From: Burkholderia sp. BCC0322
Lineage (GTDB): Bacteria > Pseudomonadota > Gammaproteobacteria > Burkholderiales > Burkholderiaceae
DNA: 64,000 nt
Direction of reading: 5' to 3'
NCBI RefSeq assembly: GCF_902833045.1
Contig: NZ_CADFDU010000013.1
Location: forward strand, 147,498 to 211,497
Part shown: piece by piece, positions 1 to 64,000 of the stretch
Numbering within the stretch: the first letter of the stretch is position 1
Layout: the number at the start of each line of letters is the position of its first letter
Position numbers and translations under genes: made by a program
The notes under the pieces: model-generated
What the model was told of the DNA's origin: nothing
What the model saw: only the letters and a program-made list of their open reading frames with translations
Databases searched by the model: none

Positions 1-30
1 CGAGTCACTCACGCCCCACCAGGAATTCCG

Positions 31-65
31 AAGCCCGGTTAGCGAAAGCTAACCGGGCTTTTTCC
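31..65. terminator. intrinsic terminator
   Basis: A 13 bp perfect stem (31-43 with 48-60) closes a GAAA tetraloop and runs into a T-rich tract. It probably ends a gene lying left of the window. The stem is symmetric and has A residues on its left side, so it could work in both directions. Confidence 0.85.
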
Positions 66-208
66 TTTTCCGCCGCCGCACTCGCCGCGCGCGACCTGTC
101 GCAGTACGCCACCGCCCGCCCGTTCCGCATCGTTTCCGCTAGAATCGTCCGACAAATATCACACGACCGGCGCAGGCATTGCCGTTTGCCCGCCGGCACT
201 GAGAGAAC

Positions 209-1258
209 ATGGGACGTCAGACATGGAAGCATGTAACCGAGACGCGACCATTCAGAGAGCCTGGTTGCGCCGATATCGGCGAGTCCGTCGGGACACGCCA
301 CTCCCACGATCACGCCGGCATCCGCAGTGCGACGCACGAACCGGATCCGGTCATGGCGGGTAAGGACGCGCTCGTCGCCATGGCGCTCGGCGTCGTGCTG
401 CTCGTGCTGGCCGGCATGCTTGCCGTCACGGCGGGCCAAGCGACCGGCCAGCTGGTCCGTGCGCCGGGCACGGTCGTGCGCATCGTCCAGGACAGCGACG
501 CGATGCGCGCGTACCGGCCGATCGTCGCGTACCTCGCGAACGACGGCCAGCGTCGCGAAATCGCCGGCAATACCGCATCGACCGTCCCCGCCTACGACAT
601 CGGCGAGAACGTCGAGGTATGGCTCGACCCCAGCCACCCCGAACGCCCCGCACTGATCGACGATTTCGCGCAACGCTGGTTTCCGGCCGCCGTGGCGGCG
701 CTGCTCGCCGTCGCATCGTTCGCGATCGGCGGCCTCCTGATCGTCGGCGGGCGCCGCCGCCGGTCATCCGAACCACCACCGGCCCGCCCCGCCCGCAAGC
801 ACGCGCGAAGACGCTGGGATATCGCAATCGCGCTGATTCCGATCGCGATCGGCACGGGCTTCGTCGCCGGCGCCGGTGCGGCCGGCCTGCGTCAGTGGCA
901 GATCGCCCATCACTACGCGCGTTCGACCGGCCATGTCGTCGAGATCGCGGAAAACGCGCGCGCGTCCCGATCGCGCACGTCGCTGTATTCGGCGATCGTC
1001 GCGTTCACGACCGACAGTGGACGCCAGATCACGTTCGCCCAGGGCTCGGCGTCATCCCATCCGGGCCTGCGCGAAGGCGAAGCGGTCAACGTGCTGTACG
1101 ACCCCGTCACACCGGAGCGCGCGGTCGTCGACCGCTTCTGGGATCGCTGGGGCCTCGCAGCCATCCTGTTCGCGATCGGCGCACCATTCCTCGCGGCCGG
1201 GCTGTTCATCGCCGTGACGCTGTGGCCGGAACACCCCGCGCACGAAGCCGCCCCATGA
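209..1258 (+). CDS. DUF3592 domain membrane protein
   Basis: The protein has two copies of the same unit. Each has a hydrophobic helix followed by a small beta-rich domain with a pattern like 'V.LDPSHPERP' or 'VLYDPVTPERA', and each is followed by another hydrophobic helix (four in all). This is the DUF3592 pattern; no enzymatic role is known for the family. The start at 209 has GAGAG six bases upstream. A second ATG at 353 (MAGKDALVAM) would begin directly before the first membrane helix and drop a 48-residue charged N-terminus that looks atypical, so 353 is a real alternative. The gene converges on the CGNR gene. Confidence 0.7.
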   Translation: MGRQTWKHVTETRPFREPGCADIGESVGTRHSHDHAGIRSATHEPDPVMAGKDALVAMALGVVLLVLAGMLAVTAGQATGQLVRAPGTVVRIVQDSDAMRAYRPIVAYLANDGQRREIAGNTASTVPAYDIGENVEVWLDPSHPERPALIDDFAQRWFPAAVAALLAVASFAIGGLLIVGGRRRRSSEPPPARPARKHARRRWDIAIALIPIAIGTGFVAGAGAAGLRQWQIAHHYARSTGHVVEIAENARASRSRTSLYSAIVAFTTDSGRQITFAQGSASSHPGLREGEAVNVLYDPVTPERAVVDRFWDRWGLAAILFAIGAPFLAAGLFIAVTLWPEHPAHEAAP

Positions 1259-1312
1259 CGCTCGCGCGCCGGCCGCGCATCGTGTGGCGCGACCACCGTC
1301 ACGACGCGCGCG

Positions 1313-1927
1313 TCACCGCTCCCTGAACGCCTCCACCTTCGCGCGGTTCCCGCACGTGCGCATGTCGCACCAGCGGCGCCCGACGCCGCGGCCGCGATCG
1401 ACGAAGAACCACGTGCACCGGCCGCACTGACGCACGCGCGCGAAGTCGTCGCTGCGCAGCAGCTGCTCGAAGCCGAGTGCGGCCGCATCGACCCAGCGCG
1501 ACGTCGCGCGCGCGTCGGGCCGCCACGCGAACCGGCCGTCGACCGCCTCGAACGCGCTGCGCCCGATCGCGTCGCGAATCGCGACAGCGAGCCGGTCCAC
1601 CGCGCGCGCGCCGGCCATGCCGCCGCCTCCGGCCGTCAGGTGTGCGATCGCGCTGTAAGCATCCTCCCGAAAGCGATGCAGCGCCGCCAGCGCATCGGCG
1701 TCGTCCCGCCTCGCATGACGCAGAAGCCGCGACAGATCGGCTGGCGCCACCAGCCCCGATCGTTGCGCCCACGCATGCACGGCCGGCCAGTCGACGAGCT
1801 TGTCCGCGTCGCGGGTCTTGCCCGTGTCGGCCACCGTGTTGAGGAAGTCGAGCGCCGGATGGCCGCCGACGAAATCGGCTGCGCCCCATTCGTGCGCGGG
1901 TCGCGCGGGTTCGTTTCGAGTAACCAT
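1313..1927 (-). CDS. CGNR zinc-finger / ABATE-domain regulator
   Basis: A 204-residue protein. The N-terminal ABATE-like domain carries the 'GHPALDFLNTVADT' segment. The C-terminal CGNR zinc finger has CGRCTWFF, then RRWCDMRTCGNRAK, giving the four metal-binding cysteines and the family-naming CGNR. Such proteins are putative one-component transcription factors, and ABATE is thought to bind a ligand. It is divergent from the alpha/beta hydrolase across about 80 bases that contain an inverted repeat, so it may control that gene and itself. That regulatory link is inferred from position only. Confidence 0.85.
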   Translation of the reverse strand: MVTRNEPARPAHEWGAADFVGGHPALDFLNTVADTGKTRDADKLVDWPAVHAWAQRSGLVAPADLSRLLRHARRDDADALAALHRFREDAYSAIAHLTAGGGGMAGARAVDRLAVAIRDAIGRSAFEAVDGRFAWRPDARATSRWVDAAALGFEQLLRSDDFARVRQCGRCTWFFVDRGRGVGRRWCDMRTCGNRAKVEAFRER

Positions 1928-1967
1928 TTATTTGCACCTGTCGGTTTCACGTCCGGGCAATCCGGAG

Positions 1968-1994
1968 TAACCTATTAACAACCAAAACAGGTTA
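1968..1994. promoter_or_regulatory. inverted-repeat operator candidate
   Basis: TAACCT (1968-1973) and AGGTTA (1989-1994) are perfect inverted arms in an A/T-rich stretch between the divergent CGNR regulator and the hydrolase. The position suits an operator for the CGNR protein. No binding motif for this family is known to me, so the call is by position and symmetry. Confidence 0.4.
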
Positions 1995-2008
1995 GCACGG
2001 AGAGGCCG

Positions 2009-2824
2009 ATGCTCGAACTCGCCAATCGCTTCATTTTCGAAGGCCACCGGATTGCCTGGGGAACGCTCGGCGAAGGCCCGCCGCTCGTGCTCGTGCACGG
2101 CACGCCGTTTTCGTCGCAGGTGTGGCGCCGGATCGCACCGTGGCTCGCGCGACGTCATCGCGTGTTCTTCTACGACCTGCTCGGCTACGGTCAATCCGAC
2201 ATGCCGGACGCGGACGTGTCGCTCGGCCGCCAGAACGGGCTGTTCGCCTCGATGCTCGACGCGTGGAAAATCTCACGCCCGCGCGTGCTCGCGCACGACT
2301 ACGGCGGCGCAACCGTGCTGCGTGCGCACTTCCTCGACGGGGTCGCATATGCGGACCTCACGCTCGTGAATCCGGTCGCGATCGCGCCGCAGGGTTCGCC
2401 GTTCGTGCGCCACGTCGCGCAGCACGAAGCCGCATTCACCGGATTGCCTGCGTATGCGCATCACGCGCTCGTGTCGGCCTATCTCGGCCATGCGGTCGCC
2501 CGGCCGCTGAGCGACGAGGCGCTGTCGATCTACCGTGCGCCGTGGCTCACGCCTGCCGGTCAGGCCGCGTTCTATCGCCAGATCGCGCAGATGCGCCAGC
2601 GCTACATCGAGGAAGCCGAGGCTCGTTACGCGCCGCCGGACTTTCCGGTGCGCATCGTATGGGGCGAGGACGACGCGTGGATTCCGCTTGAACAGGGGCA
2701 GGCGCTGGCTGATCGCATCGCAAGCGGCACGCTGATCAGGGTGCCCGGTGCAGGCCACCTGGTGCAGGAAGATGCGCCGGAGGCGATCGTCGCGGCGGTG
2801 CTCGACAGGCCAGGGCAAGGTTGA
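2009..2824 (+). CDS. alpha/beta-hydrolase fold enzyme with Asp nucleophile
   Basis: A 271-residue alpha/beta hydrolase. The oxyanion motif HGTPF is near residue 30. The nucleophile elbow reads HDYGG, so the nucleophile is aspartate, as in haloalkane dehalogenases and epoxide hydrolases, rather than the serine of esterases. The acid lies in WGEDDAW and the catalytic histidine in GAGHLVQED near the C-terminus. The substrate cannot be told from sequence. GGAGAGG six bases before the ATG supports the start. It is transcribed alone, divergent from the CGNR regulator. Confidence 0.85.
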   Translation: MLELANRFIFEGHRIAWGTLGEGPPLVLVHGTPFSSQVWRRIAPWLARRHRVFFYDLLGYGQSDMPDADVSLGRQNGLFASMLDAWKISRPRVLAHDYGGATVLRAHFLDGVAYADLTLVNPVAIAPQGSPFVRHVAQHEAAFTGLPAYAHHALVSAYLGHAVARPLSDEALSIYRAPWLTPAGQAAFYRQIAQMRQRYIEEAEARYAPPDFPVRIVWGEDDAWIPLEQGQALADRIASGTLIRVPGAGHLVQEDAPEAIVAAVLDRPGQG

Positions 2825-2861
2825 CGCCCGCCGTACCGCATGCCGCTTTTCGCCTGTCGCG

Positions 2862-3620
2862 TCAGAACACCGGCACGCCCTGCGCAAGCGTCGAGATGAA
2901 CTTCGCGGTGCGCGGATCGCGCGGGTCGCCGAACAGGTCGCGCGATGCACCGGCTTCGACGACGCGCCCCTCCGCGAGAAACACCGCGTCGTGCGCGATC
3001 GACGCGGCCAGGCGCAGGTCGTGGGTGGCCATCAGCATCGTCGTGCCTTCGCGTGCAAGCTGGCGCAGCACCTCGACCACTTCGACGGACAACTCCGGAT
3101 CGAGTGCCGACGTCGGCTCGTCGCACAACAGCACCTGCGGCGACGGCGCGAGCGCACGTGCGATCGCAACGCGCTGCTGCTGGCCGCCCGACAGCGTGCC
3201 GGGCCAGGCGTCGGCCTTGTCCGCGATGCCGACCTTCTCGAGCAGCGCGAGCGCGCGTTCGCGGGCTCGCTCTCGCGGCCAGCGCTGCACGGTGACGAGC
3301 CCTTCCATCACGTTCTGCACGACACTCAGGTGCGGAAACAGCTGGAAGTTCTGAAACACCATGCCGGTCTGGCGGCGCACGGCGAACACGGCGTCACGCG
3401 CCAGGCGGTACGCCGGCGAGAAGTCGATGCGTGCATCGCCGACCGTCAGCGTGCCAGCCTCGGGCACTTCGAGCAGGTTCACGCAACGCAGCAGCGTGCT
3501 CTTGCCGCTACCGGATGGCCCGATCAGCGCCGTCACGCTGCCGGGCTGCAACGCGAGGTCGATCCCGTGCAACACACGATGCGCGCCAAACGACTTGTCG
3601 ATGCGTTCGAGCCGGATCAT
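2862..3620 (-). CDS. amino-acid ABC transporter ATP-binding protein
   Basis: A 252-residue ATPase of the polar amino-acid uptake family. Walker A is GPSGSGKST, the Q-loop is in VFQNFQLFPH, the signature is LSGGQQQR, Walker B is VLLCDEPTSALD and the H-loop is ATHD. The start at 3620 overlaps the end of the permease gene by 4 bases (ATGA), showing coupled translation. With the permease and binding protein it forms a complete importer operon transcribed right to left. The closest pattern I recognise is the cystine importer (E. coli YecC/TcyN type). Confidence 0.92.
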   Translation of the reverse strand: MIRLERIDKSFGAHRVLHGIDLALQPGSVTALIGPSGSGKSTLLRCVNLLEVPEAGTLTVGDARIDFSPAYRLARDAVFAVRRQTGMVFQNFQLFPHLSVVQNVMEGLVTVQRWPRERARERALALLEKVGIADKADAWPGTLSGGQQQRVAIARALAPSPQVLLCDEPTSALDPELSVEVVEVLRQLAREGTTMLMATHDLRLAASIAHDAVFLAEGRVVEAGASRDLFGDPRDPRTAKFISTLAQGVPVF

Positions 3621-4297
3621 CGCCACTCCGCCTGGAACAGCGCGTGACGACCGAAGCGAATTTCGAGGCGACGCTGCAGCGTCGACAGCACCGAACTGAG
3701 CAGCAGATAGATCAGCGCGGCTTCCGTATAGAGAATCATCGGCTCGTAGGTCACGGCTGCGATCCGCTGCGCGGCCTGGAAGATCTCCGGCACGGTCAGC
3801 ACGGCCGCGAGCGATGTGTCCTTCACGAGCGAAATGAACGAATTCGACAGCGCCGGCAGCGCGACGCGCGCGGCCTGCGGCAGGATCGCGCGGCGCAGCG
3901 CCTGCGGCCGCGTCATCGCCATCGAGTACGCGGCTTCCCACTGCCCCTTCGGAATCGATTCGATCACGCCGCGGATCACCTCGGCGTTGTACGCGCCGAC
4001 GTTCAGCGAGAAGCCGATCACCGCGGCCGTCAGCGGATCGAGCACGATGCCGACGCTCGGCAGGCCGTAGAAGATCACGAACAGCTGCACGAGCAGCGGC
4101 GAACCGCGAAACAGCCAGATGTAGAAGCGCACGGCGGCTTGCGCCCAGCGCGGCCCGAACAGCCGCGTGAGCGCCGCGCCGAATGCGAGCAGCAGGCCGA
4201 TCGCGAACGACGCGAGCGTGAGCGGCACCGTGAACACGAGCCCCGCGACGAGCAGGGGCCGCAGCGATTCCGCCATCAGGTGAAGCCAGGCCGGCAT
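3617..4297 (-). CDS. amino-acid ABC transporter permease
   Basis: A 226-residue inner-membrane permease of the HisMQ type, with about five hydrophobic helices and the EAA loop visible as 'EAAYSMAMTRPQALRRAILP'. It forms the transmembrane channel of the importer whose ATPase overlaps it by 4 bases. The binding-protein gene ends 15 bases away in the same operon. A single permease gene suggests a homodimeric channel. Confidence 0.92.
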   Translation of the reverse strand: MPAWLHLMAESLRPLLVAGLVFTVPLTLASFAIGLLLAFGAALTRLFGPRWAQAAVRFYIWLFRGSPLLVQLFVIFYGLPSVGIVLDPLTAAVIGFSLNVGAYNAEVIRGVIESIPKGQWEAAYSMAMTRPQALRRAILPQAARVALPALSNSFISLVKDTSLAAVLTVPEIFQAAQRIAAVTYEPMILYTEAALIYLLLSSVLSTLQRRLEIRFGRHALFQAEWR

Positions 4298-4311
4298 CGT
4301 TCAGCCTCGCG

Positions 4312-5094
4312 TCACGGCTGCGACACGTCGCGGCCGAAATACTTCTGCGAGATCTTCGCGTAGGTGCCGTCGGCCTTGATGTCCGCGAGCGCCTTGTCGA
4401 TCGCGGCCACCAGCGCCGGGCTGCCCTTGCGCAGCAGCACGCCCGATGCGTCGCTCGCGCCCCCCGTGTCGGTCGCCGCGATCTTCAGTTTCGCGTCGGG
4501 CTTGTGCTTGCGGAAATCGAGGTACGACAGCGAATCGTTGATCGTCGCGTCGACGCGCCCCGAGCTGAGCAGGTCGATCGATTCGTTGAAGCCCTGCACG
4601 GGCACGACGTCCGCGCCGTGCGCGGCCGCGAGCTTGCCGAAATTGCTGGTCAGCGTGTTCGCGGATTTCTTGCCCTTGAGATCGTCGAACGAGCGGATCG
4701 TCGTGTTGTCCGCGCGCACGATCAGCACCGCGCGCGACGTGATGTACGGCGTCGAGAAATCGTATTTCGCCTTGCGTGCATCGGTGATCGACACTTCATT
4801 GACGACCGCGTCGTAGCGGTTCACGTCGAGGCCCGCGATCAGCCCGTCCCACTTTCCTTCGACGAACTGCGGCTTCACGCCGAGGCGCTGCGCGATCGCG
4901 GTCGCGATGTCGACATCGAAGCCCGTCAGCTTGCCGGTTTCGTCGTGGTACGTGAACGGCGCGTACGTGCCTTCGGTACCGACCCGGAACACGCCGGAAG
5001 ACTTGATCTGCGACAGGTCGTCGGCAGCCAGTGCGCCCGTGACCGAAACGGCCTGCAGCATGGCAACGACCAGGATGGAGCGAAGGAATTTCAT
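4312..5094 (-). CDS. periplasmic amino-acid (probably cystine) binding protein
   Basis: A 260-residue family 3 solute-binding protein. The N-terminus is a classic signal peptide (MKFLRSILVVAML...GALA, with cleavage before ADD), which fixes the start at 5094. Family segments include GTEGTYAPFTY, LTGFDVDIATAIA, KWDGLIAGLD and RKAKYDFSTPY, which resemble E. coli FliY/TcyJ, the cystine-binding protein. It is the first gene of the importer operon. Cystine is an inference from this resemblance; another polar amino acid is possible. Confidence 0.88.
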   Translation of the reverse strand: MKFLRSILVVAMLQAVSVTGALAADDLSQIKSSGVFRVGTEGTYAPFTYHDETGKLTGFDVDIATAIAQRLGVKPQFVEGKWDGLIAGLDVNRYDAVVNEVSITDARKAKYDFSTPYITSRAVLIVRADNTTIRSFDDLKGKKSANTLTSNFGKLAAAHGADVVPVQGFNESIDLLSSGRVDATINDSLSYLDFRKHKPDAKLKIAATDTGGASDASGVLLRKGSPALVAAIDKALADIKADGTYAKISQKYFGRDVSQP

Positions 5095-5228
5095 GGTGCG
5101 GACCCCGAATGATTGGACGGAATTTTCCCGCGGCACATGGATGCCGTTCGAGAGGTCCGCGAATTCTACCGACGCGCCGGGGCCCGGCAAAAACGCAAAT
5201 CGGCTATCGATATGAGCCGATCGAATAA

Positions 5229-5260
5229 CGCGCGCACCGGCTGCGAAACCGGTGCGCGCG
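5229..5260 (-). terminator. strong hairpin after phnYA
   Basis: A 12 bp G/C-rich perfect stem (5229-5240 with 5249-5260) has an 8-base loop. On the minus strand it lies just after the phnY stop and is followed by TTATTC. It probably ends the phnA-phnY transcript, although the T-tract is short. Confidence 0.6.
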
Positions 5261-5273
5261 GCTGACACGCCAC

Positions 5274-6728
5274 TTACCACGGCAGCGAATACGTCTTCGT
5301 ATTCGTGAAGCTCTTCATCGCTTCCTGCACGCCCTCCTTGTAGCCGAGCCCCGAATCCTTCACGCCGCCGAACGGCGTCAGTTCGAGCCGGTAACCCGGC
5401 ACTTCGCGCACGTTCACGCTGCCGACTTCCAGCTCGGTGATGAAGCGCGTGATGGTGTCGAAGCGGTTCGTGCAGACCGACGACGACAGCGCATAGTCGG
5501 TGCTGTTCGACATCCGGATCGCTTCGTCGATGTTGCTGAAGCGCATGATCGGCGACACCGGGCCGAAGGTTTCGTATTTCACGAGCGGCATGTCGGGCGT
5601 CACGCGGTCGATCACCGTCGGCGAATACAGCGCGCCGTCGCGCACGTTGCCGACCAGGAGCCGTGCACCGCGCGCGATCGCATCGTTCACCTGCTGCTCG
5701 CAGAACTTCGCGGCCGCCTCGTCGATCACCGTGCCCATGTCGACCGACGGATCGGCGGGATTGCCGTACGACCACGCCTTGGTTTTCTCGACCACGAGCG
5801 CCGTGAAGCGATCGGCCACCGACTCGTGCACGAGCATCCGCTTGATCGCCGTGCAGCGCTGGCCCGAGTTTTTATACGAACCCGACACCGCGAGCGTGCT
5901 CGCTTCGTCGAGATCGGCGTCCTCCATCACGATGATCGGATCGTTGCCGCCGAGTTCGAGCACCGCCCGCCGGTAGCCCATCCGCGATGCAATCGACTTG
6001 CCGATCGATACGCCGCCCGTGAACGTGATCAGGTCGATCGCCGGGTTCGTGATCAGCTCGTCGGCAATCTCCTGCGGGTCGCCGGTGACGACCTGCAGCA
6101 TCTGCGGCGGCAGGCCGGCTTCGTACAGGATGTCCGCGAACAGGTAGCACGACAGCGGCACCTTTTCCGACGGCTTCACGACGATCCGGTTGTTGGTCGC
6201 GACCGACGGCACGATCTTGTGCGCGACCTGGTTCATCGGGTGGTTGAACGGCGTGATCGCCGAAATCACGCCGAGCAGCGGGTCGCGCTGCGTGTATACG
6301 CGGCGCTTCTTGCCGTGCGGGGTCAGGTCGCACGAGAAGATCTGACCGTCGTCCTTCAGCACTTCACCGGCGCCGAACGTCAGCACGTCGGCCACGCGGC
6401 CGGCTTCGTATGTCGTGTCCTTGACGCACAGCCCGGACTCGGCCGTGATCAACGCTGCAATCTCGGCGGTGCGCGAACGCACGATGTCGGCCGCGCGACG
6501 CAGGATCGCGGCCCGATCGTGACGCGTGAGCGTCGGCCGGTATGCACGCGCGGCCGCGAAGGCACGCCGCACGTCGTCCAGTGTCGCCTTCGGCACGGTG
6601 CCGACCAGCGAGCCGTCGTACGGGTTGCGCACTTCGATTACCGCATCCCGATGAATCCGTTCGCCGTCGATTCGCAGTGCTTCGCGACGAATCTCGCGGA
6701 CGTCCGTCGATGCCGCAATGGCGTTCAT
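5274..6728 (-). CDS. phnY: phosphonoacetaldehyde dehydrogenase
   Basis: A 484-residue aldehyde dehydrogenase. The catalytic cysteine is Cys292 in GQRCTA, the general-base glutamate is in LELGGND near 258, and TPFNHPMN and KPSEKVPLS belong to the NAD(P) and active-site segments. In the PhnW-PhnY-PhnA route, PhnY oxidises phosphonoacetaldehyde to phosphonoacetate. Assignment to PhnY within the large ALDH family rests on the neighbouring phosphonoacetate hydrolase gene 29 bases upstream in the same operon. The start at 6728 has AAGGGG about 9 bases upstream. Confidence 0.9.
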   Translation of the reverse strand: MNAIAASTDVREIRREALRIDGERIHRDAVIEVRNPYDGSLVGTVPKATLDDVRRAFAAARAYRPTLTRHDRAAILRRAADIVRSRTAEIAALITAESGLCVKDTTYEAGRVADVLTFGAGEVLKDDGQIFSCDLTPHGKKRRVYTQRDPLLGVISAITPFNHPMNQVAHKIVPSVATNNRIVVKPSEKVPLSCYLFADILYEAGLPPQMLQVVTGDPQEIADELITNPAIDLITFTGGVSIGKSIASRMGYRRAVLELGGNDPIIVMEDADLDEASTLAVSGSYKNSGQRCTAIKRMLVHESVADRFTALVVEKTKAWSYGNPADPSVDMGTVIDEAAAKFCEQQVNDAIARGARLLVGNVRDGALYSPTVIDRVTPDMPLVKYETFGPVSPIMRFSNIDEAIRMSNSTDYALSSSVCTNRFDTITRFITELEVGSVNVREVPGYRLELTPFGGVKDSGLGYKEGVQEAMKSFTNTKTYSLPW

Positions 6729-6757
6729 GAGTGTGTCCCCTTGCGGATGCGTGTGCA

Positions 6758-8182
<1,425 letters not shown>

Positions 8183-8205
8183 TCACGGACAAGGGCGAAG
8201 ATGAT

Positions 8206-8430
8206 TCGAACGACGATTTCAAGCGGTTTTATCGGGAGGTCGGAAAGCGCGGCGACGTTCCGTATCCAGGCAAGCTCACCGAAACCGGGACGTTGCGCGC
8301 CGGGTGCATCGGCCATGTCGGCGACGCCGGCATCCCGGGCGCCGTCGCGGCAATCGCCGACACGTTGCGGGCGATGGGCGTACGTCGCGTGGTGTTGGCC
8401 GAAGCGCCGGCCCGACGTGACGTGACATGA
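8206..8430 (+). pseudogene. phnW: C-terminal remnant of 2-aminoethylphosphonate-pyruvate transaminase
   Basis: About 75 codons read [26 protein letters not shown] and [11 protein letters not shown] before a stop. This is the C-terminal end of PhnW, the enzyme that turns 2-aminoethylphosphonate into phosphonoacetaldehyde. PhnW is normally about 370 residues. The PLP-lysine domain and everything before this segment are missing, and the upstream frame has no plausible start or homology. The remnant sits directly downstream of the plus-strand promoter, where an intact phnW would be expected to head the operon. An internal deletion is the simplest explanation. Confidence 0.75.
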
Positions 8431-8545
8431 AGCAATGCACCCGGCCGCGCGGCCATGCGCGGCCGACACCTCCGTATGTCGCCACGCGGCGGCCCGCTTT
8501 TCCCGCCGTGTGCGCACGGCTCGCCCCTTATTGAAGAAACACCCG

Positions 8546-9934
8546 ATGCGACCCTTCTGGATCGAACAAGCGCTGTTCAACGACGGCGATCTCGCCCCCG
8601 CACTGCAAGGCGCGACGCAGGCCGACGTGTGCATCGTCGGCGGCGGCTTCACCGGGCTCTGGACCGCGATCCAGGCGAAGCAGCAGCATCCCGCGCTCGA
8701 CATCGCGATCGTCGAGGCCGACCTGTGCGGCGCCGGCGCGAGCGGTCGCAACGGCGGCTGCCTGCTCACGTGGTCCGCAAAATTCCTGACGCTGCGGCGG
8801 CTGTTCGGCGAAGCCGAGGCGATCCGGCTCGTCAAGGCATCCGAAGCGGCCGTGCAGCACATCGCCGATTTCTGCCGCACGCACGACATCGATGCCGAGC
8901 TGCGGCTCGACGGTACGCTGTACACCGCGACGTCGCGCGCGCAGGTCGGCACGCTCACGCCGGTACTCGACGCGCTCGCCGCATGCGGCATCCACAGCTA
9001 CGAGCCGCTGCCGCCCGCCGAAGTCGCGCGCCGCTCGGGTTCCGCGCGCAATCTCGACGGCGTCTACTCGCCGATCGCCGCGACCGTGCATCCCGGCAAG
9101 CTCGTGCGCGGGCTGCGCCGCGTCGCGCTCGCGATGGGTATCCGGATCTACGAACGCACGCCGATGCTCGACTTCACGCCCGGGCAGCCGGCCGTCGTGC
9201 GCACGCCGTCCGGCAGCGTGCGCGCGGGCAAGCTCGTGTTCGCGATCAACGCGTGGATGGCGAGCCGCTTCCCGCAGTTCGAGCGCACGATCGCGGTCGT
9301 GTCGAGCGACATGGTCATCACCGAGAAATGCCCGGAACTGCTCGCGAAGACCGGGCTCGTGGACGGCGTGTCGGTGCTCGATTCACGGATCTTCGTCTAC
9401 TACTACCGCACCACCGCCGACGGGCGGCTGATGCTCGGCAAGGGCGGCAACACGTTCTCGTGGCGCAACCGCATCGCGCCTGTGTTCGACCAGCGCTCGC
9501 CGTACGAGGCGCAGCTCACGCAAAGCCTGCGCGCGTTCTTTCCGTCGCTCGCGGGCGTACCGGTCACGGCGAGCTGGAACGGGCCGTCGGATCGCTCGGT
9601 CACCGGCTTCCCGTTCTTCGGCCGCCTCGACGACGCGCCGAACGTGTTCTACGGCTTCGGCTACTCGGGTAACGGCGTGGGGCCGACCTACATGGGCGGG
9701 CAAATCCTGTCGTCGCTTGTCCTCGGCCTCGACAACGCGTGGACGCGCAGCCCGCTCGTGCGCGGCCCGCTTGGAGCGTTCCCGCCGGAGCCGATCCGCT
9801 ATGTCGGCGCGCACGTCGTGCGCAATGCGATCCGCCGCAAGGAACGTGCGGAGGACGAGAGCCGGCGGCCGTCGGCGGTCGACACATGGCTCGCAAAACT
9901 CGCGAGCGCGGCCGGGAAGGCCGACAAGGCGTGA
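8546..9934 (+). CDS. FAD-dependent oxidoreductase (DAO/amine-oxidase family)
   Basis: A 462-residue flavoprotein. The dinucleotide motif VCIVGGGFTGLWTA is at about 30-43, the second glycine-rich segment is GASGRNGG, and the C-terminal FAD contact is GFGYSGNGVGPTYMGG. The family oxidises amines or D-amino acids and such enzymes recur in phosphonate clusters. Between a phnW remnant and the phnAY operon, a likely role is oxidation of 2-aminoethylphosphonate or an N-methyl form to phosphonoacetaldehyde; this is inferred. The start at 8546 (MRPFWIEQAL) fits the conserved N-terminus and has a weak GAAGAA upstream; an upstream GTG/ATG at 8435 would add an unrelated 37-residue leader. Confidence 0.82.
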   Translation: MRPFWIEQALFNDGDLAPALQGATQADVCIVGGGFTGLWTAIQAKQQHPALDIAIVEADLCGAGASGRNGGCLLTWSAKFLTLRRLFGEAEAIRLVKASEAAVQHIADFCRTHDIDAELRLDGTLYTATSRAQVGTLTPVLDALAACGIHSYEPLPPAEVARRSGSARNLDGVYSPIAATVHPGKLVRGLRRVALAMGIRIYERTPMLDFTPGQPAVVRTPSGSVRAGKLVFAINAWMASRFPQFERTIAVVSSDMVITEKCPELLAKTGLVDGVSVLDSRIFVYYYRTTADGRLMLGKGGNTFSWRNRIAPVFDQRSPYEAQLTQSLRAFFPSLAGVPVTASWNGPSDRSVTGFPFFGRLDDAPNVFYGFGYSGNGVGPTYMGGQILSSLVLGLDNAWTRSPLVRGPLGAFPPEPIRYVGAHVVRNAIRRKERAEDESRRPSAVDTWLAKLASAAGKADKA

Positions 9935-9970
9935 CGACGCGTTGACCTGCAGGACCTGACGATGCAATGA

Positions 9971-10003
9971 CAAAGGGACGCTGAAAAGCGTCCCTTTGCT
10001 TTG
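9971..10003 (+). terminator. intrinsic terminator
   Basis: AAAGGGACGCT (9972-9982) pairs with AGCGTCCCTTT (9987-9997) around a short GAAA-type loop and is followed by GCTTTG. It lies between the end of the FAD oxidoreductase and the converging GntR gene, and could serve both strands. Confidence 0.75.
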
Positions 10004-10041
10004 TGCGGTGCGCGGCGACCCGCGCGGGCATTGCCGGCCGC

Positions 10042-10770
10042 TTACGCGCGCACGGTTTTCTCCCGCGCCGCCTTGCCTGCTGCCGGCAGCCCCTGTTCAT
10101 GCGTGCGGCGCATCCGCGCGAGTCCGTGCGCGACGTGCTCGCGCACCAGCGCGACGGCCTGCTCCTCGTCACCACCCGCGAGCGCCTGCACGATCCTGTC
10201 GTGCTCGGCCGCGGACACGGCGATCGCATCCTCCTCGGCCTCGATCGCCGCCTGGCGCAGCAGGCCGAGCTGGCGCACGAGCCGGCGGTAGGTATCGGTG
10301 AGGTGCGTATTGCCGACGCCAACCACCATCGCGTCGTGGAACTGCACGTTCAGCTCGGTGTAGCGCGTGACGTTGTGCGTCTTCGCGGCGTCCTTCATCG
10401 ACTGGACGATGCCCTTCAGCACCTTCAGCGTGTCGGGCGAGATGCGCTTTGCGAGTGCACGCGCGACCGACTCGTCGAGCATCGCGCGCACTTCGTAGAT
10501 CTCCTCGGCCTCGCGCAGCGGCACGATGCGCACGGTCACGCCGCGGTTCTTCTCGTTGTGCAGCAGGCCGGCCTGTTCGAGCGCGCGGAATGCTTCGCGC
10601 ACGGGGCCGCGCGACACGTTCAGCTTGGTCGCGATCTCGACTTCGTTGAGCTTCTCGCCGGGAGCGTATTCGCCGGAGACGATCGCGCGCTCGAGCATGT
10701 CCTGGACGATCATCGCGAGCGACTGGCTTTGCAGGAGTTCGATGGCGCTGAGCGCGTTCGGGGCTGTCAT
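10042..10770 (-). CDS. phnR: GntR/FCD-family regulator of phosphonate genes
   Basis: A 242-residue GntR regulator. The winged HTH contains GEKLNEVEIATKLNVSRGPVREAFRALEQAGLL (positions about 40-75) and the C-terminal FCD ligand domain carries metal-ligand histidines (for example in NVQFHDAM and REHVAHG). Its place next to phnA, phnY and the FAD enzyme matches the phosphonate-associated GntR regulator described in Burkholderia. The start at 10770 puts the HTH at the usual distance; an upstream in-frame ATG adds a non-conserved tail. A shared motif ATTGTCAAC lies about 80 bases upstream and again in the phn divergent promoter, which suggests autoregulation. Confidence 0.85.
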   Translation of the reverse strand: MTAPNALSAIELLQSQSLAMIVQDMLERAIVSGEYAPGEKLNEVEIATKLNVSRGPVREAFRALEQAGLLHNEKNRGVTVRIVPLREAEEIYEVRAMLDESVARALAKRISPDTLKVLKGIVQSMKDAAKTHNVTRYTELNVQFHDAMVVGVGNTHLTDTYRRLVRQLGLLRQAAIEAEEDAIAVSAAEHDRIVQALAGGDEEQAVALVREHVAHGLARMRRTHEQGLPAAGKAAREKTVRA

Positions 10771-10851
10771 GGTCGGGCAGGCAGCAAGGCTGCGGTAGAG
10801 AACGAGGGCGCCATGTCGGCGAATGATCCTTCTATACCGTCGGCCCGACAC

Positions 10852-10860
10852 ATTGTCAAC
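10852..10860. promoter_or_regulatory. candidate GntR-regulator site
   Basis: ATTGTCAAC, preceded by ACAC, matches the 9-mer at 8097-8105 in the divergent phn promoter exactly. It is about 80 bases before the GntR start. A 9-mer shared by two promoters of one locus is suggestive but not proof of binding. Confidence 0.35.
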
Positions 10861-10974
10861 AGTTTTCAGTTTCCAAAGACCCATTCCGCCTGCCGGAATG
10901 CAACCTGGACGCAGCCGGCGCGCGGCGGGCCAACCTCGCCCGCCTCGCCCGCCTCGTGCGACGCGTGCCGGCCG

Positions 10975-13149
10975 TCAGGCCGTCACGTGCTTCACCGGCC
11001 CCGGATCGCTGTGGCTCGGCCGGCCCGTCTCGACGTGGCCCGCGAAGCGGCGCACGACCTTGTCGTCACCCCCGCGCAGTGACGTCGCGGTGATCGTCAG
11101 ATCGTACCAGCCGTGGCTCGACGACAGCTCGAAATGATCCTCGATGCGCTCGCCCGGCTCCAGCGTGTAGGTCCGCGCATGCTTGTGGCTGTACGCGTTG
11201 TCGACCGTCACGCGGCACGTCGCGCGCCCGCTGTTGCGCAGTTGCAGGTACACGTGGCGGTTGCGCACGTCGTAGCCGATCCGCGCTTCGGGATTCGCGT
11301 GACGGCCGTCCGCCGCGAGCCGCGTGTTGCCCTGGAACTCGCACAGATAGCCGTTCGGGCCATATGCCGCGAGATGGTAGTCGCCGCGCGCGGCCGACGT
11401 GTTCCACGTGTCGACGAAGCGGTCGTGCGCGGACACCGCATAGCGGCGCGGCGGCGTCGTCGGGTTGCGGCGGTCGTACACGTAGAACGCGGCGCCTGCG
11501 TCACCAGTGTTCGCAAAGTCGAGCGACACGGAGTCGTCGTGCCCGCTCACGCGGCTGTGCACGAACAGCTCGTACGGCAGCGCACGTGCCGGACGCGTGC
11601 CGGGCTCCTGCACCGGCATCGACTGCTGCGCGGGCACCTGGTACGCCTGGCCGGCCGTCGCGATGTGCTGCGGCACCGTGAAGCTCACCGTGCGCGTGTC
11701 GGGGCGTGCGGAGAAGTCGAACGCCGACGTGAGGTCGCCACAGATCGAGCGGCGCCATGCGCTGATGTTCGGCTCCTTCACGCCGAAACGCGCTTCGAGG
11801 AAACGCAGCACCGACGTATGGTCGAACGTCTCCGAGCACACCCAGCCACCCTTCGTCCACGGCGAGATGATGATCAGCGGCACGCGCGGCCCGAGGCCGA
11901 TCGGCTGGATGCCGCCCGGGTCCGCGCCCGGCACGAGCGGGCTCATTTCACCCGGGTACTTGTTCAGGTCGAGCAGTTCGTCACCGAGGTTCGACAGCAG
12001 GTTCGACGACACGATGCCCTGGCCGCCCACGCCGCTGGTGACCGGCGGCACCGGCGGCACGACGTGGTCGAACAGCCCGTCGTTCTCGTCGTAGTTGAGG
12101 ATGAACACCGTCTTCGCCCACACCTCGGGGTTCGACGTCAGCGCCTCGAGCACCATGTTGATGTAGAACGCGCCGTCGGTCGGCGATGCCTGCGGGTGCT
12201 CGCTGTACTTGTACGGCGCGACGATCCACGACACCTGCGGCAACCGGTTCGCCTGCACGTCGGCCTTCAGCTCGGCGAGCGTGTGGTCCGATGCGCCCTT
12301 GTCGACCAGCGGGCCGCTCGCGCCTTCCTTCACCTGGAAGCGCTTGAAGAACATCAGCGAGTTGTCGGTGTAGTTGTCGGTCGGGTCGCCCGGGATGCCG
12401 GTGCCGCCCTGGTACACCTTCCAGCTGATCTTCGCGTTCTCGAGGCGCTCCGCGTAGGTCGTCCACGTGTAGCCGTTCACGTCGTCGCGCTCGCCGATGC
12501 CCGGGCCGTTCGGCGGGTTACCGTAGATGTTGCGCGAGTCGACCGTGCCGGTCCACAGGTAGATGCGGTTCGGCGCGGTGTCGGCGTGCGCGGAGCAGAA
12601 GTACGAATCGCAGATCGTGAACGCGTCGGCCAATGCGTAGTGATACGTCAGATCCTGGCGCTTCAGGTAGCCCATCGTCAGCACGTCCTGCTTCTGGTTC
12701 ACCCACTGGTCCCACTGACCGTTGTTCCAGGACAGGTGGCCGCTGCTCCAGCCGTGGTTGGTGCCCGGCTGGAATTCGGTCGTCTGCTTCGGATCGAGGT
12801 AGAACGGCAGCACGTACGGCGCCGACGGATCGAGGCCGCGCGAATGGTAGTTCTTCGTGAACACCGACGCCGGCGGCTGCTGCCACACCGGTGCGCCGCT
12901 CGGCAGCAGGTGCGGGCGCGGGTCGTTGAAGCCGCGCACGCCGCGCAGCCCGCCGAAGTAATGGTCGAACGAACGGTTTTCCTGCATGAAGATCACGACG
13001 TGTTCGACGTCGCGGATCGTGCCCGTGCGATAGGCGGCCGGCATCGCCAGCGCATTGCGGATCGCGGGCGGGAAGCCCGCGTAGGCGGCCATCGCGCCGG
13101 CCGACTGCGCGGCGAGGCGCAGGAAATCGCGTCGATTGTTCGAGGACAT
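10975..13149 (-). CDS. Tat-exported phosphocholine-type phospholipase C
   Basis: A 724-residue enzyme with an N-terminal twin-arginine signal (SSNNRRDFLRLAAQSAG), so it is exported folded. The catalytic phosphoesterase domain starts with HVVIFMQENRSFDHYFG, includes NYDENDGLFDHV and ends near 480. Two C-terminal beta domains of the bacterial phospholipase C type follow (about 520-710). The family cleaves phosphatidylcholine and often sphingomyelin and releases phosphocholine; the haemolytic subtype cannot be told by eye. The start at 13149 is set by the Tat signal. Transcribed alone, divergent from a LysR gene. Confidence 0.92.
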   Translation of the reverse strand: MSSNNRRDFLRLAAQSAGAMAAYAGFPPAIRNALAMPAAYRTGTIRDVEHVVIFMQENRSFDHYFGGLRGVRGFNDPRPHLLPSGAPVWQQPPASVFTKNYHSRGLDPSAPYVLPFYLDPKQTTEFQPGTNHGWSSGHLSWNNGQWDQWVNQKQDVLTMGYLKRQDLTYHYALADAFTICDSYFCSAHADTAPNRIYLWTGTVDSRNIYGNPPNGPGIGERDDVNGYTWTTYAERLENAKISWKVYQGGTGIPGDPTDNYTDNSLMFFKRFQVKEGASGPLVDKGASDHTLAELKADVQANRLPQVSWIVAPYKYSEHPQASPTDGAFYINMVLEALTSNPEVWAKTVFILNYDENDGLFDHVVPPVPPVTSGVGGQGIVSSNLLSNLGDELLDLNKYPGEMSPLVPGADPGGIQPIGLGPRVPLIIISPWTKGGWVCSETFDHTSVLRFLEARFGVKEPNISAWRRSICGDLTSAFDFSARPDTRTVSFTVPQHIATAGQAYQVPAQQSMPVQEPGTRPARALPYELFVHSRVSGHDDSVSLDFANTGDAGAAFYVYDRRNPTTPPRRYAVSAHDRFVDTWNTSAARGDYHLAAYGPNGYLCEFQGNTRLAADGRHANPEARIGYDVRNRHVYLQLRNSGRATCRVTVDNAYSHKHARTYTLEPGERIEDHFELSSSHGWYDLTITATSLRGGDDKVVRRFAGHVETGRPSHSDPGPVKHVTA

Positions 13150-13273
13150 GAAGAGAACCCTGTGGTCGGTAGGAGTGGGGCGCCGGTCGAGCGGGGCCGG
13201 CGCTGGTGCGATGCCGTTATTACCCCGCACCGGCGTGTCCCGGACGTGACCGGTTACCGCAGGTTTCTTTGGG

Positions 13274-13282
13274 TTATCCACA
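13274..13282 (+). other. isolated perfect DnaA box
   Basis: TTATCCACA lies between the divergent phospholipase C and LysR genes, away from dnaA. A lone 9-mer can occur by chance; it might take part in DnaA-responsive control. Confidence 0.3.
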
Positions 13283-13376
13283 AGATTTTTTTGAAGCGGC
13301 GCACGACACGCCTTTCATCCGGCCGACATACGCATGCGCTACGCTGACGCCCGATACCGAGGGGAGAAGCCGAGTC

Positions 13377-14294
13377 GTGTTCGATCAGCTGAAGGCGTTC
13401 CACGCGACCGTCCGGCAGGGCAGCATCACGCGCGCCGCACGCCACCTGGGCGTGAGCCAGCCGACGATTGCCGCGCAGATTCGGCAGGTCGAGCAGGTAT
13501 ACGGCGTCGAGCTGTTCTACCGCAGCGGGCGCAAGCTCGAGGTCACCGAGACGGGCATCGAGCTGCTGCCGCTCGTCGAGCAGATGATCGCGCTCGAGGC
13601 GCAGGCCGACATCATGCTGCGCAACGTCGGCGGCCTGTTCGAAGGCCATTTGCGGATCGGTGCGACGGGGCCGTACTACATCATGGACGCGGTCGGCCGC
13701 TTCTCGAACGCGCATCCGTCGATCGCGCTCACGTGCCGGATCGGCAACTCCGAGGAAATCCTGCAGGCGCTGCAGGAATTCCGCATCGACCTCGCCGTCT
13801 CGTCGCAGCGCAACGATGCCGACGGCCTCGAACGCCAGGTGATCTCGACCGACCCGCTCGTGCTCGTCGTGCATCGCACGCATCCGCTCGCGCGTTTCGA
13901 CGCGATCGATCCGGCGCAGCTTGCCGATGTGCGGCTGCTGATTCGCGAAGCAGGATCCGTCACGCGCCGCTGCGCGGAGACGATCCTCGAAACGGCAGGT
14001 GTCGCGGCCGTCTCGGTTGCCGAGATCGGCAGCCGCGAAGCGATTCGCGAGGCGATCCTGCATGGCGTGGGCGGCAGCCTGTTTCCGCTCGGCGAGGCCG
14101 AACGTCATCCCGATTTGCGCGTGATCGCGCTGCGCGGCGTCGACACGACGATCGACGAATACGTGTACTACCTGAAGGCGCGCCGCCAGAGCCCGGCGAT
14201 CGACGCATTCCTCGCGTGCATCCTGCCGGCCGGCAGCAACGCGGCCGGGACGGATGAAGCAGGACACACGGCGCGGCGGGCGAACGCGCGCTGA
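13377..14294 (+). CDS. LysR-family transcriptional regulator
   Basis: A 305-residue LysR regulator. The N-terminal HTH reads FDQLKAFHATVRQGSITRAA then RHLGVSQPTIAAQIRQ, followed by the substrate-binding domain from about residue 90. The start is GTG at 13377 with GAGGGGAG about 10 bases upstream; the longer frame to 13206 would add an untypical 57-residue leader. The HTH resembles LysR regulators tied to aminoethylphosphonate catabolism, and the phn genes are 3 kb away, but the adjacent divergent gene is phospholipase C. Either could be its target. Confidence 0.85.
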   Translation: MFDQLKAFHATVRQGSITRAARHLGVSQPTIAAQIRQVEQVYGVELFYRSGRKLEVTETGIELLPLVEQMIALEAQADIMLRNVGGLFEGHLRIGATGPYYIMDAVGRFSNAHPSIALTCRIGNSEEILQALQEFRIDLAVSSQRNDADGLERQVISTDPLVLVVHRTHPLARFDAIDPAQLADVRLLIREAGSVTRRCAETILETAGVAAVSVAEIGSREAIREAILHGVGGSLFPLGEAERHPDLRVIALRGVDTTIDEYVYYLKARRQSPAIDAFLACILPAGSNAAGTDEAGHTARRANAR

Positions 14295-14389
14295 ACTGCC
14301 GCGCGTTCGCCGGTTCCGCACTTTAGCGGCGCTTTTCCCGCGCCTTCCCTCGTTTTTCCTCGTGCCTTCCTTCTGTCGTTGCGCTCACA

Positions 14390-16030
14390 TCATTTCGGCA
14401 GTACCGGAATCATCCATGTCAGCACGTGCTGCTGCAGGAACACCAGCACACCGAGCAGCAGCGTGAGGATCACGCTGTGCCAAAACGTGCGCGCGAACAC
14501 GACACCTTCCTGCCCTTTCAGATCCGTCGTCGACACGCCCGTCGCGATGTTCTGCGGCGAGATCATCTTGCCCATCACGCCGCCCGACGAATTGGTCGCG
14601 GCCATCAGCACCGGATCGAGGCCGAGCTGCCGCGCGGCGACCACCTGCAGGTTGCCGAACAGCGCGTTGCCCGACGTGTCGCTGCCGGACAGGAACACGG
14701 CGATCCAGCCGAGCGACGCGGACACCAGCGGGAACAACGCACCCGTCGACGCGACGCCGGTGCCGAGCGTGTAGCTGATTCCCGAGTAATTCAGCAGGTA
14801 CGCGAGCCCGACGATCATCATCACCGTGACGATCGCGATCCACGTCTGCCGCCAGGTCTTGACCACGCATTCGAGGAATGCGCCGGCGCCGGTGCGCGTC
14901 AACGCGGCCGTGATGATCGCCGAGACCAGGATCGCGGTGCCCGTGCCGAGCGGCTGGAAATCCCAGATCGCCGCATAGGGCTTGTGGTACAGCGACACGA
15001 ACACCGCGTTGTGCAGGCCCGGCCACTTGATCTTCACGTCGCCGATCGCCGCGATGTTCGCGTGCACCCACACGATCACGACCACCGACACGACGAGCCA
15101 CGGCAGCCAGCCGCCGAAGCCCGCACGCGCGGCGCCGGCCGTTGCCGGCACGCTGCGCGCGAGCGCGTATTGCGGATCGGGCTGCGGCTTCCACACCTGC
15201 AGGAAGCCGATCGTGACGATCAGCGACGTGAGCGACGACAGCACGTCGGTGAGCTGGTAGCCGAGGAAGTTCGACGTGACGAACTGCGCGATCGCGAAGC
15301 TGCCGCCCGACACGAGCAGCGCGGGCCACAGCTTCGAGATCGAGCGCAGCCCGCCATACGCGCCGACCACATAGAACGGCAGCAGCAGCGCGAAGAACGG
15401 CAACTGGCGGCCGACCATCTGCGCGAGGGTCGCGGGCGGCAGCGACGTCACCGCGCCGAGCACGGTGATCGGCACGCCGAGCGCGCCGAACGCGACCGGC
15501 GCCGTGTTGAACAGCAGCGTGTAGGTGAGCGCTTCGAGCGCGGGGAAGCCGAGCGCGATCAGCAGCGCGCTCGTGATCGCGACCGGCGTGCCGAATCCCG
15601 AGATCCCTTCGAGCAGGCAGCCGAACGAGAACGCGACGACGAGCAGCACGAGGCGGCGATCGTCGGGCAGGTTGTCGAGCATCCATTGCCGGAACTGGTC
15701 GAAGCGGCCCGACTTCACCGCGATGTTGTACAGCAGCAGCGCGTTGAAGACGATCCACATCACCGGCACGACCGCGAGCGCCATGCCCGCGCCGACCGCA
15801 TTGAACGCGAGCCCGGCCGGCATGCCCCACGCGCCGATCGCGACCGCGAGGCCGGCGACGAGCCCGGCGAGCGAGGCCTGCCATGCGGGGCGGCGCAACA
15901 CGCCGAGTGCGATCAGCGCGACCGCGATCGGGATCGCGGCGACAAGGAAGGACAGCAGCAGCGAGTGGGCGACTGGCGTCAACGGCTGTGCGAAGACGAT
16001 GCCGCGCGGTAGGGCGTCGGTCGGATTCAT
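14390..16030 (-). CDS. lldP: L-lactate permease family transporter
   Basis: A 546-residue protein of the LctP/LldP family, with about 13 hydrophobic helices. Family segments include SFGCLLEGISGFGTPVAI near 130-147, FNTAPVAFGALGVPI near 190, and the C-terminal half GSDTSGNALFGNLQ and TNSSGGVMGKMISPQ. It imports lactate, possibly glycolate, with protons across the inner membrane. The start at 16030 (MNPTDALPRG) fits the family. It stands alone with no lactate dehydrogenase beside it. Two palindromes upstream are possible operators. Confidence 0.92.
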   Translation of the reverse strand: MNPTDALPRGIVFAQPLTPVAHSLLLSFLVAAIPIAVALIALGVLRRPAWQASLAGLVAGLAVAIGAWGMPAGLAFNAVGAGMALAVVPVMWIVFNALLLYNIAVKSGRFDQFRQWMLDNLPDDRRLVLLVVAFSFGCLLEGISGFGTPVAITSALLIALGFPALEALTYTLLFNTAPVAFGALGVPITVLGAVTSLPPATLAQMVGRQLPFFALLLPFYVVGAYGGLRSISKLWPALLVSGGSFAIAQFVTSNFLGYQLTDVLSSLTSLIVTIGFLQVWKPQPDPQYALARSVPATAGAARAGFGGWLPWLVVSVVVIVWVHANIAAIGDVKIKWPGLHNAVFVSLYHKPYAAIWDFQPLGTGTAILVSAIITAALTRTGAGAFLECVVKTWRQTWIAIVTVMMIVGLAYLLNYSGISYTLGTGVASTGALFPLVSASLGWIAVFLSGSDTSGNALFGNLQVVAARQLGLDPVLMAATNSSGGVMGKMISPQNIATGVSTTDLKGQEGVVFARTFWHSVILTLLLGVLVFLQQHVLTWMIPVLPK

Positions 16031-16468
16031 CGTGTCTCCAGAGTCGACCCGAGCTGGCATCGGGATGCCCCGGGTTCGGTACAAGGCGATGTCCTGCGGT
16101 CATGACCGCGATCAGGCGCTTGCGCACGCAACGACGTCTCACGCCCAACCGATCGGTTGCTTGAAAGAGGTTAGGAGGCGCACGGCGCTTGTACAAGGGG
16201 GACAAGCCCGATGCGTGCCGACCCGATTCGAACCAGCCGCCGCACGCTGACCGGCAGCGGGCGGCCCGCTGTCGCGTTCGACAGCAAGCCCGCCACGCGC
16301 GGCTCGCCGGCGCAGCGCGGCACCGCCACCCGCGCAATGTTGCACATGCGGCAAAGGTGCCTGACGGCAGGCGGGATGTTTCGTTTGGCGTCCGAAGCCT
16401 AGACTGGCCGCATCGATTCCGCCCGCGCCGGTCACGGCACGGCGCCGGAACCCCTCGGAGTGGGCACG
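16031..16468. promoter_or_regulatory. 438 bp divergent region with two palindromes
   Basis: This region separates lldP and the DUF4148 gene. It holds two perfect palindromes, AACCGATCGGTT (16147-16158) and CTTGTACAAG (16188-16197), that are candidate operators for lldP. I see no gene in it; the frames on both strands look like coding shadows. Confidence 0.35.
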
Positions 16469-16780
16469 ATGAAGACGATGAAACAGGCGGCATGCGCATG
16501 CGTGCTGATCGGCGCGGCCTTCGCCGCTCACGCGCAGGCCGCGTCGACGCTGACGCGCGCCGAGGTCCGTCAGGAACTCGCGGAGCTGCAGGCCGCCGGC
16601 TACCGGACGAGCCTCGCCAGCAGTCCCGACTTTCCGGGCAACATGCAGGCGATCATGCACCGTGCCGCACAGGCACGCGGCGGCAACGCCGGCTACGGCA
16701 GCGAGGGCGGGGCAAACGTGGAATCGGGCAAGCCGGCGCTGCCGCACGCAATCGATCGCGGCACATACGCACACCATTGA
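16469..16780 (+). CDS. small exported DUF4148 protein
   Basis: A 103-residue protein with a signal peptide (MKTMKQAACACVLIGAAFAAHAQA) and a short mature part starting STLTRAEVRQELAELQAAGY, the pattern of DUF4148, a family very common in Burkholderia and of unknown function. ATG 16469 is preferred over the GTG at 16460 because CGGAG sits 8 bases before it and it gives a proper signal peptide. Probably periplasmic. Confidence 0.85.
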   Translation: MKTMKQAACACVLIGAAFAAHAQAASTLTRAEVRQELAELQAAGYRTSLASSPDFPGNMQAIMHRAAQARGGNAGYGSEGGANVESGKPALPHAIDRGTYAHH

Positions 16781-16882
16781 CGGCTGATCGAACCGGATCG
16801 AGCGCACCACGGTGCGCCCCGACCGGCGACGGAGATACGCATCGCGCACCGCGCCGGCCGACGCGGCGCACGTGCGCCGGCA

Positions 16883-18496
16883 TCACACGCTGAAGCGGTT
16901 CAGCGTATAGGCACGATAGGCCGCGACGAACGCGTCGAACGATCCGGCCTCCTTCGCTTCGAGCTCGGCCTGCTCGGCCAGCGATTTCGCAGCAAGGGCC
17001 TGCTCGGCGCGCAGCGTATCCGCCGACGGCGGACGCGCGCGGAAATGCGCGGCATGCGCTTCGCTCTGCGCCAGCGCGAACCCGAGGAACGACTGACCGC
17101 GTTCGCGCATCGTGCGCAGCACGCGCGCGGACGGCGTGCGCTCCGGATCGGCGAGCTTCTCGCGTTGCGCGGCGATCGCGCGCACGTGCTCGTCGCCGCC
17201 GCGGATCTCGTCGAGCCGGCGGCCGACGGTTTCGATATCGGCCATCAGCGCGTCCGCCCAAGCCTGCAGCGTGACCGGCTGGCCGTCGCGTTGCAGGGTG
17301 AGCCCCGGCTTGCGCCCTTCCATCGTCACGCTGCCGAAGTTCGCGTTCGCTTCCTGGTACGCGGGGCAGTCGAGCGCCGGACTCTCGTCGAGCGCGCACG
17401 CGAGCAGGAAGGCGTCGATGAAGCGCGCGGTTTCCAGTGCGATGCCGGTCGGCTCGAACGGATCGATGTCGAGACAGCGCACTTCGATGTACTGCACGCC
17501 GCGCGACGCGAGCGCATGCAGCGGCCGCTCGCCCGAATACGTGACGCGCTTCGGCCGGATCGTCGAGTAGAACTCGTTCTCGATCTGCAGCACGTTCGTG
17601 TTGATCTGGATCCACTCGCCGTCGCGATGCGTGCCGATCGCCTCGTAGGCCGGATACGGCTCGCTCACGGCCTTCGACAGCGCGTCGAGATAGCCGGGCA
17701 GCGTGTTGTAGTCGACGTGCAGCGCAGCCTGCGCGGTCGTGTTCGAGTAGCCGAGATCGCTCATCCGCAGGCTCGTCGCATGCGGCAGGTACAGCGTATC
17801 GGCGTCGAACGTGTCGAGCTTGTGCGGCTTGCCGCGCAGGAACTTCGTATCGAGCGCGGGCGACGCGCCGAACAGGTACATCAGCAGCCAGCTGCGGCGG
17901 CGGAAGTTGCGGATCTGCGCAAGATAGCGCTCCGACTGGTAATCGACGAGCGTGGCCGTCGAGCCTTCTTCCGCGTGCAGGCGCCGCCACACTTCCTCGT
18001 GCAGCGAGTAGTTGTAGTGGATGCCGGCGATGCACTGCATCGTGCGGCCGTAGCGATACGCGAGGCCGCGCCGGTACACAGTCTTCAGGCGGCCGATGTT
18101 CGACGTGCCGTAGTTGGCGATCGGAATCTGGTCGTCGGCCGGCAGCAGGCCGGGCATCGAGTCGTTCCACAGCATCTCGTCGCCGAGCGATGCATACACG
18201 TAGCGATGCAGATCGTCGAGACGTTCGAGCGTGATCGCAGCGTCGCTTTCGGCCGGCGTGATCAGTTCGATCAGCGCTTCGGAATAGTCGGTCGTCAGAG
18301 ACGGATGCGTGAGCGCCGAACCGAGCGCGCGCGGATGCGGCGTGAACGCGATCATCCCGTCGCGCGTCACGCGCAGGCTTTCCTTTTCGATGCCGCGCAG
18401 GCCGTCGGGCAGATGCTGCCGCGTCGGGCCCGAGCTCAGCGCTTCGAGGCGATTCAGCAGCAGTTCGGACTGGCGGTGAGTCATGGTGTTCGACAT
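16883..18496 (-). CDS. gshA: glutamate-cysteine ligase
   Basis: A 537-residue enzyme of the gamma-proteobacterial GshA type. It joins glutamate and cysteine with ATP, the first step of glutathione synthesis in the cytoplasm. Recognisable parts are GIEKESLRVTRDG near 30, EALIELITP near 72, GIHYNYSLHEEVW near 160 and VRCLDIDPFEPTGI near 345. The start at 18496 gives MSNTMTHRQ; an ATG 12 bases further in is also possible. No gshB lies next to it. Confidence 0.95.
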   Translation of the reverse strand: MSNTMTHRQSELLLNRLEALSSGPTRQHLPDGLRGIEKESLRVTRDGMIAFTPHPRALGSALTHPSLTTDYSEALIELITPAESDAAITLERLDDLHRYVYASLGDEMLWNDSMPGLLPADDQIPIANYGTSNIGRLKTVYRRGLAYRYGRTMQCIAGIHYNYSLHEEVWRRLHAEEGSTATLVDYQSERYLAQIRNFRRRSWLLMYLFGASPALDTKFLRGKPHKLDTFDADTLYLPHATSLRMSDLGYSNTTAQAALHVDYNTLPGYLDALSKAVSEPYPAYEAIGTHRDGEWIQINTNVLQIENEFYSTIRPKRVTYSGERPLHALASRGVQYIEVRCLDIDPFEPTGIALETARFIDAFLLACALDESPALDCPAYQEANANFGSVTMEGRKPGLTLQRDGQPVTLQAWADALMADIETVGRRLDEIRGGDEHVRAIAAQREKLADPERTPSARVLRTMRERGQSFLGFALAQSEAHAAHFRARPPSADTLRAEQALAAKSLAEQAELEAKEAGSFDAFVAAYRAYTLNRFSV

Positions 18497-18953
18497 GGAG
18501 ACGCAAGTGCGTGACGGCCGCGCGCAGAACGCCGCGCGCGGCCGGCTGGATTGTTGGTCGCTTCGTTGGTAGCGGGCACTTTAACATCTCGCCGAAACAC
18601 GCGCTTGAGGTGGCTCCGGGCGCGGTGCGCGGGCCGGAGCGGGCCGCCGGGCGGGCCGGCCGCGGCAGTCGCCGCCTCTGCGACCGGTTCCAGGCGGCGG
18701 CAACGGGCGCGCCGGTTACGCGAATTCGTCCGACGGAACGTGACACGCGGACGGGTGGCGGCAAGTGCAACCCTGCCGCCGAACCGACTGCGAAAAGCGG
18801 GACACGTGCGCGCCACGCATCCGGCGGGCGACGGATTGACGGAATGGCCGTGATGGCCGCGCTCCGGCAGGTAACCGATGAGCGTCGGCACGATCGGCGC
18901 AACGGGTTGCATTGCGGCCTCGTCAAATCGCACGCGGCTGCGGGCCGCCGCCC
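18497..18953. other. 457 bp without a gene
   Basis: The stretch between gshA and alkA is G/C-rich, and no frame has a start, ribosome site or recognisable product. A G/C-rich hairpin near the gshA start may be in its leader. I see no other feature. Confidence 0.5.
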
Positions 18954-19913
18954 TCACCCGCCGCGCGCGCCGCCCGCCCGGTCGGCCACTTCGTTCCACA
19001 AATGCAGCGCCGCGTACGCGCGCCATGGCCGCCAGCCCTCGGTGCGGTGCTTCTGGGTCGCGAGCCGGTCGAGCGCCGGATCGCGTGCGGCGATCGACTG
19101 CATCAGCACGAGATCGGAGGCCGGCCATGCGTCCGGATCGCGCCACGCGCGCATCGCGATGTATTCGACGGTCCACGGGCCGATACCGGGCAGATCGAGC
19201 CACGCACTGCGCAGCGTCGCGAGATCGGCGTGCTCGCGATCGACCGGCACGTCGCCGGCCGCCACCGCGCGTGCCACGCCCGTAAGCGCCGCCACCCGCT
19301 TGCCGGGCATCCCGATCTTGTCGAGATCGCAGGCGGCCAGCGCATCGGGCGTCGGGAAACGCCATGCGGGCGCGCCATCGTCTTCATGAATCACGCGCTC
19401 TCCGGCCCGCTCGACGAGCCGGCCGACGATCGTCGTCGCAGCCTTCACGCTCACCTGCTGGCCGACGATCGCGCGCACGGCCAGCTCGAACCCCGACCAG
19501 GCGCCCGGCACGCGCAGCCCCGGCGCGGCCTCGACGAGCGGCGCGAACCACGGATCGCGCGCCAGCCCGCTGCCGATTGCATCCGGATCCGCGCCGAGGT
19601 CGAACATCGTCGCGACGCGCGTGGCGAACGCGTCATCGACATGACGCACGACCGCGCCTTCGACCGTCGCGACCAGGCAATGCTTGCGCGGATGTTTCGC
19701 GACCGTGAGCCGGCCGGCGTCGCCGTGCAGGTCGACGATGCGGCGATACACGCCGTCCGCCACCTGCTCGACGCCCGGAATCGCGCGTCCGCTGAAGAAG
19801 CGCAGCACGCGCGCCCAGTCGTAAGGCGCATTGAAGCGCAGTTCCATTTGCGCGGACGGCGGCACATGGCCGCCGTTCACGATGGATGTGATCGTTGTTT
19901 TTGCGATGCTCAA
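18954..19913 (-). CDS. alkA: DNA-3-methyladenine glycosylase II
   Basis: A 319-residue glycosylase that removes alkylated bases such as 3-methyladenine. The HhH-GPD core carries DLPGIGPWTVEYIAMRA followed by the catalytic aspartate in WPASDLVL, and the N-terminal domain is the AlkA_N type. Its ATG overlaps the stop of ada by 4 bases (19910-19913), so the two are translationally coupled and form one alkylation-response operon. An ada-alkA pairing means methylated Ada would induce both. Confidence 0.93.
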   Translation of the reverse strand: MSIAKTTITSIVNGGHVPPSAQMELRFNAPYDWARVLRFFSGRAIPGVEQVADGVYRRIVDLHGDAGRLTVAKHPRKHCLVATVEGAVVRHVDDAFATRVATMFDLGADPDAIGSGLARDPWFAPLVEAAPGLRVPGAWSGFELAVRAIVGQQVSVKAATTIVGRLVERAGERVIHEDDGAPAWRFPTPDALAACDLDKIGMPGKRVAALTGVARAVAAGDVPVDREHADLATLRSAWLDLPGIGPWTVEYIAMRAWRDPDAWPASDLVLMQSIAARDPALDRLATQKHRTEGWRPWRAYAALHLWNEVADRAGGARGG

Positions 19914-21001
19914 ACTGCGCTGCCCTCCGCAACGGATTCGGTTTGATCGTCGTGCACATGACGCGCTTCAGACGCGAGCAGCGTCGCCTTGCGGCGCACA
20001 CCCCAACGATACCCGGAAAGCGCGCCGCCCTTTTGCACGACACGGTGGCACGGGATCGCGAGCGCGACCGGGTTCGATGCGCACGCGGATGCGACAGCGC
20101 GCACCGCGCGCGGCGAACCCAGCGCCTCGGCGATCTCCGAATAGCTGCGCGTTTCGCCGTACGGAATATGCGTCAGCGCCTCCCACACGCGCTGCTGGAA
20201 TGCGGTCGGCGCGATGTCCAGCGGCAGGTCGAACGCGTGCCGTGTGCCGTCCAGGTACGCGCGAATCTGCGCGACGAACGGCGCGAGTCGTCCCGGCGCT
20301 TCGGCCAGCTCGGCGCGCGCGAACGCGTCCTTCAGCTCGCCGACGAGCGCTGCCGGTTCGTCACCGAACGCGATCCGGCAGATGCCCTGCTCGGTTGCCG
20401 CGACGAGCACCGTGCCGAGCGACGTCGATGCGGTCGCATAGTCGATCCGCAAACCAGCACCCTGGCGGCGGAACGCCGACGGCGCCATCCCGAGCTCGCG
20501 CGGCACCGACGCATAGAGCCGCGACGGCGAGTTGAAGCCCGCGTCGACGGCCGCCTGCGTGACCGGCTGCCCGCTTTGCAGCGCCTGCCGCAGCGCGGCG
20601 CCGCGCTGCGCGGCCTGGTACTGCCGCGGCGACACGCCGACCACGCGCTTGAAAAGCCGCTGAAGATGAAACGGGCTGACGTGCACGGCATCGCTCAGTT
20701 GCCGCAGCGTGAGCCGCTCGGCATGCGCATCGAGCACCGCACACGCGCGATTGACGATCTCGAGTTCGCGCGGCAGCCCCTCCGGCTGGCAGCGCTTGCA
20801 GGGCCGGAAGCCGGCCGCACGCGCGGCGGCCGGATCGGCGAAGAAGGACACATTTTCGCGACGCGGCAGCCGCGACGCGCAGGTCGGGCGGCAGAACACG
20901 CCGGTCGTGCTCACGGCGTAGAAGAACGCGCCGTCCGCATGCGGATCGCGCTCGGTGACGGCGCCCCAGCGGGCATCATCGGTCGGATAGGCGGTTTTCA
21001 T
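19910..21001 (-). CDS. ada: bifunctional Ada methyltransferase and transcription activator
   Basis: A 363-residue protein with the full Ada layout. The N-terminal zinc domain has Cys37, Cys41, Cys68 and Cys71, the first being the phosphotriester methyl acceptor. An AraC-type HTH follows (LTLRQLSDAVHVSPFHLQRLFKR, about 95-117) and then the O6-methylguanine methyltransferase with the active cysteine in IPCHRVV near the end. It repairs methylated DNA and, once methylated, activates its own operon. The start at 21001 gives MKTAYPTDDARW; the longer frame adds unrelated residues. Confidence 0.95.
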   Translation of the reverse strand: MKTAYPTDDARWGAVTERDPHADGAFFYAVSTTGVFCRPTCASRLPRRENVSFFADPAAARAAGFRPCKRCQPEGLPRELEIVNRACAVLDAHAERLTLRQLSDAVHVSPFHLQRLFKRVVGVSPRQYQAAQRGAALRQALQSGQPVTQAAVDAGFNSPSRLYASVPRELGMAPSAFRRQGAGLRIDYATASTSLGTVLVAATEQGICRIAFGDEPAALVGELKDAFARAELAEAPGRLAPFVAQIRAYLDGTRHAFDLPLDIAPTAFQQRVWEALTHIPYGETRSYSEIAEALGSPRAVRAVASACASNPVALAIPCHRVVQKGGALSGYRWGVRRKATLLASEARHVHDDQTESVAEGSAV

Positions 21002-21239
21002 CTGAACCTCGCACTCTCTAGTGTAGATGGTGCCTACTCTAGACATCGGCACGTGCCGTCGCGCCCTGAATCTTGCTCTGTGATTCGCCCCGGATAATCG
21101 GGGACGCATCGACTAAAAATAGATTCGGCAAACCGCGCGCCGGCTGTTCCAGCGCGGTTTTCGTCATCGTCCTGTCACCATTTTGCTGCACTGCGGATGC
21201 GACAAATCGCCGTCCTGACGTTTTTTTGCATTCGGAATA
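21002..21239. other. ada upstream region, no gene
   Basis: This stretch between ada and the sRNA promoter holds the ada promoter region, with a near-palindromic TCTAGTGTAGATGG..CTCTAGA stretch at about 21018-21041. No coding frame is supported. Confidence 0.4.
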
Positions 21240-21268
21240 TTGCGTCGCACCATCGCCGTGTGTATAGT
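21240..21268 (+). promoter_or_regulatory. sigma70-type promoter of candidate sRNA
   Basis: TTGCGT (21240-21245), a 17-base spacer and TATAGT (21263-21268) form a good promoter. No protein gene starts within reach before the strong terminator at 21307, so it should drive a short RNA starting near 21275. Confidence 0.6.
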
Positions 21269-21274
21269 TGGAAC

Positions 21275-21341
21275 TGTCTCCTCCATGTCTCCTCCTGATA
21301 TGGATTAAGCCCGTTCCGCTCTGCGTGAACGGGCTTTTTTT
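21275..21341 (+). ncRNA. candidate CU-rich small RNA (~67 nt)
   Basis: A promoter at 21240-21268 and a strong terminator at 21307-21341 bracket about 67 bases with no gene. The 5' part carries two exact copies of GTCTCCTCC (21276-21284 and 21287-21295), each complementary to ribosome-binding sequences of the GGAGGA kind. The 3' half is the Rho-independent hairpin with a 7-T tail typical of Hfq-dependent RNAs. This layout suggests a trans-acting repressor of translation. It could instead be the leader of the VOC gene 90 bases downstream, but the terminator argues against that. Confidence 0.6.
21307..21341 (+). terminator. intrinsic terminator of candidate sRNA
   Basis: AAGCCCGTTC (21307-21316) pairs with GAACGGGCTT (21327-21336), and a run of T follows to 21341. 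It is one of the cleanest terminators in the window. Confidence 0.85.
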
Positions 21342-21430
21342 CGTCCGTCGATTGTGCCGCGTTCCAGCCGGCGGCGCAGGCGCGATGCGTCTACACTCGA
21401 TGCTCGTGGACCGCGAAGGAGTGCCTGCCC

Positions 21431-21844
21431 ATGAAACCGATCATCCGCGCGATCGATCACGTGGTACTGCGCGTGACGGACATGGCCGCGATGACGCGCT
21501 TTTACTGCGATGTCGTCGGCTGCCATGTGGAAAAGGAGCAGCCCGATCTGGGCCTCGTGCAGCTGCGCGCCGGCGACGCGCTGATCGACCTGCTGTCGGT
21601 CGGCGGCCCGATCGACCGTCCCGACAGCGGCCCGCCCGGCACCGGACGCAATCTCGATCACCTGTGCCTGCGCGTCGAGCCGTTCGACCCCGACGCTTTG
21701 ACCGCCCATTTCGCCGCACATGGCGCACGGCCGGGCGCGCCCGCGGAGCGCTACGGCGCCGGCGGCTACGGGCCGTCGATCTACCTGTTCGACCCGGAAG
21801 GCAACATGCTCGAATTCAAGGGGCCGCCGGCCGCGATCGGCTGA
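21431..21844 (+). CDS. VOC (glyoxalase-fold) family protein
   Basis: A 137-residue vicinal-oxygen-chelate protein with two beta-alpha-beta-beta-beta halves. Probable metal ligands are in IDHVVLRV near the N-terminus, LDHLCLRV near residue 78, and EGNMLEFKG near the C-terminus. The family includes glyoxalases, dioxygenases and antibiotic-binding proteins, and the sequence alone does not choose between them. AAGGAG sits about 10 bases before the ATG. Transcribed alone, after the sRNA terminator. Confidence 0.85.
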   Translation: MKPIIRAIDHVVLRVTDMAAMTRFYCDVVGCHVEKEQPDLGLVQLRAGDALIDLLSVGGPIDRPDSGPPGTGRNLDHLCLRVEPFDPDALTAHFAAHGARPGAPAERYGAGGYGPSIYLFDPEGNMLEFKGPPAAIG

Positions 21845-21865
21845 ACGCAGCCGGCGCGCAGGCCG

Positions 21866-22420
21866 TCACGCGTCCGCGCGCGCCTTCAGCACCGTCCATT
21901 CGACCGCCACCGGATCGTGGTCGGCGCTCGAGATCCACGCGGCGCCGTCCTGCACCGTGCATTGCAGGCGCATCGTGCGCTCCGCGAGTTTCCCGAGCGC
22001 GGCCGCGACACCGTCGTTCAGCGACAGCACCTGCACGTTGCGCAGCCGTTCGACCTTGCTGCGCACACCCTGCCACCAGATATCCGACGTCTTGCCGCCG
22101 TATGCGATCACCGTGACCTGCCCGGCGCGGCCGGCCGCCTTCGAGATGCGCCGCTCGTCGGGCTGGCCGGCTTCGATCCAGACGTCGATCGCACCGGTCA
22201 GGTCCTTCTGCCACAGATCGGGTTCGTCGACGTCCGACAATCCCTTGCAGAATTCGAGCCGCTCGTGCGCGAACAGCGCGAACGCGACGATGCGCACCAT
22301 CATCCGGTCGTCGGTTTCCGACGGATGGCGCGCCACCGTCAGCGCGTGATCGGCGTAGTAATGCCGATCCATGTCGGCGATTTGAAGTTCGGCTTTGTAG
22401 ATCGTGGATTTCAGCGCCAT
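21866..22420 (-). CDS. yaeQ: YaeQ family protein
   Basis: A 184-residue YaeQ protein, recognised by ALKSTIYKAELQIADMDRHYY at the N-terminus, HPSETDDRMMVRIVAFALF near 32 and DLWQKDLTGAIDVWIEAGQP near 68. The family has a PD-(D/E)XK-like fold and an unclear biochemical role; the E. coli member has been linked to transcription elongation. The start at 22420 matches the conserved N-terminus; the longer frame is not conserved in character. It converges on the VOC gene. Confidence 0.9.
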   Translation of the reverse strand: MALKSTIYKAELQIADMDRHYYADHALTVARHPSETDDRMMVRIVAFALFAHERLEFCKGLSDVDEPDLWQKDLTGAIDVWIEAGQPDERRISKAAGRAGQVTVIAYGGKTSDIWWQGVRSKVERLRNVQVLSLNDGVAAALGKLAERTMRLQCTVQDGAAWISSADHDPVAVEWTVLKARADA

Positions 22421-22514
22421 GCGGATACGGCCCGGGCGGGCATTCGGTTCGGTCGGGCCGTGATGATACCGAATGCGCGCCGTCCGGCGTGCGTCATGCG
22501 CCACCCACAGCGCA

Positions 22515-22538
22515 ACGGCCCGGCATGTGCCGGGCCGT
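22515..22538 (-). terminator. G/C hairpin, probable terminator
   Basis: An 11 bp perfect stem (22515-22525 with 22528-22538) lies after the 22610 gene on the minus strand. There is little T-tract, so it may act as a weak terminator or an RNA-stabilising hairpin. Confidence 0.45.
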
Positions 22539-22609
22539 GTTCGGTTCCCGCCGCCGGCTTATCGGGCCGGCGCGCTCGCGCGTCGTGTGACAGCGCGGTG
22601 AATGGACGG

Positions 22610-22957
22610 TTACTGCTTGACGAAGCGCGAATCGGTCCAGAGGCCCTGCTGGTCGCTGTTGTCGGCACTGACGAACTGCACGTCGCCCTGGTCGACCGAC
22701 ACCACGCGGAAGCGCTGGCCTTCCGGCACCGACAGGCAACGATAGTCGTCGAAGTATTGCTGTTTCGCCTGCGACTTGCCGTCACGCTCGTGACTCAGTA
22801 CGGAGTCCAGATTGTCTTTCGACAGGCAGCCCCATGCGTTCTTCGTCAACTGGATTTCCTGCTTCGGCTTGACGGCCGAATCGCCACCGGCTTGGGCAAT
22901 CGACACCGCGCAACATGCGCCGACGAGGGCAAAGAGGATACCGGTACGCTTCATCAT
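22610..22957 (-). CDS. small exported protein of unknown function
   Basis: A 115-residue protein with a clear signal peptide (MMKRTGILFALVGACCAVSIAQA, cleaved before GGDS). The mature part of about 92 residues has two cysteines (NAWGCLSKD and DYRCLSVPEG) that could form a disulphide, and ends in QGLWTDSRFVKQ. I do not recognise the family. GGAG about 9 bases before the ATG supports the start. It is transcribed alone and is probably periplasmic. Confidence 0.75.
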   Translation of the reverse strand: MMKRTGILFALVGACCAVSIAQAGGDSAVKPKQEIQLTKNAWGCLSKDNLDSVLSHERDGKSQAKQQYFDDYRCLSVPEGQRFRVVSVDQGDVQFVSADNSDQQGLWTDSRFVKQ

Positions 22958-23445
22958 GTTCTGTCTCCAGGCTTGCGGGCACCAGGCTTGGGTTAGCTAT
23001 GTGTTTAAAGGTGATCGTGAACCCGCGTTTTTCACTTTAGAAGACCGGCAAGCGATATCAAGCACATTTGTTGTGCGACCGCAATAGCGGCGGATTGTCG
23101 CACCCCGTGCGCAGCCCGTTTTTCGCACCCTGCGCAGGCACGACGACGCGCACCGCCCTGCGAACCGGCCCGCGCCGCCAGGCGGAAAGCGTTACGCAGC
23201 AAGACTTTCATCAAAGTTACAATGCGGCGATTGAACGGTTTGGATAATCCATTTCGCTATCCGGATCATTTTGATGCGCTGCACATAAAGTCATCCGAAA
23301 CGATTCGACTTTACCGCAACGCGGAATCGCATTTACCTGACACAAGAAAAATGCCAGGTATAAGCAAATCCGTATTTATCCGTACTTCTCCGCATGTATT
23401 CAGCGCCCGCGGAAGCCCCGCCGCAAGCGCCTTTCGCCAGCGCGT
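22958..23445. other. 488 bp intergenic, no gene supported
   Basis: The region between the small exported protein and speG is A/T-richer than its surroundings from about 23200. A plus-strand frame (23222-23488) has no ribosome site, no recognisable motif and runs into speG on the other strand, so I do not call it. TGCCAGGTATAAGC and similar stretches show no clear promoter. Confidence 0.4.
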
Positions 23446-24009
23446 TTACCCTGCCTTATTCGGGGTGGATTGCTGGCGCTCGAAATAATCGCGCTGAAAA
23501 ATGCACATGCGATAAGCGTTGTGATACGCGCCGTTTCCGAAAAATTCTTCCTTCAATTCAGCCTCGTGCTGGAATCCGCATTTTTCGTATACATGAATCG
23601 CCGCCGCATTCGACGTATCGACGATCAGGTACAGCTTGCGCATGTTCAGCACCTTGAACGCATACTCGATCGCGAGGCGCGTCGCCTGCCCCGCATAGCC
23701 GCGCCCCTGGCATTGCGGCGCGATGATGATCTGGAACTCGCCGCGGCGATGGATGTAGTCGAGCTCGATCAGCTCGACGAGGCCGACCAGTTCGCCTTGC
23801 GCATCGACCGCGACGAAACGGCGCTCGCGCTGGTCGTGCACGTGGCGGTCGTACAGTTGTGACAGCTCCGAGAAGGTTTCGTACGGCTCCTCGAACCAGT
23901 AGCGCATGATCTTTGCGTCGTTGTTCAGTTCGTGGACGAAGCGCAGGTCCTGGCGCTCCAGCGGCCGCAGTGCGAGCGTGTTGGTATCGTTCTGGAGTTG
24001 CATGTTCAT
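23446..24009 (-). CDS. speG: spermidine N1-acetyltransferase
   Basis: A 187-residue GNAT acetyltransferase, close in length and pattern to E. coli SpeG (186 residues): [48 protein letters not shown] and the acetyl-CoA loop [12 protein letters not shown]. It acetylates spermidine and spermine and so limits polyamine toxicity. Two in-frame ATGs (24009 and 24003) follow AAGGAC; the second has the better spacing, and both give nearly the same protein. Transcribed alone. Confidence 0.88.
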
Positions 24010-24141
24010 GTCCTTTTTGATGCCGGCGCACGTGCGGCAAGGCCGCATCCGGGCCTGTCCTGCACTGTAAGAAATTGAACGCGGGCGAAGTTCAGAGCCT
24101 AGAATGTGAGCAAGGGTTCCTGCCACCGCAAGGAGGCTATC

Positions 24142-24312
24142 GTGTTCGAGCAAGTTATCCTCGGAATTTTCCTCGTGCTGCCGCTCGTCATCGTGGCGGC
24201 GCTGTTTTCCGACGAACTTTGGCAGGAACATCGGCGCCAGCATCCGCGCGACGAAAACGCACCGCACATCGACTGGAAGCATCCGTGGCGCCGCGTGCGA
24301 CGCGAGCATTGA
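24142..24312 (+). CDS. small single-pass membrane protein
   Basis: A 56-residue protein that starts at GTG 24142, chosen because a perfect AGGAGG sits 5 bases before it. It has one hydrophobic helix ([18 protein letters not shown]) and a basic, histidine-rich tail with [19 protein letters not shown]. Function unknown. It lies divergent from speG. Confidence 0.65.
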
Positions 24313-24473
24313 GTCGATCGCCGTTCATCCGCGGGGCGGGGCGCGCCGGCCTGGCCGCCCCGGCATGCGAGCGCGTCACGCGCCCCGCGACGTGCCCCGT
24401 CAAGCACCCGAATTCCGCCTCGATCCGAATACCGCTCAAGCCGCCCAACCCGCTCACTCCGCGAGATGCCGCC

Positions 24474-24722
24474 GTGAACGACCAGCCCGCCCCGCCTCCG
24501 CACGACATTCCCAACGAAACGATCGACCTGCAGATCGCCGACGTGCTGGCAGCCGTCCGCTACCCGGCCAACAAGGACGCGATCGTCGATGCCGCGCGCG
24601 ACGCCGGCGCCAGCAACGAAGTGCTGTCGATGCTCGACGGCCTTCCCGAACAGGACTACGCGGACGTCAACGCCGTCACGCAGTGGGTCGCCGGCAACTT
24701 CGGTCCGGGCCTCGGGGTTTGA
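24474..24722 (+). CDS. DUF2795 protein
   Basis: An 82-residue soluble protein. The core IADVLAAVRYPANKDAIVDA followed by DAGASNEVLSMLDGLPEQDY fits DUF2795, small helical proteins of unknown function that often accompany stress genes. The GTG at 24474 is the first start that leaves only the domain plus a short leader; no strong ribosome site is visible, and the open frame extends much further upstream, so the start is uncertain. Confidence 0.7.
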   Translation: MNDQPAPPPHDIPNETIDLQIADVLAAVRYPANKDAIVDAARDAGASNEVLSMLDGLPEQDYADVNAVTQWVAGNFGPGLGV

Positions 24723-24831
24723 GCGCGTATCCATAACGCGATAGCATCAGGCCGCACCGGTCGCGTAGCGGCTGGCTGCCTGTCGTCCGGCGCGAGACCG
24801 GGCGTTTTCGCCTACGTGCCCGGGGAACTCC

Positions 24832-26190
24832 ATGGAAGGCATCCTGATCCAGCACACGACGCGCCGTCAGCTCTGGTTCGGCGCACTGACGGCACTCGTC
24901 ATCGTGCTCGCGCTCGGGATCGCCGCGCCGCACGCGAACGTCGCGCTGCCGGCCGTCGAGCCGTTCATGCCGATGTGCGCGCTCACCGTGTTCACCACCG
25001 CGAGCATCGCGGCGTTCTTTCTCGGCGCGCAGTTCACCGTGACGCGCCAGCCGGTGCTCGGCGCGCTCGGCGGCGCCTACGCGTTCACCGCGCTCGCCGT
25101 CGCATTGCAACTGCTCACCTTTCCCGGCGTGTTCGCGCCGCACGGGCTGTTCGGTGCGCAACCGCAAAGCGCCGCGTGGATGTGGATCTTCTGGCATGCC
25201 GGCTTCCCGGCTTTCGTGATGGTTGCGCTGCTCGCGCGCGAGCGGCTGGCGCGCGCACCGATCGGCGCGCAGCAGACACGCTGGTGGACGCTCGCGCTGA
25301 TCGGCGGGCCGGCTGTCGTCGCCGGGCTGCTCTGCCTGTTCGCGCTGAACGTGTCGCTGCCGCCCGCGTTTCATCCGCCGGGCGACGCGGCCGTGCTGCC
25401 CGTCAACGCGGTCGCGCTGGTCGTGTGGCTGCTCAACGCGCTGGCGCTCGTTGCCGTGCTGGCCACCGGCCGGCTGCGCACGACGCTCGACCTGTGGCTC
25501 GCGATCGCGGTGCTCGCGTGCCTCACCGATACGACGCTGAACCTGATGAGCACCAACCGCTTCACGGTCGGCTGGTATCTCGCGCGCGTGTTCAGCATGT
25601 TCACGCCGGGCGTGCTCGTGTGCGTGCTCGCGTGGGAAGTGACGAAGCTGTACCAGCAGCTGTTCGAGGCGCACGCGACGCTGATTCGTTCGTCCGCGCG
25701 TGACGGCCTGACGGGCGCGTTCAACCGCAGCCACTTCAACGATCATTTCCACATGCTGTTCCTGCAGGCGCGGCGGCAAGGCGAACCGCTGTCGCTGCTG
25801 ATGGTCGACGTCGACCACTTCAAGGCATACAACGATGCGTTCGGTCACGTGAAGGGTGACGCATGCCTGATCGCGGTCGCGAATGCGCTGGCCGGCGCGG
25901 TGCGGCGGCCGGCGGACATCGTCGCGCGCTATGGCGGCGAGGAGTTCGCGATCGTGCTGCCGAACACGGGCGCGCGCGGCGCGCGGGTGGTCGCCGAGGA
26001 AGCGCGCGAAGCGGTGCTGCGGCTCGATCTCGCGATGCCGGCGTCGCCTGCCGGGCGCGTGAGCGTGAGCGTCGGCTGCGCGACCGTGTCGGCCGACGAT
26101 CTGTCGACACCCGATGCGTTGATCGAAGCCGCCGATGCCGCGCTGTATCGTGCGAAGGATACGGGGCGAAACAGGGTCGTCACCGCCTGA
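24832..26190 (+). CDS. MASE4-GGDEF diguanylate cyclase
   Basis: A 452-residue membrane enzyme. Residues 10-260 form a sensor with about seven or eight hydrophobic helices of the MASE4 type. The GGDEF domain follows, with RDGLTGAFNRSHF, VDVDHFKAYND and the active site RYGGEEF near 368. An RPAD motif five residues before GGEEF matches the RxxD inhibitory site, so product inhibition is expected. It makes cyclic di-GMP. The ligand sensed is unknown. CGGGGAAC lies just before the ATG. Confidence 0.92.
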   Translation: MEGILIQHTTRRQLWFGALTALVIVLALGIAAPHANVALPAVEPFMPMCALTVFTTASIAAFFLGAQFTVTRQPVLGALGGAYAFTALAVALQLLTFPGVFAPHGLFGAQPQSAAWMWIFWHAGFPAFVMVALLARERLARAPIGAQQTRWWTLALIGGPAVVAGLLCLFALNVSLPPAFHPPGDAAVLPVNAVALVVWLLNALALVAVLATGRLRTTLDLWLAIAVLACLTDTTLNLMSTNRFTVGWYLARVFSMFTPGVLVCVLAWEVTKLYQQLFEAHATLIRSSARDGLTGAFNRSHFNDHFHMLFLQARRQGEPLSLLMVDVDHFKAYNDAFGHVKGDACLIAVANALAGAVRRPADIVARYGGEEFAIVLPNTGARGARVVAEEAREAVLRLDLAMPASPAGRVSVSVGCATVSADDLSTPDALIEAADAALYRAKDTGRNRVVTA

Positions 26191-26340
26191 AAACGTCTGC
26201 TGTTTGGCTATTTGTTACGGTCATTGTGACCGGAATAATCCGCCGTTACGGATTGCGGAGCAGGGAAACGATCGCTTACAGCCGGTGTTGCGGGCGCTCG
26301 CTATGCTGGGTTTCACATTGAACCCGAGCAGGTGGACGCG

Positions 26341-26460
26341 ATGAAGAAAACCCTTTTGCTGATTGCCAGCGTCGCCGTGCTATTGAGCGGCTGTATCGTG
26401 GTGCCGGACGGCGGGTACTACGGTGGTGGCGGGTATTACCATCACCATCATTGGGATTGA
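26341..26460 (+). CDS. 39-residue lipoprotein
   Basis: A short gene reading MKKTLLLIASVAVLLSGC, then IVVPDGG, a Gly/Tyr-rich stretch and a His4 cluster before WD. The signal peptide ends in a lipobox (LLSGC) with cysteine 18 as the lipid-anchored residue. AGGTGG lies about 7 bases before the ATG. The mature part of about 22 residues is rich in Gly, Tyr and His, which suggests surface display or metal contact, though no role is known. Confidence 0.7.
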   Translation: MKKTLLLIASVAVLLSGCIVVPDGGYYGGGGYYHHHHWD

Positions 26461-26504
26461 GGCGGATGGGGTCCGGACGAGTCGAGCCGGACCCGCTCAC
26501 GCGA

Positions 26505-27200
26505 TCAGGCCGGCGTGGTCAGCTCGGCATGCAGCAGAAATATCTGTAGCGCTGCCCGCGTTTCGTAGTGGAGACGCTCGAGGCGCGCATCCTTTTCAGC
26601 GTCTTCGATCAGATTGCGCACGTCATCGAACTGGTAGGGCTCGCCCAGCAGTTCGGCCATGTCGATCTGGAAGTACGTGCACTCGCCGTACGGCCGCTTG
26701 CCGTCGATGTAGGACAGCGGCCAGAAGTCATCCATCTCCAGCACCGCGTCGATCGAGTAATCGTCGAGCGTTCTCCAGATGGTCCCCTGCAGGATAGCGA
26801 GATGTTCGGCGCGAAATTCGAAACGCCCCGACGCGTCGACACCACTTTCCGGGTAATCGAACGCATCGCGCAATTCCGCCGGGATCATGTATTGTCCCGG
26901 CGCCAACTCGCCCGCGACCGTGACGAATTCGGATATGACGTGGCCGAGTTCTGCCAGCGTGCGAATGGCCATCGCGTCATCGTCGGTTTCGAGGATCGCC
27001 TTGGCCAGATCGACTGTGGCACCGTCTCCCGTCAGCGGCTGCTCGGGAACGATGGCCGGTGCGCCCGATTCGACTGGCAGCCACCCGACGCGCAGCTTTC
27101 TCATCAATGCGACGTGACGGGGCGCCAGGTCGGGATACGGCGCGTCGTCGGCAAAGACGGCGCGAAGAATGGCGTTGCGATCAGTCGGATGGGTTGGCAT
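26505..27200 (-). CDS. hypothetical protein
   Basis: A 231-residue acidic soluble protein with no signal peptide or membrane helix. Notable parts are HVALMRKLRVGWLPVESGAP, ELGHVISEFVTVAGELAPGQY, DDFWPLSYIDGKRPYGE and a charged helical C-terminus. I do not recognise the family. The start at 27200 (MPTHPTDRNA) is chosen over an in-frame ATG 54 bases upstream because the upstream residues are low-complexity; this is a weak choice. The stop codon is 44 bases from the preceding small lipoprotein gene, on the other strand. Confidence 0.65.
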   Translation of the reverse strand: MPTHPTDRNAILRAVFADDAPYPDLAPRHVALMRKLRVGWLPVESGAPAIVPEQPLTGDGATVDLAKAILETDDDAMAIRTLAELGHVISEFVTVAGELAPGQYMIPAELRDAFDYPESGVDASGRFEFRAEHLAILQGTIWRTLDDYSIDAVLEMDDFWPLSYIDGKRPYGECTYFQIDMAELLGEPYQFDDVRNLIEDAEKDARLERLHYETRAALQIFLLHAELTTPA

Positions 27201-27316
27201 TGGAGCCCTCGGCGTAATGCGCACGGCCAGCGTCGGCAGCGCGACGGGATTCAACTTCGGCAGACGTCAGCGATTGGCGCGCGACGAAGGACTGTCGAAT
27301 TTCAAATGCGCGGGAC

Positions 27317-28711
27317 TTACTTCCCGATACAAAACCTGCTGAAAATCACCCCCAGCAGATCATCCGAAGTGAACTCCCCGGTAATCGCATTGAGCTGCTC
27401 CTGCGCAAGCCGAAGCTCCTCGGCAAACAGATCCAACGACTGCGCCCTTTGCTCCGCATGATCTGCGGCCTGCGCCAGATGCTCCTGCGCGGCCCGCAAC
27501 GCGATCAGATGCCGTTCGCGCGCGAGATACACGCCTTCGGCCCCCGCCTGCCACCCCGCGATCCGCAGCAACTCCGCACGCAGCATGTCGATCCCGTCGC
27601 CGCGCTTCGCCGACAGATGCACCTCCGTCAGATCGCCTTCCGCGGCCGGATGTTCGACGCAAGCCGGCACGCCGGTCAGATCCGTCTTGTTCAGCACGCG
27701 CACCACCGGCACGCCGCCCGGAAACCGCGCCGCGATCGTCTCGTCGTCCGCCGTCATCCCCGTGCGTGAATCGAGCAAATGCAGCACGACGTCCGCGCGC
27801 TCGATCTCGCTCCACGTGCGTGCGATACCGATCCGCTCGACTTCATCCTCCGTCTCGCGCAACCCGGCCGTATCGATGATGTGCAGCGGAATCCCTTCGA
27901 CCTGGATCGTCTGCGCGACCTTGTCGCGCGTCGTGCCCGCGATCGGCGTGACGATCGCCAGTTCCGCGCCGGCCAGCGCATTCAGCAACGACGACTTGCC
28001 GACGTTCGGCTGCCCCGCGAGCACGACCGACAGCCCTTCGCGCAGCAACGCCCCCTGGCGCGCGTCGCCCAGCACGTGCGCGAGCTGCGCGCGAATCTTC
28101 GCGAGCTTGCCACGCGCGTCGGCCGCTTCGAGAAAATCGATCTCTTCTTCCGGAAAATCGAGCGTCGCCTCGACCAGCATCCGCAGCGTGATCACGTCGT
28201 CGACGAGCGCATGGATCTGCCGCGAGAACGCGCCATCGAGCGAACGCCCGGCCGAACGCGCGGCGGCTTCGGTGCTCGCCTCGATCAGGTCGGCAACGGC
28301 CTCGGCCTGCGCGAGATCGAGCTTGTCGTTCAGGAACGCGCGTCGCGTGAATTCACCGGGCTCCGCGAGCCGCAGCCCGAAACCGCGCCCTGCATCGAGG
28401 CAGCGCTGCAGCAGCAGCTGCATCACGATCGGCCCGCCGTGCCCCTGCAGCTCGAGCACGTGCTCGCCGGTGTACGAATGCGGCGCCGGGAAGTACAGCG
28501 CGATTCCGCGGTCGAGCGGCGCGCCGTGCTCGTCGAGGAACGGCACGTAGCTCGCGTGGCGCGGTGCGAGCTTCTGCCCGCACAACGCGTCGATCAGCGG
28601 CAACGCGGCCGCCTCGCCACCGCGCCCGAACGACACGCGGACGACCCCGATGCCCCCCCGGCCGGCAGCGGTGGCAATGGCGACGATCGGATCGGAATCG
28701 GTAGCGAGCAT
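27317..28711 (-). CDS. mnmE: tRNA modification GTPase MnmE
   Basis: A 464-residue GTPase that with MnmG makes carboxymethylaminomethyl-uridine at the wobble position of certain tRNAs. It has the N-terminal tetrahydrofolate-binding domain ([20 protein letters not shown]), the helical domain, the inserted G domain with [14 protein letters not shown] near 225, IAGTTRDKV and NKTD, and the terminal FCIGK with the catalytic cysteine. The start at 28711 gives the family's [15 protein letters not shown]. It marks the left end of the conserved replication-gene neighbourhood. Confidence 0.97.
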
Positions 28712-29056
28712 GGGAATCGGATGAATGGGATGAATCGGGTGATCGGTGAATATGGTGCGCCCGCGCAACAGGTCGGGCATCGGAACGCCGGCATTGTAGC
28801 GTGCCGGCTCGCACGTCACCGGCCGCCGCGCAGGATTCGGACACGCTCGAATTTATCCCGCTGGGGATAAGCCGAGTATCATCCCGGCGCAATGTCACAG
28901 CCACCGTTTCGGACGAGTATGCCTGCTGGAGCGGCCCAATGCTATGGCCCTCAATTCCGCCACGCACCTCGGTCAAGACCGGGATTCGTCCGAACGAGAT
29001 ACGTTTATCCCGAATGGTTGTCTGAAATGCGGCGGTGGAATTGCACAATCTCCCCC
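28712..29056. promoter_or_regulatory. divergent region with TTATCCC repeats
   Basis: The region between mnmE and the HTH gene holds an inverted repeat TTATCCC-GCTG-GGGATAA (28853-28870) and a further TTTATCCC at 29004-29011, about 45 bases before the HTH start. These may be sites for the HTH protein itself. No gene is visible here. Confidence 0.35.
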
Positions 29057-29488
29057 ATGCCGACATCCGAAGAAAAAGCCGCGTTCTCGGAACGCCTGAA
29101 ATTCGCCCTGCGGCGCAGCCCGGAGAAGATCGCGGGTGCGACGGAGCTGGCGAACCGATTCAATCTGCGCCATCGCGGAGCGCAGCCCGTTTCGCCGCAA
29201 ACCGCGCATAAATGGCTGACGGGCCGCACGATCCCGACGTCGGACAAACTCGCCACGCTCGCCGAATGGCTGCGCGTCGAGGTCCACTGGCTGCACTACG
29301 GCCCGTCGCCGAGCGTGATCGAACGCCCGACGCCGCAACCGCTGCCGCGCGACGAGCGCTATCCGCTGACGCCCGAGACGATCGAACTCGCGTCGAAGAT
29401 CGAAGCGCTAGCGCCGCATCATCGCTACCTCGTGCAGGAACTGGTCGAGCAGTTCTACGGCGACGCGGGCGAATCGAAGAAGGGCTGA
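29057..29488 (+). CDS. small HTH transcriptional regulator
   Basis: A 143-residue protein with an XRE-like helix-turn-helix in the N-terminal half (ATELANRFNLRHRGAQPVSP then QTAHKWLTGRTIPTSDKLATL), as in phage-type repressors, and a C-terminal helical segment that may dimerise. ATG 29057 lies after a CTCCCCC stretch, with no strong ribosome site. Its genomic place between mnmE and yidC suggests a conserved but uncharacterised regulator rather than a phage gene. Confidence 0.75.
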   Translation: MPTSEEKAAFSERLKFALRRSPEKIAGATELANRFNLRHRGAQPVSPQTAHKWLTGRTIPTSDKLATLAEWLRVEVHWLHYGPSPSVIERPTPQPLPRDERYPLTPETIELASKIEALAPHHRYLVQELVEQFYGDAGESKKG

Positions 29489-29515
29489 GCCCGCACCACC
29501 GGATCCGCACAAAGC

Positions 29516-29550
29516 AAAAAGCCGCATGGGCGAACCATGCGGCTTTTTTT
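29516..29550. terminator. bidirectional terminator
   Basis: AAAAAGCCGCATGG (29516-29529) pairs with CCATGCGGCTTTTT (29535-29548) around a short loop, with A-tract and T-tract on the two sides. It lies between the convergent HTH gene and yidC and should stop both. Confidence 0.88.
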
Positions 29551-29595
29551 CGTGCGTCGCGGGGCGAACGCGCCGCCCCGTGCGAGCAACGGGCG

Positions 29596-31260
29596 TCAGG
29601 CCGGTTTCTTCTTGGCCCCGCCGAGCTTGCGCGTGATGTAGTACTGCTGCGCGATCGACAGCACGTTGTTCACGACGTAGTACAGCACGAGGCCGGCCGG
29701 GAAGAAGAAGAACATCACCGAGAACGCGATCGGCATGAACTTCATCATCTTCGCCTGGACCGGGTCCGGCGGGGTCGGGTTCAGGCTCGTCTGCACGTAC
29801 ATCGAGACGGCCATCAGCACCGGCAGGATGAAGAACGGATCGCGCTGCGACAGGTCGTGAATCCACAGAACCCACGGCGCGCCGCGCATTTCGACCGACG
29901 CGAGCAGCACCCAGTACAGCGAGATGAACACCGGGATCTGGATCACGACCGGCAGGCAGCCGCCGAACGGATTGACCTTCTCGGTCTTGTACAGCTCCAT
30001 CAGCGCGGCGTTCATCTTCTGCGGATCGCTCTTGAAGCGTTCGCGCAGCGCCTGCATGCGCGGCGTGATTTCCTTCATGCGCGCCATCGACTTGTAGCTC
30101 GCAGCCGACAGCGGGAAGAACACGGCCTTGATCAGGATCGTCAGCAGCACGATCGACCAGCCCCAGTTGCCGATGTAGCTGTGGATCTTCTCGAGCAGCC
30201 AGAACAGCGGCTTCGCGATGATCGTCACCCAGCCGTAGTCCTTCACGAGCTCCAGGCCCGGCGCGATGCCTTCGAGCATGCGCTCTTCTTCCGGACCGGC
30301 GAACAGGCGTGCCTGCACGTCGGCCGACTGGCCCGGCGCGATCGCGGCGACCGGCTGCTTCACGCCGACGCGGTACAGCGTCGGATCGATCTTCTCGGCG
30401 TAGATGTCGCGCTTCACGCCCTGCTGCGGAATCCATGCCGACGCGAAGTAGTGCTGCACCATCGCGACCCAGCCGTTGTCGGCAGAGGTCACGTAGTCAG
30501 CCTTGTTCTTGTCGAGGTCGCTGAAGTTGATCTTCTGGAAGTGCTTCGCGTCCGTGTAGACCGCCGGCCCGAGGAACGTGTGCGAGAACATCGGCGTTTC
30601 GACGGCCGTGTTGTCGCGCACCAATTCCATGTAGACCGTCGGCGTGACAGGCGCCGTGCCGACGTTGTCGATCTTGGTGTCGACGCCGATCACATAGCTG
30701 CCGCGCGTGAACGTGTAGGTCTTCACGACCTTCACGCCGCCCTTCACCGGCGATTCGAACGACAGCTTCAGCGAATTCTGGTCACCCGTCAGCGACGTCG
30801 AGCCGGGGTTCAGCTGCGTGTAGACGTCGTTGTGGTTCGGGAAATCGCCGCCGAGCAGGCCCGAGCGTGCGAGATACGTGTGGCCGGCCGTGTGGTCGAA
30901 CAGCGTGATGTACAGGTCGGGCTGCTTGCCGTCGCCCTGCTTCTTCAGCGTCAGCTTCGCGAGCGTGCCGCCGCGCGTGTCGATTTCGCCGTCATACACG
31001 TCGGTCGAGAACTTCACGAGCTGCGCCTGGGCGGCCGGTGCCGTCGTCGACGGTGCGGCGCCGGCTGCGGCGGCAGGCACTTCACCTGCGGTCGTCGTCG
31101 CGCCCGTGCCCGATGCGCCGCCGGCAGCGGCCGCGGGGGCCGTCTGCGTGGCGCTCGGGAAGAACATCGACGGGCGTCCATGGGAACGCTGCCAGTTGTC
31201 GTACAGCATGACAGCTGACATGAAGAAGATCACCCATAGGACGGTGCGTTTGATATCCAT
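29596..31260 (-). CDS. yidC: membrane protein insertase YidC
   Basis: A 554-residue insertase that places proteins in the inner membrane alone or with SecYEG. The N-terminal anchor is [17 protein letters not shown]; an A/P/T-rich linker and the large periplasmic beta domain (about 95-340) follow, and then the conserved five-helix core with the [19 protein letters not shown] and [10 protein letters not shown] stretches. The C-terminus is basic ([10 protein letters not shown]), as for ribosome contact. It follows yidD by 8 bases in the rpmH-rnpA-yidD-yidC operon. Confidence 0.97.
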
Positions 31261-31268
31261 GCGTTGTC

Positions 31269-31535
31269 TCAGAGTCGATGGGACCGCGCGTCGGCTTCGC
31301 CGCGAGCGCGAGTGTCGGAGTTGGGCGGCGGGACGAGGTCGATGCCGCCCGCGGAAAACGGATGGCATCGGCACACGCGCCTGACGGCGAGATACGTGCC
31401 GCGCGCGGCGCCATGATACTGGATTGCCTCGCGCGCGTAATCCGAACAGGAAGGATAAAAACGGCAACGGTTGCCGAGCATCGGGCTCACGGCAACCTTG
31501 TAGAAGCGCAGCAACGCGATCAAGACCGTTTCCAT
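31269..31535 (-). CDS. yidD: membrane protein insertion efficiency factor YidD
   Basis: An 88-residue protein with the YidD signature [27 protein letters not shown] and [13 protein letters not shown]. It is a small membrane-associated protein that helps YidC-dependent insertion. The cysteines in [10 protein letters not shown] and CRCHP are the conserved ones. It sits between rnpA and yidC, as in most bacteria. Confidence 0.95.
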
Positions 31536-31610
31536 ACCTTGGGCGGCGCCGTTCAGCGCCGCGTCAAAACCGGCCGGGCAGGCGCGAACGCCGCACCGGG
31601 CACGGATGCG

Positions 31611-32081
31611 TCACTCGGACGCGGGCTTCGACGCACGGCGGGCGATTTCCCGGACTGCCCTGTCGAGCAGCTCGCGGATCTCGGCCGCGCACATCGCCGC
31701 GAGCGGGGCGGAAGCCGCGCTCGGCAGCGCTTTCTTGTCGAAGCGCGTGTGCTGCCGCAGCAGCAGGTCGTAACCGGCGAATTCGGCCCGGCGCAAGCGA
31801 AACGCGTCGCGCGCCAGCCGCTTCACGAGATTACGCGTGACTGCACGCGGCGCATACTTCTTGCCGACGACGAGCCCCAGACGCGCGGGCTGACCGGTCG
31901 GCTTGCCGTAAATCACGAAGTGCGCGGAGCGCCGCCAGGGACGCAAACGAAAAACGGATGAAAATTCATCCGTTTTCAGAAGTCGCGCAGATTTCGGGAA
32001 GGCGGCTTTCGTCTGCGACGGATTCGCACCCGGCTCGACGGCACCTTCCGCAGGACTGCGGACGGCGGACACAGCGCGCAA
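31611..32081 (-). CDS. rnpA: ribonuclease P protein component
   Basis: The RNase P protein subunit, which helps the RNA component mature tRNA 5' ends. The core runs from [18 protein letters not shown] through [19 protein letters not shown] to [11 protein letters not shown], the conserved RNR-like basic helix. At 156 residues it is longer than the usual 110-135, owing to an N-terminal extension of about 28 residues from the ATG at 32081, six bases after rpmH. A start nearer to FPKSARLL is possible, but no better one is visible. Confidence 0.93.
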
Positions 32082-32087
32082 CCTGCC

Positions 32088-32222
32088 TTAGATGGCGAGG
32101 CGCTTGCGGCCCTTCGCGCGGCGAGCGTTGATGACCTTGCGGCCACCTGCCGTCTTCATGCGGACACGGAAGCCATGGGTGCGCTTGCGGCGCGTCACGG
32201 ACGGTTGGTAAGTACGTTTCAT
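32088..32222 (-). CDS. rpmH: 50S ribosomal protein L34
   Basis: The 44-residue L34 protein, [18 protein letters not shown] followed by [17 protein letters not shown] and AKGRKRLAI, is full length and typical. It is the first gene of the rpmH-rnpA-yidD-yidC operon, divergent from dnaA. A consensus-like promoter lies about 120 bases upstream. Confidence 0.98.
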
Positions 32223-32337
32223 GATGTTCTCACTTGTTCGAGAATGTCGAAATTCAGGGGACCGCGTGCCCTTAACCGGAGGCATTCGGGCGAACGCAAT
32301 CGCCGGGAATACAGGATTGGTTTTCGCGGAACCCGCT

Positions 32338-32366
32338 ATTTAAACCGTTTTTCTCTTGACGGTCAA
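32338..32366 (-). promoter_or_regulatory. rpmH operon promoter
   Basis: On the minus strand TTGACC (32366-32361), a 17-base spacer and TTAAAT (32343-32338) form a good sigma70 promoter about 115 bases before rpmH. A second TTGACT lies 14 bases further upstream. Confidence 0.6.
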
Positions 32367-32432
32367 TACTTTACGAGTCAAGCGCCTGTGCCGGCCCGCG
32401 CCGATCCGGCCCCGCGACCCACCAACCCAGCC

Positions 32433-32441
32433 TGTGGATAA
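32433..32441 (-). promoter_or_regulatory. DnaA box upstream of dnaA
   Basis: TGTGGATAA is the reverse complement of the consensus TTATCCACA. It lies in the 421-base rpmH-dnaA intergenic region, about 200 bases before dnaA. As it is the only perfect box there, it fits dnaA autoregulation better than a full replication origin. Confidence 0.65.
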
Positions 32442-32643
32442 GTCCCGCTGTGGCTGCGTTTGGCGGTAGAATCTCGCCTTATCTCCAAGAATCCCGCACG
32501 CCGCTTCGGCTCCCGCCTGCCTCTGCACGACTGTGACGCAGGCGTCCGAGGCGCGCTCGCACGACCGCTTCGGGCCTTGTCGCGCCATCGCGACAAGGGC
32601 GCCGGCGAGCCGCGCTGTGCATGCAAAAAACGACAGCTACTTG

Positions 32644-34221
32644 ATGAACGATTTCTGGCAACACTGTTCCGCACTGCTGGAGCGCGAGCTGACGCCCCAG
32701 CAGTACGTGACGTGGATCAAACCCTTGGCCCCGGTGGCCTTCGATGCGTCGGCGAACACGCTGTCCATCGCCGCGCCGAACCGCTTCAAGCTGGACTGGG
32801 TCAAGAGCCAGTTTTCGGGCCGGATCTCCGATCTGGCCCGGGATTTCTGGAACGCGCCGATCGAAGTCCAGTTCGTCCTCGATCCGAAGGCCGGCATGCG
32901 CAGCGCCGCGACAGGCGCCACGTCGGCTGCCGCCCCGCGCGCGCCGCTGCAACCGGGCGGCCCGGCCGCCGCGGTGGCTGCGATCGCCGCGAACCTGAGC
33001 GCGAATGCCGCCGCTGCACCCGCCGCGCCGGCCGACGTGCCGATGACGCCGCCTGCCGCCGCCGCGCACCACCTGAACGCCGACGACGCCGACATCGACC
33101 TGCCGAGCCTGCCCGCGCACGAGGCGGCCGCCGGCCGCCGCACGTGGCGCCCGGGCCCCGGTGCGGCCCCCGCCAACGGCGAAGCCGATTCGATGTACGA
33201 GCGCTCGAAGCTGAACCCCGTGCTCACGTTCGACAACTTCGTGACCGGCAAGGCGAACCAGTTGGCGCGCGCCGCCGCGATCCAGGTCGCGGACAACCCC
33301 GGCATCTCGTACAACCCGTTGTTCCTGTACGGCGGCGTCGGCCTCGGCAAGACCCACCTGATCCACGCGATCGGCAACCAGCTGCTGCTCGACAAGGCCG
33401 GCGCGCGGATCCGCTACATCCACGCCGAGCAATACGTGTCCGACGTGGTGAAGGCATACCAGCGCAAGGCGTTCGACGACTTCAAGCGCTACTACCACTC
33501 GCTCGACCTGCTGCTGATCGACGATATCCAGTTCTTCTCCGGCAAGTCGCGCACGCAAGAGGAATTCTTCTACGCGTTCGAGGCGCTGGTCGCGAACAAG
33601 GCGCAGGTGATCATCACCAGCGACACGTATCCGAAGGAAATCTCGGGCATCGACGATCGCCTGATCTCGCGCTTCGACTCGGGCCTCACCGTCGCGATCG
33701 AGCCGCCCGAGCTGGAAATGCGCGTCGCGATCCTGATGCGCAAGGCGCAGTCGGAAGGCGTGAACCTGTCGGAGGACGTCGCGTTCTTCGTCGCGAAGCA
33801 CCTGCGCTCGAACGTGCGCGAGCTCGAGGGCGCGCTGCGCAAGATCCTCGCGTATTCGAAGTTCCACGGCCGCGAGATCTCGATCGAGCTGACCAAGGAA
33901 GCGCTGAAGGATCTGCTGACCGTGCAGAACCGGCAGATTTCGGTCGAGAACATCCAGAAGACCGTCGCCGACTTCTACAACATCAAGGTCGCCGACATGT
34001 ATTCGAAGAAGCGTCCCGCGAACATCGCGCGGCCGCGGCAGATCGCGATGTACCTGGCGAAGGAACTCACGCAGAAGAGCCTGCCGGAAATCGGCGAGCT
34101 GTTCGGCGGGCGCGATCACACCACCGTGCTGCACGCCGTGCGCAAGATCGCCGACGAGCGCAGCAAGGACGCGCAGCTCAACCACGAGCTGCACGTGCTG
34201 GAACAGACGCTGAAGGGCTGA
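32644..34221 (+). CDS. dnaA: chromosomal replication initiator DnaA
   Basis: A 525-residue initiator. Domain I starts [16 protein letters not shown]; domain II is a long Ala/Pro-rich linker (about 85-180), as is usual in beta-proteobacteria; domain III has Walker [10 protein letters not shown] at about 230-238 and Walker [11 protein letters not shown]; domain IV carries the DNA-binding [14 protein letters not shown]. The start at 32644 keeps the family N-terminus; a longer frame would add a Pro/Arg-rich leader without homology. No strong ribosome site is seen. Confidence 0.97.
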
Positions 34222-34250
34222 GCGCGCGGGCGCGCTTGATAATTCCGCCT

Positions 34251-34273
34251 CCGCCCCAATTTAAGGGGGGCGG
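34251..34273 (+). terminator. dnaA-dnaN intergenic hairpin
   Basis: CCGCCCC (34251-34257) pairs with GGGGCGG (34267-34273) and TTCGGTTTT follows. It may be a weak terminator or attenuator that partly separates dnaA from dnaN. Confidence 0.45.
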
Positions 34274-34390
34274 TTCGGTTTTGAGGCACAATACTGGTTT
34301 GACCGCTCCGGCGGTGGCGGGCCAAGAGCCCGGCCGGCGGGGCGCTGCGTGGCTGCTGCGCTGCAGGCCGTTACTCAACGAAGGAACTCT

Positions 34391-38163
<3,773 letters not shown>

Positions 38164-38173
38164 GGCTGTAGGT

Positions 38174-38239
38174 TGTCAGAGATAGTGAAAAACGTGTCAC
38201 TGAGATGAAAAAAAATTCTCAGAGATCGTGAAAATTTGG
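38174..38239 (+). repeat. three repeats like TnsB-binding sites (island end)
   Basis: Three imperfect copies begin at 38174 (TGTCAGAGATAGTGAAAAA), 38195 (TGTCACTGAGATGAAAAAA) and 38217 (TCTCAGAGATCGTGAAAA), spaced 21 and 22 bases. Tn7-type right ends carry overlapping TnsB sites of about this spacing and begin with TGT. They start 10 bases after the gyrB stop, with tnsA to the right. No inverted partner was found in the window. IS21-type ends can look similar, which is the main alternative. Confidence 0.55.
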
Positions 38240-38249
38240 CCATTTTTGT

Positions 38250-38257
38250 AGCCCGGT
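38250..38257 (+). repeat. IS target-site duplication, left copy
   Basis: AGCCCGGT directly precedes the IS left terminus and recurs exactly at 39632-39639 after the right terminus. Eight bases is the usual duplication for this IS family. Confidence 0.85.
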
Positions 38258-39631
38258 GAACCTGTCCGCATTTTTGTGGGCGAAGCGGTTGAACAAGGTG
38301 TTATCCGCGCGCCTGCATAAAACGCTCACCGAACAGGATAGCAAACTGGTTCATCGCTGATTTCCAGTCGAAGGTCGCGCGCACGTTCTTGGCCAGCACG
38401 TTGCGCAGCGCGAGCCAGAGCAGCTTGATGGCAGCCTCGTCATTCGGGAAGTGACCGCGGGTCTTGATGATCTTGCGCAACTGCATGTTTAGACTTTCTA
38501 TGGCGTTCGTCGTGTACACAACCCGTCGAATCTCCGGCGGAAACACGAAGAACGGTATGACGTGCTCCCAGGCGCGCTGCCACGATTGCACGATGGTCGG
38601 GTATTTCTCGCCCCAGGGGCCGTCAGCGAAGTCTTGCAGCGCCTGTCTTGCCGCGTCTTCGCTGACGGCCGCGTAGATCGGGCGCAGTGCCTGCGCAACG
38701 GCCTTGCGGTCCTTCCAGCCGGCATATTCGAGGCTGTTGCGGATCAGATGCACGATGCAGGTCTGGACGGTCGTCCTGGGATAGGCCGCGCCGATCGCCT
38801 CGGTCAGCCCCTTCAGGCCATCGACCACGGCGATCAGGATGTCCTGACAGCCGCGCGTCTTGAGCTCGTTGAACACCTTGAGCCAGAACTTGGCGCCCTC
38901 GGTCTGCTCGATCCATAGTCCCAGCACGTCGCGCTGGCCGTCAGCCTGGATACCCAGCGCGAGATACACCGCCTTGTTGCTGACCACGCCGTCGTCGCGG
39001 ATCTTGACCCGCAACGCGTCGAAGAACACGACCGGATACATCGCCTCGAGCGGGCGGTTCTGCCAGGTCAGCGCGTCGGCCATCACCTCGTCGGTGACCG
39101 AGCTGATGAAATCGGGCGAGACCTCGGTGCCGTAGTGCTCGGCCAGAAACGCCTGAATCTCGCGCACGCTCATGCCGCGCGCGTACATCGCGATGATGCG
39201 CTCGTCAAAGCCGGTGAAGCGGCGTTCGTGCTTGGGGATCAGGATCGGCTCGAAGCTGCCGTCGCGGTCGCGGGGCACTTCGACCCGGACCGGGCCTCGA
39301 TCGGTGATGACTGTCTTGCCGCTGGCGCCGTTACGCTCGTTGGCTTGCCCGGCCGGCTTGGGCTGGCCCGGCGAGTAGCCCAGATGCAGATTCATCTCGG
39401 CGCCCATCGCGCGTTCGATGAGCGCCTTGTTGAACGCCAGCATCAAGTCCTGCACCTCGGCGGGCGACATCGGCCCCTTGACCAACTGGTCCAGCAATTC
39501 CTTGGGCAGTTCAGGCAGCGGCCCGCGGGCCGCTGCCTGTGAGGCTACCGTTCGTCTTTTCTGCTTCATCGGCATATCCATGATTTTTACCTCTTATGAT
39601 ATGCCCCGCCCACGAAATCACGGATAGGTCC
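38258..39631 (-). mobile_element. IS256-family insertion sequence, complete
   Basis: A 1374 bp element with imperfect terminal inverted repeats: the left end reads GAACCTGTCCGCATTTTTGT and the right end, reversed, reads GGACCTATCCGTGATTTCGT. It carries one intact transposase on the minus strand and is flanked by 8 bp duplications. With the IS removed, TAGCCCGG and CCGGGCTA rejoin as an 8 bp stem followed by TTTTATT, so it landed in the arm of a terminator-like hairpin. Confidence 0.9.
38301..39581 (-). CDS. IS256-family transposase
   Basis: A 426-residue Mutator-type transposase. The acidic triad appears in FFDALRVKIRD, AVVDGLKGLTEA and TTNAIESLN. The length and N-terminal ELLDQLV, LNLHLGYSPGQ and RRFTGFDERI segments fit an intact, probably active enzyme. 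The start at 39581 follows AGAGGT by about 8 bases. It lies fully within the two inverted repeats. Confidence 0.95.
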   Translation of the reverse strand: MDMPMKQKRRTVASQAAARGPLPELPKELLDQLVKGPMSPAEVQDLMLAFNKALIERAMGAEMNLHLGYSPGQPKPAGQANERNGASGKTVITDRGPVRVEVPRDRDGSFEPILIPKHERRFTGFDERIIAMYARGMSVREIQAFLAEHYGTEVSPDFISSVTDEVMADALTWQNRPLEAMYPVVFFDALRVKIRDDGVVSNKAVYLALGIQADGQRDVLGLWIEQTEGAKFWLKVFNELKTRGCQDILIAVVDGLKGLTEAIGAAYPRTTVQTCIVHLIRNSLEYAGWKDRKAVAQALRPIYAAVSEDAARQALQDFADGPWGEKYPTIVQSWQRAWEHVIPFFVFPPEIRRVVYTTNAIESLNMQLRKIIKTRGHFPNDEAAIKLLWLALRNVLAKNVRATFDWKSAMNQFAILFGERFMQARG

Positions 39632-39639
39632 AGCCCGGT
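39632..39639 (+). repeat. IS target-site duplication, right copy
   Basis: AGCCCGGT, identical to 38250-38257, directly follows the IS right terminus. Confidence 0.85.
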
Positions 39640-40116
39640 CGACTACCCATGTCTTCCGGGCTATTTTATTCTACGGCGCCCCCGAGCTGGCAACGTTAAT
39701 GCAATAAATATTGCATATTGCACTAGTGAAAATAATCAGCGCACCAATAATCTCAAGGCATTGCATATATCACCCAGCAAGAGCAATTCTCGGCACAAAA
39801 ATACTGCAATAATCATTGACCGCGCGCCGACAATCAATAAAATAACGTCTTCGCTGGAAAAAGATGCTAATTTTAAGCAGGACTGTGCTTGCCGATTGAT
39901 TTTGCAGTGATCCAAAAACTGGAGGACAGAATGTAAAAACGGAGCAAACCCCCTATTGGAAGCTTGCCCCGCTGGTGGGAGCTGGCGCTACCCGATCTGG
40001 ACAATCGAAGTATCGTCAATCCCCCGCCTGCGGTCAAGTTTTTGCGCCCAATTTTTTCTGATCTCGCAAGTCGAGAGGGCTTAATACGCCCTTTTAATTT
40101 GCGATCGGAGCGAATC
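39640..40116 (+). promoter_or_regulatory. A/T-rich tns leader region
   Basis: About 475 bases upstream of tnsA without a gene. They include the right arm of the hairpin split by the IS (CCGGGCTA, 39656-39663), a palindrome ATGCAAT-AAAT-ATTGCAT (39699-39716), and two copies of ATTGCATAT (39710-39718 and 39760-39768). These may be transposase or regulator sites and the tns promoter. A possible small ORF here has no ribosome site. Confidence 0.4.
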
Positions 40117-40815
40117 ATGCAAAACAAACCGCATGCCGCTATCAGTTCGATGGCTAGGCAGGGGATTCATCATACTCCTGCACGACACGTGGTACGGCCG
40201 ACCGGTGGGAATTTCCGTGGCTGGTTCCCTTCCTTAAAGTCAGGCAGATCAGTGGCGTTCGAGTCATTGATTGAGCGTGACGCTTTGCTTCTCTTCGAGT
40301 TCTCTCGCGGCATCGTCAGCTATCGAGAGCAACCTTACTCGATCTATTACTCGTTCAACGGTCGGTCGCGGAGATACACCCCGGACTTTGAACTCACTCT
40401 CGCCAGCGGCGCAGTGCTACTCATTGAGGTCAAACCAGAAGAACGAGCGCGCGCACCAGACGAAGACAAACGGCTTCGCCGAATCACCGACCATTTCGCT
40501 GAGTTCAGTGTGCCATTTCGAGTTTTGACGGACACCCAGATTCGTAGCGGAGCGCTTCTGTCGAACCTGAACACGTTGTTCCCTTATCTAAGTGACTCGA
40601 TGTCAGGGCTTCAACGACGAATGGCTATAGCACCGCTCCTCGACGAGCCATTCCTAACGGTCGCACATGCCCGCGCTCGTCTCGGATCGACCACGGAAGT
40701 TTGGCGGCTCCTCGCGCTCAATCTACTGTTCTGCGACCTACGTCAGCCGTTGAGCGACTCGACTGCATTGTCCGTACAAAAACGTGAGCCGAGCGATGAA
40801 GAGCTATATTTTTAA
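40117..40815 (+). CDS. tnsA: TnsA-like transposon endonuclease
   Basis: A 232-residue TnsA. The PD-(D/E)XK active site is visible as Glu53 (SLIERD), Asp90 (YTPDFEL) and Glu104/Lys106 (LLIEVKPEE), the set that cuts the 5' ends in Tn7. The C-terminal half is the helical domain that contacts TnsC. Having TnsA predicts cut-and-paste movement instead of cointegrates. CGGAG six bases before ATG 40117 sets the start; the frame is open for 51 more codons upstream. It overlaps tnsB by 20 bases. Confidence 0.88.
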   Translation: MQNKPHAAISSMARQGIHHTPARHVVRPTGGNFRGWFPSLKSGRSVAFESLIERDALLLFEFSRGIVSYREQPYSIYYSFNGRSRRYTPDFELTLASGAVLLIEVKPEERARAPDEDKRLRRITDHFAEFSVPFRVLTDTQIRSGALLSNLNTLFPYLSDSMSGLQRRMAIAPLLDEPFLTVAHARARLGSTTEVWRLLALNLLFCDLRQPLSDSTALSVQKREPSDEELYF

Positions 40816-42781
40816 AGTTGGGGTGTCCGTCGTGCTGGACGACCAAACTCATAGGATCGTGCATCTTACGGCGGATGGACTGATACACCTGATAGCAGTG
40901 TCCAACGGTGCAATGACAGTGACATCACTCTCCGAGCTGCAGAGGCAGTACCAATCTGGCCAGCTTCGCTTTTTGGACGAGGTCATGACTATAGGCGATC
41001 CAGCGCACGCACGGTTAGGGCGCCCGCTGTCGACGTTTCCTAGCGGTGTTCAAGAAAAGGCTATCCGAAAAAAGAGGTACCTTGACATGCTGCTTTCTCG
41101 TGGCCCAATAGTGTCGACGCCAACAGTACTTGCGCCGCTTATTCAGGAATGTGCACGAGAATTGAACGACCCTCATCCGCCAAGCACGATCAGTGTTTAC
41201 AGATGGGCTCGTCGAGTTTCACGCGCAGGTGGTGACAACAGGGCATTGATTGACCGGTTCGACCGCAGGGGACGTGGCAGCAGGCTACCCCTTACGAGTT
41301 TGACTTTGCTCCAGCAATCGATCGACTCAATATACATGGCGCGAGAACGAGGCTCTGTGACTGACGTGTGCGCTGATCTTCGCTACCGGGTAGATCGCGA
41401 GAATGAATTTCGCAGCGGGAACGACAAGGTTCCAATGCCGAGTCTCGCCACCGTGTATCGGGCGATCCGTTCACTTGATGCTTTTGACGTCACAGTGGCC
41501 CGCCGCGGAAAGCGCATAGCAAATATCACATTTCGCACGAGTGGTCTCGGCGTCCATGTTGAACGAATCCTTGAGCGCGTCGAGATCGATCACTCTCCTC
41601 TGGACCTTTTTGTGATCGACGAGAGGACGATGCTGCCTTTAGGCCGTCCGACAGTGACCATCGCACTTGATCGGTATTCGAGAATGCCAGTCGGTATGCA
41701 CATTGGATTTCAGGGGCCCTCAGTCCAATCCGTGCTGCGCTGCCTGAGGCACGCTGTAGTCCCTAAGGCGGACCTTCGAGATCGCTATCCGGACCTTCAG
41801 CATGACTGGCCATGCCATGGAAGAATCCGTGAACTTGTTTGCGATAACGGAATGGAGTTTCACAGTGACACGCTGAAAAGGGTTGGGCTCGAGTTGGGCA
41901 TGATGGTGACGTTTTGTCCAAAACGCCAACCGTGGTTCAAAGGCGCCGTTGAACGCTTCCTAAAGACGTTGAATTTTCAGTTTGCACACGCGCTGCCTGG
42001 AACGAGTTTCGCACGATGGTTTCATCGAGAGGACTACGATCCGCAGGAACAGGCATTGGTTACGTACGATCAGCTGATGCATGTTCTGACGCGCTGGATA
42101 GTAGATGTCTACGCACACTCCCTCCATCGAGGAATCCAAACTACACCACATGAGAAATGGGTTACGGGGGCAGCACATTTCCCCCCGGTTCTGCCGTCGA
42201 GCGTCGGAGACATCGATATCATGATTGGCGAGACGCAGACCCGAACTCTGTCTCATCAGGGCATTGAACTCGACAACTTACGCTACAACGATCCCGCACT
42301 TCTGCATATTCGCAGAAAACACGGCCCGCGAATCAAGGTCGACGTCATCGCGTATTTCGATGATGTGTCACGCATTGCCGTCATCGATCCCGACAGCAAG
42401 GTCCCCGTCATTGTGCCGGCACTTGACCAGGAATACGCAAATGGTCTAACGCGAGAGCAACACCGACTGCTATGTGCACGTGCGCGCGAGACCGGTAAAG
42501 GGCTAGTCGACCAAAGCGCCCTTGCGCGGGCGAAAGGCGAAATCCGAACGTTGATTTCTGAGTTTGCCTTGAGCAAGTCACAACGGAAGCGGCAAAGAAG
42601 TGCAACCTGGCGTGGCATTGGGACTGAGGCTGCGGACATATTTGCTACGCCGCCGACCAAGACACCGTCCACAAAGACCCAACCCCACTTTGAGACACAG
42701 TCGGCTGTTCCGGTGTCGGAACTACCAAAACTAACCGGGTTGCTGCTGGATAGTCCTCCGCGCGGAAAGGGTGCGTCATGA
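40796..42781 (+). CDS. tnsB: TnsB/TniA-like DDE transposase
   Basis: A 661-residue transposase of the Mu/Tn7 group. The DDE triad is Asp275 (FVIDERT), Asp350 (VCDNGMEF) and Glu386 (KGAVERF), with the normal 35-residue gap between the last two. N-terminal HTH domains for end binding and a C-terminal Mu-type beta barrel are present; a Pro/Thr-rich tail would contact TnsC. The start at 40796 gives MKSYIFKVGV; a GTG 12 bases earlier is also possible. Its stop overlaps the tnsC start by 4 bases. Confidence 0.9.
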   Translation: MKSYIFKVGVSVVLDDQTHRIVHLTADGLIHLIAVSNGAMTVTSLSELQRQYQSGQLRFLDEVMTIGDPAHARLGRPLSTFPSGVQEKAIRKKRYLDMLLSRGPIVSTPTVLAPLIQECARELNDPHPPSTISVYRWARRVSRAGGDNRALIDRFDRRGRGSRLPLTSLTLLQQSIDSIYMARERGSVTDVCADLRYRVDRENEFRSGNDKVPMPSLATVYRAIRSLDAFDVTVARRGKRIANITFRTSGLGVHVERILERVEIDHSPLDLFVIDERTMLPLGRPTVTIALDRYSRMPVGMHIGFQGPSVQSVLRCLRHAVVPKADLRDRYPDLQHDWPCHGRIRELVCDNGMEFHSDTLKRVGLELGMMVTFCPKRQPWFKGAVERFLKTLNFQFAHALPGTSFARWFHREDYDPQEQALVTYDQLMHVLTRWIVDVYAHSLHRGIQTTPHEKWVTGAAHFPPVLPSSVGDIDIMIGETQTRTLSHQGIELDNLRYNDPALLHIRRKHGPRIKVDVIAYFDDVSRIAVIDPDSKVPVIVPALDQEYANGLTREQHRLLCARARETGKGLVDQSALARAKGEIRTLISEFALSKSQRKRQRSATWRGIGTEAADIFATPPTKTPSTKTQPHFETQSAVPVSELPKLTGLLLDSPPRGKGAS

Positions 42782-43758
42782 TTGATCGACAGCCCAGCGA
42801 TGACTACTACGCCAGGGTGCGCAAAGTAGAGCGGATCCTCATTCCTCATCGACAATTCACGGTCGTGGTTAATCGCTTGCAGCACGTACTTGACTTGGCG
42901 CGACACGATGCGGACCCACGCCATACCCTCCTTGTGGGCGAGTCTGGAACCGGTAAGACATGGATCGCGCGCTATCTCCGGTCGATACTGCCGGAAACCG
43001 AAAACGACGGTATACGAGTCAAGCCAGTTCTTGTTGTGGAAACGCCCACGTCACCGACATTGAAGAGCCTCGCGCAGGCCATACTGGTTGCACTCGGAGA
43101 CCCGCTCGCAAGCCTTGGCAACGCTGAAGTCAAGAGGCTAAGGGCGCTGGCGCTCATTCGCCAGTGCCGAGTACAGATGCTCATTGTTGATGAGCTTCAG
43201 CATTTCCTCGATCACGGCTCCCACAATTCACCTCAATCTGTAGCCGATTGGCTAAAGAATTTCGTGGAGGATGCGCAGATACCATGTTTGCTGATGGGGC
43301 TGCCGAGATCAACAGCTATTCTTGCGCTTAACGAGCAACTGCGACGTCGATTCTCTGCTCGCATAGAGCTTCTTCCGTTCTCAATCGAGCGCGATGAGGA
43401 AGAGATGGAGTTCCGGTCAATATTGAATGCGTTGGACGAAATGCTTCCCTCTCGAAGTCGCTCAGGACTTGCCGAGCCCGAAATTGCGCGTCGGATATAC
43501 ATGGCAACCAACGGTCTTATCGGATATGTCCGAAGGCTAACAACCGGTGCGTATGAACTGATGGAAGCTGCGAACCGATGCAGTATCGATCAGGAATTGC
43601 TACAAGAGGCTTTCACCCAAGAGATCTGGCGAGGTGGGCAGGATGAGCTAAATCCATTTCATTCGAAGTTTTCGTTTCGACGTCTGGATCGACCAGGGGA
43701 GCCGTTCGCGCCCACAAGTCGTCGGGGTGAAACCCGGGGCACACGAGGCGGTTATTAA
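42778..43758 (+). CDS. tnsC: TnsC/TniB-like AAA+ transposition regulator
   Basis: A 326-residue AAA+ ATPase with Walker A GESGTGKT at 54-61, Walker B MLIVDELQH near 140, and a sensor region GLPRSTAILALNEQLRRRFS. TnsC proteins link the target selector (TniQ/TnsD) to the TnsAB transposase and give target immunity. It overlaps tnsB by 4 bases, and tniQ follows 10 bases after its stop. The size is nearer to TniB than to the 555-residue Tn7 TnsC, placing this element among the shorter Tn7/Tn5053-like types. Confidence 0.9.
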   Translation: MIDRQPSDDYYARVRKVERILIPHRQFTVVVNRLQHVLDLARHDADPRHTLLVGESGTGKTWIARYLRSILPETENDGIRVKPVLVVETPTSPTLKSLAQAILVALGDPLASLGNAEVKRLRALALIRQCRVQMLIVDELQHFLDHGSHNSPQSVADWLKNFVEDAQIPCLLMGLPRSTAILALNEQLRRRFSARIELLPFSIERDEEEMEFRSILNALDEMLPSRSRSGLAEPEIARRIYMATNGLIGYVRRLTTGAYELMEAANRCSIDQELLQEAFTQEIWRGGQDELNPFHSKFSFRRLDRPGEPFAPTSRRGETRGTRGGY

Positions 43759-43768
43759 AAGATCATCC

Positions 43769-45634
43769 ATGAAATCATCTTTGATTAATCTCCCACCACC
43801 TCACCCTTTCGAAAGCGCTCAGGGATTTCTTCTGCGATTGGCAGAAGCCAATGCCTATCCCAGTGTCGAGTGGCTGCAGCGCGTCGACGGTCTCCAAGTG
43901 CAACTTAGGGCTCTAGTGGGCACTACCGTTTTTGGATTCGTACCCAAATGGCTCGACATATCCCAAACGCACGCCGTAGTTCCGTCGGCGTTCGAACAAA
44001 GGTTCTGCCTCGGGCGGCGAGCACGATGTTGCGCTGCATGCCTGTCGGCGGCGCCATACTGGCGAGCGATATGGGAACATCGGCTGTATGTCGCTTGCCA
44101 CCTACACGGCATGCAGTTGGTAAGCACATGCCATGCGTGCGGAAGCGCACTCTCTTGGAAGCGCGCATCCATGACGAGATGTCACTGCGGGAGCGAGATC
44201 TCATCATGGGAACAACTCGAAGCGTCTCACGTTAGCGTGGACGTTGCTCAGCATATCTGGCGCGCGTTTGTGAAAGTGATAGGTATGTCGAACGACGCCG
44301 AGCGTTTACAGGTTGGCGTACTCGATGGTGTTAGCCTTCCTTCTATTGCGTCGTTAATTTGCCAACTTGGAGCGACGACAGAGACCACAGAGCACATGCT
44401 GTCCCCCAAAGTGTGGCGCAACCTCACGTCATCAGACACGCACCGCCTCATAGCCGGTGCCTATTCGCGCCTGACTGACTGGCCACTCAAGTTTCACGAC
44501 TTCCTTCGCGAAGAAGATCAATCTATTGAGGACGACACCGTAGCGTTGCGGCCATCACCGCGCGTGCGCCGATTGAAGAAGTTCCTATTTTCCGAGCTGC
44601 CACCTGATCTGAACTTCCTGCTCGACGGCTTTCGCGGATACATGCGAGATCAGTCCTTGCGTACTCTGGACCATCGCCATCCTTGGGCAACCGAGGACGA
44701 TATCCAGTCACAGGCATACGTAGCAGCAAATGTTGCTGCGCGCCAGCTTGGAATTCGCGTTTCCACGTTGCATGCGTTGGCCACAAGGGTCGACGTCAAG
44801 GAGATTCGAAAGCCGGGGCGCACGAGGCGGCAGTTTACCCTTATCCAGCGAACCGCACTATCGTCGCTTAGGCAATATCTTACGAACGAAATAAGCCTTC
44901 GGGCCATGAGCAAACTTCTCGGAATCTCGGCCTCGAGGGTAGAACAACTTGCCGACGTAGGAATGCTAACGCGGAGAACAGTTACACACGGAATGGTCTC
45001 AACGTCCCTTTTCCAACGCCGTGAGGCATTGGCATTGATCGATAGCATCAGAAGTGGTGGATTTGCCTCGGCATGCACAGATCAAGAAATCTCGATCGCT
45101 GAAGTATGTAGATACTTTCTCTCGCAACGAGCAGATTTCGTATCCCTTGTCCGGGCAATGCAAGAACGGCGCATCGTCATAAGGAGGTGGAACGAGAATG
45201 CTCCCGGCATCGGAGGAGCGACTTTCAGCCGTCGAGAGTTTCTCAACTGGCATCGACGACAATGTTGCATGGGAGGTATGACAGTTTCAGAGGCGGCTGT
45301 CCATCTTCATGTCAAACAAGAAGTGGCGTATCACCTGGTCAAATCGGGTCTATTGAGAGGAAGTGTAGCTGTTCGTGGACGACGAACCGCCATATTGATC
45401 ACGTCGGACTCGCTTTCGGACTTCGAACAGCGCTATATTTCCTCAGTCGAGCTTGCTGTTGAAATATCGCTGTCAGCCGTAGAGGTCGTAGCAGTTCTTT
45501 CTGATCTCGGTGTATCGCCGATTTGCGGACCACGATCGGACGGTAGCCGTCAAAACTTCTTTCGACGTAAGGATGTGGATCTCGTTTCGGAAGCGCTAAA
45601 GGCTTTTGCCGATGCCAGAGCAAGTCATTTATAG
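43769..45634 (+). CDS. tniQ: TniQ/TnsD-like target selector
   Basis: A 621-residue protein. The N-terminal TniQ domain shows PHPFESAQGFLLRLAEANAY, and its zinc fingers appear as CCAACLSAAPYW..H..C, then CHACGSALSW and CHCGS (about 88-155). A long helical C-terminal part has at least two HTH-like segments (ARQLGIRVSTLHALA; AMSKLLGISASRVEQLADVG). Like TnsD, it probably binds a fixed chromosomal site, and the site used here would be in the 3' end of gyrB. It starts at ATG 43769 with no strong ribosome site, so coupling to tnsC is likely. Confidence 0.85.
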   Translation: MKSSLINLPPPHPFESAQGFLLRLAEANAYPSVEWLQRVDGLQVQLRALVGTTVFGFVPKWLDISQTHAVVPSAFEQRFCLGRRARCCAACLSAAPYWRAIWEHRLYVACHLHGMQLVSTCHACGSALSWKRASMTRCHCGSEISSWEQLEASHVSVDVAQHIWRAFVKVIGMSNDAERLQVGVLDGVSLPSIASLICQLGATTETTEHMLSPKVWRNLTSSDTHRLIAGAYSRLTDWPLKFHDFLREEDQSIEDDTVALRPSPRVRRLKKFLFSELPPDLNFLLDGFRGYMRDQSLRTLDHRHPWATEDDIQSQAYVAANVAARQLGIRVSTLHALATRVDVKEIRKPGRTRRQFTLIQRTALSSLRQYLTNEISLRAMSKLLGISASRVEQLADVGMLTRRTVTHGMVSTSLFQRREALALIDSIRSGGFASACTDQEISIAEVCRYFLSQRADFVSLVRAMQERRIVIRRWNENAPGIGGATFSRREFLNWHRRQCCMGGMTVSEAAVHLHVKQEVAYHLVKSGLLRGSVAVRGRRTAILITSDSLSDFEQRYISSVELAVEISLSAVEVVAVLSDLGVSPICGPRSDGSRQNFFRRKDVDLVSEALKAFADARASHL

Positions 45635-45684
45635 TCAGACTCTCTGCTCAGGTGTATTGGCCTCTACTGAGAAGGAGGAAGAGC

Positions 45685-46155
45685 ATGGGCACTTTGCATC
45701 CATGGGAACGTAAAATCTTCATCGACACGGAATTTACGGATATTGCGACTCCACGCTTAATTAGCTTGGCCATGGTTGCTGAGGACGGCCCTGAGTTTTA
45801 TGCTGAGCAAGCAGACGTGGACAGCCACGCTTGCAGTCCCTTTGTTCAGACCTATGTCTTGCCACAACTCGGTGCGGATCCGACGCGTGTAATGGACCGA
45901 GTAGCGTTGCGTGAGGCAGTACGAATTTGGATGTCAAAGTTCACTGGAAAAACGCAGCGACCGGTGATTTGTTACGATCACCCCGTTGATCTACAGCTGC
46001 TGTGGGAGCTCCTCGGCGAACGAACTGTTGGCTGGAAAGTAAAGCTCATCAGCTCAAGAATTGATTCCACCGCGAAGGAGGAATATTTTGCGGTGCATGG
46101 AGAACGTCACCACGCTCTTCATGACGCGCGTGCAAACCGGGCTGCATACCGATAG
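45685..46155 (+). CDS. DEDDh-type 3'-5' exonuclease-like protein
   Basis: A 156-residue RNase H-fold exonuclease. The acidic residues are in FIDTEFTD (D and E of ExoI), CYDHPVDLQLL (ExoII) and HHALHDARANRAA (ExoIII, giving the H and D of DEDDh). The enzyme class removes nucleotides from RNA or DNA 3' ends with two metal ions. A strong AGGAGG lies about 7 bases before ATG 45685, so it is well translated. It is the first cargo gene after tniQ and 112 bases before the OLD-helicase pair. A role in defence is inferred from position. Confidence 0.75.
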   Translation: MGTLHPWERKIFIDTEFTDIATPRLISLAMVAEDGPEFYAEQADVDSHACSPFVQTYVLPQLGADPTRVMDRVALREAVRIWMSKFTGKTQRPVICYDHPVDLQLLWELLGERTVGWKVKLISSRIDSTAKEEYFAVHGERHHALHDARANRAAYR

Positions 46156-46267
46156 ACATGAGGCACAAATAGCCACGCCTGATCGTTGTTGACCTTAGTG
46201 ACGTGGGGCACAATCAGGCACCGATTCGTTTCAAACTAATAATTTATATAACGCGAGGCCATACAAC

Positions 46268-48580
46268 ATGCATCTTCATTCGTATAAGATCAGAAACTAT
46301 CGGCGACTGCGCGACGTACGCATTGAGCTTGCATCCGACATCTCCATTTTCGTTGGCTCGAACAACAGCGGCAAGACTTCCGCGACGCAAGTCCTTCACG
46401 CGTTTGTGTCCGGCGCAAAAGATCGATTTTCGCTTTACGACTTCAGCTCATCATGTTGGAAGATATTCGACGAACTTGGGGAGCTTCAGAGTGGCGGGGA
46501 AGCACCTTCATTACCGTCGATCAGTCTCGACCTCTGGTTCGAAGTCAGCGCGCACGATCTTTACCTTGTCATTCCGCTACTACCGAGCACCTCGTGGCAT
46601 GGAACTCAAGTTGGAATGCGCATAGAATTTTCCCCAAGAAGTCCGATTGAGCTTATCGAAAAATTTCGCACGATACGCGCCGATGCCCAAGCGAAGGCCG
46701 CCGCACTTGAGCACCGAGAAAATGAAAAGTACGTCCCGTGGCCGAAGAGCCTGACTGACTATCTTAAAAATGAACTACTGAACGAGTATGAATTTCAGTA
46801 TTTTGTCCTCGATCGTGCACAGTTCAACGACCAGCACGAGGCACCGGCAGACTATAAGCCTCTACCACTCGCCAAGGATCCTGGTGGCGGGGCAATTTTG
46901 CGTTCTCTGATCAAGGTTGATAACCTAAGCGCTCAAAGACATCTCGCAGATCCAACCGGCAGTGCCAGCGGGACAACCGGAAGGGCTGAGGACCTGTCCA
47001 GGAGGTTGAGTCGATTTTACAAACGGAATCTTGATCAACGCCAAGAGGACCATAAGGCGCTCCGAGCCCTATTCGATTCCGAGATCGGACTTAACGAGCA
47101 TCTCGCCGACGTCTTCAAGGGTACTCTCAACCGACTTTCCAAACTCGGCTATCCAGGCCTGCACAATCCTCGCCTTGAAATTAAGTCAGCGCTCAATCCC
47201 GCGTCCATAATGAGCAGCCAAGATACGCGTGTGCACTATATTCTTGGTGACGGTGACAACGCGTTGCAACTTCCGGACACATATAACGGACTCGGTTTCA
47301 AAAACCTTATCTATATGGTTGTTGAAATACTTGATCTTCATGCCAGATGGGTTTCTGACAAAGAGCAGCGCGCACCACTCCACCTGATGTTTATCGAAGA
47401 GCCGGAGGCCCATTTGCACGCGCAGTTGCAGCAGGTGTTTATTCGCAACGTACTTGAACTTGTCAAGGCCAGCACGGAAGACGGAAGTGCATTTCAGAGC
47501 CAACTGGTCGTGACAACACACTCCTCCCACATCTTGTACGAGCGGGGCTTTAAGCCGATTAGATACTTCCGTCGGCAATCGCTAAACGACGGCCAATCCA
47601 CCAAGGTCCTCAATCTCTCTGCCTTTTACGACCAGAATCCGGATGAGCGCGAGTTCCTTCAGCGATACTTGAAGCTGACCCATTGCGATCTCTTTTTCGC
47701 AGACGCCGCTATTCTGGTCGAGGGGAATGTTGAGCGTCTCCTGTTACCCGTGATGATCGAGAAGGAAGCCAGCTCGCTACGTTCAGCCTGTCTTTCCATT
47801 CTTGAGGTCGGCGGTGCGTTCGGGCACCGGTTCAAATCGCTGGTCGAATTTCTCGGCCTGATCACGCTCGTCATTACTGATCTGGATAGTGTAGCGGTTA
47901 CCGGTGTCGCAGCAGCACCTGGCGCGGCCAACGCGGAAGTCACGGATGACGAAGACGACGGAACCGAATTTGAGGTGCCGAACGACACGCCCGGCCAACC
48001 CGCCGTAAAGAAGTCTGGCTCTGCCTGCCTTCCATCGATTCCGGGAGCGCTTACGTCGAACCAGACGTTGATCCAGTGGCTTCCCGCCAAGCAAACTATC
48101 GCTGAGCTGCTTGTCGCGACCGAGGACGAAAAACTGAAGCAGGCTGCGGGGGGAAAAGGTTTCCGAGTACGAGTGGCTTATCAGGTGGCGACTGACGTGA
48201 CGTGGAACGGTGCGACGGTGAACCTTTGCGGGCGCACGCTGGAGGAGGCGTTCGGCCTTGAAAATGCTGCATGGTGCCAGGATGTCACCCAGCGTCATCT
48301 CGGCCTGAAGCTGAAAAGCGCTCCTGTCACACCGGATGCCCTCGCTGAGGGGCTTCACAAGCGCGTCGGAGGGAAATCGTTCGACAAAACAAAGTTCGCG
48401 CTTGGAGTGCTGACTGAACAACCGTCGAGCTGGACAGTGCCCCTTTATATCAAGCAGGGCCTTCACTGGTTGTCCAGCGTTGTAAGCTTGGAGATACCTG
48501 CACCGTTACCGGAAACGACCGAACCCGCCGCTGCAGCTGCGGCCGCCCCCGAGCCCACGCCAGACGGAGCACCCGCATGA
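46268..48580 (+). CDS. OLD-family ATPase-TOPRIM nuclease (GajA-like)
   Basis: A 770-residue class 2 OLD nuclease. The ABC-type ATPase has Walker A GSNNSGKT (30-37), signature NGLGFKNLIY (340-349), Walker B FIEEPEAHLH (375-384) and TTHSSHI. The TOPRIM nuclease has Glu485 in LVEGNVE and DLD at 538-540. It is longer than typical GajA (about 580) because of an acidic insert near 550-590 and an A/P/E-rich tail. Its stop overlaps the helicase gene by 4 bases, the Gabija arrangement, so anti-phage activity is likely. Confidence 0.85.
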   Translation: MHLHSYKIRNYRRLRDVRIELASDISIFVGSNNSGKTSATQVLHAFVSGAKDRFSLYDFSSSCWKIFDELGELQSGGEAPSLPSISLDLWFEVSAHDLYLVIPLLPSTSWHGTQVGMRIEFSPRSPIELIEKFRTIRADAQAKAAALEHRENEKYVPWPKSLTDYLKNELLNEYEFQYFVLDRAQFNDQHEAPADYKPLPLAKDPGGGAILRSLIKVDNLSAQRHLADPTGSASGTTGRAEDLSRRLSRFYKRNLDQRQEDHKALRALFDSEIGLNEHLADVFKGTLNRLSKLGYPGLHNPRLEIKSALNPASIMSSQDTRVHYILGDGDNALQLPDTYNGLGFKNLIYMVVEILDLHARWVSDKEQRAPLHLMFIEEPEAHLHAQLQQVFIRNVLELVKASTEDGSAFQSQLVVTTHSSHILYERGFKPIRYFRRQSLNDGQSTKVLNLSAFYDQNPDEREFLQRYLKLTHCDLFFADAAILVEGNVERLLLPVMIEKEASSLRSACLSILEVGGAFGHRFKSLVEFLGLITLVITDLDSVAVTGVAAAPGAANAEVTDDEDDGTEFEVPNDTPGQPAVKKSGSACLPSIPGALTSNQTLIQWLPAKQTIAELLVATEDEKLKQAAGGKGFRVRVAYQVATDVTWNGATVNLCGRTLEEAFGLENAAWCQDVTQRHLGLKLKSAPVTPDALAEGLHKRVGGKSFDKTKFALGVLTEQPSSWTVPLYIKQGLHWLSSVVSLEIPAPLPETTEPAAAAAAAPEPTPDGAPA

Positions 48581-50520
48581 CTAGCCGCGCCAATCAACGA
48601 GATACAAATGCGGATGTCGAACTCTACGAGTGCCTGAATGCAAAGCCTCCGCGCAGTTTCATGATGATCGCGGGCGCAGGGTCAGGCAAGACGACATCGC
48701 TGATCAAAGGGCTCACCGAAATCCTCCGCAGCCACGGCGAACAGCTGAACCTCCGGCGTCAGAAAGTCGCCTGCATCACGTATACCGAAATTGCAGCAGG
48801 TGAAATCTGGGCTGATGTCGGTAACAATCCGCTCGTGCATGTGTCCACGATTCACAGCTTCCTTTGGTCGCTGGTCCGTTCTTTTCAATCCGACATCCAG
48901 CAATGGGTCGTAGGTCGCATCGACGAACGCATTACCCAACTGCGCGCGACAGCAGCCGGGTTCGGGCCAAGAGTTCAGCAGCGTACTCGCGACAAGAACC
49001 AAAGCGATATAGATCGCGCGGAAGCCCAGCTGGCACGCATAGGTCAGGTTAAATCATTCACATATGGCACGGGCAGTGACTATCTCAAGGGTGTACTAGG
49101 TCACGACGATGTCATCAAGATGGTGCCGCAACTGATCAGTGAGCGTCCGTTGATGCGGAGCCTGCTTGCCTATCAATATCCAATTCTGTTCGTCGATGAA
49201 AGTCAGGACACAATGGACAACGTTGTGGAGGCCTTCAAAGCGGTCGATCATGATTTCGGTGACAGGTTCTGTCTTGGCTTCTTTGGAGACCCGATGCAGC
49301 AGATTTACGCAACTGGAATAGGAGCCATTCCGTTCGCCACAAACTGGGCCAACATTACAAAGCCGGAAAACTTCCGCTGTCCGACAAACGTGCTTAATGT
49401 CGCCAATGCGATTCGCAGAGACGGAGATGGGTTGGTGCAAACTCGCGGGAGGACAACGGGAGAATCGGGGGCTGAAGTAAGCATGCCCGGGAGCGCGCAT
49501 TTGTTCATCCTACCCGTCGATGATCGACGCGATGAACGTCTCGCACAAGTTCGTGCTTGGGGGGCCGTAAATAACGACGACCCTCTTTGGAATCGGGATG
49601 CGCCGGATGACGCGGTCAAGGTTCTCGTTATCGTCCATCGGATGGCGGCCAAACGGCTTGGATTTGGCGATCTGTACGCGGCCTTGAATGACAATGCGCC
49701 TGATTCGTTCAAAAACGGCTTCCTTGACGGGACGGCCTGGCCCGTACGTCCTTTCAAAAGTTTTCTTCTGCCGCTTGCGGATGCGATTGCAAATGAGGAC
49801 GATTTCGAGGTGATGCAAGTTCTTCGAACACACTCGCCGTTATTGCGAAAAGAGAACCTTGGTGGTGTCAATGTTGCGGAGCGTCTGGCCACATTGCGCA
49901 CCTTCACGCAAGAGCTGAAAATAATGATGGAACCAGGTTCGAATGCGACGAACCGTGACGTGCTCCAGTCAATCCGCGATCTGCATATCATCGAGCTTGA
50001 TCCAAGGATACTTTCGTATCTGGAAATGCAAGACTGGGCGGAAGCCGGGGAGAACGCCGGTGCACAAGCTGAGCCAGAAGAGGATGGAGAGGATCTGACC
50101 AAGGAAATCTCCGCAATGGAAGCGTTTCTGGCGTGCCCGACGTCGCAGCTCTGGGGATACTACAAATACATCAACGACGAATCGCCATTTTCAACACAGC
50201 AAGGTATCAAGGGTGCCGAATTTGAGCGCGTGCTTGTCATTCTCGACGACGACGAAGGTACACACGTTCAGTTTTCGTACGAGAAGTATCTGGGAATAAA
50301 GCCACTGTCGACACGCGATCAAGCCAACCTTCGGGAAGGCAAAGATACGGCTGTCGAACGAACTCGACGGCTATTCTATGTCTGCTGTACGCGCGCATTG
50401 AAAGATCTGGTCGTCGTGTTGTTTACAGACGAAATTGAGACTGCTCGGCGGCACGTCGTGGAACGCGGAATATTTCCAGAGGAAGCGATTCATCTCGAGG
50501 CCGAGCTGAACGGATACTAA
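48577..50520 (+). CDS. UvrD/Rep-like helicase (GajB-like)
   Basis: A 647-residue superfamily 1 helicase. Motif I is GAGSGKTT (33-40), motif Ia is ACITYTEIAAGEI, motif II is FVDESQD, motif III is GDPMQQIY, motif IV-V is QGIKGAEFERV, and motif VI is RRLFYVCCTRA. It overlaps the OLD nuclease by 4 bases and is the expected partner, as in Gabija, where GajB activates GajA by sensing DNA ends. An acidic stretch (EPEEDGEDLTKE) near 510 is unusual. Confidence 0.85.
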   Translation: MTSRANQRDTNADVELYECLNAKPPRSFMMIAGAGSGKTTSLIKGLTEILRSHGEQLNLRRQKVACITYTEIAAGEIWADVGNNPLVHVSTIHSFLWSLVRSFQSDIQQWVVGRIDERITQLRATAAGFGPRVQQRTRDKNQSDIDRAEAQLARIGQVKSFTYGTGSDYLKGVLGHDDVIKMVPQLISERPLMRSLLAYQYPILFVDESQDTMDNVVEAFKAVDHDFGDRFCLGFFGDPMQQIYATGIGAIPFATNWANITKPENFRCPTNVLNVANAIRRDGDGLVQTRGRTTGESGAEVSMPGSAHLFILPVDDRRDERLAQVRAWGAVNNDDPLWNRDAPDDAVKVLVIVHRMAAKRLGFGDLYAALNDNAPDSFKNGFLDGTAWPVRPFKSFLLPLADAIANEDDFEVMQVLRTHSPLLRKENLGGVNVAERLATLRTFTQELKIMMEPGSNATNRDVLQSIRDLHIIELDPRILSYLEMQDWAEAGENAGAQAEPEEDGEDLTKEISAMEAFLACPTSQLWGYYKYINDESPFSTQQGIKGAEFERVLVILDDDEGTHVQFSYEKYLGIKPLSTRDQANLREGKDTAVERTRRLFYVCCTRALKDLVVVLFTDEIETARRHVVERGIFPEEAIHLEAELNGY

Positions 50521-50879
50521 TGCGACGATTGTTGCGTGCCATTCACCATCTGGGTCACCGGAGCAGGGACACAAAAGTCGATTTACTCTGCCAATGCGGA
50601 ACTATCTGACGGATCGCCGTTCGCCGTGGACTTCTCCGTAACTTTGATCAGAGTAGATCAATCGACAAAAGCGTCCGAGTGGTTAACAATGATCCGCCCC
50701 ATACGCTCCCGCATTGCTGTATGCCGTCGACCACTTATCGTTGAATGGCCAGCACGATGCGAATGAGCATCGGAGTGCAGTTGGCACGGCTGCTCAGATC
50801 CGTGACACGGCCTGAGCCGATCCGAGGGTTGTTGCTGTGCATTGGATAATTGCTAATTTTTAGGTTTAACAAACTGATT
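50521..50879. other. 359 bp with no recognised gene
   Basis: The interval between the helicase and the Mrr-like gene has intermediate G/C content. A frame at 50536-50766 lacks a ribosome site and resembles nothing. The last 40 bases are A/T-rich and may hold the promoter of the next gene. Confidence 0.4.
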
Positions 50880-51689
50880 ATGAAACCAGGAAGCTCACTC
50901 GAAAAGGACGTCCAACGAGTCTACACCTTTCTCCTCAACATGCGAGATGAGGGTGTTGTCGTCGGCAATCAGGTGTACATGACTGGAAAATCTGGAGAGC
51001 AACATGAGATCGATGTCTATTACGAGTTCTTAAAAGCCGGAATCCGACATCGCGTTGCAATTGAATGTAAAGATTGGGCAACTCCGATATCAAAAGGGGA
51101 GATCCGAGATTTTGAATCAAAATTAAGAGACATCGGGAATATCACTGGAGTAATCGTCTCCAGAAATGGATATCAAAGTGGAGCCGAGGGATTCGCCAAA
51201 TATCACGATATCCTGCCTCTAAAATTCGAAGACCTTCCGTCCTTCAACGTCTTGCTAGCTGCACGACTAAAGACAGTGGCCTTGCCAGACGAAACTTACC
51301 ACGGCGAACCATTCTGGACGATAATGGAAATCGAGGACGGAAAGGCTACTGGATCGCATTTTGCGACCCAGTTCTCTGGGAGTGGGAAGTTAGCAATCCC
51401 GCTTACGTACTCTCGACAACATGCTCTTCGTATCTTCAAAGAGGCGAATCTAGACCCTACGAGGTGGGCTGTCCGGGGACTGCCTCGCTTCGCTTTGCGT
51501 GCCTTTCTTATAACGCTTGAATTGTATGAGAAGAAAATGGGAGGTGGTGCCGTGATATGTTATCTACCACCCGGCGCCAAACCGAATGCTCAATTTATCG
51601 GAGTTCCAGCATCGCGCGACGATCTTATTCGAGAGTACTATGGCGAACCAATTCCATCAATAGAAGACGCCGTAAATCGTCATTCGTGA
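50880..51689 (+). CDS. Mrr-like restriction endonuclease
   Basis: A 269-residue protein whose N-terminal half is a PD-(D/E)XK nuclease domain: YMTGKSGEQHEIDVYYEF supplies the aspartate and RVAIECKDW the E-x-K, close to Mrr_cat. The C-terminal half (from about residue 145) is unrecognised and may sense the target. ATG 50880 starts before the domain; its ribosome site is weak. A gene with a HEPN-type motif follows 24 bases later and is probably co-transcribed. Confidence 0.75.
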   Translation: MKPGSSLEKDVQRVYTFLLNMRDEGVVVGNQVYMTGKSGEQHEIDVYYEFLKAGIRHRVAIECKDWATPISKGEIRDFESKLRDIGNITGVIVSRNGYQSGAEGFAKYHDILPLKFEDLPSFNVLLAARLKTVALPDETYHGEPFWTIMEIEDGKATGSHFATQFSGSGKLAIPLTYSRQHALRIFKEANLDPTRWAVRGLPRFALRAFLITLELYEKKMGGGAVICYLPPGAKPNAQFIGVPASRDDLIREYYGEPIPSIEDAVNRHS

Positions 51690-51713
51690 GCGTTTGTCTC
51701 GCAATTGGCTAAA

Positions 51714-52421
51714 ATGAAATCAATCATCTTAAATGTCGCTGAAAGTTTGCGGAATCCTGATACCGCATTGGATCCGGACCCGCGAACGACGATGTTCACT
51801 GGACTGGACCTGCCATCTTTCGCTGCTCACCACCGCGACATCGAAGCCATTCAGCTCCCTGACCACGTGCCGGAAGCTGTTTGCATTCAATTCGAGACGG
51901 CTCGGAATCTCTACCTTTATGCTTGGTACGTGTACCGCTTCTTCCCGGTGTCCCAAAGCCAGGCACTATTCACGCTGGAATTAGGGCTCCGAACACGGCT
52001 GCCCAATAGACTGCCCGAGCGATATCAGAGTCCGCGGCTGCCCCAACCGATGCTGGCCGGCCTGCTGGCGTACGCGATAGACCAAGGTCTCATCCGAAAC
52101 GAGGGTTTCCGTCGCTGGCATCAGGCCGCAGAAGACCGTGCACGACAACGCCGATCAATGGACGTCTTCCAATCCATGATTGCTCAGCAACTCGAAAGCA
52201 TAGAAATCGACGAGAGCCCACAAGTCACAAGCACTCCTGAAGATCAAAGCTGGGATCTCGTGCAGATACTTCGTAAGCACCTTCCCAGTTTGCGAAACGA
52301 GTTAGCTCACGGCTCATCGATGTTGACAAATCAAGTGATCGGAACCATTGAACTGGTCGCGGAGATCTTGTCTCAGATCTATGCACCGGAGCCGAGAACG
52401 CCGGCTGCTGAGACCAACTAA
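51714..52421 (+). CDS. hypothetical protein with HEPN-type Rx4H motif
   Basis: A 235-residue soluble, mostly helical protein. Near the C-terminus LRNELAHGSSML contains R-N-E-L-A-H, the Rx4H pattern of HEPN domains, some of which are RNases in defence and toxin systems. Earlier parts (ETARNLYLYAWYVYRFFPVSQ and ALFTLELGLRTRL) match helices seen in such proteins, though the family is not certain. It lies 24 bases after the Mrr-like gene. The ATG at 51714 is preferred over a TTG 9 bases earlier. Confidence 0.6.
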   Translation: MKSIILNVAESLRNPDTALDPDPRTTMFTGLDLPSFAAHHRDIEAIQLPDHVPEAVCIQFETARNLYLYAWYVYRFFPVSQSQALFTLELGLRTRLPNRLPERYQSPRLPQPMLAGLLAYAIDQGLIRNEGFRRWHQAAEDRARQRRSMDVFQSMIAQQLESIEIDESPQVTSTPEDQSWDLVQILRKHLPSLRNELAHGSSMLTNQVIGTIELVAEILSQIYAPEPRTPAAETN

Positions 52422-52544
52422 GACCAGCATTCCGTCTGCAGCGCCTGCGCATCGCTAGCACGCCATTGAATTACTTGTGGTGAGGCTGAGCGCCGTGTCG
52501 ACCTTAGTAAGAGTTACAGTCGAGAGGTCTCAACCCACCACAGC

Positions 52545-53705
52545 TTAAGCAGCGATTGCGCTTCGTGGCCGACTTCGCACGCCCCGAGAGTTGCGAACTG
52601 GTGCAACAGGCTCCGGAACGTCTGCCAATACGACATTTATCGCGCGTTCCGCCTTAACGCGTAGTGCACGCCCGTAGCAACTCATCCCTTCCCAGTCTAC
52701 TACCCGCTCACCGCTGGCGTTAGTCGTCACCGGAACCATGATGCGGGTCTTCCGCAGGCGTCCAAGCGTTGCGCCGTTTCCTCCCCAGCTGAACCGGCTC
52801 ATCTGCTGCTTGATGAGCGTCGACAGAACAAGCGCACTGTCAGCACACAGACGCTCATGCCGAAGCACTTGAATGTTCTGGCTCGTGTAGAACGCCATCG
52901 GTTGGTACGCGACGGTTTGGGTGTCAAGACCAATGGTGATTGCGTTTCCGGGCTCTGGGTTCTTCTCCTGACGAACACACGTTCCGTCGATCCCGTTGTT
53001 CTCACGAGTCCGAGACACAAACGGATACCGGCCCTCACCTGTCGGAACCAACTTCGACTTATCGTACCAGGCCGACGACGCCTTCATCGATTTGAAGACA
53101 TCGGTAATGAGCATCGGTTCAAAGGTGAACTCCGGCAACGTATCGTCATCGTCTGACGATGATACGCGAGCCTCGACCATTCGCTCCTTCGCAACTCTGA
53201 GCAACTCTTCACCCAGCCGCGTCATCCCTTCCCAATCGACGACATGCTCTCCGTCAACATTGGTTGTCATAGGAACCATAATCTTCTGGCGACCAAGCCG
53301 ATGCAACGTCAGCTTGTATCCGAACCCGAACTTCGGGACACATTGTTGCGTGAGCATGCTCGCGATCAACAGCAACGCTGGCTCAGTGGCCTGGTCGGAC
53401 AGCGGCTCAAGCGCGATGACGTCGTCCGACGCGCTGAACGGAGCGGGTTGGTATTTCGCGTGACCAGTTCCCCCGTCTCCGTTGTATATCAGCGTCACCC
53501 ACCCCCCTGGAAATAGTACAGGGGTATCAGCGAAATCGGTAATGCTGTTGTTCATTCTCGACGCGCCGACAAACGGTGTGGCTCCTGACTTTCTATGAGC
53601 AGCGATCAACCGTCTTCCCTTGTGAGCGTGGAAGAGTCCCGTCTGACGCCCCTTGACGTCAACAACATACACCGGGGCGAATGTCAGCTTTTCAAATGCG
53701 CTCAC
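52545..53705 (-). CDS. restriction-modification specificity subunit (HsdS/BcgIB-like)
   Basis: A 386-residue protein with two similar halves. Each has a target-recognition-type region and ends with a matching stretch: RQKIMVPMTTNVDGEHVVDW in the first half and KTRIMVPVTTNASGERVVDW in the second. This internal duplication is typical of specificity subunits that bind split DNA sites. Its ATG overlaps the stop of the nuclease-methyltransferase gene by 4 bases, as in BcgI-like systems. It sets which sequence the enzyme recognises; the site cannot be predicted from the sequence. Confidence 0.75.
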   Translation of the reverse strand: MSAFEKLTFAPVYVVDVKGRQTGLFHAHKGRRLIAAHRKSGATPFVGASRMNNSITDFADTPVLFPGGWVTLIYNGDGGTGHAKYQPAPFSASDDVIALEPLSDQATEPALLLIASMLTQQCVPKFGFGYKLTLHRLGRQKIMVPMTTNVDGEHVVDWEGMTRLGEELLRVAKERMVEARVSSSDDDDTLPEFTFEPMLITDVFKSMKASSAWYDKSKLVPTGEGRYPFVSRTRENNGIDGTCVRQEKNPEPGNAITIGLDTQTVAYQPMAFYTSQNIQVLRHERLCADSALVLSTLIKQQMSRFSWGGNGATLGRLRKTRIMVPVTTNASGERVVDWEGMSCYGRALRVKAERAINVVLADVPEPVAPVRNSRGVRSRPRSAIAA

Positions 53706-55693
53706 GTGCCATCTCCCTCATTCCGTCGCTCTTCTTTCGCGGACTTGATGAGATCGCCATTGCCGTGAGCGTGCATATCCACCTGCCAGACGAGGTAGTC
53801 GGCAACTGTCGCCATGAAATCTTCGACGGTCGGAGGTTGGTCATTGAAATAAAAGTACGAATGCTGCCATTCATCCTGCGCAGTGACCTCCGATCGCACG
53901 ATAAACCTGGTGTCATCGACGGCATCTCCTCGCAGCACCTCAAGCAGGTGCCTACGCCGCGACGCTGCTGTGCCGTCATCCGTAAGCCCCCGGTGCATCT
54001 GCACTTTGTATCCATCGTGCTGGAAGTTGACGAACTTCACCTTCGCATCCAGCGGATGCGGTCGTCCTGCCGTAAACAGCACAATCACCGCATGCACCCC
54101 AACGCCTGAGTCAGCAAAGGTTTCACCGTTCATTGTGATCACCGCGTCGAGCGTATGTTTCTTCAACAGTGACACTTTTCGGCCCTTGTCGTCCGTCGTC
54201 TTCCCGACCATAGCCGACTGCGGAACGATCGCTGCGAGACGACCACCGGGGTTGAGAAACTCCAGCGCTCTCTCAATGAATGCCAGTTCAGATAAGTGGC
54301 GCGTCGTCTTATCCTTTGCCTGCGAGTAAGGCGGATTCAGCAGCACCTTCGTGAAGCCGTGCCCAGGGATCCAGCTGCCCCCTGTACCACGCTTATCTCC
54401 ACGCATCTCATGCAAGGGAGCCTCAAAAATCGAGTCGCGACGGAAATTCGCCTTACCGTCACCACGCAAGATCATGTTCGTTGCACCAATGGCGAACAGT
54501 TTGTCCTGGAGCTCGATCCCGTGGAGTCGATTCTTGCGAATGTCTTCCCTCAAAATCTCGTCGTCGCCGGCGTCTTTGAACATTCGGTGCATCGCAGCGA
54601 TAAGGAACGATGCAGTACCTGCCGTTGGGTCGAGGACCCAATCGCCAGCACCAACGTCGATCAGCTCGCTCATTAGCGAAGTGACGTGTTCGGGGGTAAG
54701 CACGATGCCGAGTGTGTTGCCGTCTCCACCGCCGTACGAAATAAACTCGTGGTAGAAGTTTCCGAGCACATCGAACGAGCTCATCGTGGGGTCAGTGACG
54801 ACCTTCTGCACGTCTGACTTCAGGATCTGCGCGAACCACCTGAGCGGGGTCATCCCCAGCTCCTTATGTACGCGGTTCAATGCTGGCGATTTTTCGATGA
54901 ACGCGAACTGATCAAGCAGCGTACCGATCTTCTGCTGCGGCCCAAAACCCTTAGAGAGCATGTAGGCATGCGCTGCTTTGTAGATCCGAGCACCGTCCCA
55001 GTCGTCTGGTAAATTCTGGTCGTAAGATCCTTTCAGCTCATCGAGCTCGAAGCCCGGTTTCTCCAAGGCCAGCAGAATTGCCGACACAAGCGGCGCCTTG
55101 CGATCGTTCTCGACCGAGCCGTAGTTGCGCATTCCCTCGTGCAAACGCGAGGCAGCCGCCTTTACGGTGTCGAGCCTAACCTCCGCCTGCGGCTTATTCC
55201 CGAGCACCGCAACCGAATGGTATTCGCCGATCGCTTCTGCTCCGAAGACATCGAGATTGTCGAGGTCGTCCAGCAACTTGATCTGGCCGGGCCCGACGTA
55301 AGCTACTGCGATCTCATGGTGGTGCTCTTCTCCTCCGATGCCGACTGCGAAGATGCCCTTGTACGGCACACCGTTGCGCAACATCCCGCTCGCATAGTGG
55401 ACCGCGCCATTGAGCGCATAGTCCTGCCTGTACGGGAAGTCGGTATTCACCTCACCATCTTCGAGGAACCGTGTGAAACGCGTCTCCTTCTTGTCTTCAA
55501 CAATCACAATGAAGTGATCTACGACAAACACGAACTCCGGTTTGCCTTCGCCTTTTGCGGTCTTCGACTTGGAGCTGCCCGCGAGAGCATCACGCTTCCA
55601 CTTCGGCCCACCGTCCTGCTCCCACGGTCTCGTTACTCCGATATCGCGCAGGAGGTCGCGCACGAACTGATCGGTGGCCTTCTCGTTGCCCAT
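53702..55693 (-). CDS. BcgI-like nuclease-methyltransferase (type IIB/IIG R-M)
   Basis: A 663-residue fusion. Residues 50-70 (GKPEFVFVV then IVIVEDKKE) give a PD-(D/E)XK nuclease with Glu66 and Lys68. The middle part is helical. The N6-adenine methyltransferase follows, with SAM motif I DPTAGTASF (355-363), HGIELQ, and catalytic NPPY (453-456). A type I HsdM would lack the N-terminal nuclease, so a single-chain BcgI-like enzyme is the better call. It forms an operon with the specificity subunit; a DUF6471 gene lies 73 bases upstream. Confidence 0.8.
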   Translation of the reverse strand: MGNEKATDQFVRDLLRDIGVTRPWEQDGGPKWKRDALAGSSKSKTAKGEGKPEFVFVVDHFIVIVEDKKETRFTRFLEDGEVNTDFPYRQDYALNGAVHYASGMLRNGVPYKGIFAVGIGGEEHHHEIAVAYVGPGQIKLLDDLDNLDVFGAEAIGEYHSVAVLGNKPQAEVRLDTVKAAASRLHEGMRNYGSVENDRKAPLVSAILLALEKPGFELDELKGSYDQNLPDDWDGARIYKAAHAYMLSKGFGPQQKIGTLLDQFAFIEKSPALNRVHKELGMTPLRWFAQILKSDVQKVVTDPTMSSFDVLGNFYHEFISYGGGDGNTLGIVLTPEHVTSLMSELIDVGAGDWVLDPTAGTASFLIAAMHRMFKDAGDDEILREDIRKNRLHGIELQDKLFAIGATNMILRGDGKANFRRDSIFEAPLHEMRGDKRGTGGSWIPGHGFTKVLLNPPYSQAKDKTTRHLSELAFIERALEFLNPGGRLAAIVPQSAMVGKTTDDKGRKVSLLKKHTLDAVITMNGETFADSGVGVHAVIVLFTAGRPHPLDAKVKFVNFQHDGYKVQMHRGLTDDGTAASRRRHLLEVLRGDAVDDTRFIVRSEVTAQDEWQHSYFYFNDQPPTVEDFMATVADYLVWQVDMHAHGNGDLIKSAKEERRNEGDGT

Positions 55694-55766
55694 CTACACC
55701 CCACTCCATGTCAAAGTCTGTGTCGAATGTTTCAAGAACATTCCGCAAAGCGAACAACTCTACTCG

Positions 55767-55991
55767 CTATTCGCCCAACCGCACCGTCTTGATGCCCAAT
55801 GCAGCCATGCACTGAGCGAAGAATGCAAAACTGAACGTGCCACGATTAATCTTCGCGGCTAGTCCCTTGTAGGTCTCGTGCACTCCGATTGCATTCAATC
55901 GACTCACTAGCTCTTCATAGCCAACGCCCGCCCGTGCCAGCTCGGCTTTGAGCAGGTTACATGCATAGCGGCTCCACTCGTCAGCAATCAT
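55767..55991 (-). CDS. DUF6471 protein, possible R-M regulator
   Basis: A 74-residue protein, WSRYACNLLKAELARAGVGY then LAAKINRGTFSFAFFAQCM, with the look of DUF6471, an HTH-like fold of unknown function. It precedes the nuclease-methyltransferase on the same strand, the place where controller proteins of restriction systems are found. That role is inferred from position. No strong ribosome site is seen at 55991. Confidence 0.65.
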   Translation of the reverse strand: MIADEWSRYACNLLKAELARAGVGYEELVSRLNAIGVHETYKGLAAKINRGTFSFAFFAQCMAALGIKTVRLGE

Positions 55992-56422
55992 CGGCAGCAG
56001 TCATTGTTTAACGTCCGAAATTCTACGTGAACGCATCACATTCCACAAATGTATTGATTTTGAAGTCTGTAAAGCTTGGGGCTCGAACTTGTGTTCACTG
56101 TTACTTCAGCGTCCTGGCAGGCCTTGGATCTGCACACTCAAGTCTTCTTGCCGTCGACTAACGGCTGCTCACTATCACTCACGCGATTGACAGTATGAGA
56201 GACGACGAAGTAGTGCCACTGATCGCGCGATCGTCTTGGGCATAGGAGAGCCCGAACAAACCGCATCGGCACCATCTACTTCAGCCAATCAAGTGCGAAA
56301 TGACACCGCATCCGGGAGAAGGACGAAGAACGTGTCCGATGCACTGCTCGTTGTGCTGCCAGTGACAATCGTACTCGTGCACCCAAAGTGTCTTGGTGTC
56401 GGTGCACAACTTCGACTCTCTA
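55992..56422. other. 431 bp without a supported gene
   Basis: The interval between mcrC and the DUF6471 gene has low G/C content, and no frame shows a ribosome site or motif. A plus-strand frame at 56236-56445 is probably chance. It separates the R-M operon from the McrBC operon and may carry the promoter for DUF6471. Confidence 0.4.
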
Positions 56423-57697
56423 TCACAAGAGGGGCGCCATCGTAATCGTAATCGTGGTAACACCGCCAGACTCGCCATCGTCGATTCGGAAAATGGGCGG
56501 CACGCAACCGTCAATCATATCGATGGGCTGAGGATAGACTAGTTCGAGGTGCGCACAACGAAAGCGCTTTGAATACGCGAGCATCTGGTACACGTCCGCT
56601 TCATCGACACCCCAATCGTCCGAGCTGGGATTCAGCGACTTCCATTTCGCATCGATGATCCGATCAAGCGAGTAGGGTGCGTCCTTTGACGCTTTCGTCC
56701 AGACCGTGACATCCGGCTTGAGAGTGAAGAAAGACTGCTTGCCCTGCTCGATGAGTGCACGTTGCGGCCCCTGCCGAATAACAATGTTCAGCGACTCCGC
56801 CTCCTTCAACTCTTCCCGGTGGCACACATAGTCTTCGAACAGTTTATTCATATCGAAGAGCAACGCGGGTGCAGCCGCGCTTCCGCTACGTAGGTCGGGA
56901 CTCGCTAGCTCAAGCAACCACTCGCACCATTGCATGACCGCGCGATAACGCAAAGTCTGACGATCGTAACGCAGCAGTCGAACATCGGCAGATGTCACAT
57001 GAACCTGCGCGACACTCGTCATCCGTGCGTGCAATTCGAACCACAAGCGCTGCGTCGACGCAAGCTTCGCCCAATGACGACATGCATCGAGCGCCGCTCG
57101 AATGATGCGATTGTATGGATTGTCGACTGTGAACTCGTCGTACTCGCAATGAAGCAGATGAGGGCGCGCGATGTTGTGCCGTAGCTGTCCCCGGGCGTGA
57201 AAACGCCCTCGCACCACGGTTAAGTCACCGAATTCCGGAACATAGCGCCTAATTAGTCCCGTCTGCGCCACGCCGAGGGCGCAGAGCAAAAATTCCCGGA
57301 TGAAAATCTCGAGCAGCGGCGCGTGCACTGCACCCTGCTGGGCGCTGCTCATCGACGATACCTTAAGCCTTCCTGCATGCTGCAGCATAGATAGCAGCGC
57401 GGCGCGCCCGCGCGATGCAGTATCTGCTTGGCTCCCAAGGTCGACCTTGGGCACGATCTCAAGTACACAAGACGCGGTCCGGACAATGCCACAATGCTGA
57501 GCGAGCTTCACGCCCCCGACAGTTCGCTGACAGAACCCCGGGCGCATATCGTTGATCTTGAGCAGTGCTTCCGCTTCTGGCGAAGTGAGATGCGCAGCGA
57601 CCGGTATCAGTCGACAGTTTGCGTCAGCGGGCGAGACTTCGTCTATCACCGGAATTAGCATGTGTTCGACCGCTGTCACAGTGCGTAGGACTTGCAT
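56423..57697 (-). CDS. mcrC: McrC-like nuclease subunit of type IV restriction
   Basis: A 424-residue McrC. The N-terminal part fits the DUF2357-like region, and the C-terminal PD-(D/E)XK nuclease appears as FTLKPDVTVW (PD at 328-329) and RIIDAKWKSL (Asp349, Lys351), preceded by NKLFEDYV. With McrB it cuts DNA with modified cytosines, driven by GTP. It lies 19 bases after mcrB in the same operon. Confidence 0.88.
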   Translation of the reverse strand: MQVLRTVTAVEHMLIPVIDEVSPADANCRLIPVAAHLTSPEAEALLKINDMRPGFCQRTVGGVKLAQHCGIVRTASCVLEIVPKVDLGSQADTASRGRAALLSMLQHAGRLKVSSMSSAQQGAVHAPLLEIFIREFLLCALGVAQTGLIRRYVPEFGDLTVVRGRFHARGQLRHNIARPHLLHCEYDEFTVDNPYNRIIRAALDACRHWAKLASTQRLWFELHARMTSVAQVHVTSADVRLLRYDRQTLRYRAVMQWCEWLLELASPDLRSGSAAAPALLFDMNKLFEDYVCHREELKEAESLNIVIRQGPQRALIEQGKQSFFTLKPDVTVWTKASKDAPYSLDRIIDAKWKSLNPSSDDWGVDEADVYQMLAYSKRFRCAHLELVYPQPIDMIDGCVPPIFRIDDGESGGVTTITITMAPLL

Positions 57698-57716
57698 CGA
57701 TGGTCCTCGCCTCGTG

Positions 57717-59669
57717 TCAGGATACTGTCGCCTCGTCCGGCATATCCGGTGCGTTCACCACGCCATCATCGTACAACGCGACGATATCCGCTGCAGTCCA
57801 AGACGATGGATCGCTAAGGGTTAGCGAAACGCGCGCCGCGGTCCCAACGAGATGGGCGCTACCCGGAAAAAGATTCGTCGGTGTGAGCGTTCGCGCGAGA
57901 AAGAAAACACTGGTCCTGTCGCGCCCAGTCAATGCCAACCGGACCTTCTCCATGTCGTCAAAAAAATATTCCTGCAGCAGCGGAATGACGCGCTCCGCAA
58001 GCCGCCTCCGCAATTCAGGAAGGTCGTCGATGGACATAAACGTTGCGTGACCGATAGCGTGGTTACGGTCGAGCATAAACTCGAGCCGGTCGTTGAGCCG
58101 CGTCAGGAGTTTGCGGAGATCGATCGAGCCGAGAGCTGGTGAAACACTGATAAGCTCTGGCTGCGGCGGGCACTCCACGAAGCGGAAACGTCTTCGTAAT
58201 GCGACATCCATTGTCGCTACGGATCGATCCGCAGTATTCATGGATGCGACGATATCGAGGTTGTCAGGTACGCTGAATTCTTCGTCCGTCGAGCCTGGCA
58301 ATCTAATCCATGTACCGTCACCTTCGTTCGGTTCACTCCCCGCCCTTGCACGCTTGGACGGTTCAATCAATGTGATGAGTTCACCAAAAACCTTCGCAAC
58401 GTTTGCGCGGTTAATCTCGTCGATGAAGAGGGTGAAACGTCGACTTGGGTCCGCATGAGCCAGTTCGCAGAGCTTTCGGAATGGACCCTTTTCATAAACC
58501 ACGGCAATTCCATTGCCGCTCGGCGCGGCAATTGGCCTCAAGCCCCCGACAAACTCTTCATACGAGTAGCTCGGGTGGAACGATACGAACGCGAAATCCT
58601 CGCCTGCTTCGAAAGCTTCACGCATACGGTACTGCATCCGATGCGTCTTTCCCGTCCCAGGCGGTCCATAGAATATTACGTTGTCTGAAATACGATGCGG
58701 AGGAGGGGTATCGTCACTTTCCTCATCATCGATTTCGGCCTCCTCTTCGACTTCCTTCGACGGCCGCACACCTGGCAAATTGAGGATATCGGAACCCGAC
58801 GGATCCTGCGGATCCGGCTTCTCCTTCAAAAGCGTACCTACAGGCGCCACGTAGTAGTCAACTGCGCCAGGAAACTGGATCTCCAGCTTGTTGCGCAGAT
58901 CCAGCAGCGCAGCGTCCTGCAACGGGCGGTTGCCGGCCATCGACTTTGCCCAAACCTTGTGCGCTCGCATAACCTTGTTTTTGTTGTCCTGGCTGAACAT
59001 CCGCTCGAACGACTCTGGAAACAAAACGTGGCAAAGCGTGTGATAAAGCTGACGGCCCTTTCCTGACGGAATAGAATTCAGCCAATCTGCGAAGTCGAAT
59101 CCGCTGCCGCTCAACAGTTTCGTTCGCTCAGATGGCGGCATGGCGGCTAACGCAGCGAAGGCCTGAACTGCGAACGCCATCTCGGATGGAAGGTACTGGT
59201 TGTACCCGGGCCCGGCACTTCCGAGCCCCGAAAGCACCGGTATTCCAAGAAAGCTAGATTGAGTTGGAAATGGCGCGGCAGGATTGAGATTCCATATCCC
59301 TTCGAGCCGTTTTAGCTTCTTGGGCGGTCGCAGATTCGTTGCGGGAAGCTCCACGATCCAGAAAATCTCGGCCATCAACGCAACGTCGAGAGCCGTGCAC
59401 GTAGATAACTGCAGTTCGAGCTTTTGATAGAACCCGCCCTCTCCCGGATCCGGCTGGTCAACGAAGTTCGCGATCAGATTCTGAAAGTGCGGCGTAGTCC
59501 AGATCGCCTGTCCTGGCAGAAAGAGCGACTGTTGATTGATCAGGCATTGCTGCTTGAACTCCTGCGCGGCCTTAAATACCTGCGGGGCATTCGGATGGTC
59601 GGGATTGAATCGGCTCATTAGCTTCTGGCGCGACGGCGTTGTGTTATGAATGTGTGAGGCGGCGCTCAT
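57717..59669 (-). CDS. mcrB: McrB-like AAA+ GTPase of type IV restriction
   Basis: A 650-residue protein. Residues 1-300 form an unassigned N-terminal domain that should bind target DNA; it does not resemble the E. coli McrB DUF3578 domain by eye. The AAA+ domain has Walker A GPPGTGKT (335-342), Walker B FIDEINR (415-421) and MNTADRS (477-483), the McrB motif linked to GTP use. VGGLRP near 375 is also typical. It is the first gene of the mcrBC operon. The ATG at 59618 is an alternative start. Confidence 0.88.
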   Translation of the reverse strand: MSAASHIHNTTPSRQKLMSRFNPDHPNAPQVFKAAQEFKQQCLINQQSLFLPGQAIWTTPHFQNLIANFVDQPDPGEGGFYQKLELQLSTCTALDVALMAEIFWIVELPATNLRPPKKLKRLEGIWNLNPAAPFPTQSSFLGIPVLSGLGSAGPGYNQYLPSEMAFAVQAFAALAAMPPSERTKLLSGSGFDFADWLNSIPSGKGRQLYHTLCHVLFPESFERMFSQDNKNKVMRAHKVWAKSMAGNRPLQDAALLDLRNKLEIQFPGAVDYYVAPVGTLLKEKPDPQDPSGSDILNLPGVRPSKEVEEEAEIDDEESDDTPPPHRISDNVIFYGPPGTGKTHRMQYRMREAFEAGEDFAFVSFHPSYSYEEFVGGLRPIAAPSGNGIAVVYEKGPFRKLCELAHADPSRRFTLFIDEINRANVAKVFGELITLIEPSKRARAGSEPNEGDGTWIRLPGSTDEEFSVPDNLDIVASMNTADRSVATMDVALRRRFRFVECPPQPELISVSPALGSIDLRKLLTRLNDRLEFMLDRNHAIGHATFMSIDDLPELRRRLAERVIPLLQEYFFDDMEKVRLALTGRDRTSVFFLARTLTPTNLFPGSAHLVGTAARVSLTLSDPSSWTAADIVALYDDGVVNAPDMPDEATVS

Positions 59670-59922
59670 CCCCCGCTTTCACTTAGCGCAATTGAAGCGC
59701 CGCAGTGAATGAGCCAGTCACTCGGATTATCGAGTACCTTAGCAGCTTTTCATGTGGTCTGTCCGGCACATCATCGATGTTTAGGCTCTCGTATAGCGAT
59801 CAATCCGCAGGAGCAGCTAGCGATGCAACGTCAGCGGTTCGGCACGATTGCCGCCGGCGCAGAGACTAAAATGATGTGTTGAGGCAGGGCCATCGCTAAC
59901 GAGCCCGCGCGATGGCCTTGAC

Positions 59923-60825
59923 TCATGCCATTCCTTCCAGTGTGGGCTGATCTAAAGCGATCGTATCCGCGATAGCCTGAATCTCGACGAGCAAATCTGC
60001 CTGTTGTGCTTGCAAGTACTGGCGCACTGATTCATTCTCAAGCAGCCTCACAAGGTAGCCCTTTGCAAGCACGAGGTTGAGCACGTCCTGTCCATAAGTC
60101 TGCTCGACCACCTTGTACTGTCCCTGCAGATTGCTCATCTCCCGCTCCATCTTCGCCATTTGCTCTGGACTCACGCCAGCAAGCTTCTTCGGTTTCTTTC
60201 CTTCGACCAAACGGGAAGCCGGTGTCGCAACAAGCAACGCTTCCGCATACGACACGGATAGGTTGTTCGCTGCCCCCATCAGTTCGACACACTCGACCTG
60301 TCGCGTTGGCTTCATCTTGCGTAGGGCTCGCACCAGTTCTGGCGAAAACTGCCGATCCTTCAGGAGCTCCGTCGCCTCAGCACAAATCCCATCCAGCAAT
60401 GCCATCCTCTTGATGATCTGCGACACGTCCACCGACAGCGCCTTCGCCAACCGCTCCGGGGACACACCTCGTTCAACGGCCCGACGAATCATGAAGTGCT
60501 CCTGGATGGTCGATAGCCGATTGACGCGATTGTTGTACGTGTAGCTCTCGTCATCGGTTGCGACGAGGCAGGACACGGTGTTGAACTGAAGTTCCTGCAA
60601 CGCGATCAATCGCAGATGCCCATCGAGCAGGACGTGGTTGCCCGATGCCTGGTCGACCGGCGTCACCGAAAGCGGCTCGATCAAGCCCACCTCTTCGATG
60701 GAGCTTCTGATCTGCTTGAACTTGCGCGAGATCATCATGCCGGCGGGTGTGCGCCGCGACGGCAGGATGCTCGTGATCGGAACCGACAGTGGTTCCGGAA
60801 TAAACCCAAGTGCTACGCCGGTCAT
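59923..60825 (-). CDS. ParB-like protein with RepB C-terminal type domain
   Basis: A 300-residue ParB/RepB-like protein. The N-terminal ParB domain reads IRSSIEEVGLIEPLSV and HVLLDGHLRLIALQEL, and the HTH region reads SPERLAKALSVDVSQIIKRM. The C-terminal part resembles plasmid-partition RepB proteins and is helical (AKMEREMSNLQGQYKVVEQ). The start at 60825 overlaps the preceding ParB-like gene by 4 bases and has GGGAG upstream; an earlier ATG at 60846 is possible. No ParA gene is present, so it is unlikely to be an ordinary partition system. Confidence 0.78.
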   Translation of the reverse strand: MTGVALGFIPEPLSVPITSILPSRRTPAGMMISRKFKQIRSSIEEVGLIEPLSVTPVDQASGNHVLLDGHLRLIALQELQFNTVSCLVATDDESYTYNNRVNRLSTIQEHFMIRRAVERGVSPERLAKALSVDVSQIIKRMALLDGICAEATELLKDRQFSPELVRALRKMKPTRQVECVELMGAANNLSVSYAEALLVATPASRLVEGKKPKKLAGVSPEQMAKMEREMSNLQGQYKVVEQTYGQDVLNLVLAKGYLVRLLENESVRQYLQAQQADLLVEIQAIADTIALDQPTLEGMA

Positions 60826-61724
60826 GCTGGACTCCCGCTCGGCCATACACGTTCTGCCAGATACTTCGGCAGAGTCGCCAGTTCTTCAGCGCGCAGCAGG
60901 TTAACGAAGTTCTCGTCGGCAAATAACTGCCTGAGCGCGCCGACAATGAACAGCAACCGCTGCTGCGTAAACTCTGCCTTGCGCACCATCGTTTTCTGCC
61001 GTTCAACTTCATGCTGATACGTTCGGACGAGGCTCGATGTGGTCACGTCCATCACCTTGCGCGTCATGTTTCGATTCGCCGTACGGCCAAGCGCCTTCCT
61101 ACGCTCGATGACGCGCCGAGCGTCCATCAACTGGCGCCCACGCAATCTCCCTGATTCATATGCTTCCTGCAGTGCGGCCTGGATCGCCTCATCGTCGTCG
61201 CCAGCACCAACGATCGATAGCGCCGCGTTCAGCGGAATTCGGCCTTTCTCGACTGCGATCACGAGACGCTCTTCACCCTGATGCAGCAGCGTCAGGATCC
61301 CCTGCACGTAGTGCTGCGTGAGCCCCGTCTTCTCGGCGATCGCCTTCGGTGCATAGCCGCGCTCCTGCAGCTCGCGTATGCCGGCGAGCAGCTCGAGCGG
61401 TCGGCACTGCCGTCTCGCGATGTTTTCCGTCAGGCTCATGATGAACGCGTCTTCGTCGCTCACGCTCACCACCAGGGCTGGTATCGTCGTTTCGCCGAGT
61501 GATCGGAACGCCTTCAGTCGTCCCTCCCCACACACGAGAAGGTACTTCTCCACGCCACTGGCCGTTGCCCGCGGCGTAACCAGAATCGGCTTCTTCAGGC
61601 CGATCGTCTTGATGTTGGTGACGATTTCCTCGAAGACGCGACCGTTACGCTCGCGAGGGTTGATCACTTCGATCTGGCTGATGGGGATCATCCGGACCTC
61701 ACCGGGCTGCTCGCGCTGAGTCAT
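60822..61724 (-). CDS. ParB N-terminal domain protein
   Basis: A second 300-residue ParB-like protein: the ParB domain starts IPISQIEVINPRERNGRVFE and continues IGLKKPILV and CGEGRLKAFRSLG, with the ENIARR motif of the CTP-binding ParB core; the HTH is PKAIAEKTGLTQHYVQGIL. GAGGAG about 7 bases before ATG 61724 sets the start. It overlaps the recombinase stop by 4 bases and the next ParB-like gene by 4 bases, so the three are translated as a unit. Confidence 0.8.
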   Translation of the reverse strand: MTQREQPGEVRMIPISQIEVINPRERNGRVFEEIVTNIKTIGLKKPILVTPRATASGVEKYLLVCGEGRLKAFRSLGETTIPALVVSVSDEDAFIMSLTENIARRQCRPLELLAGIRELQERGYAPKAIAEKTGLTQHYVQGILTLLHQGEERLVIAVEKGRIPLNAALSIVGAGDDDEAIQAALQEAYESGRLRGRQLMDARRVIERRKALGRTANRNMTRKVMDVTTSSLVRTYQHEVERQKTMVRKAEFTQQRLLFIVGALRQLFADENFVNLLRAEELATLPKYLAERVWPSGSPA

Positions 61725-63334
61725 GCTCTTCTCCTCAGCCGAGCACGCTGTGCCATACCGTATAAGTAGTCCAGCGTGTCGAAGCGATAGCTCTCGAACT
61801 CGATCGGATTCCAGTCCGCGAGACTGATACGAGGCTGCCAAAAATCGATGTGCGGCAGCAGGTAGTAGTCGAGCGCCGTCGAGTTGCTCTGGTCCAATCT
61901 GACTGCCACGGTGATATCCGGCAGCAGGCTCGTGTCGAACCGCACCTTCCAGTGGTTACGACCGCTGCCGCGCACCTGACACCGTGACAGCACGATGCAG
62001 GCAGTGAACTCCCGATTCACGGTCAGCAGGTCCGTCGCCGGATCACGCGATACGGATCCGCCGAGGTCCGCGATCTTCTTTTCCGTCTCGGCAACGATCT
62101 CTGGGTGCAGTTGCCGAATGAAGCGATTCGTTTCGATATAACGATAGTCACGTCCTGGCGTGAAGCCAACCGTCTGATACGCACGAATCAAGCTACCGAA
62201 GCGATACACATAAACCGAGGTGGACGGCATCCCCTCCGTTTCGTCAATCACGACGCCCGATAGAAAGCCTCGGCTTCGATACAGGTTTCGCAGACGCTCG
62301 ATAAGCTCCTCACTCGAGTAGCGCCGAGCACGCGCCCGCATGATGCCCTGCGCGGTATAGAAGGTTTCACTCGGCACGATGGATTCGAACGCACCCTCCT
62401 TGCGTACCCACATCTCGGCCGGATTCGTGACACGCGATTTCTTCAGCTTGAACGACACACGGTTGTAGACGTTGTTGCCGATGTACTTTTCGTTGGTCAG
62501 CACCTCCCGAATCGTGGCCCGAGTCCAGGGCCGCCCAAGGTCCGTCTGAACGTTCATGCCGTTCAGGCGTGCGGCGATCTCGTGCTCATTGAGTGACTCA
62601 TTGATGAACCAGCTGTAGATGAGGTTGACGATTCGAACCTCGCTGTCCGGGCCCGGCATCAGAATGACGCGGTCTGTCTGCAGGCACTTGTGCTGACCGC
62701 GTTGCAGTTCCCCCTTCATGAGGCCATGTTCATCCACGAGGATCCGGCGTAACGCATAGCCTGCAGGCCCGCCTTGCCGGAAACCGAGCTCGATCAATCG
62801 ACACTGGCCAGCGAAGACCTTCGCTGACAACTCGCGGCTGTACTCACCGGCCATCGCACGCTTCACACCTTTGACGATCGTCGACACTGGCGAGCCATCG
62901 TTCTCGAACTGTTCGGCGCAATAGGCGACCTGGATGCCTGCGCGCCGGCAGATGTACTCGTAATAGGCACTTTCGTCTGCATCCTGGAATCGTCCCCAGC
63001 GGCTTACGTCGTAGACGAGGATCACCTGGAAATCGGCCATGCCGGTTTCCACGTCCCGGATCAGTTGCTGCAGCGCTTGGCGCCCATCGATTCGCAAACC
63101 ACTTTTACCCTCGTCGGCGTAGGTCCGCACGATCTCAAGATCGCGACGAGCAGCGTAGTCGCGAATGCGATCACGCTGATTCTCCGTCGAGTATTGTTGG
63201 TGCTCCGTCGACATCCGAACGTATTCAGCAGCCCGTATCCTGCAGGCCTGCCCGTCAGCGGATTCGCATGTGCAATCGAGGTCCACGATCCAGCTCCCAC
63301 TGGCAACCGCCCCTCGCTGCGCCACCCCCGACAT
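61721..63334 (-). CDS. large serine recombinase
   Basis: A 537-residue recombinase of the resolvase/invertase superfamily. The catalytic serine is Ser42 in YVRMSTEHQQYSTENQ; the catalytic domain continues with YADEGKSGLRIDGRQALQQL and VYDVSRWGRF. The recombinase domain starts near 165 (LSAKVFAGQ...GGPAGYALRR). The last 150 residues show no zinc ribbon and are unrecognised. It could move or invert a segment of the island. ATG 63334 is the first good start; a TTG just before is possible, and no ribosome site is clear. Confidence 0.85.
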   Translation of the reverse strand: MSGVAQRGAVASGSWIVDLDCTCESADGQACRIRAAEYVRMSTEHQQYSTENQRDRIRDYAARRDLEIVRTYADEGKSGLRIDGRQALQQLIRDVETGMADFQVILVYDVSRWGRFQDADESAYYEYICRRAGIQVAYCAEQFENDGSPVSTIVKGVKRAMAGEYSRELSAKVFAGQCRLIELGFRQGGPAGYALRRILVDEHGLMKGELQRGQHKCLQTDRVILMPGPDSEVRIVNLIYSWFINESLNEHEIAARLNGMNVQTDLGRPWTRATIREVLTNEKYIGNNVYNRVSFKLKKSRVTNPAEMWVRKEGAFESIVPSETFYTAQGIMRARARRYSSEELIERLRNLYRSRGFLSGVVIDETEGMPSTSVYVYRFGSLIRAYQTVGFTPGRDYRYIETNRFIRQLHPEIVAETEKKIADLGGSVSRDPATDLLTVNREFTACIVLSRCQVRGSGRNHWKVRFDTSLLPDITVAVRLDQSNSTALDYYLLPHIDFWQPRISLADWNPIEFESYRFDTLDYLYGMAQRARLRRRA

Positions 63335-63358
63335 CAACTAGGGGATTTGTATCGGCGA

Positions 63359-63604
63359 ACGCGTCGCGCCTTGCAATGACGTCGAATGCGAGCGAGTACA
63401 CAGCCAAGGTAGCAGGCCATAGACCCTTGTCGTACACGTCATCTCTTTGCAATCACGCCGGAACTGGCTTCGGCTCAGACAGCACGGCAATGTGCACCGT
63501 CCACGCGTTCATCTTTGCAACGCCGGCCTCAACCGCGTTGCGCAGGATATAGAACCCAGATGCCAGCGGGCGATGGGCCGGCCACACGTCCATGTTTGCA
63601 ACAG
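63359..63604. repeat. four imperfect 23-25 bp direct repeats
   Basis: Copies begin at about 63359, 63434, 63503 and 63584, with core (C/T)TTGCAA(T/C) preceded by ACRCGT. They are spaced 75, 69 and 81 bases. Two lie inside the zinc-ribbon gene, one spans its stop codon and one lies in the recombinase upstream region, so the similarity is not only a protein repeat. They are candidate binding sites for the ParB-like proteins or the recombinase. Confidence 0.55.
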
Positions 63605-63896
63605 CACTAGCAGTGCGCCGCGCATTTCGTCGTCGCTGCATCGCGCAATTGCGATCGCGATAGGCCGGGTGCGTTTCGCGGTAGTACCGCCAGTAGTCAG
63701 GATGTCGGGCCCGCCAGCTGGCCTGGGCGCGGATCTGATTCTCGCGATAGTCGGGATCGACTCGCATGCGCTGGTGCTGCCATGCACGCCGGCGAGCACG
63801 CTGACACGCCTTGGCCGAGCAGAAGCGTTGATGCGGGATGTGTAAGAGCGGAGTGAAGGGTGTGCCGCAGGCGGCACAGATCCGATCCGATTTCAT
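63453..63896 (-). CDS. zinc-ribbon protein linked to the recombinase
   Basis: A 147-residue basic protein. The N-terminal zinc site is CAACGTPF..HQRFCSAKACQRARRRAW, with four cysteines. A Tyr/Arg-rich helical stretch (ENQIRAQASWRARHPDYWRY then YRETHPAYRDRN) follows, a pattern seen in small proteins beside recombinase genes. AVANMDVW and GVAKMNAW near the C-terminus come from two of the four DNA repeats here. ATG 63896 is just before the zinc site; 63932 is an alternative. It lies 118 bases upstream of the recombinase on the same strand. Confidence 0.65.
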   Translation of the reverse strand: MKSDRICAACGTPFTPLLHIPHQRFCSAKACQRARRRAWQHQRMRVDPDYRENQIRAQASWRARHPDYWRYYRETHPAYRDRNCAMQRRRNARRTASAVANMDVWPAHRPLASGFYILRNAVEAGVAKMNAWTVHIAVLSEPKPVPA

Positions 63897-63982
63897 GGCC
63901 GTGCTTGAGCGGCCCCCAGTAAACAGTGCCATGATGTAAGCGAGTTTTCGGCGGACTTTTTCAGTATGAAAGGAGCCGTACG

Positions 63983-64000
63983 ATGAAACGCAAGCGCTTC
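63983..64000 (+). CDS. start of a gene, possibly IS3-family orfA (partial)
   Basis: ATG 63983 follows AAGGAG by 7 bases and reads MKRKRF before the window ends. Many IS3-family orfA proteins begin with similar basic residues, and the preceding TGTAAGCGAGTTTTCGG (63936-63952) could be an IS end. Six residues are too few to be sure. Confidence 0.35.

Follow-up and report, generated by a model that had tools for sequence, protein, structure and literature searches.

The locus raises the question of whether the 3′ end of gyrB serves as the attachment site of a Tn7-like transposon. Throughout, the window denotes the whole 64-kb stretch of DNA that was analysed. Pfam searches of the window ORFs placed gyrB and then genes for TnsA, TnsB, TnsC/TniB and TniQ on one strand (Table 1), in agreement with the initial annotation, which had read these four genes as oriented away from gyrB. 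We consider the window to hold the gyrB-proximal part of a TnsD-type, protein-guided Tn7-like transposon that homes to the gyrB 3′ end, and give this reading a probability of roughly 90%. The features of the Tn7-like class were found in the form of TnsA and TnsB, TnsC/TniB and a selector of the TniQ/TnsD family (Pfam; TnsA motif) and, by comparison with relatives, as site- and orientation-specific insertion. As far as the window shows, the element runs beyond 45634.

The TniQ protein carries a TniQ domain with conserved cysteines (from the alignment) and a helix-turn-helix near its C terminus. Its profile (A1) matched TniQ chains (best E 2e-22) as well as a TnsD chain, 8v32 (E 0.002); a structure prediction made from two sequences was unusable (mean pLDDT 35.7). 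The small exonuclease-like gene that follows stays beside tniQ in relatives, with 75–78% identity in genomes G125 (Caballeronia fortuita, also L001) and G388, and the gyrB protein of the window shares 97.7% identity with its G388 counterpart. For tnsA, the ATG at 40118 is the likelier start.

Table 1. Features of the window from gyrB onwards, in order of position.
Feature	Position	Strand	Evidence
gyrB, intact; 3′ end the putative attachment site	35662..38163	+	Pfam gyrase B domains including the C terminus
GAGGC, overlapping the stop codon; candidate for the left copy of the 5-bp target duplication	38162..38166	.	Position as in relatives
gyrB-proximal end: TGTAGGTT and TnsB-site-like repeats	38167..38234	+	Repeat scan; ends of relatives
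IS256-family insertion sequence inside the transposon	38258..39631	-	Pfam Transposase_mut; NCBIfam IS256; boundaries
TnsA, nuclease motif PDF..EVK	39964..40815	+	PF08722, E 1e-10; motif by script
TnsB, DDE transposase	40784..42781	+	Mu-transpos_C above the Pfam cut-off, rve below
TnsC / TniB AAA ATPase	42778..43758	+	PF05621, E 4e-31
TniQ of TnsD size (635 aa), candidate gyrB selector	43727..45634	+	PF06527, HTH_17, alignment, tree
Small exonuclease-like gene	45652..46155	+	Pfam match below cut-off
GajA (Gabija)	46268..48580	+	PADLOC; Gabija pair E 9e-278 and 3e-245
GajB (Gabija)	48577..50520	+	PADLOC; Gabija pair E 9e-278 and 3e-245
Mrr-type restriction endonuclease-like protein	50850..51689	+	PF04471
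Restriction-modification pair: specificity subunit and type IIG-like enzyme	52545..55693	-	
McrC and McrB-like AAA protein	56423..59669	-	PF10117, AAA_5
RepB/ParB pair, large serine recombinase, small cysteine-rich protein	59923..63932	-	Pfam

The DNA past the gyrB stop codon reads GGC and then TGTAGGTTGTCAGAGATAGTGAAAA, with related repeats reaching 38234. We place the start of the element at 38167 (TGTAGGTTGTCAGAG), 3 nt past the stop, with TGTAGGTT as its terminal sequence. The end repeat TGTCAGAGATnGTGAAAA occurs at 38174 and 38217, two matches where shuffles lead one to expect 0.06, and a third repeat of this kind, at 38195, was read by eye; these are putative TnsB sites, fitting the repeated TnsB sites of Tn7-like ends. 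The same gyrB-proximal end is common to five relatives (G388, G125, G076, L032 and L056). Because the right end and the second duplication lie outside the window, the boundaries were drawn from relatives: in the right ends of the G125 and G050 elements, TGTAGGTT forms the terminal inverted repeat, and the 5 nt that precede the left end recur directly after it, which argues for an end at 38167 and for GAGGC as the candidate duplication. GAGGC occupies the position that GAGGG has in G125 and GAGGT has in G050, both of which carry the second copy; a partner for GAGGC was not found within the 64-kb window. The initial annotation had put the probable end about 10 bases past the stop and had proposed looking for a duplication near 38169–38173. 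An end directly past gyrB was upheld, but its offset is 3 nt, and both sets of coordinates lay 7 nt off. The corresponding candidate, an end at 38174 with the duplication TAGGT, was dropped: TGTAGGTT is part of the right ends of G125 and G050, and no good end was found beside a second TAGGT.

An IS256-family insertion sequence, absent from the initial annotation, separates the transposon end from tnsA. It is 1374 bp long, encodes its transposase at 38301–39581 (minus strand) and is flanked by an 8-bp duplication, AGCCCGGT, at 38250–38257 and 39632–39639; no IS256 match was found between the end and tnsA in G388, G125 or G076. This insertion, a right end not seen in the window and the existence of decayed copies elsewhere, such as G021 (an end and TnsA fragments only), would all fit decay of the window copy into an immobile remnant at a once-targeted site. 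We regard such a remnant as unlikely, given that the four tns frames are open, with the TnsA nuclease motif (by script) and DDE and Walker motifs (by eye) in place, and that the end is kept as in the five relatives. In the preferred reading of a gyrB-homing transposon, the window element presumably is, or was, mobile.

All three full-length TniQ relatives with more than 38% identity (G388, G125 and G076) lie directly past gyrB. We counted an element as complete when its two ends matched with no more than 2 mismatches in 10 and an exact 5-bp duplication flanked them. By this measure, 14 of the 43 gyrB regions selected hold complete elements, compared with 3 of 860 control probe sets positioned at other places within those regions; the selection was non-random, with 32 regions chosen for a TniQ near gyrB or an end-like flank and 11 for a TniQ match near gyrB. 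The regions with complete elements are G125, G050, G134, G194, G253, G307, G114, G175, G322, G446, G645, G422, G669 and G519, the weakest, with 2 mismatches, being G114, G175, G322 and G519; a complete pair of ends was not found in the remaining 29 of the 43. The G125 element measures 17.3 kb, with TGTAGGTT repeats at both ends and GAGGG on both sides, that of G134 18.6 kb, and that of G050 13.2 kb, flanked on either side by GAGGT. No tns genes were found in the G050 element, which was therefore perhaps moved in trans or reduced. The right flanks of G050, G134 and G175 resemble the ends of further elements and thus suggest serial insertion. A tnsB gene was present in 38 of the 43 regions, on the gyrB strand in all 38, and was not found in the stretch read of G050, G021, G060, G170 and G064. 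Cargo lies between the gyrB-side end and tnsA in many subfamilies.

The expected conservation of the gyrB 3′ end was borne out by a 60-nt consensus over the 43 regions, in at least 90% of which GGAATAT is present. End types recur behind it at set offsets from the stop, 2–13 nt overall and in a single orientation. Those with TGTAGGTT or TGTAGGAT mostly begin 2–4 nt past the stop (6 in G327, 9 in G519 and G627, 11 in G422), the TGTAGC and TGTAGA types 6–7 nt, TGCAGGGAAAC ends 10–13 nt and the CGTAGGGCGCC end 13 nt past it. Among 30 gyrB loci fetched, TGTAG falls within 20 nt of the stop in 14.

Unoccupied sites were sought with the right flank of the G125 element, which comprises a terminator-like stretch and an HNH gene; 17 of the 58 congeneric genomes searched had a match to it. 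We retrieved the 12 best-matching loci, one of them that of G125 itself, and gyrB lies directly upstream of the match in 10 of the 11 from other genomes; in the eleventh, L082, the gyrB end was not recognised. Since the matches cover 49 to ∼300 nt at 69–84% identity, these genomes are congeners, not sister strains, and their unoccupied sites put the G125 element end 3 nt past gyrB. The right flank of G134 is 94% identical to G155 over 195 nt, from 14 nt past the G155 gyrB stop; as a virgin site for G134, G155 is imperfect, its flank itself resembling an older element end. The proposal of the initial annotation that gyrB is the attachment site is supported by these comparisons of gyrB downstream regions with and without an element, in which the end falls after gyrB, by the linkage of relatives described below and by the 5-bp duplications of complete relatives; relatives of the tns genes occur at gyrB, not at other loci only.

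The generality of this association was assessed in wider searches of genomes from an order that we take to be Burkholderiales, the family and order names following from L001 and general taxonomic knowledge. Some TniQ match was present in 71 of 398 genomes of the family. Among the matches listed, 30 of 34 long ones (alignments covering 390 or more of the 635 residues) lie no more than 50 kb downstream of gyrB on the gyrB strand, at distances of 4–41 kb, with identity to the window TniQ dropping to ∼22% among long matches. The exceptions are G361, 66 kb from gyrB, and G144, G137 and G241, on contigs other than that of gyrB. PF06527 as such was matched in 84 of 200 genomes, with many TniQ genes located away from gyrB. 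Order-wide, a TniQ match below E 1e-20 was found in 24 of 300 genomes; outside the family, 11 genomes gave a match below E 1e-90, and in 10 of them gyrB lies 4–26 kb upstream of a match on the same strand, the exception being G674. For G425, the gyrB-linked match is the second, weaker one (contig C9, E 3e-56), and the first follows msrB. A class-wide search gave matches in 4 of 274 genomes; two of these, G001 and G446, were known already, and the other two, G815 and G846, have weak matches off the gyrB contig.

In a TniQ tree, 29 of 34 gyrB-linked rows form one supported set together with one other row (L159, on a long branch), and the five gyrB-linked rows placed elsewhere are the first TniQs of two-TniQ elements. 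The tree omitted rows shorter than 450 aa or above E 1e-10, keeping the 34 gyrB-linked rows and 16 of 20 fetched loci from other sites; the regions added in a later, order-wide step, 11 in all (from 10 genomes of other families and from G203), stand outside it. Also outside the tree are two elements, related by profile, at other genes: the G674 element, whose end lies 25 nt past lysS, and one G425 copy, whose tns genes follow msrB. Kinship alone therefore does not fix the insertion site. The two-TniQ versions leave room for a further selector (a second TniQ, a TnsF-like or a cargo protein) that would bind gyrB while the long TniQ merely bridged, and TniQ is described as a hub for another DNA binder, for example TnsF in Tn6022 (PMC10293859). 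We find this improbable: the window element, G388, G125 and G076 each have a single TniQ, and gyrB linkage tracks the long TniQ set.

A preference for the accessible, highly dosed region near oriC, rather than recognition of gyrB, might seem to be indicated by the ∼5 kb that separate the end of gyrB from the start of many contigs, a position presumably expected if numbering begins at dnaA. This is very improbable, and we reject a regional effect because the offsets are fixed: ends fall 2–13 nt from the stop in one orientation, a base-level precision that a regional preference lacks, and the related lysS and msrB elements likewise lie directly behind a gene. Least probable of all is RNA-guided homing to gyrB; a guide RNA can direct CRISPR-associated Tn7-like elements to chromosomal sites (PMC11406308), but in the window part and the whole G125 element we found neither CRISPR-like repeats nor a gyrB-like guide beyond chance (longest shared run 12 nt, against 10–14 nt in shuffles), none of the 19 window ORFs scanned with Pfam matched a Cas family, and the TniQ combines TnsD size with a helix-turn-helix.

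The simplest reading of the mechanism is TnsD-type protein guidance, on the basis of a single 635-aa TniQ with its cysteines and helix-turn-helix, a conserved gyrB 3′ end, a set offset and orientation, and no guide RNA seen. In such a scheme the TnsD-type TniQ would recognise the conserved 3′ coding end of gyrB and recruit TnsC, and TnsA and TnsB would then insert the element a few base pairs past the stop (2–4 in the window's subfamily, up to 13 in others), with the tnsA side toward gyrB, a 5-bp copy of the target made and gyrB left intact. That TniQ itself binds gyrB 3′ DNA is what linkage and offset suggest. The element would bring defence genes as cargo, and would belong to a gyrB-homing set spread through the order, whose members repeatedly insert behind the same gene. 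More broadly, we think it likely that an old, diverse Burkholderiales TniQ clade has the 3′ end of gyrB as its main attachment site, and that in this clade offsets drifted (2–4, 6–7 and 10–13 nt), stacking builds a defence island, and single relatives switched to lysS and msrB; given different subfamily offsets, several elements could therefore stack behind one gene. If so, gyrB would be a second landing pad of the kind that glmS provides, and members of the clade would form a natural series on how a protein selector changes its target.

As a group, the gyrB-homing elements often have anti-phage defence genes aboard, and homing to gyrB helps to explain the build-up of such genes behind gyrB in the order. 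The RepB/ParB–serine recombinase module at the far side of the window's cargo (Table 1) is common to other gyrB elements; it is 92.8% identical to G050 over 59923–63905, beyond which the two diverge, and ∼75% identical to G033 and G001 over part of its length. Protein-guided Tn7-like elements use safe, conserved spots, few of which are documented. gyrB is found in nearly all bacteria, so that a gyrB-homing TniQ extends the list of candidate landing pads for site-specific insertion, while the lysS and msrB relatives offer a natural experiment in target switching.

The initial annotation did not recall gyrB as a well-established Tn7-like site, and we likewise found no paper naming it as one in the open-access literature, a scope that excludes subscription papers, preprints and supplementary tables; no gyrB attachment site is named in the sections consulted of PMC12452197, PMC10702557, PMC7031236, PMC10333322, PMC9727169 and PMC12350285. 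Like Tn7 at glmS, where TnsD binds the coding end (PMC2918618), the window element combines TnsABC with a TnsD-type TniQ and sits, in a single orientation, just past the 3′ end of an essential, conserved gene. It differs in its target, gyrB instead of glmS, and so falls outside Tn7 sensu stricto, in the terminal TGTAGG of its subfamily and in a TniB-like TnsC, and the gyrB elements differ in inserting 2–13 nt past the stop instead of ∼20 bp and in carrying cargo between the end and tnsA in many subfamilies. No TnsE family was found by Pfam among the 19 window ORFs of an element that extends past the window. In Pseudomonas putida HB3267, locus tags B479_00025–B479_00140, counted in fives, would presumably begin just behind gyrB if the gene order is dnaA-dnaN-recF-gyrB. 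These tags are assigned to a Tn7-like transposon with metabolic cargo for which the relevant sections of the source name no attachment site (PMC4731212), and they suggest, without proving, a possible unnamed earlier sighting at gyrB. A Cupriavidus Tn7-like element away from attTn7 is described with two tnsD genes and no tnsE (PMC3384475). The defence-carrying Tn7-like transposons of Benler et al. 2021 (PMC8649781), in whose main text gyrB and gyrase are absent, similarly have defence genes as cargo. Tn6022 and the comM elements are also Tn7-like with a fixed chromosomal target; they differ in that target, comM, and in their tyrosine-recombinase-like TnsF (PMC10293859). No such TnsF-like family was found among the window ORFs scanned. 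parE is a paralogue of gyrB. Some I-F3 CRISPR-associated elements are reviewed as using a parE-targeting TnsD and inserting beside parE (PMC11406308), whereas the elements described here target gyrB and no CRISPR-Cas part was seen in the window. These parE-homing elements are the nearest precedent for homing to gyrB, and they pose the testable question of whether the gyrB and parE selectors share an origin.

The distal part of the window carries a module consisting of a RepB/ParB pair, a large serine recombinase and a small cysteine-rich gene (see table below), which in DNA comparison was 75–93% identical to its counterparts in other gyrB elements, i.e. Tn7-like elements inserted just past the gyrB stop. 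The gyrB elements that have this module differ strongly from the window in their tns genes. The module may represent a co-travelling recombination unit. Genes arranged in a similar layout were also observed downstream of the tns genes in a further relative (G241, locus L185).

Features and their coordinates
Feature	Sequence	Position	Genome
Module with RepB/ParB pair and serine recombinase	window	59923-63932	Burkholderia sp. BCC0322
msrB-type gene	L183	8115-8717	G425, contig C1

In relative G050 (locus L073 with L127), a 13.2-kb element at gyrB had both transposon ends and a 5-bp target duplication, GAGGT; no tns genes were found within it, and it was possibly moved in trans. Versions with two TniQ genes, one ahead of the second, were present in three relatives (G194, G253 and G175; L072, L110-L112 and L068). 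The first TniQ of G194 and G253 fell outside the gyrB-linked set of the TniQ tree, and a second targeting route via this protein is possible. A different end-like sequence, TGTCGGGTGACACAG or TGTCACAGAAAGTGAAAA, lay 8–15 nt past gyrB in G060 and G170 (L075, L076), with no tns genes within the stretch read.

Related elements were also observed at other genes. In G674 (L186, near 15064), an TGTAGGTTTGCAGAG end lies 25 nt past the lysS stop. In G425, the msrB-type gene is followed by the tns genes of another related element, with end-like repeats, as read by eye, directly past the msrB stop.
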